Origin: Myxococcus stipitatus
GTDB lineage: Bacteria; Myxococcota; Myxococcia; Myxococcales; Myxococcaceae
DNA length: 64,000 bases
Reading direction: 5' to 3'
NCBI RefSeq assembly: GCF_037414475.1
Contig: NZ_CP147913.1
Coordinates: forward strand, 6,880,001-6,944,000
The translations under genes were made by a program, and so were the position numbers. This document shows, one piece after another, positions 1-64,000 of this stretch. The notes beneath the pieces were generated by a model, which was not told the origin of the DNA, did not search any database, and worked only from the letters and a program-made list of their open reading frames with translations. Position 1 is the stretch's first letter, and every line of letters begins with the position of its first letter.

Positions 1-133
1 TCATGTCGCGCGGTTTGACGCAGCGACTGAAACTTGGACAGGCACAGGTGGCGCTCGTGAGCAACCGCCACCCGTGGGTTCCGCCGGCCATGATACAGCA
101 AGCCGTCCGTGCCTTGGCCGGCGTGAGTGCCCG

Positions 134-853
134 TCACTTCGTCGGCAGCTCGACCTCGGTGGCCTCGCGCACGTCCAGAAGGCCCAGGGTGATGTGGCCC
201 CCACAGTGCTTCTGGGTCTTCTCGCCAATGAGGGTGACGAGACCTCGCAGGTCCTCCGTCGTCACCGTGGGCGAGGGCGCCTCGACGAAGAGGATGATGT
301 CGCGCGAGCTGGCCTCCACCTTGGCGTGGTCGCAGTCGCGGAAGTTCCACCGCCGCGTGAGCACGCGCGCGTCGTCCGCGTAGACGACCTCGCCCGCGCT
401 CGTCTGCTCCGCCTCCGCGCCGCCGATGGGGGTGAAGGGCTCGTCGCCCGGCGACAGGCGGAGCTGGAGGTCACCCTGGAGCCGGTCCAAGGTGTAGCCG
501 CCCACGGGCAGCAGGTAGAACAGCTCCGCGAGCAGATAGGCGTTCACCGCCTTGTTGATCCACGGCACGGGGTTCCCGTTCACCACGCGGCGCAGCAGCG
601 CCTCCGCGCTGGGACGCGCCTTCTTCGGGTTGACGCCGAAGCGCTGGTAGGCCTCCTGCCACGCCGCGATGCGAGGGTCCGCCGCCAAGGCCGCGAGGTC
701 GGGGACCCGCGCACGGAAGTCCGCCTCGGCCGCACGCAGTTCCGCCTGGAGCTCGGGACTGTCTCCTGTGTTGTCCATGCCTCGCACCGCGATGAAGCTG
801 ATGCGCAGGTCCGGGAACTTCTGTGCCATCTCGTTGGAAACTCGCAGGTGCAT
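134..853 (-). CDS. B3/B4 tRNA-binding-domain protein
   Basis: A 239-residue protein resembling free-standing B3/B4 domains, the fold shared with the phenylalanyl-tRNA synthetase beta chain. Supporting stretches are FGVNPKKARPSAEALLRRV near the middle and the following VNAYLLAELFYLLPVGGYTLD segment, both typical of this family. Such proteins are thought to handle tRNA or aminoacyl-tRNA and are cytoplasmic, but their exact reaction is not settled. The start at 853 is chosen because a GGAG sits about 7 nt upstream; an upstream ATG at 886 would add 11 residues that do not look family-like. It stands alone, divergent from the NRPS operon, and is probably not part of it. Bases 1-133 show nothing else I can support. 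Confidence 0.8.
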   Translation of the reverse strand: MHLRVSNEMAQKFPDLRISFIAVRGMDNTGDSPELQAELRAAEADFRARVPDLAALAADPRIAAWQEAYQRFGVNPKKARPSAEALLRRVVNGNPVPWINKAVNAYLLAELFYLLPVGGYTLDRLQGDLQLRLSPGDEPFTPIGGAEAEQTSAGEVVYADDARVLTRRWNFRDCDHAKVEASSRDIILFVEAPSPTVTTEDLRGLVTLIGEKTQKHCGGHITLGLLDVREATEVELPTK

Positions 854-970
854 GGGATTCTCCAGATAGGGGACTGTCCGTACCATTTCCCGCCGCGAGT
901 GACCAGGGCAGGACTCACCGTGCTGATGACAGGCGTTGAGCTTCCAAACCCAACCTGATGTCAGAGGTCA

Positions 971-999
971 TTGATACGTTCCGGGAATGCCTAGATAGT
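971..999 (+). promoter_or_regulatory. possible promoter of the NRPS operon
   Basis: The 260-bp gap between the B3/B4 gene and the desaturase is locally AT-richer than its surroundings and must carry the operon promoter. A TTGATA at 971-976 followed by TAGATA or GATAGT around 992-999 resembles a sigma-70 pair, but the spacing is short for one reading. No clear operator is visible. This is a weak, motif-only call. Confidence 0.25.
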
Positions 1000-1113
1000 G
1001 CGCGCGTTCATCGGTTACCAGGAATGCCGTTGTTGAACAGGTGTTGAACCCAGTTGTGGGAGTCCGCGACAGCGGGCTCCTCCTGGCGCCGCCAACGGGA
1101 ATGTCTTGTCATC

Positions 1114-2115
1114 ATGAATGAACCGCGCCAGCGAGCAGGGGATTCGTCTGTCCCGGGTGTGCCCCGGGGACAGGAGGTGTGGGAGCTGCGGGAGTTCCTC
1201 GCGGCACAGGGTCAGGAGGACGCACTGGAGGAACTGCAGTCCGCGAAGCCTGTTCGGGCGCTGCTGGAAATCGGTGAGACATGGGCGCTCATTTTCGGCG
1301 CCTGGGCGCTGTGTATGTATGTGTCGTGGCTCGGATTGCCCTTGGCCTTGCTCATCATTGGATCGCGCCAGCGGGCGCTGGGAAATCGCTTGCACGACGC
1401 CGCACACGGGAACATATTTCTCGGAAGGTCGTTGAATCAGCGGGTGGGGGCGCTCCTCTGTGGTTTGCCGCTGTTCGAGGACTTCGAGCTGTATCGCGTG
1501 GACCACTTGAAACACCACGCGTTCCTGGGCCACCCGGAGAAGGATCCGGACTACCTGTCAGTGCCTTCGCGGGAAGGGCGGCGACACACCGCGTGGAGTC
1601 TGTATGTGTTCTACGTACGAGACGCGAGGCTTTGGCGGGCGTCGCTCTTCGCCACGTTGTTGCGGGCGCCCGCCGCGCACCGGTGGCGCGTGGCGCTGTG
1701 GTGGGCGGTGCTCCTGGGGGCGCTCGCCTTGCTGGCGGGCGCGTGGGGAGCCCTGTCGTTTGCGCTGCTGTGGTTGGTTTCCAAGATGACTGTGTATCAC
1801 CTCATCAAGATCTTCGCGGAGATCTCGGACCACATCGGGCTGCCGCCCGGGACGGTGCTGGGTTACACGCGGAATCATCCGTCCAATGTGTTGTCATTCT
1901 TCCTGCATCCGCACCAAGACAACTACCATGTGACACATCATTTGTTCCCGCGCGTCCCGTTGGTGAACCTGTCGCGGATGCATCAGCTCCTGTTGCCTGC
2001 GCCGGCGTATGCGCATGCCCATCATTGTGAGAGTTACTTCTGGGGGCCGCGCTCGCTGGTGAAGAGCTGGCTCCACTTCCAGGCCGGGCCCGGGCCCGAC
2101 GCCGCGCGCTCCTGA
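1114..2115 (+). CDS. membrane fatty-acid desaturase
   Basis: A 333-residue integral membrane di-iron desaturase of the FA_desaturase family, introducing a double bond (or hydroxyl) into an acyl chain. The three histidine boxes are intact: HDAAH at residues 94-98, HLKHH at 131-135 and HVTHH at 272-276, with hydrophobic segments around residues 50-90 and 185-225. The ATG at 1114 is preferred over one 60 nt upstream because the extra N-terminus (WESATAGSSWRRQR) is not family-like. It is the first gene of the NRPS operon, 12 bp before the next gene. It therefore probably modifies the acyl group loaded by the starter-like condensation domain downstream. Such enzymes need an electron donor; the Rieske domain of the NRPS is one candidate (inference). 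Confidence 0.88.
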   Translation: MNEPRQRAGDSSVPGVPRGQEVWELREFLAAQGQEDALEELQSAKPVRALLEIGETWALIFGAWALCMYVSWLGLPLALLIIGSRQRALGNRLHDAAHGNIFLGRSLNQRVGALLCGLPLFEDFELYRVDHLKHHAFLGHPEKDPDYLSVPSREGRRHTAWSLYVFYVRDARLWRASLFATLLRAPAAHRWRVALWWAVLLGALALLAGAWGALSFALLWLVSKMTVYHLIKIFAEISDHIGLPPGTVLGYTRNHPSNVLSFFLHPHQDNYHVTHHLFPRVPLVNLSRMHQLLLPAPAYAHAHHCESYFWGPRSLVKSWLHFQAGPGPDAARS

Positions 2116-2127
2116 CTCCCTGCGACC

Positions 2128-3498
2128 ATGCTGGACACCCAACGTCTGATTGCCACCGGGGCCTTGGCTCCGCTCTGGGCGGGCCTCCAGGCCGCCCGAC
2201 CCTACGGGCCGAGCCAGCACTGGCTGCTGGACAACCCGTACCATCGCCCCACGGCGCTCGCGGACCTGCCGCTGGCGACGTTGGAGGAGCCGGTGCGGGG
2301 GGACGCGCTGTTCACGCGCCGCTCGTTGGTCCTCCAGCGCCTGCTCTTCAACGCGTACGAGCAGAACAACCTCTACCTGCCAGCCAAGGCCTTCACGGAC
2401 GCGGAGCAGCGCGCGTTCCACGACTTCTACGAGCCGGGCTTCGTGGCGGCGAACGCGATGCTTCGCCCGGCGCTGGAGCGCGCTTGCTTCGAGTTCCTGT
2501 CGGAGGAGATCTCCGTGGACGGGCCTTGGACGCTGGGGCACCTGGAGGAGTACTGCCAGCAGCTCCTGACGCGCTACGAGGCGGGGCCCAGCGAGGTGTG
2601 CCGGCGGGTGGAGGCGGCGACGGCGCCGGGGCTGGCCGCGAAGCTCTTCATCCTCCAGGTGGCACCGGACTTCCTCTCCGAGGCGTCGCAGATGGCGCGG
2701 GCGCTGCCGGGCAACTTCGGCCCCGTGCACTCGGAGCTGATGAAGATCTTCATCGACGAGTTCGGGTACGGGGTGCACCCGCACAAGCACTCGACGCTGT
2801 TCGAGCGGTTGCTGGAGTCGCTGGGGCTGCGCAGCGACGTCCACGCCTACTATCACTGGTACCTGCCCAGCTCGCTCCTGATGACGAGCTACTTCCACTG
2901 GGTGACGAGCCACAAGCCGCGCTGGTTCGAGTACGTGGGGGCGCTCTGGTGGATTGAAGCGGTGGTGCCGCACTTCAACCGCCAGTTCAGCAAGGTGCTC
3001 CGAGCGGTGTTCGGGCGGGACGGGGTGGACACGCTCTACTTCGACGAGCACGTGGGCATCGACATGCACCACCGGAGGATGGCGCTCGACAAGCTCATCC
3101 GGCCGATGGTGCAGCGCTATGGGGAGGGCGTCATCCCGGCGATGGTGCGCGGCATCGAGGCGAGCCGACTGCTGGGGGACCTGGCGGAGCGGGACTACTT
3201 CGAGCAGCTCGACTTCTGCGAGGCGCTGCACACGGGGCGGGCGCTGACGGGCTCGGCGGTGGAAGCGGGACGCGCCACGCCCAGGGCCGCGGGGACTTTC
3301 TTTGCGCCGGACGTCTGTGACGTGCGGACGGTGCTGGCGGTGACGGCGGGCGCGGTGGAGGTGGATGCGGGCTACCTGTCGCCGCGGGTGCTCCGGGCGG
3401 GGGAGGCGGTGGTCGTGCCGGCGGGGCGGATGGTGGGGGCGCGGGTGGTGGGGGAGGGGGCCTCGCTATGGATGGGGCCGGCGGGTGCGGCGCCATGA
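2128..3498 (+). CDS. haem-oxygenase-like di-iron (HDO) protein with degenerate cupin-like tail
   Basis: A 456-residue protein of the iron-containing redox enzyme (HDO) family, whose members include UndA, SznF and other oxygenases and N-oxygenases. Candidate metal ligands are visible in VHSE (residues 200-203), the HPHKH stretch shortly after, and the YFDEHVGIDMHH block (304-315), which matches the family pattern E/H...DEH..D..H. The last ~80 residues (from about 375) show a cupin-like pattern (GAVEVDAG...RVLRAGEAVVVPAG) but lack the metal-binding histidines. An HDO followed by a cupin is also the layout of SznF, although there the cupin is catalytic. The stop overlaps the start of the Rieske-NRPS gene (ATGATG/TGA), so the two are translationally coupled. 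The substrate is unknown; a carrier-bound amino acid or the acyl chain are both possible. Confidence 0.75.
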   Translation: MLDTQRLIATGALAPLWAGLQAARPYGPSQHWLLDNPYHRPTALADLPLATLEEPVRGDALFTRRSLVLQRLLFNAYEQNNLYLPAKAFTDAEQRAFHDFYEPGFVAANAMLRPALERACFEFLSEEISVDGPWTLGHLEEYCQQLLTRYEAGPSEVCRRVEAATAPGLAAKLFILQVAPDFLSEASQMARALPGNFGPVHSELMKIFIDEFGYGVHPHKHSTLFERLLESLGLRSDVHAYYHWYLPSSLLMTSYFHWVTSHKPRWFEYVGALWWIEAVVPHFNRQFSKVLRAVFGRDGVDTLYFDEHVGIDMHHRRMALDKLIRPMVQRYGEGVIPAMVRGIEASRLLGDLAERDYFEQLDFCEALHTGRALTGSAVEAGRATPRAAGTFFAPDVCDVRTVLAVTAGAVEVDAGYLSPRVLRAGEAVVVPAGRMVGARVVGEGASLWMGPAGAAP

Positions 3499-6400
3499 TG
3501 CTGGAGCTGGAAGCGCGGCACTGGAGCCAGCTGCGCGTGGAGGACGAGCGCTACCTGTGCCTCCAACGGGGGACGCGGTGGAGCGTCGTCCTGGATCGCT
3601 GCAAACACAAAGGCGGGCCGCTCAGCAAGGGCACCTGGGACGAGGCGACCCAGAGCATCCGGTGTCCGTGGCACGAGCTGGTCAACGGGCCTCGAGATCT
3701 CGCGCGCCGGGAAGTGCCGTCGGTCCGCGTCGGGCCGGTGGTGCGCTTCCTCGTACCCGACCCCGCGCAAACCCAACCTGTTCCTCACGGCGGACATGCC
3801 ATGACCGAGGTCATCTCTCCCGCTGCACCGGTGTCGATGGAGCCTCCTGTCCGGCAGGAGGGTGAAGGCTTCCATCCGCTCAGTCATGCGCAGCAGCGCA
3901 TCTGGATGACGGAGCAGCTTCACCCCGGCACGGCCTTCGCGAACCTGGGCGGCCTGCTGGAGGTTCGCGGGCCGGTGCGGCTGGACCTGCTGGCGGAGGC
4001 GCTCCAGCGCTTCGCTCGGAGCACGGAGGCGCTCCAACTGGAGCTGAGCGTGGAGGCCGGGGAGGCTCGGCAGCGGCGAGGGCATGGGCATGTGCCTCGC
4101 GTGGAGACGATGGACTTCTCGTCGGAGGCGGACCCTCGCGCCGCGGCGGAGCGCTGGTGCGCGGAGCGGATCCGCACCCCGTTCGTGCTCACGGGGGGGC
4201 CGCTGTACCGGCTGGTGGTGGTGAAGCTGGGTGATGGGCGCGGGGGCTACTTCGCGTGTGTGCACCACCTGGTGGGGGATGGGTTCTCGCTGGGGTTGCT
4301 GGTGCGGTCGGTGGGGCGTCACTACGCGGCGCTGGTGTCGGGAGGCGCGGCGGCGGTGGGGCCGGAGCCTTCGTATCTGGCGTATGTGGCGCGGGAGCGG
4401 AACTACCTGGAGTCGGCGGAGTGCGAGGAGCACCGGCGGCAGTGGCACGCGCTGCTCGCGGGACGGGACGGGGACGGGCTGTTGCGGGCGGCGGGGACGC
4501 CCTTCGATGACACGCGCGCGGTGCGGCACACCCTGACGCTCGACGAGGCGGAGACGCGGGCGGTGGCGCGGGTGGCGCAGGCGGCGGAGAGCACGGTGCC
4601 GCGGTTGTTCACCGCGCTCACGGGGCTCTTCGTGTCGCGGCTGACGGGGCAGCGGGACACGTGCCTGGGGACGTTCGTCCATGGCCGCACGGCGCGGGAG
4701 GACCTGCTCACGTTCGGGATGACGGTGGGCACGGTGCCGCTGCGCTTCGACGTGGATGGCTCGGCGCCGTTCGCGTCGTTGCTGCGGACGGTGGGGGCGG
4801 CGCAGCAGCGGTCGCTGCGGGGGCAGCGCTACCCGTTCGACCTGCTCACGCGGGAGTTGCGGGCGGGAGGGTTGGAGGGGGCGCCGCTGTTCGACGTGCT
4901 CGTCTCGTTCCAGAACGGGCGCTTCGACGCGGAGCTGGGCGGCCACCCGGTGGACGTCGCGTGGCTGTTCAACGGGCATTCGCCGCACTCGCTCACGGTG
5001 CACGTGAGCGACCGGTTGGGACAGGGCCGGCTCACGGTGGACCTGGACTTCCGCGAGAGCGCCTTCCCGGCGGAGATGCCGGCCGTGCTGGCGGAGTCCT
5101 TCCGTCGGCTCATGGGCGAGGTGCTGCGCGAGGGCGATGTGCGCCCCGTGTCCCGGCTGTCGCTGGTGAGCCCTGAGCAGGCGACGCGGCTGGAGGGGTG
5201 GAACCCGGAGCCCGCGCCGTTTCCTCGCGAGCGCACGGTGGCGGCGCTGCTGGCGGAGCAGGCGGCGCGGTCGTCGGAGCGCGTGGCGGTGTGGGATGGG
5301 GAGGCGGGCGTCACGTACGCGGAGCTGGAGGCACAGGCGACGCAGGTGTCCGCGGCGCTACGTGCGCGGGGCGTGGGGCGCGGGGCGGTGGTGGGGCTCC
5401 TGACGGCGCGGACCGTGGATTTGTTGGTGGGGCTCAAGGGCATCCTGCTCGCGGGGGCGGCATATCTGCCGCTGGACGGGCAGCAGCCCCGGGAGCGGCT
5501 GGCGCTGCTCTTGGAGGACGCGGGTGTGCGCCACGTGGTGGTGGACGCGAGCGGCGCTCTCTCGGTGGATGGGCTGACGGTGGAGGCGGTGGCCGTGCGG
5601 GGGGCGTTGCCGGAGGGAGCGGGTGCGCGCCACGCGGCGGTGTTCGCACGCGACGCGTCTGAGCTCGCGCGGGCCGCGCCTGAGGACGTGGCCTACGTGC
5701 TCTACACCTCGGGCTCCACTGGCCGCCCCAAGGGCGTCCAGGTGCCCCACCGGGCCGTGGCCAACTTCCTGGCCGCGATGGTGGATGCGCTGTCCCTCTC
5801 GGGCGAGGGGCTGCGCTGGTTGTGCACCACCACGGCGACGTTCGACATCTTCGCGCTCGAGACGCTGCTGCCGCTGTGGCTGGGACATGAAGTGGTGCTG
5901 GCGGACGAGGCGTCCCAGCGCGCACCGGAGCTGCTGGGGCGGCGCATCCAGCAGACGGGCTGCCAGGTCGTGCAGCTCACGCCGTCGCGTCTTCAATTGC
6001 TCCTGGAGGACCCCGTGGGGCGGGCCGCCCTGTCGGGCGTGAGGCTGCTGCTCGTGGGCGGTGAGCCCCTCCCCGCGCACCTGCTCGCGCGTGCCCGGGC
6101 GCTGACGTCCGCCCGCATCTTCAACCTGTACGGCCCCACGGAGACCACCGTCTGGTCGACGGTCAGCGAGCTCACGCACAAGGCCGCCGTGGACGTCGGG
6201 CGGCCCGTCCTCAACACCCAGGTGCTGGTGCTGGATGCGGCCGGAGAGCTGCTTCCGCCCGGCGTCGTCGGCGAGCTGTGCATCGCGGGAGAGGGGCTGG
6301 CCCGGGGTTACCTGGGGCGGCCGGAGCTGACGGCGGAGCGGTTCGTGGCCTCCGCGCTCGCTCGCGGTGGTCGCCTGTATCGCACGGGGGACCGCGCCCG

Positions 6401-9400
6401 GTGGCTGCCTTCCGGTGAGCTGGAGCACCACGGCCGCACCGACCTCCAGGTGAAGCTGCGCGGTCACCGCATCGAGCCCGGTGAGATCGAGGCCTGTCTG
6501 GTGACCTCCGGACTGGCCTCGGCCGCGGCGGTGGTGGTGCGCAACGACGCGAGCGGGGGACCCGTGCTCGCGGCGTTCTACGTGCCCCGCGAGCCCCAGC
6601 GCCCACCCCGCGAGGTGCTGGCCCGGTTGCTGCCGGATGCCCTCGTTCCGACGCACTTCGTCCCGCTGGCGGCGCTCCCCACCCTGCCGAGCGGGAAGGT
6701 GAACCGCAACGCGCTGGTGCTGGAGCCCGGACAGGGACGTGAGGACGCGCCCCGCGTCACGCCCGCCACCGCCACCGAAGCGCTGCTGCTGCCGTTGTTC
6801 CAGCAAGTGCTGGGCACGGAGTCCCTGGGCGTGACGGACTCCTTCTTCGCGCAGGGCGGACACTCGCTGCTCGCGGTGCGGCTGGCCCAGCGAATCTCGG
6901 AGCTGACAGGCCGCCGGGTGTCGGTCGTGGACGTGTTCCACTCGCCCACGGTGCGCACGCTGGCCGAGCGGGTGGATGCGGCCGCGCCGGCGTGGGCTTC
7001 GCTGCCTCGCGTGACGGAGGCTGGCGGACATCACGCCGTCTCCGCGGCCCAGGCCTGGCTCTACGTGCTCCAGGCCCAGGGGGGCGCGGGCGACATGCGC
7101 TATCACATGACGGGCGCGCTGGAGCTGTCGGGCGCGCTCGACGCGGACCGGCTGGAGGCGTCGCTGCGCTCGCTGGTGCAGCGGCATGAGGCCTTCCGCA
7201 CGTCGTTCGTGCTCGTGGACGGAGAGGTGCGGCAGCGCGTGGCCGCGTCGGTGCCCTTTGCGCTGGAGCGGTTGCGCGCGGCGGGCGAGGACCTGCCCGA
7301 GCTGGCGCGTCGCTTCGTCCGGCCGTTCGACCTCGCCGAGGCCCCGCTGTTCCGGGCGGCCCTCGTGGAGCGTGAGGGCGGCGCCGTGCGGCTGCTCGTG
7401 GACATGCATCACCTCATCTCCGATGCCGCATCGGTGGAGGTCGTGCTGCGCGAGGTGGTCGCGCTCTATTCGGGGGACTCCTTGCCTCCGCCGGGCCCGG
7501 GGCCTCGCGATGCCGCCGCGTGGCAGCGGGAGCGGCTGGAGTCGCCCGAGCTGCGGGCGCAGGCGGAGTACTGGCGACGGGCGCTCTCGCCCATGCCTCC
7601 TCCGCTCGACCTGCCCGCCGATGGTCCTCGGACGCAGGCTGCTTCACTGGACGCCGAGGCGTGGACCGTGGAGCTTCCCTCCGCCCTCACGGCCGGGCTC
7701 CGCGAGCTGTGCCGGTGTCAGGGCACGACGCTGTTCAACGGCCTGCTGGCCGCGTTCACGGTGCTGCTGTCCCGGCACGGTGCCACCCGAGACGTGGCGG
7801 TGGGCGCGCCGGTGCTCGGTCGTGGACACCCGGAGCTGCGGGACGCCGTGGGCCTGTTCATGGACACCGTGGTGCTGCGCAACACCGTGCGCGAGGAGGA
7901 GTCCGCCCTGGCGTTCCTGGCGCGTGTCTCTCGCACCACCGAAGGGGCGCTCGCTCACCAGGAGCTGCCGTTCGCGCACGTCGTGGCGCAGGCTCAGGAA
8001 GGCGCTGGCGCCGCGCGGGGCGCCCTGTTCGACGTGCTGTTCAGCCTCCAGGACGAAGGCCCCCGGACGCTGGGAGATGCCTCCGGCTTGAGGCTGGAGC
8101 GGCTGGAGTCGCCTCTGCCCACGTCCAAGGTGGAGCTGACCCTGACGGCCCTGGTGCGCGACGCGGGCCCCATCCGGCTGGAGTGGAGCTTCCGCCGCGC
8201 CCTCTTCACCCGGGAGCGCATCGCGCGGCTCGCGGAGCGCTACGTGTCCCTGCTGGAGTCCTTCGTTCAGCGGCCCCAGTCGGCGCTGCGCGACCTGTCC
8301 CTGTTCCCTCGGGACGAGGAGGCGCAGCTGCGCGCGGGCTTCAACACCGCGCACCACGACTACCCGCTGCACCGGACGGTGGGTGAGCTGTTCACGGAGC
8401 AGGCGACGCTCCACGCCGAGGCGCTGGCCGTGTGGCACGAGGGCCACGGGCTCACGTACCGGGAGCTGGACGCGCGCAGCAACCAGCTGGCGCGGCGGCT
8501 GCGGGCGCTGGGCGTCGGGCGCGAGTCGGTGGTGGCGGTGCTGGCTCGGCCCTGCGTGGAGCTGGTGGTTGGCATCCTCGCGGTGGTGAAGGCCGGTGGC
8601 GCGTGGCTGCCGCTGGACCCGTCGCACCCGGCGGAGCGCGTGGCGCTGCTGCTGGAGGATGCGGGCGCACGCTGGTTGTTGGAGGACGTGGAGCACCCGG
8701 CCGTGCGCTTCGCGGGGACGCGGCTGCTCCTGGATGGGGCGGCGGACGAGGATGCCGCGCCGCTCGCGCTGGAGAGCGAGCCCGACGACCTGCTGTACGT
8801 CATCTACACGTCGGGGACGACGGGCACGCCCAAGGGCGTGATGATGGAGCACCGCCCGCTGTGCAACCAGGTGCACTGGCTGCGGCGCATGTTCGCGCCG
8901 GCGGACCGTCTGCGGCACATGCTGCTGGTGTCGCCCGCGGTGGACGTCTCCGTGCACCAGCTCTTCCTACCGCTGATGCGGGGCGACGCGCTCTTCCTCC
9001 CCACCTACGACACGCTCGTGTCACCCGAGGCCCTCCACGCCTATGTCGTTGAGCACCACATCGACGTGGTGGACTCGGTGCCGGCGCTGCTCAAGGGGCT
9101 GCTGGAGCAGGGCAACACGCGGGAGAAGCTGAAGGTCCCCTACCTCTGCTTCGGCGGAGACGTGCTCAGCGCGAGCGTGGTGGAGCTGGTGGAGCGCCAT
9201 GCGGACGTCTCCACGCTGGTCAACTACTACGGGCCCACCGAGGCGTGCCTCAACACCACCGCGCTCTTCACACGCGACTGGCGGCGATACACGCAGGTGC
9301 CCATCGGGCCGCCGGTGGACAACTACCGCGTGTACCTCCTGGACGCGCACCTCAACCTCGTGCCCCCGGGCACGCCGGGGGAGCTGTGCGTGGGCGGAGT

Positions 9401-12400
9401 CGGGCTCGCGCGCGGCTACCTGGGGCGCCCGGACCTGACCGCGGAGCGCTTCGTGCCGAACCCGTTCGCGCCCGGCGAGCGCATGTATCGCACCGGCGAC
9501 CTCGCGCGCTGGCTCCCCGACGGACAGGTGGACTTCCTGGGCCGCGTGGACCAGCAGGTGAAGATTCGCGGCTTCCGCGTCGAGACGGGAGAGGTGGAGG
9601 TCGTCATCGGCCGGCTGCCCGGCGTGGCGGACTGCGTGGTGGAGGCGCTGGACGACGGCCGCGAGGGCAAGCGACTGGCCGCGTTCGTGGTGCCGCGCGC
9701 GGGTGCCCGGCTGGAGCTGGCGCAGGTGCGCGAGGCCCTCAAGGCGAAGCTCCCCGCGTACATGGTCCCGTCCCTGCTGGTTCCCTTGGACGCGCTGCCG
9801 GTGACGGTGAGCGGCAAGACGGACCGCAAGGCGCTCGCGGCGCTCGCCGCGGCACGGGCCGCCGAGCCGGAGTCCGCCGAGCGTCCGCTCTCCGAGCGTG
9901 AGCAGCAGGTGGCGCGCATCTGGTCCCAGGTCCTGGGGGTGACGGTGTCTCGGCCTTCGGAGGACTTCTTCGACCTGGGCGGGCACTCGCTGCTCGCCAC
10001 GCAGGTGGCCTCGCGGCTGCGGGCCGAGCTGGGCCTGGAGGCACCGCTGCGCCTGCTGTTCGAGCACCCGGTGCTCGAGTCCTTCGCCCAGGCGCTGGAT
10101 GGCGTGGTGCCTTCGGCCCGGGCGGTGGAGCACATCCCGGCCGTGCCGCGCACCGGACCGCTCGTGGCGTCCTCCGCGCAGCAGCGCCTGTGGTTCCTGG
10201 ACCAGCTGGAGCCGGGCAGCCCGCTCTACACCATCGCGGGCGCGGTGCGGCTGGAGGGCCGCCTGGACGTGGAGGCGCTGGAGGCCGCGTTCCGGCGGCT
10301 CGTGGCTCGCCATGAGGCGCTGCGTACCACCTTCGCCGTCAGCGAGGGGCGGTGCGTCCAGGTCTTCCACCCGGAGATGGACTTCGCGCTCGAGCGCGAG
10401 GACGTGCCCGGTGGCGTGCTGGCGCAGGCCACGCTGAGGGATGCGGCCCGGCAGCCCTTCGACCTCGCCACGGGGCCGCTCCTGCGCGCCAGGCTCTACC
10501 GCCTGTCGTCGGAGCGGCACGTGGTGCTGGTCGCGATGCATCACATCATCGCGGACGGCTGGTCCATCAACCTGCTCCTCCAGGAACTCGCTCGCACCTA
10601 CGAGGCGGGGGTGACGGGGACGGGCGCCGCGTTGCCTCCGCTCCCCATCCAGTACGCCGACTACGCCGTGTGGCAGCGGCAGGGCGGGGGCGCGGAGACG
10701 CTGGAGTCGGACCTGGCCTTCTGGAAGGCCCACCTGGGGGAGCGCCCTCCGCCGCTGCGCCTGCCGACGGACCGGCCTCGCCCGGCGGTCCAGACGACTC
10801 GGGGCGCGCTGCTCGTGGGGACGCTGCCCGTGGAGCTGGCGCGTGGATTGGAGGCGCTGGGGCGCGAAGAGGGCCGCACCCTGTTCATGACGCTGCTGGC
10901 GGCCTTCCAGGCCCTGCTGCACCGCTACACGGGGCAGCGCACCATCATCGTCGGGACGCCCATCGCGAACCGCACGCGCCAGGAGACGGAGGGCGTGCTG
11001 GGGTGCTTCGTCAACACGCTGGCGCTGCGCGCGGACGTGGACCCGGAGGAGCCCTTCCCGGCGTTCGCGGAGCGGGTGGGGAGTGCCGTCCTCGCGGGGT
11101 ACGCGCATCAATCGCTGCCCTTCGACGTGCTGGTGGAGCGGCTGGAGGTGGAGCGGGACCTGAGCCAGTCCCCGCTGGTGCAGGTGCTCTTCGTGCTCCA
11201 GAACGCGCCCGGTGGCGTGGTGGAGCTGCCCGGGCTGCGGATGGAGATCGAAGAGGTCTCCACCGAGACGGCGAAGTTCGACCTCTCCCTGGCGATGGCC
11301 GAGGTGCCGGCCGGTCTCGAATACACCTTCGAGTACAACACCGACCTCTTCACGCCCGTCACCGTGGAGCGCTTCGCGAAGAGCTTCCAGGTGCTGCTGG
11401 AGGGGCTGGTGGCCCGGCCGACCGCGCGCCTGCGCGAGCTGCCCGTGCTGCCCCCGGAGGAGGCGCGCTTCCTCTCGTCGTTGAATGACACGGCGGCGCC
11501 AGTGGCGCCTCGGCTCGCGCGCGAGCTGCTGGAGCGGCAGGCTCGGACGCGGCCGGACGTGCCCGCGCTGGAGCACCGAGGTGAGGTGCTGACGTTCCGC
11601 GAGTGGGACCAGCGGGCGAACCAGCTCGCGTGGGCGCTGCGCGAGCGCGGCGTGGGGCCGGAGAGCGTGGTGGGGCTCTGCCTGGAGCCGTCGCTGGACG
11701 TGGTGGTGGCGATTCTCGGCATCCTGAAGTCGGGGGCGGCGTACCTGCCGCTGGACCCGGACTACCCGGCGGAGCGGCTGGCGTTCATGCTGCGCGACTC
11801 CGGGGCACGGGTGCTCGTCACGCGCGAGCAACTGCTGGGCGCGACGTCCCCTCCGGAGGGCGTGGCGTGTTTCCTCTGGGAGCGCGAGGCCCCGGCGATG
11901 GCGCGCCAGTCCGTGGAGGCTCCGCCGATGGAGGGCGAGGCCGACTCGCTCGCGTACCTCATCTACACCTCGGGCTCCACGGGTGTGCCCAAGGCGGTGA
12001 TGATCTCCCAGCGCGCGCTGGTGAACTACAGCGACGCGGCGGCTTGCGTCTATGGGCTGAAGGCGGAGCACCGCGCGTTGCTCCTGTCGTCCATCAGCTT
12101 CGACATGAGCGTGGAGCAGCTCTTCCCGTGCCTCTTCGTCGGCGGGACGCTGGTCATCCGCGAACCGGACACGCTGGACACGGTTCATGGCTTCGCGGCG
12201 CGGCTCGACGCCTGGCGCATCGGGTACCTGAGCACGCCCGCGGCGCTGTGGGCGGAGCTGACCGCGGAGCTGGCTCGGGGGACGTTGACGCTGCCGCCGT
12301 CGGTGCGCGTGGTGGTGTCGGGCGGCGAGAAGATCCTCCCGTCGCGCGTGCTGGCGTGGCGCCGCGCCGTCGACCCGGCGGTCCAGATGTTCAACTCCTA

Positions 12401-13358
12401 CGGGCCCACCGAGAGCACGGTCATCGCCACGTCGTGCAACCTGAACCCGCTGCCCACGGAGCTGTTGGAGACGCACGAGGTGCCGCTGGGCCTGCCCATC
12501 CCGAACATGCGGGTGCACGTGCTGGACCCGTACCTCCAGCCAGTGGCGCGAGGCGTGGCGGGGGAGGTCTTCATCGGCGGAGTGGGCGTGGGCCGGGGCT
12601 ATCACCGGCGGCCGGACCTCACGGCGACGCGCTTCATCCCGGACCCGTTCTCCCCCGAGCCGGGCGGCCGGCTGTACCGCACGGGCGACGTGGCCCGCCG
12701 ACTCGAGAACGGCATGGTGGAGTACCTGGGGCGGAGCGACCACCAGGTGAAGCTGCGCGGGTTCCGCGTCGAGCTGGGAGAGATTGAGACCGCGCTCAGC
12801 GCGCACCCGGACGTGAAGGACGTCGTGGTGACGGTGCGCGACGAGCCCCCCACGGGCAAGCGCCTGGTGGCCTATGTCACGCCGCGCGCGGACGTGCGGC
12901 CCACGGGGACGGTGCTGCGGGCGTTCCTCAAGAGCCGGCTGCCGGACTACATGGTCCCCGCGGCCTACGTGTGCCTGGACGCGCTGCCCATCGCGCCGGG
13001 CGGCAAGGTGGAGCGCAGCAGGCTGCCGGCGCCGGAGCGCGCGGCGGACGAGGTGTTCGTCGCGCCCCGCGGCGAGCTGGAGGAGTCGCTCGCGCGCGTC
13101 TTCTCGGACGTGCTCGGAGTGGAGCGGGTGGGCGCCACGGATGACTTCTTCGTGCTCGGGGGGCACTCGCTCCTGGCGACGCAGCTGGTGGCTCGGCTGC
13201 GCGACGCGCTGGGGGTCGACGTCCCGCTGCGCGCGGTGTTCGAGCACCCGACGGTGGAGGCGCTGGCGGGCAAGGTGGCGAGCCTGCGCGAGGCGGGTGC
13301 CGCGGGTGAGGAGCGCATCGGGCGGGCATCGCGCCAGGGGCGGAGGGTCAAGCGGTGA
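3495..13358 (+). CDS. Rieske-NRPS fusion, three modules (C-A-T)x3
   Basis: A 3287-residue synthetase. Residues 1-95 form a Rieske [2Fe-2S] domain (C36-x-H38 and C57-x2-H60). Then come C1 (HHLVGDG at 257), A1, T1 (Ser1124); C2 (HHLISDA at 1305), A2, T2 (Ser2165); C3 (HHIIADG at 2349), A3, T3 (Ser3225). C1 opens with LSHAQQRIWMTEQLHPGT, the pattern of lipopeptide starter condensation domains, so acyl loading is likely. My reading of the ten specificity residues gives A1 DILQLGLVWK (glycine), A2 DVHDCGYLNK and A3 DMELVGSVIK (neither recognised; A3 shares DME/G with ornithine-type codes). No epimerase or methyltransferase is present. No stop separates Rieske and C1; an internal ATG at 3801 exists but has no good ribosome site. 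It overlaps the next gene by GTGA. Confidence 0.92.
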   Translation: MMLELEARHWSQLRVEDERYLCLQRGTRWSVVLDRCKHKGGPLSKGTWDEATQSIRCPWHELVNGPRDLARREVPSVRVGPVVRFLVPDPAQTQPVPHGGHAMTEVISPAAPVSMEPPVRQEGEGFHPLSHAQQRIWMTEQLHPGTAFANLGGLLEVRGPVRLDLLAEALQRFARSTEALQLELSVEAGEARQRRGHGHVPRVETMDFSSEADPRAAAERWCAERIRTPFVLTGGPLYRLVVVKLGDGRGGYFACVHHLVGDGFSLGLLVRSVGRHYAALVSGGAAAVGPEPSYLAYVARERNYLESAECEEHRRQWHALLAGRDGDGLLRAAGTPFDDTRAVRHTLTLDEAETRAVARVAQAAESTVPRLFTALTGLFVSRLTGQRDTCLGTFVHGRTAREDLLTFGMTVGTVPLRFDVDGSAPFASLLRTVGAAQQRSLRGQRYPFDLLTRELRAGGLEGAPLFDVLVSFQNGRFDAELGGHPVDVAWLFNGHSPHSLTVHVSDRLGQGRLTVDLDFRESAFPAEMPAVLAESFRRLMGEVLREGDVRPVSRLSLVSPEQATRLEGWNPEPAPFPRERTVAALLAEQAARSSERVAVWDGEAGVTYAELEAQATQVSAALRARGVGRGAVVGLLTARTVDLLVGLKGILLAGAAYLPLDGQQPRERLALLLEDAGVRHVVVDASGALSVDGLTVEAVAVRGALPEGAGARHAAVFARDASELARAAPEDVAYVLYTSGSTGRPKGVQVPHRAVANFLAAMVDALSLSGEGLRWLCTTTATFDIFALETLLPLWLGHEVVLADEASQRAPELLGRRIQQTGCQVVQLTPSRLQLLLEDPVGRAALSGVRLLLVGGEPLPAHLLARARALTSARIFNLYGPTETTVWSTVSELTHKAAVDVGRPVLNTQVLVLDAAGELLPPGVVGELCIAGEGLARGYLGRPELTAERFVASALARGGRLYRTGDRARWLPSGELEHHGRTDLQVKLRGHRIEPGEIEACLVTSGLASAAAVVVRNDASGGPVLAAFYVPREPQRPPREVLARLLPDALVPTHFVPLAALPTLPSGKVNRNALVLEPGQGREDAPRVTPATATEALLLPLFQQVLGTESLGVTDSFFAQGGHSLLAVRLAQRISELTGRRVSVVDVFHSPTVRTLAERVDAAAPAWASLPRVTEAGGHHAVSAAQAWLYVLQAQGGAGDMRYHMTGALELSGALDADRLEASLRSLVQRHEAFRTSFVLVDGEVRQRVAASVPFALERLRAAGEDLPELARRFVRPFDLAEAPLFRAALVEREGGAVRLLVDMHHLISDAASVEVVLREVVALYSGDSLPPPGPGPRDAAAWQRERLESPELRAQAEYWRRALSPMPPPLDLPADGPRTQAASLDAEAWTVELPSALTAGLRELCRCQGTTLFNGLLAAFTVLLSRHGATRDVAVGAPVLGRGHPELRDAVGLFMDTVVLRNTVREEESALAFLARVSRTTEGALAHQELPFAHVVAQAQEGAGAARGALFDVLFSLQDEGPRTLGDASGLRLERLESPLPTSKVELTLTALVRDAGPIRLEWSFRRALFTRERIARLAERYVSLLESFVQRPQSALRDLSLFPRDEEAQLRAGFNTAHHDYPLHRTVGELFTEQATLHAEALAVWHEGHGLTYRELDARSNQLARRLRALGVGRESVVAVLARPCVELVVGILAVVKAGGAWLPLDPSHPAERVALLLEDAGARWLLEDVEHPAVRFAGTRLLLDGAADEDAAPLALESEPDDLLYVIYTSGTTGTPKGVMMEHRPLCNQVHWLRRMFAPADRLRHMLLVSPAVDVSVHQLFLPLMRGDALFLPTYDTLVSPEALHAYVVEHHIDVVDSVPALLKGLLEQGNTREKLKVPYLCFGGDVLSASVVELVERHADVSTLVNYYGPTEACLNTTALFTRDWRRYTQVPIGPPVDNYRVYLLDAHLNLVPPGTPGELCVGGVGLARGYLGRPDLTAERFVPNPFAPGERMYRTGDLARWLPDGQVDFLGRVDQQVKIRGFRVETGEVEVVIGRLPGVADCVVEALDDGREGKRLAAFVVPRAGARLELAQVREALKAKLPAYMVPSLLVPLDALPVTVSGKTDRKALAALAAARAAEPESAERPLSEREQQVARIWSQVLGVTVSRPSEDFFDLGGHSLLATQVASRLRAELGLEAPLRLLFEHPVLESFAQALDGVVPSARAVEHIPAVPRTGPLVASSAQQRLWFLDQLEPGSPLYTIAGAVRLEGRLDVEALEAAFRRLVARHEALRTTFAVSEGRCVQVFHPEMDFALEREDVPGGVLAQATLRDAARQPFDLATGPLLRARLYRLSSERHVVLVAMHHIIADGWSINLLLQELARTYEAGVTGTGAALPPLPIQYADYAVWQRQGGGAETLESDLAFWKAHLGERPPPLRLPTDRPRPAVQTTRGALLVGTLPVELARGLEALGREEGRTLFMTLLAAFQALLHRYTGQRTIIVGTPIANRTRQETEGVLGCFVNTLALRADVDPEEPFPAFAERVGSAVLAGYAHQSLPFDVLVERLEVERDLSQSPLVQVLFVLQNAPGGVVELPGLRMEIEEVSTETAKFDLSLAMAEVPAGLEYTFEYNTDLFTPVTVERFAKSFQVLLEGLVARPTARLRELPVLPPEEARFLSSLNDTAAPVAPRLARELLERQARTRPDVPALEHRGEVLTFREWDQRANQLAWALRERGVGPESVVGLCLEPSLDVVVAILGILKSGAAYLPLDPDYPAERLAFMLRDSGARVLVTREQLLGATSPPEGVACFLWEREAPAMARQSVEAPPMEGEADSLAYLIYTSGSTGVPKAVMISQRALVNYSDAAACVYGLKAEHRALLLSSISFDMSVEQLFPCLFVGGTLVIREPDTLDTVHGFAARLDAWRIGYLSTPAALWAELTAELARGTLTLPPSVRVVVSGGEKILPSRVLAWRRAVDPAVQMFNSYGPTESTVIATSCNLNPLPTELLETHEVPLGLPIPNMRVHVLDPYLQPVARGVAGEVFIGGVGVGRGYHRRPDLTATRFIPDPFSPEPGGRLYRTGDVARRLENGMVEYLGRSDHQVKLRGFRVELGEIETALSAHPDVKDVVVTVRDEPPTGKRLVAYVTPRADVRPTGTVLRAFLKSRLPDYMVPAAYVCLDALPIAPGGKVERSRLPAPERAADEVFVAPRGELEESLARVFSDVLGVERVGATDDFFVLGGHSLLATQLVARLRDALGVDVPLRAVFEHPTVEALAGKVASLREAGAAGEERIGRASRQGRRVKR

Positions 13359-16300
13359 GCAACGTGGAGCCCCTCCTGGAAGAAGCGCTGGAAGCGGACG
13401 AGGTGTTCGTCTTCCCGGCGTCGTCCGCGCAGCGGCGGCTGTGGTTCCTGGACCGGCTGGAGCCGGGCCTCGCGGCCTACAACATGCCCTTCGCGCTGCG
13501 GCTGACGGGCACGCTGCGCGAGGACGCGCTCGTCGCGAGCCTGGATGTGCTCGTGGAGCGCCACGAGGCGCTGCGCACCTCCTTCGCGGAGGAGGGCGAG
13601 CAGGTGGTGCAGGTCATCCACCCGCCCCGGTCCGTGGCGCCACGGCGCGTGTCGCTGGTGGCGTTGCCCGCGGAGGAGCGCGAGGCGGCGCTGCGGGCTC
13701 TGTGCACGGCGGAGGCGGATGCGCCGTTCGTGCTCTCGGAGCCGGGGCTCTTGCGCGCGGTGCTGGTGGAGATGGACGCGTCCGAGCACGTCCTCCTGTT
13801 GGTGCTGCACCACATCATCGCGGATGGCTGGTCCGTGGGGGTGATGACCCGGGAGCTGGCCGCGCTGTACGGCGCGCGGTGCGAGGGCCGGCCGGACTCG
13901 CTGCCGGAGCCGGAGCTCCAGTACGTGGACTACAGCGAGTGGCAGGAGGAGTGGCTCCGCTCCGAGGCGCCGCGTCGGCACCTGGACGCCTGGCGCGCGC
14001 GGCTGGGCGAGGGCGTGCGTCCGCTGGAGCTGCCCACGGACCATCCGCGTCCGGCCCGTGACAACCACCGGGGTGCCACGCGGGCGTTCGCGCTGCCCCG
14101 CGCCCTGTCGGACGAGGTCCGGCGCTTCGGGAGGGAGGAGGGCGTCACGCCCTTCATGACGCTGCTCGCGGCGTTCGGGGCACTGCTGCACCGCTACACG
14201 GGGGAGACGGACATCGTCGTGGGCACGGCCATCGCTGGCCGCACGCGGCGCGAGCTGGAGGGCGCGGTCGGCTTCTTCGCCAACACCCTGGCCCTGCGGC
14301 TGTCGGTCGACGGCGCTCCGACCTTCCGCGAGCTGGCGCGTCGGGTGAAGGCCGTGACGCTGGAGGCCTACGCGCACCAGGAGCTGCCCTTCGAGCAGCT
14401 CGTCGAGTCGCTGAGCCTGCCTCGCGACCTGGGCCGCAATCCCCTGTTCCAGGTGATGTTGGTGCTGGAGAACCAGCCTCCGGGTGAGCTGGTCCTGCCG
14501 GGGTTGGTGCTCCGGCCGCTGGAGATCGACAGCCACTTCGCGAAGTTCGACCTGACGCTCTCCCTCCAGGAGACGCCCGATGGACTGCGCGGGCACCTGG
14601 AGTACAGCCGCGAGCTGTTCGAGCCAGCCACGGTGGAGCGGTGGCTTGGGCACTTCGAGCGACTGCTCGCGTCCGCGTTGGCCGCGCCCGAGCGACGGGT
14701 GGACGCGCTGGCCCTGTTGCCCGCGTCGGAGGAGGTGCTGCTCCTCGACACCTGGAATCCCCAGGGCGACCTGCCGCGCGACGGGGCGCTGCTGCACACG
14801 CGCTTCGAGGCGCAAGCGCGGCGTGTCCCGGACGCGGTGGCGCTGGCGGATGCCACCCGCGCGTGGACGTATGCGGAGGTGGAGCGCCGGGCGAACCGGC
14901 TCGCGCGGTGTCTGGTGGCGCGAGGCGTGGGGCCGGAGGTGCGCGTGGGCGTGTGCCTGCGGCGCACGGTGGACCTGCCGGTGGTGCTGCTCGCGGTGCT
15001 GAAGGCCGGGGGAACCTACGCGCCGCTGGACCCGAACTATCCGGCGCAACGGCTGGCGTACCTGCTGGAGGACTCGGCGGCGATGCTGGTCATCAGCGAG
15101 GGCGCGGTGCTGTCGGCGCTGCCGGAGGCGCGGCCTCCCACGCTCGTGCTGGAGGAGCTGGAGGCGGAGCTGGCCGAGGCGTCCGATGCGCCGCTGGAGG
15201 CTCGCTGCCTGCCGGGCAACCTCGCGTACCTCATCTACACGTCGGGCTCCACAGGCCGGCCGAAGGGCGTGGCCATCGAGCACCGGAGCGCGGCGCTGCT
15301 CCTGACGTGGGCGCTGGAGGTCTTCCCTCCAGAGATGTTGGATGGCGTGCTCGCGTGCACGTCCGTGTGCTTCGACCTCTCCGTGTTCGAGATGTTCGTC
15401 CCCTGGGCACACGGGGGGCGGGTGCTGGTGGTGGGCAGCGTCCTGGACCTGCCCGCGTTTCCTCGGCGCGATGAGGTGACGCTGGTCAACACGGTGCCGT
15501 CGGCCATGGTGGAGCTGCTGCGCGTGGGCGGACTGCCGCGCACGGTGCGGGGTGTGAATCTTGCGGGCGAGGCGTTGCCTCGGCGCACCGTGGACGGGCT
15601 CTACGCCTTGGGGCACGTGGAGCGGGTCTACAACCTCTACGGGCCATCGGAGGACACGACCTATTCGACGTGGGAGCTGGTTCCCCGAGGCGAGGCGCGA
15701 GGCCCGACCATCGGCCGGCCGCTGGAGAACACGCGCGGGTATGTCCTGGATGCATCGTTGCGGTTGATGCCGCTGGGCGTGCCGGGGGAGCTGTACCTCG
15801 CGGGGGACGGGTTGGCGCGAGGCTATCTCCACCGGCCGGACCTGACGGCGGAGCGCTTCGTTCCGGACCCGTTTGCTCGCGAGCCTGGCGGGCGGATGTA
15901 TCGGACCGGGGACCGCGTGCGCCAGCTGCCCGATGGGCGATTGGAGTACCTGGGGCGGCTGGACCACCAGGTGAAGGTGCGTGGCTTCCGCATCGAGCTG
16001 GGCGAGGTCGAGGCGCGGCTGCGGGCCCTGGGTGACGTCGCGGATGCGCTCGTGATGGCCGGTGAGGATGCGGCCGGAGGCGCGCGGCTCCTGGGCTTCG
16101 TCGTGCCTCGCGAGGGGAAGGTGCTGGCTCCGTCGGCGCTGAGGGCCGCGCTCCTGGAACACCTGCCCGAGTACATGGTGCCGTCGCGCTGGTCGGTGCT
16201 GCCAAAGTTGCCGCTCACGCCCAACGGGAAGGTGGACCGCGCTGCCTTGCGCACGGTCGGGCTCGCCTCGGAGGGTGACGGGGCGGAGGTGCAGCCTCCG

Positions 16301-19300
16301 AGGACACAGACGGAGGAGCGGCTGTGCGCGCTGTGGGAGGAGCTGCTGGACGCGCCGGTGCGGGATGTGCGGCGGAGCTTCTTTGAGTTGGGTGGGCACT
16401 CGCTCCTGGCGATGCGGCTGCGCTCGCGGGTGGAGGCGCAGTTCGATGTGTCTCTGCCCTTGCGTGCGCTCTTCGAGGCCCCGACGGTGGAGGAGCTGGC
16501 GGCGCGGCTGGAGGCGATGCGGGGTGCGCTCCGCCTGCCTCCGGTGGAGCCCCAGCCTCGCGATACACCGCTACCGCTGTCGTCCGCGCAGCAGCGGCTG
16601 TACTTCCTGGAGCGGTTGGAGCCGGGCAGTGCCTTCTACACGATTGCCACGGCGCTCCGGATCACGGGGCCGCTGGACGCCAATGCGTTGGAGCGGACGC
16701 TGCGTGAGCTGACAGCGCGCCATGAGGGGCTCCGTGCCCGCTTCGCGCTGCGAGACGGCGAGCCCGTCCAGACCTTCACCCCGGTGGACTTCACGCTGGA
16801 GCGAGTGGATGTGCCCGGTGAGTTCGAGTCGGCGCGGAGCAGGAATGCAGATGCTCGAAGCGCCTGGGTGACGGAGCGCGCCACGCGCTTCGTGCGCCGG
16901 CCCTTCGACCTGGAGCGTGAGGCGCCGTTCCGCGCCCAGCTCTACACGTTGAATGGGCGGGAGCATTGGCTGGTGCTCGCCATGCACCATCTCGTCGCCG
17001 ATGGAGGCTCCATCGCGGTGCTCCTGCGCGACGCCGCGGCGCTCTATGCCTCGGAGCGCATGGGCCTGCCAACGCGGCTGCCTTCGCTGCCGTACCAGCC
17101 CGCGGACCATGCGGCGTGGGAGCGGCGAGTGTGGGCGGAGGACGCGCTCCTGCCGCAGCTCGCGTACTGGGGCACGAAGCTGGCCGGGCCGCTGCCCATC
17201 CTGGAGTTGCCCGCGGACCACCCGCGTCCCGCGCGCCGCTCGGACCGGGGCCGTACACTTCACTTCGAGCTGCCTCCGGCGCTCGCTGCGGAGGTGCCCG
17301 TGCGCGCTCGCGGATGGGGCGCCACGCCGTTCATGGTCCTGCTCGCGGCCTTCCAGGCCGTGCTGGCCCGGCACGCGCGACAGGAAGACATCCTCGTGGG
17401 CACGCCCATCGCGGGACGGAGCACGCCCGGGTCCGAGGCGCTGGTGGGGTGCTTCGTCAACACGCTGGTGCTCCGCACGGAAGTGCCTCCGGCGCTGAGC
17501 TTCGAGGCGTTGGTTCAGCGCGTGAAGACCACGTGCCTGGAAGCGTTCAGCCACGCCGACGTCCCCTTCGAGCGCCTGGTGCAGCACCTCCAGCCCCCGC
17601 GCAGCACCGCGCACACGCCGCTATTCCAGGTGATGTTTGTGCTCAACGAGCAGCCCTCGGGACAGAGCGCCTTCGCGGACGTGGGCGTCGAGGAGGTGGC
17701 GCTGGAGGGAGGCACCTCCACCTTCGACCTCACCTTCACCGTGCTCCAGCGGGAGCAGGGCCTGGGCGTGGCCATCGAATACTCCACGGACCTGTTCGAG
17801 CCGGAGACCCTGGCCCGCTTCTTCGACGCCTACGAGTCGCTGCTGAAGGACGCGCTCGGGCGTCCCGGGGCTCGGCTGGACACCCTTCGCCTGCTGTCCC
17901 CGGATGCGCACGCACGGCTGGTGGCGCAGTGCGCGCCGCGCCCGCGAGTCATGCCCGCGGAGGCCACGGTGGTCTCCCGCATCGAAGCCCAAGCGATGCG
18001 CGCGCCCGAGCGCACGGCGGTGGCGGCGGTGGACCGGACGCTGTCCTATGGCGAGCTGCAGGGAGAGGTCCTGGCCCTCGCGGCCCGGCTGCGCGCGCGC
18101 GGCGTGGGTCGGGGGGACCGCGTGGGCGTGTGCCTGGAGCGGACGCACCGGCTGCCCGTGGCCTTGCTGGCGGTCCTTCGCGCGGGCGCGAGCTACGTCC
18201 CGCTCGACCCGAACTTCCCCCGTGAGCGCCTGGCCCTGATGGCCGAGGACGCGGGCCTCCGCCTCACGCTCACCGAGCACGCCTGTGAGTCGCGGCTGGG
18301 GCCCGAAGCGGGACAGCTGTGGCTCCTGGACGAGCCAGGTGACGACGTGGTGATGGACCTGGGGCCAGGGCCCCTGGGCATGGACGAGGCCTACGTCCTG
18401 TACACCTCCGGCTCCACGGGACGCCCCAAGGGCGTGAGCGTCCACCACGCGGCGCTGGAGAACTTCCTCGCCTCCATGGAGGAGGCGCCGGGGCTGACAG
18501 CGGATGACGTACTCGCGGCCGTCACGACGCTCTCCTTCGACATCGCGGGGCTGGAGCTGTACCTCCCGCTGCGAGTGGGCGCGCGCATCGAGCTGTGCAC
18601 GCGCGAGGAGGCCCAGGACTCGCTGCGCCTCGCGGAGCGACTGGAGCGCACGGGCGCGACGGTGATGCAGGCCACACCGACCGCGTGGCGCATGTTGCTG
18701 GAGTCCGGTTGGACCAACCCGCGCCGGATGGCCGTGCTCTGCGGCGGCGAGCCTCTCCCCACCGACCTCGCCGCGCGGCTCGTCGCGACGGGCGGAGCCT
18801 TGTGGAACCTCTACGGCCCCACGGAGACGACGGTCTGGTCCACGGTGGCGAGAGTCCCGTCCACGGGCGGTCCGCTGACGGTGGGCCGGCCCATCCTCAA
18901 CACGCCCGTGTATGTGCTCGACGCCGGGCTGGAGCTGGTGCCCCCAGGCGTGTGCGGAGAGCTCTACATCGGAGGCACGGGCGTGGCGACCGGCTACGTG
19001 GGGCGCGCCGCGCTCACGGCCGAGCGCTTCATTCCGGACCCGTTCAGCACCGTGCCGGGCGCACGGCTCTACGCCACCGGTGACGTGGGGTGCCTGCGCG
19101 CGGATGGCCTGCTGGAGGTGCGCGGGCGCGAGGACGCCCAGGTGAAGGTGCGCGGGCACCGCATCGAGCTGGGCGAGGTCGAGGCCGCGCTCCGGAGCAT
19201 TCCCGACGTGAAGGACGCGGCGGTCGCCGTGCGCGAAGCGACACCAGGAATGGCGCGGCTGGTGGGCTACGTGGTGGCCCGGACGGGCGCGCGGCCGTCA

Positions 19301-22300
19301 CCGGAGGAACTCCGGATGGCGCTTGCGTCACGGTTGCCCTCGTACATGGTCCCGTCGGTGTTCGTGGTGCTGCCGGCCCTGCCGACGACACTGAACGGCA
19401 AGGTGGACCGCAAGGCGCTCCCGGAGCCTCCGGCGGACGTCTCCACGGGCCGGACGCCGACAAGCCCTCGCGAGCAGTTGGTGGCGCGTGCCTTCGCGGA
19501 GGTGCTGGGCCGGGAAGCGGTGGGCGCGGACGACGGCTTCTTCACGCTGGGCGGAGATTCCATCGCGGCGATGCGGCTCGTGTCGCGGCTGCGGCGGGAG
19601 GGCTTCGCGTCCTCTCCGAAGCAGCTCTTCGAGCACCCCACGGTGATGGAGTTCGCGCGGCGGCTCACGCCGTTGGCGCAGAGGCCCGGCGTGGCGCCGG
19701 CTCCGGAGTCCGCCGTCCCGCTCACGTCCATGCAGCGCGGCATGCTGTTCCGAGCGCTGTTCTCGCCCGCCTCGCGCGACTACTTCGAGCAGGTGGGCGG
19801 GTGGCTGCCCGAGGACCTCGACCCCGTTGCGTTCCAGTTCGCATGGCGGGCCGCCGTGGCGCGACACGCCGTGCTCCGCACGGTGTTCGACCTGGGCGAC
19901 ACCGGACAGCCCACGCAGCGGTTCCGCGAAGGCTTCACGCTGCCGTGCTCCCTGCTCCACGGCGATGACGGCGCTGGCGTGACCGATGAAGACTGGCGCC
20001 GCTTCCTCGAAGAGGATGTGCGGCGGGGTTTCGCGCTGGAGGAGGGGCCGCTCCTCCGTCTCGCGCTCGCCCGGACGTCCTCGGGGGCGTGGAGGTTCGC
20101 GCTCTCCTTCCACCACGCCATCCTGGACGGCTGGAGCCTGGGCCTGCTGCTGGCGGAGGTCGCCGGGCACTGCGACGCCCTGCGCGCCGGAACGACTCCT
20201 TCCTTCGAGGCGCCGCCGGACTTCCGCCATTTCGTGCGCCACGAACAGGAGCAGGACCTCACGCCGGCGCACACGCTCTGGACCGAAGCGCTCCGGGGCT
20301 TCGACGCCCCCACACCTTTGCCTCACGACGAGCAGCGCTCCTCCGCGTCGGGCGCGGAGCCGCGCTACGCACGCCACGTCGTCACGCTGGATGCTCGTGA
20401 GACGGGGGTGCTCCAGGCGTTCTGTGCGCGTCACGGACTCACGCTGGGCTCGCTCGCGCAGGCGGGCTGGGGGCTCGTGCTCGCGCGGCACGCGGGGACA
20501 CGCGAGGCCGTGTTCGGCGCGTTGGTGTCAGGCCGCTCCGCGCCCGTCGAGCGCGTGACGGAGCAGGTGGGGCTGCTCATCAACACGCTGCCGGTCCGCG
20601 TCCAGGTGATGCCCGGTCAGCCCGTGCTCGCGTGGCTTCACGCCTTGCAACGACAGCAGGCTGAGTTGCGCGAGCACGAACAGGTGCCGCTGGAGCAGGT
20701 GCGGCGCTGGAGCGAGGTGGGGGCCGGGCGACTCCTCTTCGAGAGCGTCCTCGTGGTGGACCCCTGGCCGCTTCGCGCCGGCGAGCGCGGCGTCTTCTCC
20801 GCGGGCGTCGAGGAGCTGGGCCCTCCGCGCACGGGCTTCCCGCTGCACCTCGCGGTCTACCCTGGCGCGACCCTCGGCCTGGCGCTCACCTACGACGAGC
20901 GCCGGTACGGCGAGGAGGTCGTGGCCCGGCTCGCGCATGGTCTTCGCACGCTCCTCGCGGAGATGGTCGCGGAGCCTGGGCGTCCCGTGGCGCAGCTCCC
21001 GCTGCTCGGGACCGAGGAGCGCGCGCAGCTCCTGAGCGCGTGGAACCCGACGACCCACGTCTTCGAGCATCCCTGCCCGCTGCACGTACTGTTCGAGCAG
21101 CAGGCCGCGCGGACACCCTCCGCCATCGCCCTCGAGTGGGAAGGGCAGACGATGACGTACGCCGCGCTCGACGCCCGGGCGAACCAGCTCGCGCACCGCC
21201 TGCGGGCGGAGGGCGTGGGGCCCGAGGTGTTGGTGGGCGTCTTCCTGGAGCGCTCGCTCAACATGGTGGCGGGGCTCTACGGCGTCCTCAAGGCGGGCGG
21301 GGCCTATCTGCCGCTGGAGCCGGGCCTGCCACCGGAGCGCGTGCGCCAGATGGCGGAGGATGCGTGTCCTCGCGTCACCCTCACCAGCCGTGCCCTGGCG
21401 GCGCGTGTTCCCGAGGGCGCTGGCACCGTGCTGGTGCTCGACGATGATGCGTGGAGCGCCGGGCTTCCCCAGGCCGCGGCGGAGCATCCCCCTCTCGAGG
21501 GCGCGGCGCTGGAGCACCCCGCGTACTGCATCTTCACCTCGGGCTCGACGGGGCGGCCGAAGGGCGCGCTCGTCACCCATCGCGGCATCCACAACCGCAT
21601 CCTGTGGATGCAGGCCGCCTACGGTCTGGGGCCCGAGGACCGGGTCCTCCAGAAGACGCCCTTCAGCTTCGACGTCTCCGTCTGGGAGTTCTTCTGGCCG
21701 CTCGCGGTGGGAGCTCGGCTGGTGGTCGCGCGCGCCGGAGGACACCAGGACCCGGCCTATCTGGTCCGGACCCTGGCCGCCCAGCGCATCACCACGGTGC
21801 ACTTCGTCCCCTCGATGCTCCAGTTCTTCCTGGAGGAGCCGGGGCTGGAGTCGCTCACGTCCCTGACGCGCGTGGTCTGCAGTGGCGAGGCACTCTCGTC
21901 CGCCCTCCAGCGCCGCGTCTTCGAACGGCTCCCGCACGTCTCGCTCTACAACCTCTATGGCCCCACCGAGGCGTCCGTGGACGTGTCCCACTGGACGTGC
22001 CGTCCCAGCGACGGGCGGACCACCGTGCCCATCGGTGTGCCCGTCTTCAACACGCGCCTGCTCGTGCTGGACGCGGACCTCAACCTGTTGCCCACCGGCG
22101 CGCTGGGTGAACTCTACATCGGTGGCGTGCAGCTCGGCCGCGGCTACCTGGGCCGTCCAGGGCTGACCGCCGAGCGCTTCCTCCCCGACCCCTGCGCGAC
22201 GGAGCCGGGCGCGCGGCTGTACCGGACTGGCGACCTGGCCCGGAGGCTGGAGGACGGCTCGCTGGAGTACGTGGGCCGCGTGGACAGCCAGGTGAAGGTG

Positions 22301-23668
22301 CGCGGCTTCCGCATCGAGCTGGGGGAGATTGAAGCGGTGCTCCTGGGCCTGCCCGACGTGGCCGAGGCCGCGGTGGTGGTGCGCTCGGCCCCCGGCGGCG
22401 AGTCCCTGCTCGCCGCCTACGTGGCGCCCCGAGGAGGCCATGCTCCGGAGCGCTGGTGCGGCACCTTGCGCGAGGCGCTGGCGCGCGTGCTGCCCGAGTA
22501 CATGGTGCCGGGCCGCTTCGCGGTGCTGGCGCGGTTGCCGCTCACGCCCAGCGGCAAGGTGGACCGCCGCGCGCTGCCCGCCCTGGAGGACGTGGCCGCC
22601 GGCCCGAGTGGTTCGCGGGTCCCTCCGCGCAATCCCCGCGAGGCGGTGCTGGTGGACCTCTTCGAGCGCGTGCTGGGTGTCACCGGTGTGGGCGCGACGA
22701 GCGACTTCTTCCAACTCGGAGGCCACTCCATGCTCGTGCTGCGCCTGCTGTCCCGGATGGAGTCCGCGTTCGGCGTCCGGCTCCCGCTCGCGGCGCTGTT
22801 CCAGACGAGCACGGTGGAGGGGCTGGCCCGCGCCGTGGAGACCGCCGGGGGCGAGCAGGGTGTGCTCGTTCCGCTGGGTGGGGAAGGGGACGCGCCCCCG
22901 CTGTTCCTCGTCCACCCCGTGGGCGGCAACATCCTCTGCTACCGCGCTCTGGCCGAGGGGCTCACCGGCCGCCGCCTCCATGCGTTCCAATCCCAGGGCG
23001 TCACCGGCGCCGCGCCGGACACCACGGTGGAGGCCATGGCGGAGCGGTACGTCCGCGAGCTGCGCCGCGTGCAGCCCTCCGGCCCCTACCACCTCTTCGG
23101 CTGGTCCATGGGCGGCGTCATCGCCTTCGAGATGGCGCGGCAGCTCGAGGCGGCGGGCGAGCGCGTGGGCGAGCTGTGCCTCCTGGACGCGACGCTGGAG
23201 GGCTTCGAGCAGCCGCTCGGGCCCGAGGATGATGCCGCGCTGCTGGGGGCCTTCGCGGTGGACCTCGGCCTCTCTCCGGAACGCGTCGCGCGGGTAGAGA
23301 GCCTGTCCGCGCTGTGGGGCGCCGCCCGCGACGGAGGGGTGCTCCCGGAGGACGCTCCGCTGGAGACGCTGGAGCGGCTCCACACCGTGTTCCGCGCGAA
23401 CCTGGAGGCGCTGCATGCGTATCGCGCCGGGCCGTACTCCGGCGCGCTCACGCTCCTGGCCGGGCAGGAGGGCGGCATCCGGGACGCCGCCACGCCGGAC
23501 TGGGGATGGGCGCGCTTCGCTCGTGGTGGTGTGCGGACGCGGCACCTCCCCGGCAATCACTACACGCTCTTGAAACCGCCGAACGTGGAGCAGGTGGGGC
23601 GCGTCGTCCAGGCGCTGCTCGATGACCACCGCGACTCCACTCCCCACGAAAGGAACGAAGGGCCATGA
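13355..23668 (+). CDS. NRPS, three modules with terminal thioesterase
   Basis: A 3437-residue synthetase starting with GTG inside the stop of the previous gene. Order: C4 (HHIIADG at 152), A4, T4 (Ser1016); C5 (HHLVADG at 1211), A5, T5 (GGDSI, Ser2069); C6 (HHAILDG at 2253), A6, T6 (Ser3125); thioesterase with GWSMGG (Ser3251) and a likely catalytic His3402. Specificity residues read as DLFNNALTYK (alanine), DILQLGLVWK (glycine) and DVWHVSLVDK (serine). C4 and C5 look like ordinary LCL domains. C6 begins PLTSMQRGMLF and has SFHHAILDGWS, the style of domains that follow an epimerase, yet no epimerase is present; the upstream residue is glycine, which is achiral. The thioesterase should release the chain by hydrolysis or cyclisation; the C-terminal serine is predicted. 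Confidence 0.94.
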   Translation: MSNVEPLLEEALEADEVFVFPASSAQRRLWFLDRLEPGLAAYNMPFALRLTGTLREDALVASLDVLVERHEALRTSFAEEGEQVVQVIHPPRSVAPRRVSLVALPAEEREAALRALCTAEADAPFVLSEPGLLRAVLVEMDASEHVLLLVLHHIIADGWSVGVMTRELAALYGARCEGRPDSLPEPELQYVDYSEWQEEWLRSEAPRRHLDAWRARLGEGVRPLELPTDHPRPARDNHRGATRAFALPRALSDEVRRFGREEGVTPFMTLLAAFGALLHRYTGETDIVVGTAIAGRTRRELEGAVGFFANTLALRLSVDGAPTFRELARRVKAVTLEAYAHQELPFEQLVESLSLPRDLGRNPLFQVMLVLENQPPGELVLPGLVLRPLEIDSHFAKFDLTLSLQETPDGLRGHLEYSRELFEPATVERWLGHFERLLASALAAPERRVDALALLPASEEVLLLDTWNPQGDLPRDGALLHTRFEAQARRVPDAVALADATRAWTYAEVERRANRLARCLVARGVGPEVRVGVCLRRTVDLPVVLLAVLKAGGTYAPLDPNYPAQRLAYLLEDSAAMLVISEGAVLSALPEARPPTLVLEELEAELAEASDAPLEARCLPGNLAYLIYTSGSTGRPKGVAIEHRSAALLLTWALEVFPPEMLDGVLACTSVCFDLSVFEMFVPWAHGGRVLVVGSVLDLPAFPRRDEVTLVNTVPSAMVELLRVGGLPRTVRGVNLAGEALPRRTVDGLYALGHVERVYNLYGPSEDTTYSTWELVPRGEARGPTIGRPLENTRGYVLDASLRLMPLGVPGELYLAGDGLARGYLHRPDLTAERFVPDPFAREPGGRMYRTGDRVRQLPDGRLEYLGRLDHQVKVRGFRIELGEVEARLRALGDVADALVMAGEDAAGGARLLGFVVPREGKVLAPSALRAALLEHLPEYMVPSRWSVLPKLPLTPNGKVDRAALRTVGLASEGDGAEVQPPRTQTEERLCALWEELLDAPVRDVRRSFFELGGHSLLAMRLRSRVEAQFDVSLPLRALFEAPTVEELAARLEAMRGALRLPPVEPQPRDTPLPLSSAQQRLYFLERLEPGSAFYTIATALRITGPLDANALERTLRELTARHEGLRARFALRDGEPVQTFTPVDFTLERVDVPGEFESARSRNADARSAWVTERATRFVRRPFDLEREAPFRAQLYTLNGREHWLVLAMHHLVADGGSIAVLLRDAAALYASERMGLPTRLPSLPYQPADHAAWERRVWAEDALLPQLAYWGTKLAGPLPILELPADHPRPARRSDRGRTLHFELPPALAAEVPVRARGWGATPFMVLLAAFQAVLARHARQEDILVGTPIAGRSTPGSEALVGCFVNTLVLRTEVPPALSFEALVQRVKTTCLEAFSHADVPFERLVQHLQPPRSTAHTPLFQVMFVLNEQPSGQSAFADVGVEEVALEGGTSTFDLTFTVLQREQGLGVAIEYSTDLFEPETLARFFDAYESLLKDALGRPGARLDTLRLLSPDAHARLVAQCAPRPRVMPAEATVVSRIEAQAMRAPERTAVAAVDRTLSYGELQGEVLALAARLRARGVGRGDRVGVCLERTHRLPVALLAVLRAGASYVPLDPNFPRERLALMAEDAGLRLTLTEHACESRLGPEAGQLWLLDEPGDDVVMDLGPGPLGMDEAYVLYTSGSTGRPKGVSVHHAALENFLASMEEAPGLTADDVLAAVTTLSFDIAGLELYLPLRVGARIELCTREEAQDSLRLAERLERTGATVMQATPTAWRMLLESGWTNPRRMAVLCGGEPLPTDLAARLVATGGALWNLYGPTETTVWSTVARVPSTGGPLTVGRPILNTPVYVLDAGLELVPPGVCGELYIGGTGVATGYVGRAALTAERFIPDPFSTVPGARLYATGDVGCLRADGLLEVRGREDAQVKVRGHRIELGEVEAALRSIPDVKDAAVAVREATPGMARLVGYVVARTGARPSPEELRMALASRLPSYMVPSVFVVLPALPTTLNGKVDRKALPEPPADVSTGRTPTSPREQLVARAFAEVLGREAVGADDGFFTLGGDSIAAMRLVSRLRREGFASSPKQLFEHPTVMEFARRLTPLAQRPGVAPAPESAVPLTSMQRGMLFRALFSPASRDYFEQVGGWLPEDLDPVAFQFAWRAAVARHAVLRTVFDLGDTGQPTQRFREGFTLPCSLLHGDDGAGVTDEDWRRFLEEDVRRGFALEEGPLLRLALARTSSGAWRFALSFHHAILDGWSLGLLLAEVAGHCDALRAGTTPSFEAPPDFRHFVRHEQEQDLTPAHTLWTEALRGFDAPTPLPHDEQRSSASGAEPRYARHVVTLDARETGVLQAFCARHGLTLGSLAQAGWGLVLARHAGTREAVFGALVSGRSAPVERVTEQVGLLINTLPVRVQVMPGQPVLAWLHALQRQQAELREHEQVPLEQVRRWSEVGAGRLLFESVLVVDPWPLRAGERGVFSAGVEELGPPRTGFPLHLAVYPGATLGLALTYDERRYGEEVVARLAHGLRTLLAEMVAEPGRPVAQLPLLGTEERAQLLSAWNPTTHVFEHPCPLHVLFEQQAARTPSAIALEWEGQTMTYAALDARANQLAHRLRAEGVGPEVLVGVFLERSLNMVAGLYGVLKAGGAYLPLEPGLPPERVRQMAEDACPRVTLTSRALAARVPEGAGTVLVLDDDAWSAGLPQAAAEHPPLEGAALEHPAYCIFTSGSTGRPKGALVTHRGIHNRILWMQAAYGLGPEDRVLQKTPFSFDVSVWEFFWPLAVGARLVVARAGGHQDPAYLVRTLAAQRITTVHFVPSMLQFFLEEPGLESLTSLTRVVCSGEALSSALQRRVFERLPHVSLYNLYGPTEASVDVSHWTCRPSDGRTTVPIGVPVFNTRLLVLDADLNLLPTGALGELYIGGVQLGRGYLGRPGLTAERFLPDPCATEPGARLYRTGDLARRLEDGSLEYVGRVDSQVKVRGFRIELGEIEAVLLGLPDVAEAAVVVRSAPGGESLLAAYVAPRGGHAPERWCGTLREALARVLPEYMVPGRFAVLARLPLTPSGKVDRRALPALEDVAAGPSGSRVPPRNPREAVLVDLFERVLGVTGVGATSDFFQLGGHSMLVLRLLSRMESAFGVRLPLAALFQTSTVEGLARAVETAGGEQGVLVPLGGEGDAPPLFLVHPVGGNILCYRALAEGLTGRRLHAFQSQGVTGAAPDTTVEAMAERYVRELRRVQPSGPYHLFGWSMGGVIAFEMARQLEAAGERVGELCLLDATLEGFEQPLGPEDDAALLGAFAVDLGLSPERVARVESLSALWGAARDGGVLPEDAPLETLERLHTVFRANLEALHAYRAGPYSGALTLLAGQEGGIRDAATPDWGWARFARGGVRTRHLPGNHYTLLKPPNVEQVGRVVQALLDDHRDSTPHERNEGP

Positions 23669-25071
23669 ACTTCTACCCGAAGCATCTGTTTCCATTCATC
23701 CAGGAGCTGGAGGCGAACTACCCGGTCATCCGCGAGGAGGCGGAGCGGCAGATCTCCCTGCGCTTCAAGCCGTATGCGTACTCGGACGTGTACACGGCCG
23801 GCTGGACGACGCTGGACCTGCTGTACCACGACAACCGGCTGGACGTTCGCAACCGCCCGCGCTTCACGGTGTCGGACTGCACCGACCCGCTCCAGCTCTT
23901 CATGGTGCTGCTGGGCGCCCCGACCTCGTTCGAGTCCCAGCTGCTCCAGGGACGACTGGGCGAGGAGACCATGCGTGAGCTGGCCTCGTACCGCTCGCCC
24001 CATGACTGCACGCCTTCGATGATCGACAGGCTGGTGGGTGGCATGAACGCGCTGGTGGCGGACCCGGAGTTCTTCGTGGCCCACCAGGAGCGGCTCGTCC
24101 TGGATGCGCGTGCGCCCCGCTCGCGCGAGCACCTGAGGAAGCTCGTGGCGCAGGGGCGGCTGGTGGAGCGCGATGGCCGCTTCGCGTTGGGGGCGGTCGA
24201 CGGGGACGAGGCGCGGGACGCGCTGCGCTGGCTCCACGTCACGGTGCTGGAGGAGGCCGTCTACCCCAGCTTCCTCAAGAAGGGCGGCACCACCGAGTTC
24301 AAGGACGTCACGGAGGCGTGCGAGGTGACGACGTCCATCGTGAAGAAGATTCGCGGCCTGCGCAGCGTGTGGTTCTCCTGCCTCGCGCCCGGCTCGCACA
24401 TCATGGCGCACACGGGCAACGACGCGACGATGCTCCGCTGCCACCTGGGCCTCATCGTCCCGGGCAACGCGGTGATGGCGGTGGGCTCGCACCGCGTGTC
24501 GCCCAACGACTTCAAGGACGTGGACCGCGTCCTGCCGCTGGTGGACGCGGGCAACGACAGCCTGCCGGCGCGCCTGCTGCGCGAGGCATTGCCAGAGGAC
24601 GAGCTGCGCGCGTTGCGGGGGTTCTCCTCGCTCACGCGCACGGACGACCCGGACGGCGCCTGGAAGCGGCTGTGGGCCGTCGCGGAGGCGCTCAACACGC
24701 GCATCGAGCAGCCCGGCTTCTGCCTGCCGTACCGGGACACGGCGCCGCGCCACGCCGCGCCGGTGTTCGAGGAGACGTTCGCCCGGCTCCAGGCGCAGGG
24801 CGTGCTCACGGCGAAGGGTGAGGCGGCGCCCACCGCGCTGGAGTCGGAGGCGGGCCGGGAGGAGCTGCACTACCTCAACACCCTCTTCTTCATCGAGCGC
24901 GCGTTCCCGGAGTTCCTCGCCAAGTCGCCGCGCGTGCGGCGTGAGTTCATCTCCTGGGAGGAGGGGCGCTGCTTCGTCTTCGACGACACCCAGTACCACG
25001 AGGTGTGGCAGCGGGCCGACCGCAACCGGGTCATCCTGAACGTGGACGTGGACCGGAGCACCTATGTCTGA
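23665..25071 (+). CDS. aspartyl/asparaginyl beta-hydroxylase-like 2-oxoglutarate dioxygenase
   Basis: A 468-residue protein of the Asp/Asn beta-hydroxylase family, which uses Fe(II) and 2-oxoglutarate to hydroxylate a beta-carbon. The core FSCLAPGSHIMAHTGND with His249, the RCHLGL strand (Arg258, His260) and the C-terminal FDDTQYHEVWQ with His445 and Arg455 give the iron and cosubstrate sites. It is longer than the usual family member: about 200 residues lie between the N-terminal LPF-like start and the core, and about 140 more separate the HLGLIVP strand from the WEEGRCFVFDD strand. The ATG overlaps the NRPS stop (ATGA), so it is the last gene of the operon. It probably hydroxylates a carrier-bound or released residue; which one cannot be read from the sequence. 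Confidence 0.82.
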   Translation: MNFYPKHLFPFIQELEANYPVIREEAERQISLRFKPYAYSDVYTAGWTTLDLLYHDNRLDVRNRPRFTVSDCTDPLQLFMVLLGAPTSFESQLLQGRLGEETMRELASYRSPHDCTPSMIDRLVGGMNALVADPEFFVAHQERLVLDARAPRSREHLRKLVAQGRLVERDGRFALGAVDGDEARDALRWLHVTVLEEAVYPSFLKKGGTTEFKDVTEACEVTTSIVKKIRGLRSVWFSCLAPGSHIMAHTGNDATMLRCHLGLIVPGNAVMAVGSHRVSPNDFKDVDRVLPLVDAGNDSLPARLLREALPEDELRALRGFSSLTRTDDPDGAWKRLWAVAEALNTRIEQPGFCLPYRDTAPRHAAPVFEETFARLQAQGVLTAKGEAAPTALESEAGREELHYLNTLFFIERAFPEFLAKSPRVRREFISWEEGRCFVFDDTQYHEVWQRADRNRVILNVDVDRSTYV

Positions 25072-25128
25072 GGGGGGGCTCCGCTGTCCGGCGATGGTGG
25101 GGCGACGGCGCGCGGGGGAGGAACCGGC

Positions 25129-27684
25129 GTGACGCGGGGGGCCTGGCCCAGACGAGGACGATGGTGGGGCGGGCTCATGCTCGCGCTGGCGGCGCCCGTG
25201 TGGGCGGCGGAGGTCCCGCGTGCGGCCTCCGCCTTCCGCGCGGTGCGCACGGAGGTGTCCGTGTCGGTGGACGGGACGCTGGACGAGCCCGCATGGGCCG
25301 CCGCGCCGGTGTACTCGGACTTCGTGCAGAGTTTCCCCACGCCGGGCGCGGCGCCGGGGGAGCGCACCGAGGTGCGCATCCTCTACGACGAGCGCAACCT
25401 CTACGTGGGCATCACCGCCTACGACACGCAGCCCGAGCTCATCCTCCAGAGCCTGGGCCGGCGCGACGCCATCCCGCCCTCGGACACGGTGACGGTGATG
25501 GTGGACAGCCTGAGGGACAGGGCCACGGGCTACCTCTTCTCCATCAACGCGGGCGGCACGTTGGAGGACGCGCGGCTCACCGAGGACACCACCGAGGCGA
25601 AGGACTGGGACGCCATCTGGGAGGGCGAGGCCACCGTCACGAAGGACGGCTGGGTGGCGGAGCTTCGCGTGCCCCTCACCGTGCTGCGCTTCCCGGACGC
25701 GCCGGTGCAGACCTGGGGCTTCCACGTCCGCCGGCAGATATCCCGGACGCATGAGCAGGTGGACTCCACCGTCATCCCGCGCGAGGCCAATGCGCTCGTG
25801 TCGCGCTTCGCGGACTTCCAAGGGCTGGAGGGCGTGAGGCACCAGCGGAGGCTCTCGCTGACGCCGTACGTGGCCAGCCGCTTCACCGCGAGCCGGGAGG
25901 CGGTGCCCCTGGGGGGCGCGGCGTCGCTGGAGCCCTCCGCGGACGTGGGGGTGGACTTCCAGGCCTCGCTCGCGAGCGACCTGTCCCTCACGGGGACCAT
26001 CAACCCCGACTTCGGCCAGGTGGAAGCCGACACGTTGCTGGTGAACCTGGGCACGTCCGAGGTGTTCTTCCCGGAGAAGCGCCCCTTCTTCCTGGAGGGG
26101 CTGGAGCTGTTCCAGCCGGTGGGAGCGCAGGCGGGGCGCTCGGCGCAGACGCTCTTCTATTCGCGGCGCGTGGGGTTGGAGCAGCCGCTGCTGGGCGCGG
26201 TGAAGCTGGTGGGCACGGTGAGCGACGGCGTGCAGGTGGGACTCCTGGACGCGGTGTCCATGGGGGCCGCGGCGCTGGGGAGCGAGGCGGAGCGGGGCTA
26301 CCGCTTCCAATGGGAGCGCCCGCTGCACTTCGGCTCCCAGTCCTCGCTGCCGCGCGTGGTGCCGCCGCCGATGAACTCGTTCGCGGGTGTGCTGCGGGCG
26401 GAGGTGGCGGAGGGGCAGCAGCTCGGGTTGATGGTGACGGCGGCGAGCCCGCTGTCCTCGCGGTGCCAGGGGCAGCCGCTTCCGGACGAGCTTCCGTGTG
26501 TGGCGCGTGGAGGGCAGGCCTCTGCGGCGGACTTCCGGCTGCGCACGTCGGACGGCGTGTATGCGGTGTCGGGGCAGTTGGATGCGTCGCGGGTGTCGGG
26601 TGGTGGTCCGGAGGGGTATCTGCTGCGCGACGGGACGCGGCTGCGGCCGGGGGACATGGGCTTCGGGGCGTACCTGCGGGGCGGGAAGCTGGGCGGCGAG
26701 CCGTGGCGCATGACGCTGACGTACGAGTACGAGTCCCCCACGCTGGAGCTGAACGCGACCGGCTTCCAGCCGCTCCAGAATCAGCAGAAGGTGTCGGCGC
26801 ATGTGCAGTACGGGCGGGGCTCGCGGTGGGGGCCCTTCCACGAGCTGTGGTTGGGCGTGCGGGGGCAGGGGAGCTGGTCCACGGATGCGCGGGGGTTGCC
26901 GCTGTCGCGCGGGGTGGACCTGACGATGGAGGGGGTGCTGCCGGGCTTCAGCACGATGACGTGTGAGGTCGGCGTCGAGGTGGACCGCCGCGACCTGCGG
27001 GAGATACCGGCGCGGGGGCTGGCGTACGAGCTGCCGGACTTCGGCTTCGCCACATGCGGGCTGGAGACGGATCCGCTGCGGCCCTTGTCCTTCACGTTGG
27101 ACGGTTACGTGGACCGGACGTCCCGGAACGGGGCATCGCCCGGGAGGGTGGGGAAGTCCGCGAGCGTGGGCATGTCGTGGCGACCGATGCCGAGGCTCCA
27201 GACGGACGTGGATGTGGAGTACGAGGCGACGCAGGACGGCCCGCGCTGGACGGGGGAGACGGAGGACGGGCGGCTGCTCTTCGCGGAGCTGGTGCCGCGC
27301 TTCCTCACGCTGACGCTCAAGCAACTCGTGGTGGTGACGCCGAGGCTCACGTTGCAGGGGCGGGTGCAGCTGCTCACGGGGCTGGGGCCTTATGGGCCCT
27401 TCTACGCGACGCGAATCCCCGAGGACGGGACGGTGCGGTTGCGGAACCTCCAACCGGTGACGGATGTGGAGGACCCGAGCTTTCACACGGCGGCGCTCAA
27501 CGTGAACGTGGTGGCGCGGTGGGAGTACCGCGTGGGCTCCACGCTGTACTTCATCTACTCGCGGGCCCAGGAGGAGCCGCTGCTCGAGGGGGCGGAAGCG
27601 GCGCGCAGCCCGCTGATGCCGCGCGGGCTGGGGCTGGGGCCGCGCTCGGACACGGTGCTCCTGAAGGCGAGCTACACATGGTGA
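25129..27684 (+). CDS. CBM9-like/DUF5916 outer-membrane protein
   Basis: An 851-residue exported protein. A signal peptide (LMLALAAPVWAAE) precedes a carbohydrate-binding family 9/DOMON-like domain (about residues 35-215, with SVDGTLDEPAW and ERTEVRILYDERNLYVGI) and a DUF5916 region. The latter contains GTINPDFGQVEAD and FFPEKRPFFLEG and continues as alternating beta strands ending in KASYTW, a typical outer-membrane barrel end. GTG start with a GGGGGAGGA ribosome site; 57 bp after the hydroxylase gene and in the same direction, so it may be read through from the NRPS operon. Family function is not established; a role in passage or processing of small peptides or glycans is a guess. Its last ~40 codons are included in a 155-bp tandem duplication. 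Confidence 0.8.
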   Translation: MTRGAWPRRGRWWGGLMLALAAPVWAAEVPRAASAFRAVRTEVSVSVDGTLDEPAWAAAPVYSDFVQSFPTPGAAPGERTEVRILYDERNLYVGITAYDTQPELILQSLGRRDAIPPSDTVTVMVDSLRDRATGYLFSINAGGTLEDARLTEDTTEAKDWDAIWEGEATVTKDGWVAELRVPLTVLRFPDAPVQTWGFHVRRQISRTHEQVDSTVIPREANALVSRFADFQGLEGVRHQRRLSLTPYVASRFTASREAVPLGGAASLEPSADVGVDFQASLASDLSLTGTINPDFGQVEADTLLVNLGTSEVFFPEKRPFFLEGLELFQPVGAQAGRSAQTLFYSRRVGLEQPLLGAVKLVGTVSDGVQVGLLDAVSMGAAALGSEAERGYRFQWERPLHFGSQSSLPRVVPPPMNSFAGVLRAEVAEGQQLGLMVTAASPLSSRCQGQPLPDELPCVARGGQASAADFRLRTSDGVYAVSGQLDASRVSGGGPEGYLLRDGTRLRPGDMGFGAYLRGGKLGGEPWRMTLTYEYESPTLELNATGFQPLQNQQKVSAHVQYGRGSRWGPFHELWLGVRGQGSWSTDARGLPLSRGVDLTMEGVLPGFSTMTCEVGVEVDRRDLREIPARGLAYELPDFGFATCGLETDPLRPLSFTLDGYVDRTSRNGASPGRVGKSASVGMSWRPMPRLQTDVDVEYEATQDGPRWTGETEDGRLLFAELVPRFLTLTLKQLVVVTPRLTLQGRVQLLTGLGPYGPFYATRIPEDGTVRLRNLQPVTDVEDPSFHTAALNVNVVARWEYRVGSTLYFIYSRAQEEPLLEGAEAARSPLMPRGLGLGPRSDTVLLKASYTW

Positions 27685-27867
27685 GCGCGCGCCGGTGGGG
27701 GGGCGTCCTCTCCTCGTGGGCCCAGGAGGAGCAGCCGCTGGAGGGAGCGGAAGTGGCGCGCGGCTCGCTGCTGCCTCGCGGATTGGGACTGAGTCCGCGC
27801 TCGGACATGGTGCGCTTGAAGGCGAGCGACACATGGTGAGCGCGCGCCGGTGGGGTGGCGTCCTCGT
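27558..27867 (+). repeat. 155-bp diverged tandem duplication across a gene junction
   Basis: Two adjacent copies, about 27558-27712 and 27713-27867, with a constant offset of 155 bp (for example CTCGCGGGCCCAG at 27558 against CTCGTGGGCCCAG at 27713, and ACATGGTGAGCGCGCGCCGG in both). Each contains the 3' end of a DUF5916 gene and the 5' end of an M28 peptidase gene. Roughly four fifths of positions match by eye. Copy 1 keeps the true barrel C-terminus; copy 2 keeps the true peptidase start. Confidence 0.9.
27678..27839 (+). pseudogene. chimeric mini-ORF made by the junction duplication
   Basis: A 53-codon frame that opens like the M28 peptidase (MVSARRWGGVL) and ends like the DUF5916 barrel (RLKASDTW). 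It is what a tandem duplication of the gene junction must create. It overlaps the DUF5916 stop and may still be translated, but has no independent function I can see. Confidence 0.75.
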
Positions 27868-30184
27868 GGTGCTGGGCGCGGTGCTGGGGGCCGCCTGGGT
27901 CGCCCGCCGTCCCGTGGCGCCGCGTCCGGCGAGCGCCGCGCCGGAGGTGTTCTCGGAGGCACGGGCCCTGCCGCTGGTGCGCGAGCTTGCGGGGGAACTC
28001 GGGCCGCGTCCCCTGGGCTCACCCGCCGCGGCGCGGGCGGTCGTGTTGTTGGCGGAGCGGCTGCGGGCGTTGCCGGGCGTGGAGGTGGAGGTGCAGGACG
28101 CGACGGGCACCACGGAGGAAGAGGGGACGCAGATTCTCTTCCGCACGGTGAACGTGCTGGCGCGGCTACGCGGCATGGACGCGGACGCGGTGCTGCTGTC
28201 CGCGCACTACGACAGCCCGGAGGAGAGCCCGGGCGCCGGAGATGACGCGGTGGCGGTCGCGGCGGGTGTGGAGGTGTTGAGAGCGCTGAGCGCGGGTCCT
28301 CGCCTGCGCCACACGGTGGTGCTCAACCTCAACGGGGGCGAGGAGGAGGGGCGACTGGGCGCGACGGCCTTCCTGGGACACCCATGGGCGCGGGACGTGA
28401 AGGCGTTCATCAACCTGGAGGGCGTCGGCGTGGGAGGCCGGCTGGTCCTCTTCCGCGCCAGCCCGGGCGCCGCTGCGCTGGTGGAGGGCTACGCGGCCAG
28501 CGTGCCCGCGCCGAGCGCCTCCGTGCTGGGCCAGGACGTGATGGCGAGCGGCGCGGCGCCCTTCTACACGGACTTCGAGAAGTACGTGGGGGCCGGGCTC
28601 CCGGGGCTGGACCTGGCGCTGGTGGAGGGCGGCCACGCGTACCACACGGCGCTGGACCGGCCGGAGGTGGTGCCCGCCGGAACGCTTCAGCACGTCGGCG
28701 ACACGGTGCTCGCGCTGGTGCGCGAGTTCGCAGCGGAGCCGCGCGTGTCCACGGAGCACGAGGCCCAGACGGCCATCTTCTTCGACGTGCTCGGGCTCGG
28801 GACGGTGGTGTACGGCCCCCGAGTCGCTGGCGCGATGACGGTGGTGGCGGTGGCCCTGCTCGTCGCGGCCTGCGCCGTGGCGCTGCGGCGAGGGGGACTG
28901 AGCTGGAGGGGGTGGGGGCGGGGCTTTCTTTGGACGGGCGTGGGAGGCGCGCTGGGGCTGCTGCTGCCGGTCCTGGGCGCGGTGCTGGTCGGCGTCGTGC
29001 TGGGTCGTCCGCAGGGCTGGTACGCCACGCCCACGCTGGGCGTCGTCACCTTCGGAGGGCTCGCCATCGCGGGGGCGCTCATCGGCGAAGCGCTGTGGGC
29101 GAAGCGCGCGGCCCGGGGGAAGACAGGCGAGGAGCCCAGGCACCTCGAGCGTTGGGCGGGCGTGCTCGTGTGGGGCGCGGCAATCGCCGTGTTGGGGACG
29201 TACGGGGGCGTGGGCGTGACGTATGCGCTTCTCGTCTGGGTCGTGGGCGGGGCCACGGGGCTCCTCATTGCGACGAGTGCTCCTCGGTGGAGGGGCGTGG
29301 TGCTCGGGCTGGCGTTTCTCCCGGGGCTGGTCTTGATGGCCCAGGCGGCGTCCTTGTTGCTGGCGCTGGCCATTCCCCTGACGGGCCATCTGCTGGTGCC
29401 GTTCCCGCTCGATGGCGCTGTCGCGCTCCTGGTGGCGCTGCCCACGGTCGCGGGGGCGTGGCTGGTGGCGGACATCCTCCCCTGGCCGGACGGAGGGCGT
29501 CCCGCGCTGGCGGGAACTCTGGTGCTCGCGCTGGGAGGACTCCTGTCGCTGGCGCTCGTGACACCTCATGACGAGGAGCATCCCCGGAGGCTGCGTGCCG
29601 TCGAACGGACCGATGCCTCTGGCCGTGTCCTCGTCCTCCAGAGCATGGATGGGCTGGCGCTCGGGTCGATGGTCCCGGGGCTCGCGGAGGCGGAGGCCAC
29701 GCGAGCGCAGACAGAGCTCATGTTGTCCGAACAGATGACGAAGGAGACACCGAGCCTCGCCGCCCCGGTCATCACCGTGGAGCACGCCACACAACAAGGG
29801 CTGGAGCGCGAGGTCTCCTTGCGGCTCACGGCTCCCGCGGGCGCCTCGCTGCGACTGGAGGTTCCCCGCGATGCCCTCGTTGCCTGGTCCCTGGGCCCGC
29901 TGCTTTCGGCCGACTCCACCGGCGTCGTCCCCGCGCCGCCCGTGGGCTCACCGCTCCCATCCCTCGCCGCCGACGCCACCGCCTTCACCGCCCTCGCGCT
30001 GTCCCCACCCGCCGAAGGTTGGCGCGTGGGGCTGCGCCTGCGCGGAACCTCGCCCGTGCCCATCCGGGTCCGAGCTTCGCGCGAAGGCGCGGTGACTTCC
30101 TCCCTCGAGGCCCTGCGCCGCTCGCTCGGTCCATTCACCACGGGCTCGTTCGCCGCGTCCCATACGGTGGAGGCGCGGCCGTGA
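27833..30184 (+). CDS. membrane-anchored M28 family zinc metallopeptidase
   Basis: A 783-residue protein: N-terminal signal anchor, an M28 aminopeptidase domain, then about eight hydrophobic helices and a C-terminal extracytoplasmic domain, similar in plan to ERMP1-like membrane peptidases. Zinc ligands are visible in SAHYDS, SPGAGDDA, NGGEEEGRLGA, FINLEGVG and AYHTALD. The start at 27833 (MVSARRWGG) follows the second copy of the duplicated junction; a longer upstream frame is translated duplication and was rejected. It should face the periplasm and cleave N-terminal residues of peptides. Its position behind the NRPS operon makes maturation or turnover of the product conceivable, but this is inference only. 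Confidence 0.85.
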   Translation: MVSARRWGGVLVVLGAVLGAAWVARRPVAPRPASAAPEVFSEARALPLVRELAGELGPRPLGSPAAARAVVLLAERLRALPGVEVEVQDATGTTEEEGTQILFRTVNVLARLRGMDADAVLLSAHYDSPEESPGAGDDAVAVAAGVEVLRALSAGPRLRHTVVLNLNGGEEEGRLGATAFLGHPWARDVKAFINLEGVGVGGRLVLFRASPGAAALVEGYAASVPAPSASVLGQDVMASGAAPFYTDFEKYVGAGLPGLDLALVEGGHAYHTALDRPEVVPAGTLQHVGDTVLALVREFAAEPRVSTEHEAQTAIFFDVLGLGTVVYGPRVAGAMTVVAVALLVAACAVALRRGGLSWRGWGRGFLWTGVGGALGLLLPVLGAVLVGVVLGRPQGWYATPTLGVVTFGGLAIAGALIGEALWAKRAARGKTGEEPRHLERWAGVLVWGAAIAVLGTYGGVGVTYALLVWVVGGATGLLIATSAPRWRGVVLGLAFLPGLVLMAQAASLLLALAIPLTGHLLVPFPLDGAVALLVALPTVAGAWLVADILPWPDGGRPALAGTLVLALGGLLSLALVTPHDEEHPRRLRAVERTDASGRVLVLQSMDGLALGSMVPGLAEAEATRAQTELMLSEQMTKETPSLAAPVITVEHATQQGLEREVSLRLTAPAGASLRLEVPRDALVAWSLGPLLSADSTGVVPAPPVGSPLPSLAADATAFTALALSPPAEGWRVGLRLRGTSPVPIRVRASREGAVTSSLEALRRSLGPFTTGSFAASHTVEARP

Positions 30185-30195
30185 AGCCCACGACG

Positions 30196-31083
30196 TCACC
30201 TGGGCATGGGCAGCGCCGCGAACTCCTTCACCAGCCGCGCGGTGACCAGCGCGGTGAGCCGGGCCGTATCCAGCTCCGGGATGAACTCGCTCACGTCCAT
30301 GCCGACCAACTCGTAGCGCCGCGACAGCCCACGCAGGAGCACGAGCAGCTCCCGGAAGGTGGGGCCGCCGGGGTAGGGCGCCTCGACCGCGGGGACCTCG
30401 TGCGGCGCGAGCCCGTCCAGGTCCACCGACACGAACACCCGCCGCACACCCCCGAGCTGCGCGACCATCGTCTCGAGCACCGCGGGCAGTCCCCGCTCGA
30501 CCAACTCCGTCGCGGCGATGACGCCCGGCCTCCACACGCGCAACCCGTCCCGCTCCCGCGCGTTCACCTGCCTGACGCCGAAGAGGCACGTCCGCTCCGG
30601 TCGGACGTGGGGCAGCTTCCACGCGTGGTGGAGGATGGAGTCGAAGCCCAGCGCCTCGTTCTGTGCGCAGTCAGGATGTGCATCTACGTAGAGGACGCCG
30701 CAGTCCTCGAACACGTCGCTCACGGCCGCCAGGGCCGCGTACTTGATGAAGTGGTCTCCGCCCACGCCGATGGCGCGCTGCCCCGCCCGGAAGAGCCCTG
30801 CGAAGCGGGCGCGCACGACCGCGAGCTGCTCGGACGCGGCCAGTCCCTCCACCGGCAGGTTCCCCGCGTCGAACAGCAGGGCCCCATCCTCCAGCAGCTC
30901 CGTGAGCGACGGCGATTCGTTGTCCGCGTCGCGCACCACGTCGGCGGTGAACAGCTTCCGGGGCGCCTCCGACTTCCCCCGCGCGCTCTCGGAGAAGCCG
31001 GCCCCCTGGGTGTTGGCGCCGAACATCACGGCGCGGGCCTGGGACTCCTCGGGACACGAGGCATGACGCAGCCGAGGGCTCAT
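30196..31083 (-). CDS. arginase/agmatinase family ureohydrolase
   Basis: A 295-residue cytoplasmic member of the ureohydrolase superfamily (hydrolysis of guanidino or formimino compounds). The binuclear manganese motifs are readable: GVGGDHF, YVDAHPDC and VSVDLDGLAP. All usual metal ligands (His; Asp-His-Asp; Asp-Asp) are kept, but the familiar DxDxxDP ends in LAP, and the substrate loop differs from arginase, so the substrate is unknown. An upstream GTG/ATG option adds seven residues. It converges on the M28 gene with an 11-bp gap and lies 101 bp downstream of the MFS gene in the same direction, so the two may be co-transcribed. A link to a guanidino residue in the NRPS product is speculative. 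Confidence 0.85.
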   Translation of the reverse strand: MSPRLRHASCPEESQARAVMFGANTQGAGFSESARGKSEAPRKLFTADVVRDADNESPSLTELLEDGALLFDAGNLPVEGLAASEQLAVVRARFAGLFRAGQRAIGVGGDHFIKYAALAAVSDVFEDCGVLYVDAHPDCAQNEALGFDSILHHAWKLPHVRPERTCLFGVRQVNARERDGLRVWRPGVIAATELVERGLPAVLETMVAQLGGVRRVFVSVDLDGLAPHEVPAVEAPYPGGPTFRELLVLLRGLSRRYELVGMDVSEFIPELDTARLTALVTARLVKEFAALPMPR

Positions 31084-31184
31084 GGACGCACCTTCGCGAA
31101 GCACGACGGGAACAGGGCAGGAGACATCTCGGCTCCAGGAACAGGGGACGCCGGGCCCGCGAGGGCCCGGAGGACACGAACGAC

Positions 31185-32519
31185 TCAGCCCGCGCCGACC
31201 ACGCGCGGAGGGGGCTCACCGACGGTGGACTCCAATTCCCGCGCGGGGCGGAACAACGCCAGCGCGACGCCGGCGACCATCGCCAGCAGTCCCATCAGCA
31301 CCATCATCAAGGCGATGCCCCGGCCCGGGCCCATCCCCAGCAGGCCGCCGAACACGGGCGCGAAGGTGCCGCCCGGGAGCATCCCCGGCTCGAAGACGTG
31401 GTCCGCCAGCAGCCCGCTGATGACATACGCGACCGGCGTGGACATCCAAGCCAGCGCCATCCGCGCGGCGAACACGCGGCCCTGGAGGTCGGCGGGCACC
31501 AGCGTCTGCCACAGCGCCTGGCTGCAGCTCGCGATGGGCGGGTTGAAGAACGTCAGGAGGAACGCCCCCGTCGCGATGAGCAGGAGCGACGGCTGGAGCC
31601 CCGCGAGCATCAGGCTCGCCCCGTACAGGAGTCCCGCGCCGACGATGCCCGTGAGCCGCCGCCTCGGCCCGCCCCACACGGTCATCAGCGCGCTCCCCGC
31701 CACCATCCCCACCCCGCTGCACGCGAGCACCTGCCCCAGCTCGACCATCGTGAACGACTGGAGCACCAGCGGCGTCACCAGGATCTCCGCCATCCCCAGC
31801 GTCAGGTTGACGACGGAGAAGAAGCAGATGAGCCCCACCAGTCCGGGCCGCCGGGCGATGAAGCGCACCCCGAACGTGAGGTTGGACATCAGCCCCTCCT
31901 GCGCCTGCTGCTCTCCCTGCGCGCTGGGGGGCGGCGGAGGCACACGCACCAACAGGTTCGCCACCACCGCCAGCCCGAACGCCGCCAGGTCCAGCATCAT
32001 CACCGTGGACAGCCCCAGGTGCATCATCATGAGCCCCGCCAGGGGCGGCGCGAGCGTGCGCCCCGCCGCCTGCGCCAACTGCACGAGCCCGCTGGCCCGG
32101 CCCAGGTGGCGCTCGGGGATGAGCACCGTGGAGGCCGCCACGAACGCCGGCTCCTGGAAGGCGTCCGCCACCGCCGTCAGGCACACGCCCAGGTACACGT
32201 GCCACAGCCGCAGGCCTCCGCTGGAGTACAGGAGCAGCAGGCCCAGGGTGCTCAGCGCCGCCACCGTGTCGCTCACCAGCATCACCCGCTTGCGGTCCCA
32301 CCGGTCCACCACCACCCCTGCCACCGGGGCCAGCAGCACCATGGGCGCCACCGCGCACAGGGTCATCGTCGCGAAGCGGGTGACCGAACCGGTCTGTTCA
32401 TACACCCAGATGCCCAGCGCGAACGATGTCAGCCCCGAGCCCAGAATGGACACGAGCTGACCGAACCACAGCACCGCGAACGTCGCCAGACCGCGGCGCG
32501 ATGTCTCAGGACTCGTCAT
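31185..32519 (-). CDS. MFS efflux transporter
   Basis: A 444-residue, ~12-helix major facilitator of the EntS/macrolide-efflux type. Evidence: FGQLVSILGSGLTSFALGIWVY at the start, the loop VVDRWDRKRVMLVSD between helices 2 and 3 (the D-R-x-x-R/K signature), and a proline- and glutamine-rich central loop between residues ~190 and 210. These carriers usually export siderophores or antibiotics by proton antiport. It is the nearest exporter to the NRPS genes, although on the opposite strand, and may export the lipopeptide (inference). It is divergent from the spermidine-synthase-like gene. Confidence 0.85.
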   Translation of the reverse strand: MTSPETSRRGLATFAVLWFGQLVSILGSGLTSFALGIWVYEQTGSVTRFATMTLCAVAPMVLLAPVAGVVVDRWDRKRVMLVSDTVAALSTLGLLLLYSSGGLRLWHVYLGVCLTAVADAFQEPAFVAASTVLIPERHLGRASGLVQLAQAAGRTLAPPLAGLMMMHLGLSTVMMLDLAAFGLAVVANLLVRVPPPPPSAQGEQQAQEGLMSNLTFGVRFIARRPGLVGLICFFSVVNLTLGMAEILVTPLVLQSFTMVELGQVLACSGVGMVAGSALMTVWGGPRRRLTGIVGAGLLYGASLMLAGLQPSLLLIATGAFLLTFFNPPIASCSQALWQTLVPADLQGRVFAARMALAWMSTPVAYVISGLLADHVFEPGMLPGGTFAPVFGGLLGMGPGRGIALMMVLMGLLAMVAGVALALFRPARELESTVGEPPPRVVGAG

Positions 32520-32702
32520 GAAGGATGGCCGCTCACGTTGGTTCGCGAATTCGATGGACCCTGACTATGCCACACTTGTTTTGTTTGCCTATGTTGAAAT
32601 GAATGTCTGACACGTCTGTTGTTCTCAACGCAGGACCCCGCCCCGCCGCCGGCGAGGGCTGCGTCCCTCCCATGCGCACCCTCGCGCTCCCAGGTGCTGG
32701 AT
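32520..32702. promoter_or_regulatory. divergent promoter region
   Basis: This 183-bp gap between the divergent MFS and spermidine-synthase-like genes contains an AT-rich stretch (about 32560-32635, including TTGTTTTGTTTGCCTATG) that stands out against the GC-rich background. It presumably holds both promoters. I see no convincing -35/-10 pair or palindrome. Confidence 0.4.
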
Positions 32703-34748
32703 ATGTCCATTCCCGCTGAACCACCGCCGGTCTCACGTCTATTCTCAATCTACCTCCACGGGCTCGCGTTCCTGGGTGGATTCAATGTGATGTTGCTGGA
32801 GATGTGTGCCTTTCGGGTGCTCCAGACCACGTTTGGTTCATCCATCTATGTGACAGGTGTCCTGCTCGCGCTGGTAATGATTGCCCTGTCGCTGGGGTAT
32901 TTCCTGGGCGGGCGGCTGTCGCAGCGCAACGCGTCGCTGGAGTTCCTGCTGGGCATCGTCGCCCTGGCGGCGGCGTATGTCTGGGTGACGGGCGGGCTGC
33001 TCTCCGAGCCGCTGCTCGACTTCAGCTTCGGCCTGCGCAAGGTATTCACCAGCGGCCTCATGGGGCACGTGCTGCCGCCGGCCGTGGCCACGCTGCTCCT
33101 CTACATGCCCCCCATGCTGGCGCTGAGCCACGTGTCGCCGTTCCTCATCCGGGTGCTGGCCACGCACTCGCGAGGCGTGGGCGCCACCGCGGGCAACCTG
33201 ATGGCGGTGTCCAACGTGGGGAGCATCGCGGGCACGCTCTTGCCGTCCTTCGTGCTCATCCCGCTGCTGGGGGTGTCCACGACGCTGGGCATCTTCATCG
33301 GGTCGCTGCTCGTCATCGTGGCTGGGGGGTTCCTCCTGGTTCGCAGGCGCGTGCCGGCGACGGCGCTCGCGGGTGTGCTCCTGGCGGTGGCGGTGGCCAC
33401 GCCCCTGGCTCGGGACGCCTGGGCGGCGCGCGCGCCCGAGCCGCGCCCCATCTTCGAATCCGAGTCCCTCTACGGGAACGTGAGGATCTTCCGCTCGCAG
33501 GACGCGGACGGTGACGAGAAGCTGGAGTTCATGCCGTCGCGGGACTACGTGCACTCCACCGTCTATCCGGGCCGGCCGTTGAAGGACCAGTTCACCACGG
33601 CCTACGCGAACGTGGGGCTGGCGCGGGGGGCGAAGCGCTACCTCATCCTGGGCACGGCGCTGGGCGGCGTGGTGTCCGCCATCCTGGAGGCGAACCCGCA
33701 GGCGCGCATCACGGCGGTGGAGATAGACCCGCTGGTGATGGACCTGGCGCAGCGCTACCTGCCGGCGATGCGCAGCTCCCAGGTCCAACGGGTGGTGGAG
33801 GACGCGCGACTGTTCCTGCGTGAGGACACGCAGGAGTACGACTACATCGTCGTGGACATCTTCTCCGGCGAGCAGATTCCCGCGCACTGCGTGAGCCAGG
33901 AGTTCTTCTCGTTGGCTTTGGCGCGGCTGGCGCCGGACGGGGTGCTCCAGATGAACACCAACCTGTGGGACTTCCACATCACCACGGGCCTGGAGGAGCC
34001 GGAGCCGTTCGTGCCAGTGCGGCACATCCACTCGGCGCTCTTGCGCGCGGGCTTCGCGTCGTTGTTCCAGAGTGACTTCTTCGAGCACGGCCATCTCTAC
34101 GCATTCCGCCAGCCCACCACGCACGCGGAGGTGCGGCGGACGCTGGCCCGGGCGGCGCTTGACGCGGCGGTGGAGCCGCACCTGCGGGGCTCCTATGGGA
34201 TGACGGCGCTGGCGCTGGTGCCCATCCCCGACGAGGTGCGGGCGCTGCGGCCCTTCACGGACCAATGGCTGCCGGAGCACCTGCTGCACCTCAAGGACAA
34301 CTTCGAGCTGTACCTGCGGGCGCTGGCCCGGGCGCGTGAGCTGCCGGCATGGAAGACGGACGTAGAGGCCGCGGGGGGCACGCAACTGCGCCTCATCAGC
34401 GCGCGCCACTACGCGGAGGTGGGGGCGTCGGGGGCGCCGTCGTACGGCGGGTATCGCGCGTACATGAAGGGCGCGGGTGGGGAGTCCTACTGCCAGGAAG
34501 TGCTGGCGTGGGTGAGGCAGGCGCCCGCCGACACGATGTTCGTGGAGCTGGCGCGCTACCTCCACACGCGCGTCATCCGCGACTGTGACCGCGTCTTCGG
34601 TCCGGGGGCGAAGGACGTGCCGGACGCCCGGACGGCCGAGGGCGCCTTCCGCCTCTACGTCACCGCCGCGCTCCTGGTGGATGACAGCCAGGGCGCGAAG
34701 GCGGTGCCGGCGCTGTCGGAGTTGCTCCAGGCCCAGGTCTCGCTCTGA
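32703..34748 (+). CDS. membrane-fused spermidine-synthase-like protein
   Basis: A 681-residue protein with about seven N-terminal membrane helices (residues ~10-260) and a cytoplasmic Rossmann methyltransferase-like domain of the spermine/spermidine synthase fold. Motifs: [16 protein letters not shown] (degenerate nucleotide loop), [27 protein letters not shown] and [16 protein letters not shown]. About 200 further residues at the C-terminus have no domain I recognise. Start chosen at 32703 (MSIPAEPPP), because the upstream extension is low-complexity and the upstream AGGTG fits a ribosome site. Fusions of this type are common in bacteria, but their substrate is not known; polyamine synthesis should not be assumed because the glycine-rich loop is altered. 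Confidence 0.78.
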
Positions 34749-35395
34749 GCGTGGGGCCCGCGTGCGGCGGGCCACAGCTCTCCGAGTGGGCGACCAGGGT
34801 GGCGCGGGCCAGCGTGAGGGTGAAGAGGTTGAAGCCCAGGAGGGCGGGGGATGCGTCCTTCGGGAGGTCCAGCTTCTCCACGTCCACGGCGTGCACGACG
34901 TTGAAGTAGCGGTGCGGGCCGTGGCCCGGCGGGGGCGCGGCACCGACGTAGCCCGCGAAGCCGCCGTCGTTGCGGAGCTGGACGGCATCCGGGGGCGGCT
35001 TCGCGCCGTCCGTCGTGCCGGCGTTGGTGGGGAGGTGGGGAGGTGGTGGCGGGGAGATTGGCGACGGCCCAGTTCCAGAAACCGCTCGCGGTGGGCGCGT
35101 CCGGGTCGTAGGCGGTGACCACGAAACCGCGGGTGCCCGCCGGGAAGCCGCTCCATGACAGCTGCGGAGAGATGTCCTTGTCCCCGGCGCCGAACACGCC
35201 TCTGCGCTGCGCGGACGCGAACGACTCTCCGTCGCGCACATCGGTGCAGGTGACCGTGATGACGCCCACAGGCGTTGAGCACAACGCTGCCTGGCCCTTG
35301 AGGTCCGCCCTCGAACCACAGAGGTCCTCATCGCAATCACTGCCGCGACCGGCAATGTTTATCCCGTCCTCGCGGCAAGCCTTGCCGTTCCTCAC
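34660..35395 (-). pseudogene. frameshifted PEBP (YbhB/YbcL-type) gene
   Basis: A phosphatidylethanolamine-binding-protein family gene split between two frames. The first part (frame of 35395) carries [40 protein letters not shown]; the second carries [40 protein letters not shown] and [17 protein letters not shown]. The switch occurs near 35030-35048 in a CCTCCCCACCTCCCCACC stretch; removing one C restores an uninterrupted family sequence. The N-terminus is Cys-rich (KACREDG...DCDEDLCGS). Upstream codons read SASAC, lipobox-like, but no hydrophobic leader precedes them and a stop (TAG) does. The 3' end runs antisense into the previous gene. Either a decaying lipoprotein gene or a homopolymer sequencing error. 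Confidence 0.75.
34751..34775 (+). terminator. weak hairpin after the synthase-like gene
   Basis: GTGGGGCCCGC at 34751 can pair with GCGGGCCAC ending at 34775 with a small bulge, directly after the stop. No T-run follows, so termination is uncertain. Confidence 0.25.
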
Positions 35396-35549
35396 GCGTC
35401 CCTCCTCGGAGCATGCACTGGCACTCGGGTTGCTCTACCCGGGCTCACTCCGTGATTCGGACCCGCATGACGCGGTGTTCCGGTCCGGAGCCCCCTCGGC
35501 CACGCTCGGTGTGCTGCCTTCCGCTCGCGCGTGGCTGTCATTGAAAGGA

Positions 35550-36386
35550 ATGGGTCTGTCCGTGCGCAACCTCCTCCTCGCCCTCCCTCTCGTCACCTTC
35601 ACCGCCGCTTGCGGCGGCGAGCCCCTCGCTGCCGACGCTCCCGAGGCCGCCTCTCCCGCCGTCGCCGATGAGGCCATCGGCCAGGCCGAGCAACAGGTCG
35701 GCCTCTCCGGCACCTATACGTGGCGAACAAACCGGGCCAATTACACCTCCACGTCCATCGGCACCTCCACCGACCGCACCTGCTTTCTCACCGGCCTCGG
35801 CGGCAGCCTCCAGCCTGTCACCCCTGACGACATCAGTTGGACCTTCGCCGGCGCCCACCTCTACGGGGATCAGTGGATCATCTCCATCAACCAATACGTG
35901 GACGCGGCCCTCTCCACCACCGTCCAGTGCGTCAACACCGCCGCCAACCGCACCCCCGAGGTCGTGTGGGCCAAGGGCGAGGCCGCCAAGCTCCTCGGCG
36001 CCGTGACGCCCAACCGCCGCTGCTTCCTCACCCGAATTGAAGCCTCCGGCGCCTTCGACTCCACCGCCGACTACGTCCGCGTCTGGAATGACAACATCAA
36101 CTGGTACCTCGGCGGTGACCTCGCCGATGACGGCGGCGCCCGCGCCATGTGCGTCGACTTCCCTGAAGTCCACGGCAATTGGCTTTTGATCTCCGGCGCT
36201 GACCCCATCAACTACAACCTCGCCTACAACCCCGGTGGCGTCGCCTGTTTCCTCACTGAGCTCGGCGGCCGCTTCAACCAGGACAGCTATTACGACGGCG
36301 TGAGCGTCAACTACAACGCCGGCACTCGCACCTGGGAGATGGACCTCTCCCCCGTCAAGCGTGGCCGGGCCGTGTGCGTCAAGTAA
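35550..36386 (+). CDS. secreted lipoprotein with three CFLT repeats
   Basis: A 278-residue predicted lipoprotein: leader RNLLLALPLVTFTAAC with a lipobox cysteine, a low-complexity Ala/Glu linker, then three related units of about 70 residues. Each unit opens with CFLT (TCFLTGLGG, RCFLTRIEA, ACFLTELGG) and ends with a Cys-Val (VQCVN, AMCVDF, AVCVK), suggesting one disulfide per unit. The middle of each unit is rich in W, Y and N. Start at 35550 has a GAAAGGA ribosome site; a longer frame from 35115 overlaps the PEBP gene and was rejected. I do not recognise the family; a surface or extracellular binding role is possible. C-ending codons are unusually frequent compared with neighbours. Confidence 0.75.
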   Translation: MGLSVRNLLLALPLVTFTAACGGEPLAADAPEAASPAVADEAIGQAEQQVGLSGTYTWRTNRANYTSTSIGTSTDRTCFLTGLGGSLQPVTPDDISWTFAGAHLYGDQWIISINQYVDAALSTTVQCVNTAANRTPEVVWAKGEAAKLLGAVTPNRRCFLTRIEASGAFDSTADYVRVWNDNINWYLGGDLADDGGARAMCVDFPEVHGNWLLISGADPINYNLAYNPGGVACFLTELGGRFNQDSYYDGVSVNYNAGTRTWEMDLSPVKRGRAVCVK

Positions 36387-36402
36387 TCCCTCTCACCCCA
36401 AG

Positions 36403-36431
36403 ACCTGGGCTCGTCTACAGCGGGCCCAGGT
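36403..36431 (+). terminator. perfect 8-bp hairpin after the lipoprotein gene
   Basis: ACCTGGGC (36403-36410) and GCCCAGGT (36424-36431) form a perfect stem with a 13-nt loop, 17 bp after the stop. There is no T-run on either side, so it may be a rho-assisted end or chance. The loop also contains the stop of the antisense remnant. Confidence 0.35.
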
Positions 36432-36591
36432 TCCTCACCCAGGCATCCCGCACCGCGCTCAAGTCATCGAAGCGCACCTCGTCGCCCCCCTGTTGCGGTT
36501 GGGTTGGAGTAACGCTGGCCGCGCCGGTCGCATTACCAAGGCGCCGGGACGAGGCACCGCGAACACTTACGCTTTTTCTCTTTCCCACGGC
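36415..36591 (-). pseudogene. orphan C-terminal gene remnant
   Basis: A 58-codon open stretch with no start that ends in a natural-looking protein tail (QQGGDEVRFDDLSAVRDAW, then VRNLGPL and stop). Composition and codon use look like a real C-terminus, and it is cut off upstream by a stop in frame. I cannot name the family. It suggests that a gene on this strand has been deleted up to its 3' end. Confidence 0.45.
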
Positions 36592-36940
36592 TCACTGGAA
36601 GCGGCTTCGAAGCACCAGTGGACTGGATCGACTCTCTGGCGAAGTGAAGCGCTGCATCCTCTTCGTGGGCACCTACGCGGATCGCGTCAGCGCCCTGGGC
36701 TTCATCACTGCTGTACCGCTGTCGCCCTTGAATGCGGCGGCCTCAGGGATGACCTCCGCTCCCTCGACATGCCCTGCTGACTTCAAGTCCTGACACCGCT
36801 GAATGATGCCACCAGGGGGCCTTCCTCCCCATCCCCTCGAGAACAACTCCATACGATTCGGGACTTGCCCCCAGCCCTTCCGCCGCAGTGCGCGGTCGCG
36901 ATAAAGGCAACAGCACCCAGGTATGGCCTCGCAAGGGGAT
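36592..36940. other. non-coding stretch with possible decayed coding sequence
   Basis: Between the orphan remnant and the LytTR gene no intact gene is supported. A short plus-strand reading around 36647-36715 (RCILFVGTYADRVSALGF) looks protein-like but has no proper start and runs into low-quality sequence. No repeats, tRNA or clear promoter are visible. Confidence 0.4.
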
Positions 36941-37669
36941 TCATGCCAACAGCTCCCGGACGCGAACGGCGTAGCGCCGGCTCATGATGAGGGGCTCGTC
37001 GATGCCCCTTACGTGCAGCCGCCACGTGTCGTTCTCCTCGCGGGAGAGGCGCTCCACGTGTTCGAGGTTCACGACGGTGGAGCGATGCACCCGGACGAAG
37101 TGGCGCGGAGGCAGGCGCGCCTCCCAGCTCTTGAGCGACTCGTGGACCAGAAGCTCGCGTCCGTTGGCCAGGACCAGCCGGGAGTAGTCGTCCTCGGCGC
37201 GGATGCAGCGCACGTCGCTGACGCGGACCAGTTCGCTGTGAGCCCCTTCCTGGACGAGCACGCGGTCGTCGAGGGTGAGCATGCGCTCGGAGGAAGAGCG
37301 CGGCTCGGCCATCACGGAGCGCAGCCGCTCCAGCGTGCGTGCCAGGCGCGCCGGTGAGACGGGCTTGAGGAGATAGTCGAGCGCATTCACCTCGAAGGCC
37401 CGCACGGCGTGAGCGGGCATCGCGGTGACGAACACCACCGCCGTCTCACCCAATTCTTCATCGAGGAGCTCGAAGCCCGAGGCGTCCGCGAGGTGGACGT
37501 CGAGGAAGACCACGTCCGGGCGGCGAGCGCGCAGGGAGCTGGCCGCACCGGGGATGTCCTCTGCTTCGCCCACGACCTCGATGTCAGGATGGGACGCGAG
37601 CAGCCGGCGCAGCTCCACGCGAGCCAGCCGCTCGTCATCCACGAGCAGCGCTGAGAGCCGTCGTTCCAT
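36941..37669 (-). CDS. LytTR-family response regulator
   Basis: A 242-residue two-component regulator: receiver domain (residues 1-120, acidic DDE near the N-terminus, phospho-Asp in VVFLDVHLA, Thr in VFVTAMPAH, Lys in YLLKPV) and a C-terminal LytTR DNA-binding domain (from ~135, with RCIRAEDDYSRL, FVRVHRSTVVNLEHVE and MSRRYAVRVRELL). It binds direct repeats in promoters once phosphorylated. Its start overlaps the kinase gene by 35 bp, so the pair is co-expressed. Targets are not evident from the sequence. Confidence 0.92.
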   Translation of the reverse strand: MERRLSALLVDDERLARVELRRLLASHPDIEVVGEAEDIPGAASSLRARRPDVVFLDVHLADASGFELLDEELGETAVVFVTAMPAHAVRAFEVNALDYLLKPVSPARLARTLERLRSVMAEPRSSSERMLTLDDRVLVQEGAHSELVRVSDVRCIRAEDDYSRLVLANGRELLVHESLKSWEARLPPRHFVRVHRSTVVNLEHVERLSREENDTWRLHVRGIDEPLIMSRRYAVRVRELLA

Positions 37670-38723
37670 CGTGCACCTTCAACCGGAGCGTTGCGTGGAC
37701 CCATCCATCCCGCTCCTCCAGGACGAAGGTGTTCCGGCCGGGGAAGAGCACCTCCAGTCGCTCCTTCACATTGCGCAGGCCGATTCGCGTGGAGGGTGGG
37801 GCTTCCTCGGTGTCCTTTGCTTGCTTCAATGTGCCGGTGTTGGCCACTTCGACGCAAAGCGCGTCCTCCTCCATCTCCGCGCGGATGGACACCTGCAGCG
37901 CCGTGCCGAGCCGCTTGCCATGCTTCAGCGCATTCTCCACCAGCGGTTGCAGGATGAGCGCGGGCACGAGGGCACGTGAGGCCTCGGCGGAGACTGACAC
38001 CGCGACCTGCAACCGTTCCTCGAAGCGCACCTTCTCCAGGGCCAGATAATTCTGGATGCCCTCCAGCTCCTGCTCCAGCGAGGCGAGCGATTGCTGCGGT
38101 CCGGTGAGGGTATGCCGGAGCAACTCGGCGAGCTGGGTCACCATCGCCTGGGCTCGCTCGGTGTCTTCGGAGATGACAGCGCGCAGGGAGTTGAGCGCGT
38201 TGAAGAGGAAGTGCGGATTGAGTTGATACTGCAACGCTTGGAGCCGGGCCTCGTTGGCCAAAGCCCGAGCCTCGATGTGTGCACGTTCCTCGGCCTGCCG
38301 CTCCTGCCAGGACTTCACCGCGTAGTAGGCGCCGCACCACAGGGCGAGGACCCAGCCCAGGTTCTGGCCCACGCGAGGCACCCACGCCCAATTCAAAGTG
38401 GTGCGGTCCGGGAAGAAGGGCGTGGAGGCCCCGCGCAAGAGCAGCCCCCACGCCGTTCCGAACACCCAGCAGGCCAGGAGCAAGAACAGCACCTGGCCCC
38501 AGAGAGGAGTCCGGCTTGTGCGCACTCGCTGGCAGATGCGGTGAAGGCCCAGGCTGAGGATGAAGCCGAGCGCCATGCGCATCGCCTTGTAGACGGCCAT
38601 GGTCTCGCGCTGCTCCGCCGACATCCCCGCCAGCACGGGGGCAAAGGTGGCGTAGGTGACCACGCCGTAGCCGAGCCAACCGGCGGTGTGCAGTTTCCAG
38701 AAGAGGCGGCGAGATTCCGTCAT
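37635..38723 (-). CDS. LytS/YehU-type sensor histidine kinase
   Basis: A 362-residue kinase with four predicted N-terminal membrane helices (residues ~10-145) and a His_kinase domain: phospho-acceptor in QYQLNPHFLFNALNSL, then an HATPase region with LILQPLVENALKHG (N box) and STRIGLRNVKERLEVLFPG (G box). The short extracytoplasmic loops suggest membrane-derived rather than large-ligand sensing. It is upstream of and overlaps its partner regulator. Its first ~55 codons are present again as a broken copy at 40148-40294. Confidence 0.92.
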   Translation of the reverse strand: MTESRRLFWKLHTAGWLGYGVVTYATFAPVLAGMSAEQRETMAVYKAMRMALGFILSLGLHRICQRVRTSRTPLWGQVLFLLLACWVFGTAWGLLLRGASTPFFPDRTTLNWAWVPRVGQNLGWVLALWCGAYYAVKSWQERQAEERAHIEARALANEARLQALQYQLNPHFLFNALNSLRAVISEDTERAQAMVTQLAELLRHTLTGPQQSLASLEQELEGIQNYLALEKVRFEERLQVAVSVSAEASRALVPALILQPLVENALKHGKRLGTALQVSIRAEMEEDALCVEVANTGTLKQAKDTEEAPPSTRIGLRNVKERLEVLFPGRNTFVLEERDGWVHATLRLKVHDGTTALSAARG

Positions 38724-38838
38724 GGGTCCGGGCGGTGTCGGCTCAATGCGAAGCAGGGCGAGTGACGCGTGTCACGACTTGCCAGTTGATGGCGGAGAGG
38801 TCGTCCCGCCAGCCGCTGGTGATGAGCATGCCATCGAT
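38560..38838 (-). repeat. long direct repeat, copy A (kinase 5' end plus DJ-1 tail)
   Basis: About 279 bp that match copy B at 40148-40408 in the same orientation with scattered substitutions and small indels. Anchors are GAGCGCCATGCGCATCGCC, GACATCCCCGCCAG, CACGCCGTAGCCGAGCCAAC and TGTCACGACTTGCC. In this copy the kinase side belongs to the intact gene, and the DJ-1 side is a fragment. Confidence 0.88.
38743..38838 (-). pseudogene. C-terminal fragment of a DJ-1/PfpI gene
   Basis: About 30 codons (GMLITSGWRDDLSAINWQVV then TRVTRPASH and stop) that match the last residues of the intact DJ-1 protein at 40310 (GVLVTSRSQDDLPAFNRQVV). No upstream part is present; beyond 38838 the sequence belongs to the sigma-factor block. 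Confidence 0.8.
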
Positions 38839-38842
38839 GTCC

Positions 38843-39727
38843 TCAGAGTCCGGCGGCCGCGAGTCGCAGGTCGCGAAGGCGAAGCGGATCCGCGATGACG
38901 TCGATTTCGGTGATGTGGTCTCCATCGAACTTGAGTCGGATGGCGAGCAGCAGCTTCCCCATGGGCGCGATGACTGCACCGGGAACTCCATCCACGAGCG
39001 CCACTCGAGCGAACCGGGCTCGGTCGGTGTGGAGTCGAGTCTCCTCGATGACTCGATGGGCTCCGTGGACTTCGGTGGCGGCGCCTGCTCGGAGCACGAG
39101 GGGATCCGCGCGACGCACGACTCCAGGTGCCAATACGGAGACGAGTGCTTCGACATCACCCGCCCGGGACGCGGCGAGGAATCGCTCGACGATGGCGTAC
39201 CGCCGCGTCAGCTCTTCGCCCGAGACCGTCGGGGCGCCCCTCACGCGATGACGGGCGCGGCTCGCCAGCTTCTTGGTCGCGACGGGAGTGCGCTCGACGA
39301 CGGTGGCGATCTCTTCAAAAGGGAGTCCGAACAGGTCGTGGAGCACGAAGGCGATGCGCTCGGCGGGGCCCAGCCGGTCGAGAACCACGAGGAGCGCGAG
39401 CCCCACGGACTCGGCCCACTCGAACTGGTCCTCGGGATGAGGGGCTCCTGATGCGACCGCTGTCCGTTCGTCCTCGACGGGGTCGGCATGCGCATGGGCC
39501 CGGCGCTGACGTGTCCGAAGCATCTCCAGGCAGACGCGTGCGAGGAGCGTCGTCAGCCAGCCCGCCATGTTGAGGATGGAGCTGCTGTCTGTACGGCTGG
39601 CTCGCAACCACGTCTCCTGGACTGCGTCATCCGCTTCATCGGCGGAGCCGAGCATCCGCGTAGCCATCGCGCGCAGCTGCTCCCGCGAGCGGTTGAACCG
39701 TTCGGCCACTTCACCCTGATTTTGCAC
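38843..39727 (-). CDS. ECF41-type sigma factor with SnoaL-like C-terminus
   Basis: A 294-residue extracytoplasmic-function sigma factor. Region 2 is seen at residues ~10-75 (ADEADDAVQETWLRA) and region 4 at ~105-165 (RLGPAERIAFVLHDLFGLPFEEIATVV). A fused C-terminal SnoaL/NTF2-like domain of ~110 residues follows, with YAIVERFLAASRAGDVEALVSVLAPG. In ECF41 sigma factors this extra domain controls activity in place of a separate anti-sigma factor. GTG start. A small gene is divergently placed 83 bp away; ECF41 factors often control such a neighbour. Confidence 0.88.
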   Translation of the reverse strand: MQNQGEVAERFNRSREQLRAMATRMLGSADEADDAVQETWLRASRTDSSSILNMAGWLTTLLARVCLEMLRTRQRRAHAHADPVEDERTAVASGAPHPEDQFEWAESVGLALLVVLDRLGPAERIAFVLHDLFGLPFEEIATVVERTPVATKKLASRARHRVRGAPTVSGEELTRRYAIVERFLAASRAGDVEALVSVLAPGVVRRADPLVLRAGAATEVHGAHRVIEETRLHTDRARFARVALVDGVPGAVIAPMGKLLLAIRLKFDGDHITEIDVIADPLRLRDLRLAAAGL

Positions 39728-39810
39728 CGGTCACCTTTGTTCGTCTCGTTCCGTCATGTCGTTGGGACGCGCGACGCGACGAGCGAACGCAAGTTGCACA
39801 GGAGACGAAT

Positions 39811-40119
39811 ATGCCCACCATGATGTTGCAGTACAAGGCAGCAGAATCGGGAGTGTCCGAAGTCCTCAGCGCGGTCGAGGCGGCCTTCGCGGCCCTGGAT
39901 GCGCGCAAGCCCAAGGGCCTGGTGCGGTTCTCCTACTATCGGAAGCCGGGGACCGCGGAGTTCGTGGGGCTGCTGGAGCTGGAAGCCGGCGTGGAGAATC
40001 CGCTCTTTGGCATCGAGGCCGCGAGGGCGCTCCAGGCAACGGTGTCCCGGGTTGCCGTGGGGGCCGCCCCCATGCCCGTGCCCCTCGAGTTGGTGGCCAT
40101 GCACGACCCCCGCCGCTGA
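39811..40119 (+). CDS. small conserved hypothetical protein (ferredoxin-like fold?)
   Basis: A 102-residue soluble protein with a good ribosome site (CAGGAGACGAAT before the ATG). The pattern of an N-terminal helix, then VRFSYYRKPGTAEFVGLLELEA and a C-terminal helix, resembles dimeric alpha-beta barrels such as antibiotic-biosynthesis monooxygenase-like proteins, but I see no decisive motif. It is divergent from the ECF41 sigma factor and, together with it, forms the block lying between the two long direct repeats. It is the likely target gene of that sigma factor (inference). Confidence 0.6.
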   Translation: MPTMMLQYKAAESGVSEVLSAVEAAFAALDARKPKGLVRFSYYRKPGTAEFVGLLELEAGVENPLFGIEAARALQATVSRVAVGAAPMPVPLELVAMHDPRR

Positions 40120-40147
40120 GGTGCGGGTGCGGCGCGGGCCCATGCCG

Positions 40148-40294
40148 ATGAAGTCGAGCGCCATGCGCATCGCCTTGTCGACGACCAGGGTCTCGCGCTG
40201 CTCCACCGACATCCCCGCCAGAGCGGGGGTGTCGGTGGCCACGCCGTAGCCGAGCCAACCCGTGTGTTCAGCTTCCGGAAGAGGCGGCGGGATT
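40148..40294 (-). pseudogene. N-terminal fragment of the LytS-type kinase gene
   Basis: Reads TESRRLFRKLNT, then after a small deletion ALAGMSVEQRETLVVDKAMR in another frame. These match the first ~55 residues of the intact kinase (TESRRLFWKLHT, VLAGMSAEQRETMAVYKAMR). Its normal start codon is lost, and homology stops abruptly at 40148. Confidence 0.82.
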
Positions 40295-40408
40295 CCGTCC
40301 GGTGTCGGCTCATGGCGAAGCGGGGAGGGCGAAGCGTGTCACGACTTGCCGGTTGAATGCGGGGAGGTCGTCCTGCGAGCGGCTGGTGACGAGCACACCA
40401 TCGACGAC
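40148..40408 (-). repeat. long direct repeat, copy B (kinase 5' fragment plus DJ-1 tail)
   Basis: The ~261-bp partner of copy A at 38560-38838, offset about 1.59 kb. Here the DJ-1 side belongs to the intact gene (from 40310) and the kinase side is a broken fragment. Both copies keep the short spacer TGAGCCGACACC between the DJ-1 stop and the kinase start, so the repeat records an old operon junction. Confidence 0.88.
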
Positions 40409-41311
40409 GACCTCTTCGTTCACCCACGTGGCCCCCGCGTTCTGCAGGTCGAGTCGCAGGGAGGGGAAGGAGGTGACTCGACGGCCCTTCACTCCACCCG
40501 CGTCGGCGAGCAGCCACAGTCCGTGGCAGATGGCGGCCACGGGCTTCTTCTCCTGGAGGAAGCTCTGCACGAAGGTCACCGCCTCGGGGACCAGGCGCAG
40601 GCTGTCCGCGCTGGGGGTTCCTCCGGGCAGGTAGAGCGCGTGGTAGGCGTCCGGGCGGGCATCGCCGAGCACGCGGTCCACGGCGAACTCACTCACGCGT
40701 CCGGCCTTGGTGTCCGCGCGCACGGTGCCGGCCTTGGGCGCGATGAGCTCCACACGAGCCCCCGCTGCTTCGAGGGCACGACGCGTCTCCGTCATCTCGG
40801 GGAGATTGAATCCATGGGTGACGAGCATCGCCACGGTCCGGCCCGTGAGCGGACCGCTCTTCGCCGTCACCGGCGTGGAGGGCGTCTGCGCGGCGGGCTC
40901 CGCCTTGGGCTCGCGGTGGAACACCTTGCTGACGATGGTCCACTTGCCTCCCTGCTTGAGCAGGGAGATGTAGTCGATGAAGTCAACCTTCGCTGTGCGC
41001 ACGGACACGGTGGCGATGGCGGCGGTTCCGAAGAGGTCGACGTGGAGGACCTTGTCCTCGCGCCCCGTCGGCGGCTTCTTCACCACGCCTTGGATGTAGT
41101 CGGCGCTGGCCCAGGCGTTGAGGACACCTTCGGCGTTCACATAGAGGAGCTTCGAGTCGGGGTGGAAGGCGCGCTGGAGTCGGACGTTGTCACCGGCCTT
41201 CACGCCCTCCGTGTAGTCGGCGACGACCGCGCGGATGGCCTCCACGTCATTGGTGGGCGTGGCCGTCAGCCAGGTGGCGAGCAGAATCGAGGTGAATGGG
41301 GCGAGCATCAA
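40310..41311 (-). CDS. exported NTF2-like/DJ-1-PfpI fusion protein
   Basis: A 333-residue protein with a short hydrophobic leader (APFTSILLATWLTATPTN), an NTF2/lumazine-binding-like domain (residues ~22-130, DVEAIRAVVADYTEGVKAGD ... VSKVFHREPK) and a DJ-1/PfpI glutamine-amidotransferase-like domain (from ~150). The latter has HGFNLPEMTETRRALEAAG, YLPGG and the nucleophile elbow AICHGLWLLADAG with its cysteine. Such domains act as chaperones, glyoxalases or isonitrile hydratase-like enzymes; the reaction here is unknown. The repeat evidence suggests this gene once stood directly upstream of the LytS/LytTR pair. Confidence 0.82.
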   Translation of the reverse strand: MMLAPFTSILLATWLTATPTNDVEAIRAVVADYTEGVKAGDNVRLQRAFHPDSKLLYVNAEGVLNAWASADYIQGVVKKPPTGREDKVLHVDLFGTAAIATVSVRTAKVDFIDYISLLKQGGKWTIVSKVFHREPKAEPAAQTPSTPVTAKSGPLTGRTVAMLVTHGFNLPEMTETRRALEAAGARVELIAPKAGTVRADTKAGRVSEFAVDRVLGDARPDAYHALYLPGGTPSADSLRLVPEAVTFVQSFLQEKKPVAAICHGLWLLADAGGVKGRRVTSFPSLRLDLQNAGATWVNEEVVVDGVLVTSRSQDDLPAFNRQVVTRFALPASP

Positions 41312-41380
41312 GGTCTCCTCCGCGAAGGTGGGAGGTGACTCTCGCTTCCCATGGGCGCCGCCGCGGAGGCATTCAGCCAG

Positions 41381-41420
41381 CGGCGGCGTGCGTCGGTCAG
41401 CGGCGGCGTGCGTCGGTCAG
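41381..41420 (+). repeat. 20-bp perfect tandem repeat (x2)
   Basis: CGGCGGCGTGCGTCGGTCAG occurs twice head to tail (41381-41400 and 41401-41420). It lies in the non-coding gap 41312-41866, upstream of the DJ-1 gene on its own strand. No function assigned. Confidence 0.95.
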
Positions 41421-41509
41421 CGGTCGTGGGTCACCGCACGCTCGCGGGCGTGACGCGCCGGAGCCGATATTCAGGCGCAGAAGCGCTCCTGCTCGTTTCA
41501 TGAGTTCCG

Positions 41510-41695
41510 CTACACGACCGCCATGTGTTCCCACGACACGCGGCGCGTGCAGCCACGGTTCGGGGCGATGAAACACGTGTGTGTCACGGGCCCGCGCACT
41601 TCGACGAATCCCACGTGGCGATAGAGCCTGTGAGCTCGCCTCAGCGCGTTCGAGCCCGTGTCGCGGTGACGCCGTGCGCAGCTTCGTGTGCTCAA
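41510..41695 (-). pseudogene. GNAT acetyltransferase C-terminal remnant
   Basis: About 60 codons reading HRDTGSNALRRAHRLYRHVG, FVEVRGPVTHTCFIAPNRG and WEHMAVV. The AHRLYRHVGF phrase is the usual end of an N-acetyltransferase (GNAT) domain. Nothing of the acetyl-CoA-binding part is found upstream; a parallel frame suggests further decay. The rest of the 41312-41866 gap shows no intact gene. Confidence 0.55.
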
Positions 41696-41866
41696 GCAAA
41701 CGCTGCGTCCACGCGTGTCATGCCGCGCAAATGCTGCGCACCCTTCTCTGGATTTCCCGTCCTGAGCGCCAGTGTGGGCCGGTGAGCACCCTGGCCTTCA
41801 CGTTGCACTGACGCCGTGCGTGCCGGGCACTGGGCCCGGCTTCCCCGTGAGGAGGGGCACGCAGCA

Positions 41867-42712
41867 ATGCGGACACGTGTGCTGGGAGGACGGCCGCGTC
41901 AGGAGCGAAGGCTCGTCCCCATCATCCCGCTCCTGGCCGTACTGGGTGCGCCGGCCGCATGGGCCGAGGGCACCGCGCGACAGGGCGCGCAGCTCTTCAC
42001 CCAGCGGTGCGCGACCTGCCACTCGATGGGCGAGGGCGACCGGATTGGCCCCGACCTTCATGGCGTATTGGACCGGCGTGAAGAAGCGTGGGTGACCCGC
42101 TTCATCAAGAGCCCCGGTGCGCTCATCGACGCGGGCGACCCGGTGGCCACCGAGCTGCTCTCGAAGTTCAACGGCGTGCGCATGGCCGACCAGGCGCTCA
42201 CCGACTCCGAGCGAGCGAGCCTCTTCGCCTTCTTCCGTGACTGCACCCAGAAGGGGAAGGGCGGCTGCAAGCCCTCGCCCGCGGAGAAGATGGGCACGGA
42301 CGCATCTCCCGAGGAGATCGCCCGAGGCCGCCGCCTCTTCGAAGGCTCCGAGTCCCTGAAGAACGGTGGCGCGGCGTGCATCGGCTGTCACGACGTGCGC
42401 GGCGCGGGCGTGGCGGGTGGCGGAACGCTGGGACCCAACCTGACCTTCGCCTTCGCGCGCATGGGCGAGAAGGGGATGCGCCCCGCCCTGGCGAAGCTGG
42501 AGGGGCCCATGATGGGCGCGCTGTACGCGAAGGCGCCGCTCGACGAGGAAGAGCAGTACGCCATCAAGGCGTATCTCGCGGATGCCTCCCGGGATGGCAG
42601 CCGTCCTCGCGCGGACCGGGACTTCTTCTACCTGGGCGTCGTCGGACTGGTCGCGGCGCTGGGCTTCATCGGCTTGGTGTTCACCCAGCCGTCCTCGCGA
42701 GGTCGGTCGTGA
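41867..42712 (+). CDS. di-haem cytochrome c, membrane-anchored
   Basis: A 281-residue exported cytochrome with two haem sites, CATCH (residue 48) and CIGCH (171), after a leader LLAVLGAPAAWAE, and a C-terminal membrane helix (FYLGVVGLVAALGFIGLVF). The ATG at 41867 has a GAGGAGGGG ribosome site; the longer frame from 41816 was rejected. It is the first gene of an eight-gene respiratory operon and overlaps the next gene (GTGA). It probably passes electrons between the quinol oxidoreductase and a terminal oxidase or an inorganic donor; its exact partner cannot be read from sequence. Confidence 0.87.
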   Translation: MRTRVLGGRPRQERRLVPIIPLLAVLGAPAAWAEGTARQGAQLFTQRCATCHSMGEGDRIGPDLHGVLDRREEAWVTRFIKSPGALIDAGDPVATELLSKFNGVRMADQALTDSERASLFAFFRDCTQKGKGGCKPSPAEKMGTDASPEEIARGRRLFEGSESLKNGGAACIGCHDVRGAGVAGGGTLGPNLTFAFARMGEKGMRPALAKLEGPMMGALYAKAPLDEEEQYAIKAYLADASRDGSRPRADRDFFYLGVVGLVAALGFIGLVFTQPSSRGRS

Positions 42713-43341
42713 GCGACTCCATTCTCTTCAACGTGATTCCCTATGTGGCCGCGCTCGGCACGCTGGCGGGTGGCATCGCGCGGTTGACGGCGCGAGAGCC
42801 CGCGGCGCCACCCTCGCCGTGGACCTCCGCGGGGCGCACGGTGTTGGCGGGTGCCTCCATCGTGCTGTTCTTCCACCTGGTGGGGCTCGCCGCGCCTCGT
42901 GCGATGCAGGCCTTCAACGCTTCTCCGGCGCGCATGTTCACGCTCGAGTCGCTCAGCCTCATCGGCGCGCTCCTGCTGAGCTGGGGCCTGTTGTCCCTGG
43001 GCCTTCGCCGCGCGCGGGAGGGGCAGTGGGGCGCCGTCGTCGCCCTGGGGCTCGTCCTGTCGCAGGTCCTCATGGGGGTGTACGTGGCCGTGGCCCTGAG
43101 GTGGGCCTCCGCCTGGTACCTGCATGTCACGGTTCCCTATCTGCGCTCGCTGATGTCCTTCCAGCCGGATGCGACGTTGTTGCAAGCCGCGCCGTGGGTC
43201 ATCCAGGTGCACGTGCTCGCCAGCATCGCGCTCCTGGGGCTGGCGCCCTTCCTTCGCTTCGGCCGGGTGCCCGCGCCCACGCGAGCATCCGAGTCCGTCG
43301 AGCCCGGTCTGCTCGCCGCGCCTCGCGAGGAGACACCATGA
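42709..43341 (+). CDS. NarI-like membrane protein
   Basis: A 210-residue integral membrane protein with about five helices, resembling respiratory nitrate reductase gamma-type cytochrome b subunits (FFHLVGLAAPRAM, WGLLSLGLRR, VALGLVLSQVLMGVYVAVAL, WVIQVHVLASIALLGLAPFLRF). Histidines in helices (FFH, LHV, VHV) may bind haem b. GTG start overlapping the cytochrome stop; its own stop overlaps the ActA start. No nitrate reductase catalytic genes are nearby, so it likely provides a quinone or haem module to the cytochrome or ACIII. Confidence 0.75.
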   Translation: MSDSILFNVIPYVAALGTLAGGIARLTAREPAAPPSPWTSAGRTVLAGASIVLFFHLVGLAAPRAMQAFNASPARMFTLESLSLIGALLLSWGLLSLGLRRAREGQWGAVVALGLVLSQVLMGVYVAVALRWASAWYLHVTVPYLRSLMSFQPDATLLQAAPWVIQVHVLASIALLGLAPFLRFGRVPAPTRASESVEPGLLAAPREETP

Positions 43342-43961
43342 GCCGCGCCTCCTTCCGTTTCCTCGGGTACGCGGGGGCCATCGCCGCGCTGGGCCTGGGC
43401 GGGTGCAATGGTCCGGTGAACAACCAGCAGGGCCACATGCCCGCGCAGCCCGTGGCCTTCTCTCACGCCGTGCACGCGGGGCAGTACGAGCTGGATTGCC
43501 AGTACTGCCACGTGGGCGCGGAGAGCAGCCGTCACGCGGGTGTTCCTTCCACGAGCGTGTGCATGAACTGCCACTCGCAGGTGAAGAAGGACTCGCCCGA
43601 AGTCCAGAAGGTGATTGCCGCCGTGGCCGCGAAGGCGTCCATCGAGTGGGTGCGTGTCCACCGCCTCCCGGACCACGCCTACTTCAACCACGCGAGCCAC
43701 GTCACCGCGGGCCTGGCGTGCCAGACGTGCCACGGCAAGGTGGAGGAGATGGTGCGTGTGGAGCAGGTGGCGCCCATGACCATGGGTTGGTGCCTGGACT
43801 GTCACCGCAAGACATTGGCGCAGGGGCAGACCGCGCCGCTGTCCTCCTCGCCGCGCGCGGGTGAGCTGCTGGCCCTGACCTCCGGCTCACCGCTGCCCGA
43901 GCCGTCGAAAACCCCTCGCACCTTGCGGCCGCCTTCGGACTGCTCGAGCTGCCACCGCTGA
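43338..43961 (+). CDS. actA: ActA, pentahaem cytochrome c of alternative complex III
   Basis: A 207-residue lipoprotein-like cytochrome with five CxxCH sites (CQYCH, CMNCH, CQTCH, CLDCH, CSSCH) and a leader ending in LGLGGC. Five haems and the position directly before actB identify the ActA subunit of the quinol:electron-acceptor oxidoreductase ACIII. Located on the periplasmic face, it forms the haem wire from the quinol site. The ATG overlaps the previous stop. Confidence 0.9.
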   Translation: MSRASFRFLGYAGAIAALGLGGCNGPVNNQQGHMPAQPVAFSHAVHAGQYELDCQYCHVGAESSRHAGVPSTSVCMNCHSQVKKDSPEVQKVIAAVAAKASIEWVRVHRLPDHAYFNHASHVTAGLACQTCHGKVEEMVRVEQVAPMTMGWCLDCHRKTLAQGQTAPLSSSPRAGELLALTSGSPLPEPSKTPRTLRPPSDCSSCHR

Positions 43962-43974
43962 GGACTTCCGCGCC

Positions 43975-46956
43975 ATGTCCGACACCCTTCCCAAGTACTG
44001 GCAGAGCCTGGCCCAGAGAGCGACCGACGGCACGGGGCTCGATGCGCATCACAACGAGTTCGCCGAAGAGCTCCCGGTCGGCGTCGCCGCCGTGCCCCCG
44101 GACGCGAGCTCCCGCCGCGACTTCTTCAAGATGATGGGCCTGAGCGCCGCCGCGGCGATGGTCGCGTGTCAGCGCGCGCCGGTGCAGAAGCTCATCCCCT
44201 ACGCGTCCAGGCCGGACGAGGTGATGCCGGGCACCGCGCTCTGGTACGCCTCCACCTGCGAGGGCTGCTCCGCGCGCTGCGGTCTGCTGTTGAAGACGCG
44301 CGACGGGCGGCCCATCAAGGTCGAGGGCAACGACGAGCATCCCGTCTCGCGCGGGGGGGTGTGCGCGGTGGGGCAGGCCTCCGTGCTCTCGCTCTATGAC
44401 GCGAGCCGGGCGCGCTTCCCCACGAAGACGAACGGCCGTGTCTCCTGGGCGGACCTGGACGCCGAGGTGAAGGCGGGGCTGCTCAAGGCGAAGGACGAAG
44501 GCAAGGCCATCCGGTTGGTGTTGCCCTGGGTGATGGGGCCCACGCTGGAGGCCGGGGTGAAGCGCTTCCTCGCCGCGCATCCCACGGCGCGCACCGTGCG
44601 CTACGAGCCGCTGGGGGAGCTGTCCGCCATTGGCGACGCCTACCGCATCACCCACGGAGTCCGGGTGGTGCCGGACTACCGCTTCGAGCGGACGAAGGTC
44701 ATCGCGAGCTTCGGCGCGGACTTCCTGGGCACGTGGGTGTCGCCCGTGGCCTTCACGCGCCAGTACACGGAAGCGCGCGATGCCGCCGGACGCAGGGCGA
44801 TGTCGCGGCACTATCAAGTCGAACCGGTGATGACGCTCACGGGCGCATCGGCGGACCGCCGCTTCGTGGTGGCTCCATCCGATGTGACGCTGGCCTTGGG
44901 AGACGTGGTGCGCGCGCTGGCGGCGAAGGCCGGTCGCAGCCTGCCGGGGCTCAAGGAGCTGCCGGCCTCCAAGCTGGACAAGGCCTCGATGGACGAACTC
45001 GTCGAGGCGCTGTGGTCTCACCGCACGGAGTCGCTCGTGGTGTGCGGCGGCGACGATGTGGCGGGGCAGGTGCTCGCGGCGACGGCGAACATGCTGCTCG
45101 GCAACGAGGGCACCACGGTGCTCCCGGCGGATGGTGTCCGGCTGGATGAGGATGCCCTGTCCTATGGCGAGCTGCTCGCCGAGCTGAGCGCGGGCAGCGT
45201 GGGCGCGGTGCTCTTCGTGGGCGTGAATCCCGCGTACGCGGACCCTCGGGGTGGGGGACTGGGGGGCCTGCTGAAGGCCGTGCCCCTCACCGTGACGCTC
45301 AATGACCGCCTGGACGAGACCACGCTGCTGACCCGGCTGCACGCTCCTGCCTCCACGCCGCTGGAGTCGTGGGGTGACGCGGAACCTCGCCGGGGCGTGC
45401 TCTCCCTGCGCCAGCCCGCGGTGTCGCCGCTGCACGACACGCGCGATGTGATGGAGTCGCTGCTCACGTGGGCGGGCCTCTCCACGACCCCCTACGATTT
45501 CCTTCGCGCTCGCTGGGAGGCGGAGGTCTTCCCTCGCGCCGGGACGGCGGGACAGGACCTGGGCGCCTTCTGGGACGACGCGGTCCGACGAGGCGTGGTG
45601 ACGCTGCCCTCGACGCCGGTGGAGCCGCTGTCGTTCCGCGAGGAGTCGCTGGCGAAGGCGCTGGCTCCGGTGGCGCGTCCTTCGGGGGAGTGGGAGCTGG
45701 TGCTGTTCCCCTCGGTGGCGATTCGCGATGGCGCACCCGCGAACAACGCGTGGCTCCACGAGGTGCCGGACCCCATCACCAAGGCCACGTGGGGAAACCA
45801 GGCGCTCATCGCCCCGTCGAGGGCCAAGGAGCTGGGCCTGTCCGACGGCGACGTCGTGAAGGTGAGCGTGAGTGGCGCGTCGGTGTCGCTCCCCGTGCTG
45901 GTGCAGGCGGGAACGCATCCCTCCACGCTGGCCGTGGCGGTGGGCCATGGCCGCACGCGGGCCGGACGCATTGGCGACGGTGTGGGCACGCAGGTCTTCC
46001 CGCTCGCGGCGGTGGTGGACGGGCGCGTGCACCGCACGGTGCCAGGGGCGACGGTGGTGGGCACGGGTGAGCATCAGAAGCTGGCGCTCACGCAGACGCA
46101 CTCGCGCCTGGAGGGCCGCCCTCACGTGCGCGAGGCGGAGCTGGCGGAGTTCCTGGTGAACCCCCGCGCGGGCAATGAGGGCCACGGAGGACACGGAACC
46201 AACGGCGCTCATCCGCTCTCCATCTGGTCCGGCCACGAGTACAACGGCCACCGGTGGGCGCTGGCGGTGGACCTGAGCATGTGCACGGGCTGCTCGGCGT
46301 GCGTGGTGTCCTGCCAGGCGGAGAACAACATCCCCAGCGTGGGCCGCGAGGAGGTGCTGCGTCAGCGCGAGATGCACTGGATGCGCATCGACCGGTACTA
46401 CCAGGGCGACGAGGCGAACCCGCAGGTGGTTCATCAGCCGATGATGTGCCAGCACTGCGAGAACGCGCCGTGCGAGACGGTGTGCCCGGTGCTCGCGACG
46501 GTGCACTCGAGCGAGGGGCTCAACCAGCAGGTCTACAACCGCTGCGTCGGCACTCGCTACTGCGCGAACAACTGCCCCACGAAGGTCCGCCGCTTCAACT
46601 GGTTCGACTACCCGCACGACGAGCCGCTCGAGCGGATGGTGCTCAACCCGGACGTGGTGGTCCGCAGCCGGGGCGTCATGGAGAAGTGCTCCATGTGCGT
46701 GCAGCGCATCAGCGAGGGCAAGGCGGCGGCGAACCGCGAGGGCCGGCCGTTGAAGGACGGCGACATCCAGACGGCCTGTCAGCAGAGCTGCCCCGCCAAG
46801 GCCATCCACTTCGGCGACGTGAATGACCCGAACAGCCGGGTGGCGAAGCTGGCGAAGGACGGGCGCTCGTTCCGGTTGCTGGAGGAGCTGAACATCGGGC
46901 CGTCCATCACCTACCTCACGAAGATCCGGAACACCGGGTCGGGAAGCGGAACATGA
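43975..46956 (+). CDS. actB: ActB, molybdopterin-oxidoreductase-like/iron-sulfur fusion subunit
   Basis: A 993-residue subunit. A twin-arginine leader is internal near residue 45 ([17 protein letters not shown]). The large N-terminal part resembles molybdopterin oxidoreductases ([19 protein letters not shown]), although ACIII enzymes do not carry the cofactor. The last ~230 residues bind iron-sulfur clusters: [11 protein letters not shown] (from ~770), [24 protein letters not shown] with CP, and CSMCVQRI...CQQSC. ActB1 and ActB2 are thus one chain, as in known ACIII. It overlaps actC by ATGA. Confidence 0.94.
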
Positions 46957-48437
46957 GCAACCAGCACCTGTCCCCGCTGCGCGTGCCGCTGGTCAGCGAG
47001 CCGCGCACCCTGGGCCAGCTCACCGAGGAGATCTGCGCCCCCATGGAGCGCTCGCCCACGTGGAAGTGGTGGGTGGCGTTCGGCATCGCGGTGGCGGTGT
47101 TGGCCACGGGCGCGGGCATCGTCGCGTACCAGGTGGGCACCGGCATCGGCGTGTGGGGTCTGAACAAGACCATCGGCTGGGCGTTCGACATCACCAACTT
47201 CGTGTTCTGGGTGGGCATTGGCCACGCGGGCACGCTCATCTCCGCCATCCTCTTCTTGTTCCGGCAGAAGTGGCGCACCAGCATCAACCGCGCGGCGGAG
47301 GCGATGACGCTGTTCGCCGTGATGTGCGCGGCGCTCTTCCCGCTCATCCACATGGGGCGGCCCTGGCTGGCCTTCTGGGTGCTGCCGTATCCCAATACGC
47401 GCGGCAGCCTCTGGGTGAACTTCCGCTCGCCGCTGTTGTGGGACGTGTTCGCCATCTCCACGTACTTCACCGTGTCGGCGGTGTTCTGGTACGTGGGGCT
47501 GATTCCGGACCTGGCCACCGTGCGCGACAGGCTGAAGGCGGGCGTGCGCAAGGCCGTCTTCAAGGTGATGTCGCTGGGGTGGACGGGCTCGAACCGGACG
47601 TGGAGCCGCTACGAGACGGTGTACCTGCTGCTCGCGGGCCTGGCCACGCCGCTGGTGCTCAGCGTGCACACCATCGTCTCCATGGACTTCGCCACGTCGG
47701 TGATTCCCGGCTGGCACACCACCATCTTCCCGCCGTACTTCGTCGCGGGCGCGGTGTTCAGCGGCTTCGCCATGGTGCTGACGCTGATGATCATCACCCG
47801 CGTGGTGCTGGGCTACGAGCACCTCATCACCCTGCGCCACCTGGAGAACATGACGAAGGTCATCATCGTCACCGGTGGCCTGGTGTCGCTGGCGTACGCG
47901 ACGGAGTTCTTCATCGCCTGGTACTCGGGCAACCCCTACGAGCGCTTCGCCTTCATGAACCGCGCGTTCGGCCCCTACGCCTGGGCGTATTGGATCATGG
48001 TGACGTGCAACGTGGTGTCGCCGCACCTGTTCTGGTTCAAGAAGATTCGCACCTCGCCCGCGGCCATCTTCGTGCTGTCCTTGGTCATCAACGTGGGCAT
48101 GTGGTTCGAGCGCTTCGTCATCATCGTGACGAGCCTCCACCGGGACTTCCTGCCCAGCAGCTGGTCCATGTACACGCCGACGATGGTGGAGGTGGGGACC
48201 TTCATCGGCACCTTCGGCCTCTTCTTCACCCTGTTCCTGCTCTTCGTGCGAGTGCTGCCCATCATCTCCATCGGCGAGGTGAAAAGCGTGCTGGGCTTCG
48301 CGCGAAGCACGCCGGCGCACCCCGAGACTCCGCCTTCGACGCGTCCTGCCCCCGCGCAGGACGCGCCGGAAGAGTCCTCGGCGGCCCGGCATCACCCGCC
48401 GCTGGCCATCGCCACCCGGAAGGATGTCCCCGTATGA
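46953..48437 (+). CDS. actC: ActC, NrfD-like quinol-oxidising membrane subunit
   Basis: A 494-residue protein with about ten helices, homologous to NrfD/PsrC membrane subunits ([53 protein letters not shown]). In ACIII this subunit carries the quinol site. The C-terminal ~40 residues are Pro/Ala-rich. Overlaps actB and actD by 4 bp each, so expression is coupled. Confidence 0.93.
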
Positions 48438-48955
48438 GCGCCCCCGTCCTCATCGGTTATTTCGACAGCGAGGAGCAGGTCCTGGAGGCCACGCGCGCGG
48501 CGCGCGAGGCGGGACATGACCTGCGCGATGTGTACACGCCCTACGCGGTGCATGGCCTGGATGCCGCGATGGGGCTCAAGCCCAGCCGGCTGACGTGGGT
48601 GTGCTTCGCGGCGGGCGCCCTGGGCTGCACGCTGGCGATGTCCCTGCAGCTCTACACCAGCGTGGTGAGCTGGCCGCTCAACGTGGGTGGAAAGCCGTTC
48701 AACTCGTTCCCGGCCTTCATCCCGGTGACGTTCGAGTTGACGGTGCTCTTCGCCGCGCTGACCACGGTGGGCGCGTTCTTCGTGAGGGCGAAGCTGTTCC
48801 CGGGCAACAAGCGTCAGGCGCTGCCTCGGGTGACGGATGACCGCTTCGCCATCGTCATCGCGCCCGGCCAGAAGCCGAACGCGCTGGAGTCGGCCGAAGC
48901 GCTGCTCAGGGAGCATGGCGCGGTGGCCACGGACTTGAAGGAGGTGGCGTCGTGA
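48434..48955 (+). CDS. actD: ActD, DUF3341 membrane subunit
   Basis: A 173-residue protein of the DUF3341 family: an N-terminal soluble part ([36 protein letters not shown]), two membrane helices, and the conserved [20 protein letters not shown] segment between them. ActD is the small integral subunit of ACIII. Gene order and 4-bp overlaps support the assignment. Confidence 0.93.
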
Positions 48956-49521
48956 GCAAGAGGTGGGTGGGACTGGCGGCGCTGGGGCTGGCCCTGGCGG
49001 GCTGCGAGCAGGACGAGACGAAGCCCAACTTCGAGTACGCGCCGGACATGGTGGCGTCCGTTCCCTACGACAGCTTCGCGAGCAACCCGAACACGCCCGA
49101 CGGCAAGACGCTGCTATCTCCGGCCAAGGGCACGGTGCCGCGCGGGCATCTCCCCATGCACCTGACCTCGGGACCTGAGGCCGCCGAGCGCGCGGGGGCG
49201 GAGCTGCGCAATCCCTATCCGGCCTCGCCCGAGGTGCTCGCGCGGGGACAGACGGCGTTCATGCGCTACTGCTCGCCGTGTCACGGCTCGGGGGGAGTGG
49301 GGGATGGGCCGGTGACGGCGCGCTTCCCCATGCCTCCGTCGCTTCTCGCGGAGCACGCGGTGGGGCTGCCGGACGGGCGCATCTTCCACATCATCACCCA
49401 TGGGCAGGGATTGATGCCGGCCCATGGTTCGCAGGTGGCGCCGGAGGACCGGTGGAAGCTGGTCCACTACGTGCGCTCGCTCCAGAACCCCGCGCGCACC
49501 GCGCGCAAGGAGACGCCATGA
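48952..49521 (+). CDS. actE: ActE, monohaem cytochrome c subunit
   Basis: A 189-residue lipoprotein cytochrome (leader ALGLALAGC) with a single CSPCH haem site and a distal methionine candidate in HGQGLMPAHGSQV. Matches the ActE subunit that accepts electrons on the periplasmic side of ACIII. GTG start overlapping the actD stop; stop overlaps actF. Confidence 0.92.
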   Translation: MSKRWVGLAALGLALAGCEQDETKPNFEYAPDMVASVPYDSFASNPNTPDGKTLLSPAKGTVPRGHLPMHLTSGPEAAERAGAELRNPYPASPEVLARGQTAFMRYCSPCHGSGGVGDGPVTARFPMPPSLLAEHAVGLPDGRIFHIITHGQGLMPAHGSQVAPEDRWKLVHYVRSLQNPARTARKETP

Positions 49522-50714
49522 GCGCCCCGGTCCACGCCTCCGCGAATGAGTCGCGCGGTGGCTTCGCTGTCTCGCCTGTCTTCCATCGCGCCGCGCAGGT
49601 GGCGGCGGGAGCGGGGTTGGGTGTGCTGGTCCTCGGTCTGGTGCAGGCCCCGGAGCGCGCGCTGACGAGCCTGCTGACCAGCGGCTTCTACTTCCTGTGC
49701 CTGGGCCTGGGCGGCGCGGTGTTCCTCGCGTTGATGTACGTGGCCAACGCGGGCTGGTTCACTGTGTTCAAGCGCATCCCGGAGGCCTTCACGGCCTATG
49801 TGCCGTGGGGCGCCGTGACGATGCTGGCGCTGTTGCCCTTCGTGGCGACGCTGTACCCATGGGCGAAGCCGGGCGTGATGGAGACGGACCACCTGCTGCA
49901 CCAGAAGGAGGCCTTCCTCAACGTCCCGTTCTTCGCCATCCGGATGGTCGTCATGTTGGGGTTGTGGGTGGCCTTCACGTGGGCGCTGCGGCGCAACTCG
50001 CTCAAGCAGGACGTGGAGCATGGAGAGGTGCTCACGCGGCGCAACGTGAAGGTGTCCGCGGTGTTCCTGGTGCTCTTCGCGCTGACGTTCTGCCTGGCCG
50101 CGTTCGACTGGCTGATGAGTCTGGAGCCGCACTGGTTCAGCACCATCTACGCGCTCTACAACGTGGCGGGGCTGCTCAGCTCCAGTGTGTGTGCCATCAC
50201 GGTGGTGGCGGTGCTGCTCCACCGGGCGGGTGCGTTGCCCCAGCTCAACAGCAGCCACCTCCATGACTTGGGCAAGCTGATGTTCGGCTTCGCCACGCTG
50301 TGGGCCTACCTCTGGTTCTCGCAGTTCATGCTCATCTGGTACGCGAACATCCCCGAGGAGACGGTGTACTTCATCGCGCGGATGCACGGCGGCTGGGAGG
50401 TGCCGTTCTACGCGAACGTGGCGCTGAACTGGGCGCTGCCCTTCGTGTTGCTGCTGCCTCGTCCGGCGAAGATGAACCCGTCGCACCTCCTGCGTGTGGC
50501 GGCGGTGCTGCTGGTGGGGCGCTGGTTGGACCTCTACCTGATGGTGGCTCCGGCGCACCGGCCCGAGGGCTTGAGCGTGGGCGTGTATGAGCTGGCGGGC
50601 TTCCTGGGTGTGGGCGCGCTCTTCACGCTCGCGGTGACTCGGGCGGTGCGCACCACGCCGATGATTCCCGTGGGTGACCCGTACCTGGTGGAGAGCCTGC
50701 ATCACCACACCTGA
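49518..50714 (+). CDS. actF: ActF, second NrfD-like membrane subunit
   Basis: A 398-residue, ~ten-helix protein of the same broad family as ActC but shorter, with family phrases FKRIPEAFTAYVPWGA, CLAAFDWLMSLEPHWFSTIY and FSQFMLIWYANIPEETVYF. ActF pairs with ActC in the membrane arm of ACIII. It is the last gene of the operon; a strong intrinsic terminator follows 90 bp later. No aa3 oxidase genes follow, so electrons presumably go to cytochrome c and oxidases encoded elsewhere (a cbb3 system starts near 59.6 kb). Confidence 0.92.
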   Translation: MSAPVHASANESRGGFAVSPVFHRAAQVAAGAGLGVLVLGLVQAPERALTSLLTSGFYFLCLGLGGAVFLALMYVANAGWFTVFKRIPEAFTAYVPWGAVTMLALLPFVATLYPWAKPGVMETDHLLHQKEAFLNVPFFAIRMVVMLGLWVAFTWALRRNSLKQDVEHGEVLTRRNVKVSAVFLVLFALTFCLAAFDWLMSLEPHWFSTIYALYNVAGLLSSSVCAITVVAVLLHRAGALPQLNSSHLHDLGKLMFGFATLWAYLWFSQFMLIWYANIPEETVYFIARMHGGWEVPFYANVALNWALPFVLLLPRPAKMNPSHLLRVAAVLLVGRWLDLYLMVAPAHRPEGLSVGVYELAGFLGVGALFTLAVTRAVRTTPMIPVGDPYLVESLHHHT

Positions 50715-50804
50715 GCACGGGACTCGCATGGAATGGATGTCCGGGGGCACGGACCCTCTCGGGCAGAGACCTTAGGGAGTCTCTGTCCGAGGTGACCCCG
50801 GCGG

Positions 50805-50854
50805 GCGATGCCACCCGCAGTACCTCCTCGGGCGGGTGGCATCGCTCTTTTTAT
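50805..50854 (+). terminator. strong rho-independent terminator of the act operon
   Basis: GCGATGCCACCCGC (50805-50818) and GCGGGTGGCATCGC (50832-50845) form a perfect 14-bp stem with a 13-nt loop, followed at once by TCTTTTTAT. Textbook intrinsic terminator structure, the clearest in the window. Confidence 0.95.
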
Positions 50855-50870
50855 GCTCCAATCCGGCGCC

Positions 50871-51971
50871 ATGCCTTCTTCCGAGACGCTCCGCGTCGCC
50901 CTGCTGGGCTATGGCTTCGCGGGCAAGTCCTTCCACGCTCCGCTGCTGCGCACGGTGGAGGGGTTGTCGCTGAACGTCGTGGCGTCCAGTCGGCCGGAGG
51001 CCGTGCGTTCGGACCTGCCGGGGGTTGAAGTGCTCGCGTCCGCGCTCGACGCGGCCACGCACCCCGAGGTGGACGTGGTGGTCGTGGCCACGCCGAATGA
51101 GACCCATGCCTCGCTCGCGGAGGCGGCGCTGCGCGCGGGCAAGCACGTGGTGGTCGACAAGCCCTTCACCGTCACGCTGGCTCAGGCGCGTGGACTCGCC
51201 GCGCTCGCGCGAGAGCAGGGGCGAGTGCTCTCGGTGTTCCAGAACCGCCGCTGGGACAGTGACTTCCTCGCGCTCAAGTCACTGCTCTCGCGAGGGGTGC
51301 TCGGACGTGTCACCCATGTCGAGTCGCGGTTCGACCGCTTCCGTCCCGAGGTCCGCTCGCGTTGGCGTGAGCAGCCCGTTCCTGGCGCGGGCATCTGGTT
51401 CGATTTGGGGCCTCACCTCGTGGACCAGGCGCTGCAACTCTTCGGTGTGCCCGACAGTGTGGTGGCGCTGCTGTCGGCGAGCCGTGATGGCTCGGCCATC
51501 GAGGACTGGAGCCAGGTGACGCTGGTGTATCCACGCCGGTACGTCGTGCTCCAGGCGTCCATGCTCGTCGCGGGTGGACTGCCTCGCTTCGCCGTACATG
51601 GGACGCGGGGCTCCTGGTTGAAGCATGGGATGGATTCGCAGGAGCGCCGCCTCGTCGCTGGCGAGCTTCCTGGCGCGCGGGACTGGGGAGCGGACCCTTC
51701 GCCGGGGCAACTGCTCACGGGCACGTCCGACGAAGCGCTGGTGACGGAAGCGCCGCGTGGGGACTATCGCCGGTACTACGCGGGAGTCCGGGACGCCGTG
51801 TGGGGGCTCGCACACAACCCGGTGACTCCCGCGCAGGCGGTGGCCGTGTCCGCGGTGTTGGAGGCGGCGCTCCAGTCCGCGCGTCTGGGGTGTGCCCGTG
51901 AGCCGGACCTCACCCCCGAGGAGCACCGCGCCTTTCAGGCGGACACGGACGGCGTCTCACGGGTCCCGTAG
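50871..51971 (+). CDS. Gfo/Idh/MocA family oxidoreductase
   Basis: A 366-residue NAD(P)-dependent dehydrogenase. The Rossmann domain is at residues 1-125 (VALLGYGFAGKSFHAPLL, VVVVATPNETHASLAEAAL), with the family DKPFTVT motif near residue 100. The C-terminal domain has the GIWFDLGPHLVDQALQLFG catalytic Asp/His region. The GYGFAGKSFHAPL signature is that of the YvaA/scyllo-inositol dehydrogenase group; substrate sugar or cyclitol unknown. Start at 50871 is preferred; an ATG at 50853 lies within the T-tract of the terminator. It ends 10 bp before a convergent gene. Confidence 0.88.
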   Translation: MPSSETLRVALLGYGFAGKSFHAPLLRTVEGLSLNVVASSRPEAVRSDLPGVEVLASALDAATHPEVDVVVVATPNETHASLAEAALRAGKHVVVDKPFTVTLAQARGLAALAREQGRVLSVFQNRRWDSDFLALKSLLSRGVLGRVTHVESRFDRFRPEVRSRWREQPVPGAGIWFDLGPHLVDQALQLFGVPDSVVALLSASRDGSAIEDWSQVTLVYPRRYVVLQASMLVAGGLPRFAVHGTRGSWLKHGMDSQERRLVAGELPGARDWGADPSPGQLLTGTSDEALVTEAPRGDYRRYYAGVRDAVWGLAHNPVTPAQAVAVSAVLEAALQSARLGCAREPDLTPEEHRAFQADTDGVSRVP

Positions 51972-51981
51972 TCCGTGGGCC

Positions 51982-52617
51982 TCAGAACTGTCCCGTCAGG
52001 CCCAGCGTGCTGCCCTTCGAGTCCACGGAGAGCGCCGGCTGGACGCTCACGGTGGTGTCACTGGAGGGTGATGGCAGGTTCGACGCGTGGGTCATCTCGT
52101 AGCCGATGATGGACCCGAGCATGGTGAAGGCTGGCACGAGCAGGAAGATGGTGTCCTCGACCTTCTCCTTCGGGCGCAGGTGCGCGGTCAGCACCGCGGC
52201 GCCCCCGCCCGCGACGGCGCCCAGCAGGACGCCCTCTGGGGTTCCTTTCCCCTTCGCCATCCTCCCGCCCAGGAGGACTCCGAACGGCGCACCGACCGCG
52301 GCGCCCAGGAGAAACCCGCGCTCCCAACTCGCGTACTTCTGGGCACTGGAGGCGCCGAAGACGCTGTCGTCGTTGTCCCCCATGGCCACTCCCGTCAATC
52401 CCAAGCCCAGCGCGGTCAGGAACATCATCCCCGTCTCGGCCGCGACGCGGCCTACCTTCCTCCCGCCCGTTTCTCCTCGGGGCGTGTCCAATCGAGGCAG
52501 CGGCTCGAGGGTGGCAGCGGACGGTGCTTCCGACGCGAAGCCAACCCCGGGGAGCACGAGGACACATCCGAGTGCCACGAACCGATTCCATGCCGACAGG
52601 CGCTTGATGGCTTTCAT
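51982..52617 (-). CDS. exported glycine-rich hypothetical protein
   Basis: A 211-residue protein with a leader (FVALGCVLVLPGVGFASE), a low-complexity linker and four glycine-rich hydrophobic segments (MMFLTALGLGLTGVAMG, FLLGAAVGAPFGVLLGG, GVLLGAVAGGGAAVL, IFLLVPAFTMLGSIIG) reminiscent of glycine-zipper envelope proteins. Start at 52617 (MKAIKRL) chosen over longer options that lack a leader. No family assigned; likely an inner- or outer-membrane protein. The 246-bp gap to the SEC-C gene shows short GC-rich hairpins but nothing definite. Confidence 0.65.
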   Translation of the reverse strand: MKAIKRLSAWNRFVALGCVLVLPGVGFASEAPSAATLEPLPRLDTPRGETGGRKVGRVAAETGMMFLTALGLGLTGVAMGDNDDSVFGASSAQKYASWERGFLLGAAVGAPFGVLLGGRMAKGKGTPEGVLLGAVAGGGAAVLTAHLRPKEKVEDTIFLLVPAFTMLGSIIGYEMTHASNLPSPSSDTTVSVQPALSVDSKGSTLGLTGQF

Positions 52618-52863
52618 GTCCCTACCCATTTGCAAGAGGGTTGCCCAAAGGACTTCCCTCTGGGACTCCCCGTGGAAGGGGAGGTGCGCGTGAAATCGCA
52701 TGCTCAATTCCCATGCGGATGTGCACGCCGTTGCACGATAGCTGTGAACCCCAGGTCTTCCGCGCCACACCCAGGGGCAGGTGTCCGCCCCAGCCCGGGC
52801 GCCGCCTGATACGGTGCGCCGACGATTTCACCGCTCGCCTCGCGAGCCGAGAGGCCCCTCCCC

Positions 52864-54162
52864 TTGAGTCAGAAGAAACCCGGACGCAACGACCCGTGCC
52901 CCTGCGGCAGCGGCAAGAAGTACAAGGTGTGCCACGCCGCCCAGGACCGCGCGAACGCGCCGCCTCCGAGTGTTCCCGTTCACCGTCCCCAAGAGGCGTC
53001 CTTCCTGGCGACGAAGGGGAGGCAGAAGCAGGCCGATGGGAGCTACCCGATGTTCGTGCTGGAGCGGTTCGGTCAGCTCCTGGCGGGGTGGGGGCCGGAG
53101 CCGAAGCTGCGCTTCGACGTGGATGCCTTCGACTCGTTCGTGAACACGCACCTGGCGCGCCTCACCGAGGAGGAGGCCGCGGACGCCGCGAGCATGTATC
53201 AGGCGTTGTTCACGGGCTGGATGCGGGAGTTGGGGGCGGAGCAGGCGGGCATCTTCCTGACGGGCCTCGCGCTGGAGACGCTCAACCGGTCCACGAAGCC
53301 TGGGCTGTCGCGCGAGGACCAGGGCGTCCTGGGCGCGGTCTCCCGATTGTCGCTCAAGGCGAACCGGCCCAAGGGCCTGCCGCTCGAGGACCACCCCATC
53401 ATCAAGGTGGTGTTCGACGTGCAGTTCCGCGAGTGGCGCGCCCGCCACAAGGAGTGGCTGGAGAAGCACGAGGCGCTGCTGGATGAGTCCTCCTTGTCGG
53501 AGCAGGCGCGCGAGGCGCTCAAGCAGGCCCGCGAGGGGAACGTGGATGCGCTGCTGAACTACGTGAAGGAGGACCCGGAGCTCGCCGAGCGCATCGCTCG
53601 CGAGGCCAAGGAGCGCGCGGTCCGCGTCGAGGCGAAGCTGCGTGAGCCATCCACGCCGCCGGTGTTCGCGCCGGAAGAGGAGCTGTGGCTGACGTGTGTC
53701 CTCTGGGAGCCGATGCAGGCGCTCAAGGGGCTGCCGTCGAGCGCCGAGCCCGCGGTGCGGAGGGAGGCGGTGACGGCGCTGCTGCGAGGTGTGAAGGGTG
53801 CGCTCGATGAGGACTTCCTCGCGGGGATGCTGGGGCGCATGCGCGAGAAGGCCCAGGATGCCTCGTTGGACGAAGCCACGCGGGCCTGGTTCACGGATGC
53901 CTCCATCGCGTTCGAGGCCGAGCCCGCGCGCATGGCGCTGGCGGCGTTGCTGACGGCGCGGCAGGAGGCGGTGGGGCGCTCGGCGGAGGAGATGGTGGCG
54001 CTCGCGGACTTGAAGGCGCTGACCACCTGGACGCCAGAGGGCTTCGAGCCCTACCGGACGCTGCTGCTCCAGATGGGGCTGCCTGCCTCGGCCGAGCGCA
54101 TCGCCCGGTGCCAGGAGTGGCTGCGAACCCATCCGGTGGCCCTGCGCGCCGCGCCGGAGTGA
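52864..54162 (+). CDS. SEC-C metal-binding motif protein
   Basis: A 432-residue cytoplasmic protein starting with TTG. Residues 7-24 form a SEC-C zinc motif (GRNDPCPCGSGKKYKVCH), the same motif found at the SecA C-terminus and in many bacterial proteins. The rest is helical, with charged repeats (AREGNVDALLNYVKEDPELAERIAREAKE) and no recognised catalytic motif. Here the zinc motif is N-terminal, not C-terminal as in SecA. The last codons and the stop form the first unit of a tandem repeat array. Function unknown. Confidence 0.75.
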   Translation: MSQKKPGRNDPCPCGSGKKYKVCHAAQDRANAPPPSVPVHRPQEASFLATKGRQKQADGSYPMFVLERFGQLLAGWGPEPKLRFDVDAFDSFVNTHLARLTEEEAADAASMYQALFTGWMRELGAEQAGIFLTGLALETLNRSTKPGLSREDQGVLGAVSRLSLKANRPKGLPLEDHPIIKVVFDVQFREWRARHKEWLEKHEALLDESSLSEQAREALKQAREGNVDALLNYVKEDPELAERIAREAKERAVRVEAKLREPSTPPVFAPEEELWLTCVLWEPMQALKGLPSSAEPAVRREAVTALLRGVKGALDEDFLAGMLGRMREKAQDASLDEATRAWFTDASIAFEAEPARMALAALLTARQEAVGRSAEEMVALADLKALTTWTPEGFEPYRTLLLQMGLPASAERIARCQEWLRTHPVALRAAPE

Positions 54163-54449
54163 GAGTCCTGGCTGCCGCCGGGCTCATGGCCCGGTGTCGG
54201 CGGCAGGGAGTGGCTGTCCTGTGTCGCCGTGTGTCGCGCCGAAGCGAGAAGCCCTGCCTTGGCATGGCGCATCGCTCGATGTCGGCGGTGGGAAGCGGCG
54301 GTCCGGTATCGCCGCGTGCCGCGCCGGCGTGAGAAGCCTGGCCTCGGTCGGGTGCATGGCCCGGTGTTGGTTGGCGCTGTCGCCGTGTGTTGTGCCGGAG
54401 TGAGAAGGCGGGCCTCGGCTGGGCTCATGGCCTGGTGTCGGTGACTCAC
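54151..54449 (+). repeat. degenerate 85-bp tandem repeat array
   Basis: Four diverged units starting at 54151, 54236, 54321 and about 54392. The first two are 85 bp, the third about 70 bp after an internal deletion, the last truncated. Each begins with a GCGCCGGAGTGAGAG-like block and has CTCATGGCCCGGTGTCGG in its middle. The first block contains the stop codon of the SEC-C gene, so later units repeat its 3' end. The gap 54163-54508 holds no other gene. Unit 1 can form a hairpin (CTGCCGCC/GGCGGCAG). Confidence 0.8.
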
Positions 54450-54508
54450 CCCACCCATGCGGTGTGGCTCCTCGCCGCGCCAGCGCGCGACAGGGCCAGG
54501 CGCGGACG

Positions 54509-55129
54509 TCACTTCGCCGCGCCGCCCTTGTTCCCGGACGAGGGCTCGGTGGTATCCGCCGCGAGCACCGCGACCCGCCGCGCCGCTCTGAGCAATTCGT
54601 CGGAGAGGGGCGTGCCCGCGGTCGCCTTGGCCAGCGTCAACGTTCCGATGCACAGCGCATACGTCGCCAGCGCACGCTCCCTCGCGCTGGCTCGTTCGTC
54701 CGATGGCAGATGCGCGGCGAAGTTCTCCGCCGTCAGGTCCAACTCGTGCGCCAGCGCCTGCTTCAGCTCCGGCTCTCCGCGCACCACGTCGGACAACACG
54801 GCGGGCAGGGGGCACGTGGGCACGTCCGCGTCCCGGTGTGTTCGCGAGAGATAGCGACGCACCAGGTGGCTCAGCCACTCCTCGCCGCGCAGGTCCTCGA
54901 GCCCCTGCGGCCAGTCCACCCGCTGACGGCTCATGATGCGCTGTAGCGACTCGATGAGCAGCGCCTGCTTCGAGCTGAAGTGCGCATAGAAGCCGCCCAC
55001 CGTGAGGCCCGCGGCGCGCATCACCGTCTCCACGCTCGCCCCCAGGAAGCCCTTCTGGCGGAACAGCCCTCCCGCCGCCTCCAGGATTCGCTCGTGTGTC
55101 GTCTGCTTCTGCTCCGGGGGATGGGGCAT
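54509..55129 (-). CDS. TetR-family transcriptional regulator
   Basis: A 206-residue repressor. The N-terminal helix-turn-helix is clear (RILEAAGGLFRQKGFLGASV, ETVMRAAGLTVGGFYAHFSSK, residues ~13-60); the ligand domain includes SHLVRRYLSRTHRDADVPTC and PLPAVLSDV, typical of the TetR_C group that senses fatty acyl or aromatic ligands. Start at 55129 (MPHPPEQKQ). It is divergent from a thiolase gene with a good palindrome between them, so it likely represses that gene and itself. Confidence 0.9.
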   Translation of the reverse strand: MPHPPEQKQTTHERILEAAGGLFRQKGFLGASVETVMRAAGLTVGGFYAHFSSKQALLIESLQRIMSRQRVDWPQGLEDLRGEEWLSHLVRRYLSRTHRDADVPTCPLPAVLSDVVRGEPELKQALAHELDLTAENFAAHLPSDERASARERALATYALCIGTLTLAKATAGTPLSDELLRAARRVAVLAADTTEPSSGNKGGAAK

Positions 55130-55226
55130 CCGGGTCTCACCTCGCTTTACAGAATGATACACATCATCACGCCGATTTCCGCCACCCCTGTAGCGCCGCC
55201 TGGCCGCCTCCTGCCTTCGAATTGCG

Positions 55227-55250
55227 ACCATATTATGCTCATCATATGGT
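55227..55250. promoter_or_regulatory. candidate TetR operator palindrome
   Basis: ACCATAT (55227-55233) and ATATGGT (55244-55250) are a perfect inverted repeat around ATG-CT-CAT, giving a 24-bp near-palindrome with 10 of 12 pairs matched. It lies in an AT-rich island between the divergent TetR and thiolase genes, 48 bp before the thiolase start. Confidence 0.65.
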
Positions 55251-55297
55251 TGTCGCGAGGGCGAGCATGGCGCCGCCCGTGACTGGAGGGAGCGTCG

Positions 55298-56530
55298 ATG
55301 GATGCCTACATCGTGGATGCGGTGAGGACCCCGAGGGCCCGGGCCAAGCCTGGGAAGGGAGCGCTCAGCGGACTTCACCCGCAGGAGTTGATGGCCCAGG
55401 CGTTGAAACAGTTGCCGCTGCGCACGGGCATCGACGTGGCGGACGTGGATGACGTGGTGGTGGGGGTGGTCTCCCAAATCGAGGCCCAGGGCGCGAACCT
55501 CGCGCGCAACGCGGTCCTCGCCGCGGGGTGGCCTATCGGAATCCCAGGCTTCAGCCTCAACCGCTTCTGTGGCTCGGGGCTCCAGGCCTTGTCGCTGGCG
55601 GCCATGGGCGTGGCGTCCGGAGCCCAGCACCTGGTCATCGCGGGAGGCGTCGAGCAGATGAGCCGGTACGGCCTCAACGCCGACGGTGGAGGCACGGACG
55701 GAGGCAACGTCGACCTGCGCGAGCGCTTCTTCCAGGTCCCCCAAGGCATCTCCGCGGACCTCATCGCGACGCTGGAGGGCTTCACCCGGCAGGAGTTGGA
55801 CGCCTGGGGACTGCGCTCGCAGCAGCTCGCGGTGCAGGCCCAGAGGGAGGGCCGGTTCGCTCGAAGCCTGTTCCCGGTGAAGAATCCCCGCACCGGAGAG
55901 GTGCTGCTCGCCGCGGATGACCATCCTCGAGCAGATACGACGGCGGAGAAGCTGGCCGCGCTGGCCCCGTCCTTCATCCAACTGGGGGCCCGCGTCGAAG
56001 GCCCCCAAGGCGAGACGCTGGATGAGCTCGCGCTGCGGGCCTATCCCCGGGCGGGCGCGGTGCGCCACCTGCACACGGCGGGCACCGCGAGTGGCATCGC
56101 CGACGGTGCGGGCGCCGTGCTGGTGGCGTCGCGGGAGTACGTGCGCGCGCACGGCTTGAAGGTGCGCGCCCGCGTGAGGTCCGTGTCGGCTGTGGGAAGT
56201 GACCCGGTCCTGATGTTGACCGGACCGGCGCTCGCCGCGCGCAAGGCGCTGGATGCCGCGGGGCTGAAGGCTCGCGACATCGACCTCTGGGAAATCAACG
56301 AAGCGTTCGCGGCGGTGGTGCTACAGACGGCGCGTGCGTTGGAGCTCGACCTGGACCGGGTCAACGTCAACGGCGGTGCCATCGCCCTGGGGCATCCCCT
56401 GGGCGCGACGGGGAGCATCCTGGTGGGAACCGCCCTGGATGAGCTCGAGCGTCGCGGCCAGTCGCTGGCGTTGGTGACGTTGTGCACCAGTGGCGGTCAG
56501 GCGGTGGCGGCGGTGCTCGAGCGCCACTGA
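55298..56530 (+). CDS. acetyl-CoA C-acyltransferase (thiolase)
   Basis: A 410-residue thiolase I/II family enzyme that cleaves 3-ketoacyl-CoA (or condenses two acyl-CoAs). Catalytic residues are visible: Cys91 in NRFCGSG, His366 in [14 protein letters not shown], Cys396 in LCTSGGQA, plus the NEAFA motif. Length and the AHDVEQM-like region ([11 protein letters not shown]) fit beta-oxidation FadA-type enzymes. Standing alone without a FadB partner and divergent to TetR, it is probably part of an inducible fatty-acid pathway. Confidence 0.92.
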
Positions 56531-56602
56531 GCCGAGCTGACCGAACAGCATCCACATCATCATGGGAGTTCCCGCGGGTGGGTCGTGGAGCCGTGGGACG
56601 CC

Positions 56603-57190
56603 TCAGGGCGCGGGCGAGAGGTGGGGCGTCTCCGCCTGCGCGGACTGCGTGGCCTTGAGGGCCTCCTCGCGCGCGGCCGTGTCCAGGTCCGTCAGGCCCT
56701 GCTCCAACTGCTTGCCCACGAACGACTCCATGAGGCCGAAGCCCATCATCGCCTTCCCGAGGAAGGTGTTCGGCCCCGACATGCTCCAGGTGACGTGAGT
56801 GGTGGTGGTGCCCGGGGCGAGGATGAACTCGGCCTGGTTGACGGCGGCGAAGGGCTCGATGAACTCCAGGCGGATGGTGACCCGCTCGCCGGGGTTGCTC
56901 GCGACGATGGTCATCCGGCCCGCGCCGATGTTCTTGTTCCCCTTCCACGCGTAGCCCGCGCCCACGCCTTCCGCGGGCCCGTCGTAGGTGCGCTGCAGGT
57001 TCGGGTCGACCTTCTCGTACGGCGACCACTGGGGCCACTTCGAGAAGTTGTTGATGAGCGCGTGCACGACTTCCGGCGGAGCCTGGATGGGCCGGCTGCG
57101 GGAGATGTGGAAGGAATCAGGACGCGTGGCGATGAAGACAATCAATCCAGCGATGAGCACGACAACCGCGGACGCAATGCGCTTGGCCAT
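56603..57190 (-). CDS. SRPBCC-family protein with N-terminal membrane helix
   Basis: A 195-residue protein: one N-terminal helix (ASAVVVLIAGLIVFIAT) and an SRPBCC/polyketide-cyclase-like ligand-binding domain (IQAPPEVVHALINNFSKWPQ, GAGYAWKGNKNIGAGRMTI, TTTTHVTWSMSG). Such proteins bind hydrophobic ligands; substrate not known. Start at 57190 with an AAGGAGAG ribosome site; a longer frame to 57346 was rejected. It converges on the thiolase with a 72-bp gap. Confidence 0.85.
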   Translation of the reverse strand: MAKRIASAVVVLIAGLIVFIATRPDSFHISRSRPIQAPPEVVHALINNFSKWPQWSPYEKVDPNLQRTYDGPAEGVGAGYAWKGNKNIGAGRMTIVASNPGERVTIRLEFIEPFAAVNQAEFILAPGTTTTHVTWSMSGPNTFLGKAMMGFGLMESFVGKQLEQGLTDLDTAAREEALKATQSAQAETPHLSPAP

Positions 57191-57566
57191 GTGAGTCTCT
57201 CCTTGTGGGAAGCGTCGGGAATAGGGGAGGCGTCCGGGGCTCCGGAGGTCCTCCGCCATGGGTTTGAATCCCGCCTTCAAAGCGACGACGAAATGGCCCG
57301 GAGGCGATCGACACGACCCCTGTTTTTCACCCTTCCTGCCCCGCAACTGCTGGAAACTCTTGAGGATTGATGCTCCAGGAAAATGCCCGGATAAATCGCG
57401 CGCCAGCGGGGGCGGACCTGGGGGAGGTCAGGTCGTATAGGGACCGCGAGGGTGGGCACGAGAGGCGTGTCGAACCTCGTGTGTCTCGTTCGTCGCGAGG
57501 CTGGAGCCACGATGATTTTCCTCGGAGATGGCGTCGGGTGTGTGGCCCTGGAACCGATGAGGAGAC
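57191..57566. other. gene-free gap
   Basis: 376 bp between the divergent SRPBCC and YCII genes. I see no intact gene, RNA or clear repeat; it should contain both promoters. Small open frames here lack ribosome sites and plausible composition. Confidence 0.5.
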
Positions 57567-57995
57567 ATGGCGATGCGATTCATGTTGCTGCTGAAGGCCA
57601 GCCGGGACACCGAATCAGAGCTGTGGCCAAGCGAGGCACTCGTCACGGAGATGGACCGCTACAACGACGAGCTGGTGAGAGCGGGCGTGCTCCTGGATGC
57701 CGCGGGCCTTCATCCCAGCGCGTTCGGTGCGCGCATTGATTTCTCACACGGCAAGCGCACCGTGACACATGGACCATTCTTGGAAACGCATCAACTGATT
57801 GCTGGATTCTGGATGATTCAAGTGAGGTCCCTGGAGGAAGCGCTGGAGTGGGGGCGGCGCTGGCTGCATCCCCAGGGAGGCGCCGACTCACAAATCGAGC
57901 TGCGTCAGGTGTTCGAGCCCCGGGATGCTCTGGCGGTTGCGGACGAGCCGGTGGTGCATGACGCATGGTTGCATGCGGGGCGCTCGCGCTCCTGA
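57567..57995 (+). CDS. YCII-domain protein
   Basis: A 142-residue protein of the YCII/YciI-like superfamily (dimeric ferredoxin-like fold): MRFMLLLKASRDTE at the start, a long helix around EMDRYNDELVRAGVLLDAAG, and THGPFLETHQLIAGFWMIQV, where the family usually has DGPFAETKE..GGF. In many bacteria these genes sit beside ECF sigma factors; here none is adjacent. Enzymatic role not established for the family. Confidence 0.85.
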   Translation: MAMRFMLLLKASRDTESELWPSEALVTEMDRYNDELVRAGVLLDAAGLHPSAFGARIDFSHGKRTVTHGPFLETHQLIAGFWMIQVRSLEEALEWGRRWLHPQGGADSQIELRQVFEPRDALAVADEPVVHDAWLHAGRSRS

Positions 57996-58041
57996 AGGGA
58001 ACGTGGTCCACTGCCGCTGAACGCGGGAACGAGGTGGACAC

Positions 58042-58857
58042 ATGAAAGTGGTCGCGCTCGTGGAAGCGCCGCCGGACATGCAAGCGGCGGCGTTGGCCTT
58101 GGCTTCGGTGACGGGGATGGCTCCCGCGGAGGCCCGGATGCGGCTCGCGCCCGAGCCCCCCGCGCTGGTGGCGCGGCTCGCGCCCGAGGCCGCGGATGCG
58201 CTGGTGGAGAAGCTCCGGCAAGTGGGGCTCTCGGTGCTGGCGGTGGACGAGCGGGGCCTGGGCGCGGGCTGGTTGCTGGCGCGCCGCGTGACGCTGGGCG
58301 AGGAGACGGCGGTCTTCTCCTCCCGCACGGGGGAGTCCCTGGAGTTGCCCTGGAGGGAGGTCATCGTGGTGCTGCGGGCGGCCAGTTCGGTGCGCACGCG
58401 CACGGAGCATCGCGAGGAGCCCAGCAAGCTGGACACCGCCAAGGCCTATGGTCTGGCCATCGCCTCGCATGGCTTGCTGCTGCCGCGCACGGAGGCGAAG
58501 ACGGTGCGGAAGGAGACGGAGGAGACCTCGCAGGTCATCTACGTCTTCTCACGCGATGGTCAGTGCGCGCTGTTGAGTGAGCACGGGATGGACTTCTCGT
58601 GCCTGGGCTCGGCGATGCAGCCCTCGCGCATCGCGAACATGACGATGTTGATGCGCCTGGTGTGTGAGCGCGCGCCCGAGGCGTTTCATGACGAGCGGCT
58701 GCTTCGGCTGGGGCGGCGACCGATGCCCTTCGTCGTGGGGGACTCCACGCAGCTGTCGGCGGGGGATGTCTCGGTCCGGCGCGTGAGCACGGTGCAGGGA
58801 ATGGACGTGCTCGCGGAGGTGATGCGACAGGCGGTGCTTCAGGGGCTGTTGGGCTGA
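58042..58857 (+). CDS. conserved hypothetical protein (myxobacterial type)
   Basis: A 271-residue soluble protein without signal or membrane segments. The first ~75 residues (MAPAEARMRLAPEPPALVAR, DALVEKLRQVGLSVLAVDE) look like a small alpha-beta domain of the ribosomal-L7-like/ATP-cone size; the rest has alternating strands (VIVVLRAASSVRTRTEH, VIYVFSRDGQCALLSEHGMD). I do not recognise the family. It is 46 bp after the YCII gene and converges on the SafE-like gene. Confidence 0.6.
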   Translation: MKVVALVEAPPDMQAAALALASVTGMAPAEARMRLAPEPPALVARLAPEAADALVEKLRQVGLSVLAVDERGLGAGWLLARRVTLGEETAVFSSRTGESLELPWREVIVVLRAASSVRTRTEHREEPSKLDTAKAYGLAIASHGLLLPRTEAKTVRKETEETSQVIYVFSRDGQCALLSEHGMDFSCLGSAMQPSRIANMTMLMRLVCERAPEAFHDERLLRLGRRPMPFVVGDSTQLSAGDVSVRRVSTVQGMDVLAEVMRQAVLQGLLG

Positions 58858-58868
58858 CGGTGAATCAT

Positions 58869-59570
58869 TCAGTGACACGACGCTGAGGTATTCACCGCGC
58901 GGACGACGAGCACCGCGGCCGCCGCGAGGGGCATGACCCGCTTCAAGACGAAGTGGGAGAGGCGAGGCCGCTTGCTCCACAAGCCCACTTGCAACTGCGC
59001 GCCCAGGAGCGCGGGAAGGCCGCCCAGGGCGAACGCTCCCATCACCAGCGCGCCCCCGCCCGGCGAGCCGCTGGCGAGCGCCACGGCGAACACGCCGTAG
59101 AGCAGTCCGCAGGGGAGCAGGGGCGTCACCGCACCCATTGCGCCCGCGCGAACCGTCCACGAAAACTTTGCGCTCCACCGCGACAGCAGGCCCGCCAGCC
59201 GCGCGAGCCCAGGCAGGGGAGGCAGGCGTCGTCCCACGTCCAGGGCCGAGGCCACGAGCGCGGCGACCATCAACCACGGGAGGTAGGGCCGCGTGGAGAC
59301 GGCGAGCACGCGTGTGACACCTCCGCCCAGCGCGCCCAGCAGTCCTCCCACGAGTGCGTATGCGCCCAGCCGTGCGCCCTGATAGGCGAGCATGGCCTGG
59401 CGCCGCTCGTGTCCTTGTAGCGACGGGAGGCTCGCGCAGGCGAGCGGCCCACACATGAGGAAGCAGTGCACGCTTCCCGTGAGCCCCACGGTGAGTGCGC
59501 CCAGCGCCGCCGCGAGCAGCGTGGGCGTGGGCATGAGTGAGGCGAGCAGGGCGGCGACGTCGCTGGACAT
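58869..59570 (-). CDS. sulfite exporter TauE/SafE family protein (cbb3-linked)
   Basis: A 233-residue membrane protein with about six helices: LGALTVGLTGSVHCFLMCGP (the HCxxMCGP motif of this family), MGAVTPLLPCGLLYGVFAV and LGGLPALLGAQL. The two Cys-containing motifs suggest copper or redox handling. Members next to ccoI/ccoS are linked to cbb3 oxidase maturation. Start at 59570 with a GGAG about 8 nt upstream; divergent from ccoI with a 48-bp gap. Confidence 0.85.
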   Translation of the reverse strand: MSSDVAALLASLMPTPTLLAAALGALTVGLTGSVHCFLMCGPLACASLPSLQGHERRQAMLAYQGARLGAYALVGGLLGALGGGVTRVLAVSTRPYLPWLMVAALVASALDVGRRLPPLPGLARLAGLLSRWSAKFSWTVRAGAMGAVTPLLPCGLLYGVFAVALASGSPGGGALVMGAFALGGLPALLGAQLQVGLWSKRPRLSHFVLKRVMPLAAAAVLVVRAVNTSASCH

Positions 59571-59618
59571 GCACCGCTCCATCGCAACAGGCATGCCGTT
59601 CGCAAGGTGTCGGCTTGT

Positions 59619-62075
59619 ATGCCTGACTCCGCGCAAAGCCGGCCCGATGAGGCCTCCTGCCTTCACTGTGGCAGCCGCGTGCTGGAGGGGGCTGTCTCGC
59701 GCGAGTTCTGCTGCGCGGGCTGCGAGGCGGTGCACGGCCTGCTCGTGTCTCAGGGGCTGACGCGCTACTACGAACTCGCGGCGGGAGGAACGGCGCCGGC
59801 GGCGGAGCCTGCTCGAGGCCGGGGGCTTTCGTGGCTGGAGCCGCTCGTCGCGCGAGCGGAGGCGTCGCCCGGCGCGTTGTGCTCGTTGGAGCTCGACGTC
59901 CAGGGCATCCACTGCGCCGCCTGTGTCTGGTTGATGAATGAGCTGTTTCGCCGTCAGCCGGGAGGCGCGGGGCTGACGGTGGACCCGGCGCTGGGCAAGG
60001 CGCGCATGCAGTGGAGGCGCGGCGCCTTCGACGTGAGCGGATACCTGCGCATGGTGGAGGGCTTCGGCTACCTCTTCGGGCCCAGCCGCAAGCAGCCCGC
60101 GCCCGCGAGCCTGGATTTGCCCATCCGCCTGGGCATCTGCATGGCGCTCTCGATGAACGTGATGTTGTTCTCGGTGAGCTTCTACGTGGGGCTCACGCCC
60201 GAGGAGGGCGAGGTCTTCCGGCTCTTCACCTGGCTGAGTCTGGGGTTGTCCACGCTGGTCGTGGCGGTGGGCGGGTGGCCGTTCTTCCGTTCGGCGTGGC
60301 AGGGGCTCCGGCGCGGTGTGCCGCACCTGGACCTGCCCATCGCGCTGGGCATCCTCATGGTGTTCGGCACGTCGCTGGTGCAGGCCCGGAGCGGGCGCGG
60401 CGACCTGGCGTACTTCGACACGCTCAACACCTTCGTCACGTTGATGCTGGTGGGCCGCTGGCTCCAGCAGCGGGTGCTGGAGCGCAACCGGAGATTCCTC
60501 CTCGAGGATGACGGCGCGGAGGGGCTCTTCGTTCGCAGGCAGGACGGTGCGCGGCTCGACACGGTGCGGGTGTCCCAGGTGGCCGAAGGGGACCTGCTGG
60601 TCATCGCGCCTGGAGACCTGGTGCCGGTGGAGGCGGAGCTGCTCGACGGGAGCGCCCGCGTCTCCACGGACTGGATGACGGGCGAGCCCGATGAGCGCGA
60701 CGTCCACGCGGGTGAGGTGTTGCCCGCGGGGGCCTTCAACGCGGGCCGCGAGGCGGTGCGTGCGCGGGCCCGGCAGTCCTTCCAGGAGTCGCCGCTGGTG
60801 GCGCTGCTCCGGCGTCCTCCGGAGGGTGTGAACCGGGGCGCGGGGCATACGCGCTTCTGGGAGTCCGTGTCGCGGCGCTGGGTGGTGACGGTGCTGGCCG
60901 TCTCCGCGCTGGGGCTGGTGTTGTGGTGGCCCTCGGGGCCCGACAAGGCGCTCGAGGTGGCCGTGGCGCTGCTGGTGGTGACGTGCCCGTGTGCCATCGG
61001 GATTGCCACGCCGCTGGCGTATGAATTGGTGCAGGCGCGGCTGCGGCGCGCGGGCTTCTTCATCCGGACGACGGACCTGCTGGACCGGCTTCCGCGCGTG
61101 CGGCGGGTGCTGTTCGACAAGACGGGGACGCTGACGCTCGGGCGGATGGAGCTCGTGGACCGCGCGAGCCTGGAGTCGCTCGGCGCCGAGGCGCGCGAGG
61201 TCGCCTTCAATCTGGCTTCGCGCAGCAATCACCCCGTGAGCCGCTGTCTGTCGGATGCGCTCTCGCGCCTGGGGGCCCGGTTCGACGCGGACGCGCGTGT
61301 GACGGAGCATCCGGGGCAGGGCCTGGAGTGGGTGCGCGGCGGCGTGTGCTGGCGGCTGGGACGTGCGGACTGGCGCACCCGCGTTGCTCCCACCCAGATG
61401 GACTCGAGCTCCGAGCGCGCCGCCACCGAGGGGCTTCGCGGCACCGTGCTCTTCCGCGACGGAGCACCTGTCGCCGCGTTCCCGGTGCGCGAGGCGCTGC
61501 GGCCAGACGCGCGGCGCGAAGTCCTCGCGCTCCAGGCGGAGGGCCGCGAGGTCTGGCTCATCTCGGGGGACGCGCCCGCGCGAGTCCAGGCGCTGGCCAC
61601 CTCACTCGACGTTCCCGTGGAGCGGGCCCTGGGAGGCCTGCGGCCCGAGGAGAAGGCCTTCGCCGTTTCGAGGTTGGGCGCCTCGGACACGCTCTATCTG
61701 GGAGATGGGGTCAACGACAGCCTGGCTTTCGAGCGGGCGCTGTGCGCGGGAACCCCCGCCATCGACCGGCCGGTGATGCCGGGCAAGAGCGACTTCTTCC
61801 TGGTGGGCGAGGGGCTCTCCTCGCTGCGCGAGGCCCTCCGGCTCTCGCTGCACCTGCGGCGGGTGGTGCGGCGGCTGCTTCACCTGGCCATCGGTTACAA
61901 CACCGTGGCCGTCGCGGTGTGCCTCGCGGGCTGGATGACGCCGCTGCGCGCCGCGGTGGCGATGCCCGCCATCAGCCTGGCCACCGTCCTCTTCACCGTG
62001 TGGAGCCTGTCCGAGCCCGGGGCTCCGCGCAGGGGGCCGACTCCGTTGGGGCGACCCACGGAGGTGCCCGCATGA
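59619..62075 (+). CDS. ccoI: CcoI/FixI-type copper-transporting P1B ATPase
   Basis: An 818-residue heavy-metal ATPase required for copper delivery to cbb3 oxidase. An N-terminal Cys-rich domain (CLHCGSR, FCCAGCEAVHGLL) is followed by an HMA-like domain with IHCAACVW, membrane helices, the TGEP phosphatase loop, C456-P-C458 in helix 6, phosphorylated Asp500 in DKTGT, and GDGVNDS near the end. Fusion of the CCAGC domain to the ATPase is characteristic of CcoI. Start at 59619 preferred over a GTG at 59607. The stop overlaps ccoS (ATGA). Confidence 0.93.
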   Translation: MPDSAQSRPDEASCLHCGSRVLEGAVSREFCCAGCEAVHGLLVSQGLTRYYELAAGGTAPAAEPARGRGLSWLEPLVARAEASPGALCSLELDVQGIHCAACVWLMNELFRRQPGGAGLTVDPALGKARMQWRRGAFDVSGYLRMVEGFGYLFGPSRKQPAPASLDLPIRLGICMALSMNVMLFSVSFYVGLTPEEGEVFRLFTWLSLGLSTLVVAVGGWPFFRSAWQGLRRGVPHLDLPIALGILMVFGTSLVQARSGRGDLAYFDTLNTFVTLMLVGRWLQQRVLERNRRFLLEDDGAEGLFVRRQDGARLDTVRVSQVAEGDLLVIAPGDLVPVEAELLDGSARVSTDWMTGEPDERDVHAGEVLPAGAFNAGREAVRARARQSFQESPLVALLRRPPEGVNRGAGHTRFWESVSRRWVVTVLAVSALGLVLWWPSGPDKALEVAVALLVVTCPCAIGIATPLAYELVQARLRRAGFFIRTTDLLDRLPRVRRVLFDKTGTLTLGRMELVDRASLESLGAEAREVAFNLASRSNHPVSRCLSDALSRLGARFDADARVTEHPGQGLEWVRGGVCWRLGRADWRTRVAPTQMDSSSERAATEGLRGTVLFRDGAPVAAFPVREALRPDARREVLALQAEGREVWLISGDAPARVQALATSLDVPVERALGGLRPEEKAFAVSRLGASDTLYLGDGVNDSLAFERALCAGTPAIDRPVMPGKSDFFLVGEGLSSLREALRLSLHLRRVVRRLLHLAIGYNTVAVAVCLAGWMTPLRAAVAMPAISLATVLFTVWSLSEPGAPRRGPTPLGRPTEVPA

Positions 62076-62266
62076 ACGTGCTCGTGCTCCAGGTCTTCGT
62101 GAGCCTGATGCTCGTGGCCAGCTCGGTGTTGCTGTTCGTCTACAGCATGCGGCACCGGGACCATGAGCAAGCAGACCGGCTCTCGCTTATTCCGCTCGAG
62201 GACGACAGCGCCAGACCCACGGCGCGGTCCGACGGGCCGTCGTCGCCTTCGGCTTCTCAGGAGTGA
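62072..62266 (+). CDS. ccoS: CcoS, cbb3 oxidase assembly protein
   Basis: A 64-residue single-helix protein (LQVFVSLMLVASSVLLFVYS) followed by a charged tail with LIPLEDDSARP, the pattern of CcoS. It helps insert cofactors into the cbb3 catalytic subunit. The start overlaps ccoI, and the stop lies just before the ccoN start. Confidence 0.88.
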   Translation: MNVLVLQVFVSLMLVASSVLLFVYSMRHRDHEQADRLSLIPLEDDSARPTARSDGPSSPSASQE

Positions 62267-62270
62267 CTCC

Positions 62271-64000
<1,730 letters not shown>

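Follow-up and report, generated by a model that had tools for sequence, protein, structure and literature searches.

How did a sigma factor gene and its divergent partner come to lie between two partial copies of a single operon junction in Myxococcus stipitatus? The locus falls within a 64,000-nucleotide stretch of DNA, here called the window, and its features, in window coordinates, are the following.

1..41690, no strand: window part of an accessory region whose flanking blocks abut in six of six other same-genus genomes
36941..37669, minus strand: LytTR response regulator, at the end of the ancestral operon (Pfam LytTR and Response_reg)
37635..38723, minus strand: LytS-type histidine kinase, intact (Pfam His_kinase)
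38532..38844, minus strand: left repeat, by alignment to the right copy, with the LytS 5' end (38532-38723), a 19-bp spacer and a DJ-1 3' remnant (38743-38844)
38843..39727, minus strand: SigJ/ECF41-like sigma factor of 294 aa, its stop codon lying at the left joint (Pfam Sigma70_r2 and r4_2)
39728..39810, no strand: sigma/partner intergenic region with a GGTCAC-N17-CGTC candidate promoter (six aligned pairs, read by eye)
39811..40119, plus strand: divergent partner protein of 102 aa for which an ABM-like fold is predicted (AlphaFold model)
40123..40404, minus strand: right repeat, by alignment to the left copy, with a degenerate LytS 5' fragment, a spacer and the 3' end of the full DJ-1 gene
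40310..41311, minus strand: full DJ-1/PfpI protein with an N-terminal Lumazine_bd_2 domain (Pfam DJ-1_PfpI and Lumazine_bd_2)

It is clear that the repeats are real. Local alignment of 38500-38900 with 40090-40470 pairs 38532-38837 with 40123-40404 at 242 of 306 identical columns (79%); 24 columns fall in four gaps (3, 9, 1 and 11), the ungapped columns are 86% identical, and the score of 168 compares with at most 15.6 in 50 shuffles. In a repeat search the two copies come out as four main ungapped blocks, spaced 1567-1588 apart. Each repeat consists of the DJ-1 3' end, a spacer and the LytS 5' end. At the left copy LytS is whole and DJ-1 is cut to its last ~100 bp, and at the right copy DJ-1 is whole and LytS is cut to about its first 190 bp, without a start codon. 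The non-repeat block (38845-40122, 1,278 bp) and the 313-bp left repeat together make 1.59 kb. A sequence-only reading of the window had proposed direct repeats of ~270 bp, an intact kinase with a DJ-1 fragment on the left and the reverse on the right, and an inserted unit of ~1.59 kb, and the alignment confirms this observation. Its further suggestion, excision via the repeats, is possible in principle and unlikely today, given that the copies are 86% identical and share no exact run longer than 24 bp. An assembly artefact is an unlikely source of the repeats, since the copies differ at 14% of positions and by indels and the genome is one contig. The right joint is clean, homology to Citreicoccus ending at 40122 and LytS-like sequence beginning at 40123; on the left, homology to the sister species G013 ends at 38844. 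On both sides the sigma/partner unit is joined within a few bases of the two stop codons.

The ancestral DJ-1/LytS/LytTR operon postulated in that reading does exist uninterrupted in one genome of another genus (G088), where the spacer from the DJ-1 stop to the LytS start is 8 nt and the products are 71% (DJ-1), 70% (LytS) and 84% (LytTR) identical in amino acids to those of the window. The window LytTR is 84-91% identical to the copies in G088, G008 and G013. LytS orthologues occur in four of 95 other family genomes (E<=1e-75), and a contig scan with a single LytS query gave 42 pattern matches, none confirmed as a relative. At the site that corresponds to the window locus, G008, G013 and G014 showed no intact operon. 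In the sister species G013 and G008 a DJ-1 remnant adjoins LytS and a separate full DJ-1 lies 4.4-4.7 kb away; the gap holds other genes (a 568-aa gene and a three-gene block). The sisters' block is absent from the window genome save for one 64-bp match, and no relative of the partner gene was found in either species. A 3-bp deletion marks all three DJ-1 remnants (window left, G013 and G008) and none of six full-length DJ-1 genes. Because the sigma-less G013 and G008 carry a remnant with the window's 3-bp deletion, the split in the operon is probably older than the arrival of the sigma pair. In G014 a 5' piece of LytS survives beyond the same three-gene block, so LytS must once have stood there too. 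Immediately after the DJ-1 stop, 10 of 12 bases in G014 and nine of 12 in G008 match the LytS start (background ~0.0002 and ~0.0009, for an offset picked after inspection and two non-independent genomes), with only eight of 12 in G013; a LytS scar thus seems to persist after DJ-1 in G014 and G008.

These comparisons alter the explanation first offered for the locus, in which a small circle bearing a DJ-1/LytS junction besides the sigma pair integrated by a single crossover, so that one and the same event broke up the operon and generated the repeats. Order, orientation and lengths (the 1,278-bp block plus the 313-bp repeat) are as such a crossover predicts, an intact operon is known in G088, and the window's left and right LytS pieces group in the tree. 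However, the left DJ-1 remnant, present with the same deletion in sigma-less species whose operon is already split, is probably older than the block, and the single step is not supported. No recognisable LytS or DJ-1 lies beside the pair in two Citreicoccus-genus genomes, which leaves a junction-bearing donor circle without a witness, and no circle or free unit with the junction was found at the pair's sites in six other family genomes. In this one-step form the model is distinctly unlikely, though integration of a circle as such is possible. The likeness to Campbell integration is a block between direct repeats, each junction pairing an intact gene with a truncated one; the difference is that here the repeats have diverged and that one of them, the remnant beside LytS, is present in relatives without the block, where Campbell integration would leave no repeats.

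It is probable instead that the locus is a historical rearrangement, a fossil of gene swapping and not an active element, in which the split came first and a Citreicoccus-type pair later. Recombination in a common ancestor would have duplicated the DJ-1/LytS junction, opening a slot between the copies, and later, in the window lineage, a Citreicoccus-type two-gene unit would have entered the slot by replacement or deletion of its prior content. Two junction copies could also be had, again without any circle, if the ancestor had duplicated its entire DJ-1-LytS-LytTR operon in tandem, after which one DJ-1 and the other LytS-LytTR decayed and genes were captured among the remains, and this would account for the different fillings in each species; but the stretch between the copies in the window, G013 and G008 showed neither a second LytTR nor a second LytS 3' end, and we consider this course of events unlikely. 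For a single operon, the break-up series that accompanies a split followed by capture is unusually complete, running from whole (G088) through one filling (G013 and G008) and split with partial loss (G014) to split around a foreign sigma pair (window). An arrangement that looks like a neat insertion with target duplication can have built up through several older events, and a single genome does not reveal this.

Signals on the age of the right-hand LytS fragment disagree. The window's left and right copies group together in trees (bootstrap 96 and 90; the G014 kinase fragment, too decayed, was left out), which speaks for a duplication, or a conversion, in the window's own lineage; AU tests (0.054-0.121) do not reject the rival placements. 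The left and right spacers are alike within each lineage, and the polarised sites, for which G088 replaced a distant G011 kinase (65% identity) as reference, split three against three on the age of the right copy. One plausible explanation is that only the DJ-1 remnant is ancestral and that the right LytS fragment was made later, in the window lineage, by break-repair copying that took the DJ-1 remnant/LytS region as template, used the homology between the two DJ-1 3' ends and ran ~190 bp into LytS; the copied stretch would then have been attached where the partner gene ends, with deletion of the older genes. The GCCGACACC spacer and three polarised sites shared by left and right copies, a remnant-type base near the stop of the full DJ-1 (GTCGTGAC instead of GTGGTGAC) and the clean joint at 40122/40123 all fit such copying. 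Against it, the other three polarised sites point the opposite way, G014 and G008 appear to retain their LytS scar, and gene conversion between two old copies would yield the same pattern. Break-repair copying is a genuine possibility, if one with less than even chances, and duplication of the junction in the common ancestor is preferred.

The sigma pair itself occurs elsewhere in relatives: at other sites in four other same-genus genomes and in two genomes of the genus Citreicoccus. Its identity to the window is 88.5% in G073 (Citreicoccus inhibens, locus L118) and 86.6% in G074, against a baseline of 69-75% for other matches between window and Citreicoccus (the seven longest, >500 bp, in two other stretches). 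Identity at fourfold sites of the sigma gene is 0.76 between window and G073, equal to or above the 0.74 between G073 and G074, and is 0.82 for the partner. We infer, with good support from these comparisons, that the pair was acquired horizontally from a Citreicoccus-type donor. Since the values for sigma (0.76) and partner (0.82) lie at or above the 0.68-0.76 found between the window and G013/G008 for LytS, LytTR and DJ-1, there is no clear sign that the transfer preceded the species split. A contig scan with the partner alignment gave at least four loci. Relocation of the pair within the window's own genome (G000) was also considered, and there the conserved flank of the pair's site in G010 and G003 occurs at 2074388-2076157 without the pair; transfer is the better reading given the closeness to Citreicoccus. 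The locus would thus document the passage of a sigma factor from one genus to another in a unit pared down to two genes.

By its domains the sigma factor is SigJ/ECF41-like: it has an ECF core of sigma2 and sigma4, scores 207.8 bits against the SigJ subfamily profile (below the cut-off of 271) and bears a C-terminal extension of ~130 residues in which SnoaL_2 is not significant (E 0.085, 13.9 bits against a cut-off of 27). Extensions of SnoaL-like kind are also named for ECF56, ECF205, ECF294 and ECF295 in a review (PMC8999054). As in the ECF41 loci described by Wecke et al. (2012, PMC3426412), sigma2 and sigma4, an extension of that length and a divergent neighbour are present, together with a motif that may be a promoter, and a divergent arrangement is given there for 55 (15%) of ECF41 loci. 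The neighbours described in that account are carboxymuconolactone decarboxylase, oxidoreductase and epimerase, whereas here the partner is a 102-aa protein with no Pfam match even at E<=10 and no NCBIfam family; its AlphaFold model (pLDDT 80, pTM 0.69) has LsrG and antibiotic biosynthesis monooxygenases as best PDB matches (TMq 0.73-0.74), and an ABM-type fold is predicted. The arrangement is ECF41-like in its sigma core and orientation, and departs from ECF41 in that the partner, not being of COE type, is not a classical ECF41 neighbour; since the same account puts orphans at about 30%, the lack of a COE neighbour does not exclude ECF41. GGTCAC-N17-C[GA]TC stands ahead of the partner in six of six aligned myxobacterial pairs, read by eye, and GGTCAC-N17-CGTC is a candidate sigma-dependent promoter of the partner, its first base being G and not the T of the ECF41 promoter TGTCAC...CGTC given by Wecke et al. 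The first part of the motif, GGTCACCTTT, may be read instead as the ribosome-binding site of the sigma gene. The sigma factor likely drives the divergent partner promoter.

The locus lies inside a ~43-kb accessory region (genome positions 6878953 to about 6921690) that is absent from all six other same-genus genomes checked, and its left edge was located in L126. No tRNA was found in the window or in seven flanking and relative loci scanned, no Rfam match in the window, and no integrase, transposase or other recombinase among 12 island proteins scanned, a set that covers the smaller ORFs in part; the recombinase or tRNA target of a site-specific mobile element was not present among these. For such regions, Oliveira et al. 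(2017, PMC5635113) report 27% of hotspots without integrases and transposases and propose homologous recombination. The likeness to those hotspots, by description and apart from that paper's statistical definition, lies in a variable region between conserved blocks with content differing by species and in the lack of a tRNA or recombinase in the loci and 12 proteins scanned; there the proposed recombination falls in flanking core genes, whereas here the slot is bounded by the internal repeats of a split operon. It is conceivable, though doubtful, that the slot was refilled in each species by homologous recombination at the repeats, a recombinase-free cassette exchange within an accessory region, in which case each filling would place LytS-LytTR downstream of a different gene.

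Whatever filled the slot, the rearrangement would have consequences for the genes on either side. Transcription from DJ-1 would now head for the dead LytS fragment and the partner's 3' end. The sigma gene and LytS-LytTR share a strand, with LytS-LytTR downstream and 119 bp between them, and this two-component system may have changed its upstream promoter, exchanging one linked to DJ-1 for read-through from the sigma gene. A search of 36700-41900 found no Sigma-70 promoters, and two terminator-like sites were located in the same interval, both on the plus strand, where shuffling gives an expectation of 2.5.

The window spans bases 6880001-6944000 of the source genome (10.31 Mb, one contig). Aligning its direct repeats, 38532-38837 with 40123-40404, yields 306 columns, of which 242 are identical and 24 are gaps (86% identity, gaps excluded), and a score of 168 against a maximum of 15.6 across 50 shuffles. 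Each repeat holds the 3' end of a DJ-1 gene, a spacer and the 5' end of a LytS kinase gene, and this alignment, together with the following gene layout, confirms the sequence-only reading's description of the repeats and of the sigma block between them.

36941-37669, minus strand: LytTR regulator, next after LytS
37635-38723, minus strand: LytS kinase, intact, adjoining a DJ-1 remnant of ~100 bp in the left copy
38843-39727, minus strand: SigJ/ECF41-like sigma factor, 294 aa, between the repeats
39811-40119, plus strand: divergent ORF (partner), 102 aa, between the repeats
40310-41311: DJ-1 gene, intact, adjoining a decayed LytS fragment of ~190 bp in the right copy

In the DJ-1 protein, a Lumazine_bd_2 domain is fused to a DJ-1/PfpI domain. 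Just short of the LytTR gene ends a ~300-bp dispersed repeat (36571-36870), with copies or part-copies at 76-79% similarity elsewhere in this genome and also present in many relatives.

Relatives bear out both the proposed DJ-1/LytS/LytTR operon and the duplication of its DJ-1/LytS junction. LytS relatives occur (E<=1e-75) in five of the 96 family genomes searched, 27 of them from the same genus: the window genome, G008, G013, G011 and G088, the last from another genus. G088 has consecutive, uninterrupted DJ-1 (71% aa), LytS (70%) and LytTR (84%) genes, with 8 nt from the DJ-1 stop to the LytS start; G011 has LytS (58%) and LytTR (68%), with no DJ-1 found near them in the 10.6 kb fetched. It had also been proposed that the sigma unit split this operon through single-crossover integration of a small circle. 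The relatives support neither the sigma unit as the cause nor integration of a circle in a single step: the operon is already split in the sister genomes G013 and G008, which lack any partner-gene relative at E<=0.001 and show the order LytTR, LytS, DJ-1 remnant, 4.7 or 4.4 kb of other genes, respectively, and full DJ-1. Judged from these comparisons, the split probably predates the sigma block, for which a circle could still have been the vehicle. One 3-bp deletion in the DJ-1 3' end is common to all three remnants (window, G013, G008) and present in none of six full DJ-1 genes (the same genomes, G014, G005 and G088), and the window's remnant ends at 38844 while those of the sisters extend deeper into DJ-1; the left remnant is therefore best read as inherited rather than as a product of the sigma insertion.

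The sisters' slot, between remnant and full DJ-1, contains a 568-aa gene on one strand and three small genes on the opposite strand. G014 has the full DJ-1, the same three small genes and, beyond them, a decayed LytS piece. Because close relatives of the 568-aa gene (7371-9077 in the G013 locus L037) lie at other sites in G014 (C1:3211396-3213427) and G003 (C1:11461-13277), it seems to have moved too. G010 (locus L112, G010:C12) carries the three-gene block and, ~0.75 kb away, an inverted second copy of part of it, seen as one 593-bp match.

The sigma pair is, on comparative grounds, foreign to this site. Its partner gene is present in 7 of the 96 family genomes at E<=1e-12 (window, G010, G003, G004, G025, G073, G074) and in five of the 27 same-genus genomes at E<=0.001, the four besides the window genome carrying it at other sites. 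DNA identity of the window pair to same-genus pairs is 77% (G010) or 68-69% (the remaining ones); the closest pairs belong to Citreicoccus-genus genomes, G073 (88.5%; DNA the same as Citreicoccus inhibens locus L118) and G074 (86.6%). As a baseline, two other window stretches gave seven matches >500 bp to a Citreicoccus genome at 69-75% identity, and shorter ones at 64 to 95%. Since G073 and G074 have 5 kb of DNA neighbouring the pair in common, the pair is settled at their site in that genus. Fourfold-site identity of the sigma gene is 0.76 for window-G073, 0.74 for G073-G074 and 0.70 for window-G074; by these values the window pair lies inside the variation of the Citreicoccus genus and looks horizontally transferred, in a direction that we infer. 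Set against window-G013/G008 fourfold identities for LytS, LytTR and DJ-1 (0.68-0.76), a range that touches that of the sigma gene, the transfer probably did not precede the divergence of the window species and G013/G008. Among the matches listed, the actinobacterium Micromonospora okii (L121, 5001-5291) also has a partner relative (55%); the 10 kb fetched around it contains nothing that matches the window sigma factor.

At the right joint, Citreicoccus homology runs through 40122, 3 bases past the partner stop, and LytS-like sequence follows from 40123; at the left, DJ-1-like sequence ends at 38844, inside the sigma stop codon (38843-38845), and Citreicoccus homology restarts at 38856. Two complete genes and hardly any other DNA are retained. 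Excision via the repeats, as also suggested earlier, is possible in principle but unlikely in practice today, since their longest identical run is 24 bp.

Beyond the stop codon of the full DJ-1, and with the same spacing as in the junction, the LytS start is matched at 10/12 bases in G014 and 9/12 in G008, where equally good 12-mers have frequencies of ~0.0002 and ~0.0009 per position, and at 8/12 in G013, with a small insertion apparent. These matches suggest that the sisters formerly carried LytS sequence there as well. Pointing the other way, the LytS pieces of the two window copies cluster in trees (bootstrap 96 with G088 left out, 90 with it included), with rival placements not rejected (AU 0.078 and 0.079 without G088; 0.121 and 0.054 with it). 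When LytS site changes are polarised by G088, three unite left and right and three unite left and sisters against right; 4 are changed in left only, 4 in sisters, 18 in right only, and 1 is undecided. Gene conversion between two old junction copies would fit, as would a new copying event, within the window lineage, that produced the right-hand LytS fragment.

The sigma protein matches SigJ-type models at scores below their cut-offs, and its ~130-residue extension has a marginal SnoaL_2 match (E 0.085). The partner has no Pfam family in a Pfam search; at TMq 0.73-0.74, its structure model (5 sequences, pLDDT 80, pTM 0.69) is similar to LsrG and to antibiotic biosynthesis monooxygenases. All six myxobacterial pairs aligned have GGTCAC-N17-C[GA]TC in the intergenic region, a motif resembling the ECF41 promoters of PMC3426412; part of this motif may instead be the sigma gene's ribosome-binding site. 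The sigma factor likely activates the partner, perhaps upon binding of a small molecule to its extension, a mechanism put forward for ECF41 (PMC8999054). Because LytS-LytTR, formerly behind DJ-1, now start 119 bp downstream of the sigma gene and in its orientation, read-through from that gene into them would be possible.

Conserved flank blocks, the left ending at genome position 6878952 and the right beginning near window position 41690, lie ~43 kb apart in this genome and abut, with 52-197 bp between, in all six genomes checked (G003, G004, G005, G010, G012, G016) out of 23 other same-genus genomes. No tRNA or Rfam RNA was found within the window, and a scan of 12 proteins gave neither an integrase nor a transposase; the region is an accessory region of the type described in PMC5635113 as integrase-less hotspots. 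It contains a nonribosomal peptide synthetase cluster with two proteins, of 3296 and 3437 aa, both having three condensation domains and as many adenylation domains, and the 17.1-34.8 kb part of this cluster is common to G014 at 87-92% identity. The two giant synthetase genes, at 3468-23668 and around, both encode three modules, to which the second adds a thioesterase, and their neighbours encode fatty acid desaturase-like, haem-oxygenase-like and Asp/Arg hydroxylase-like proteins.
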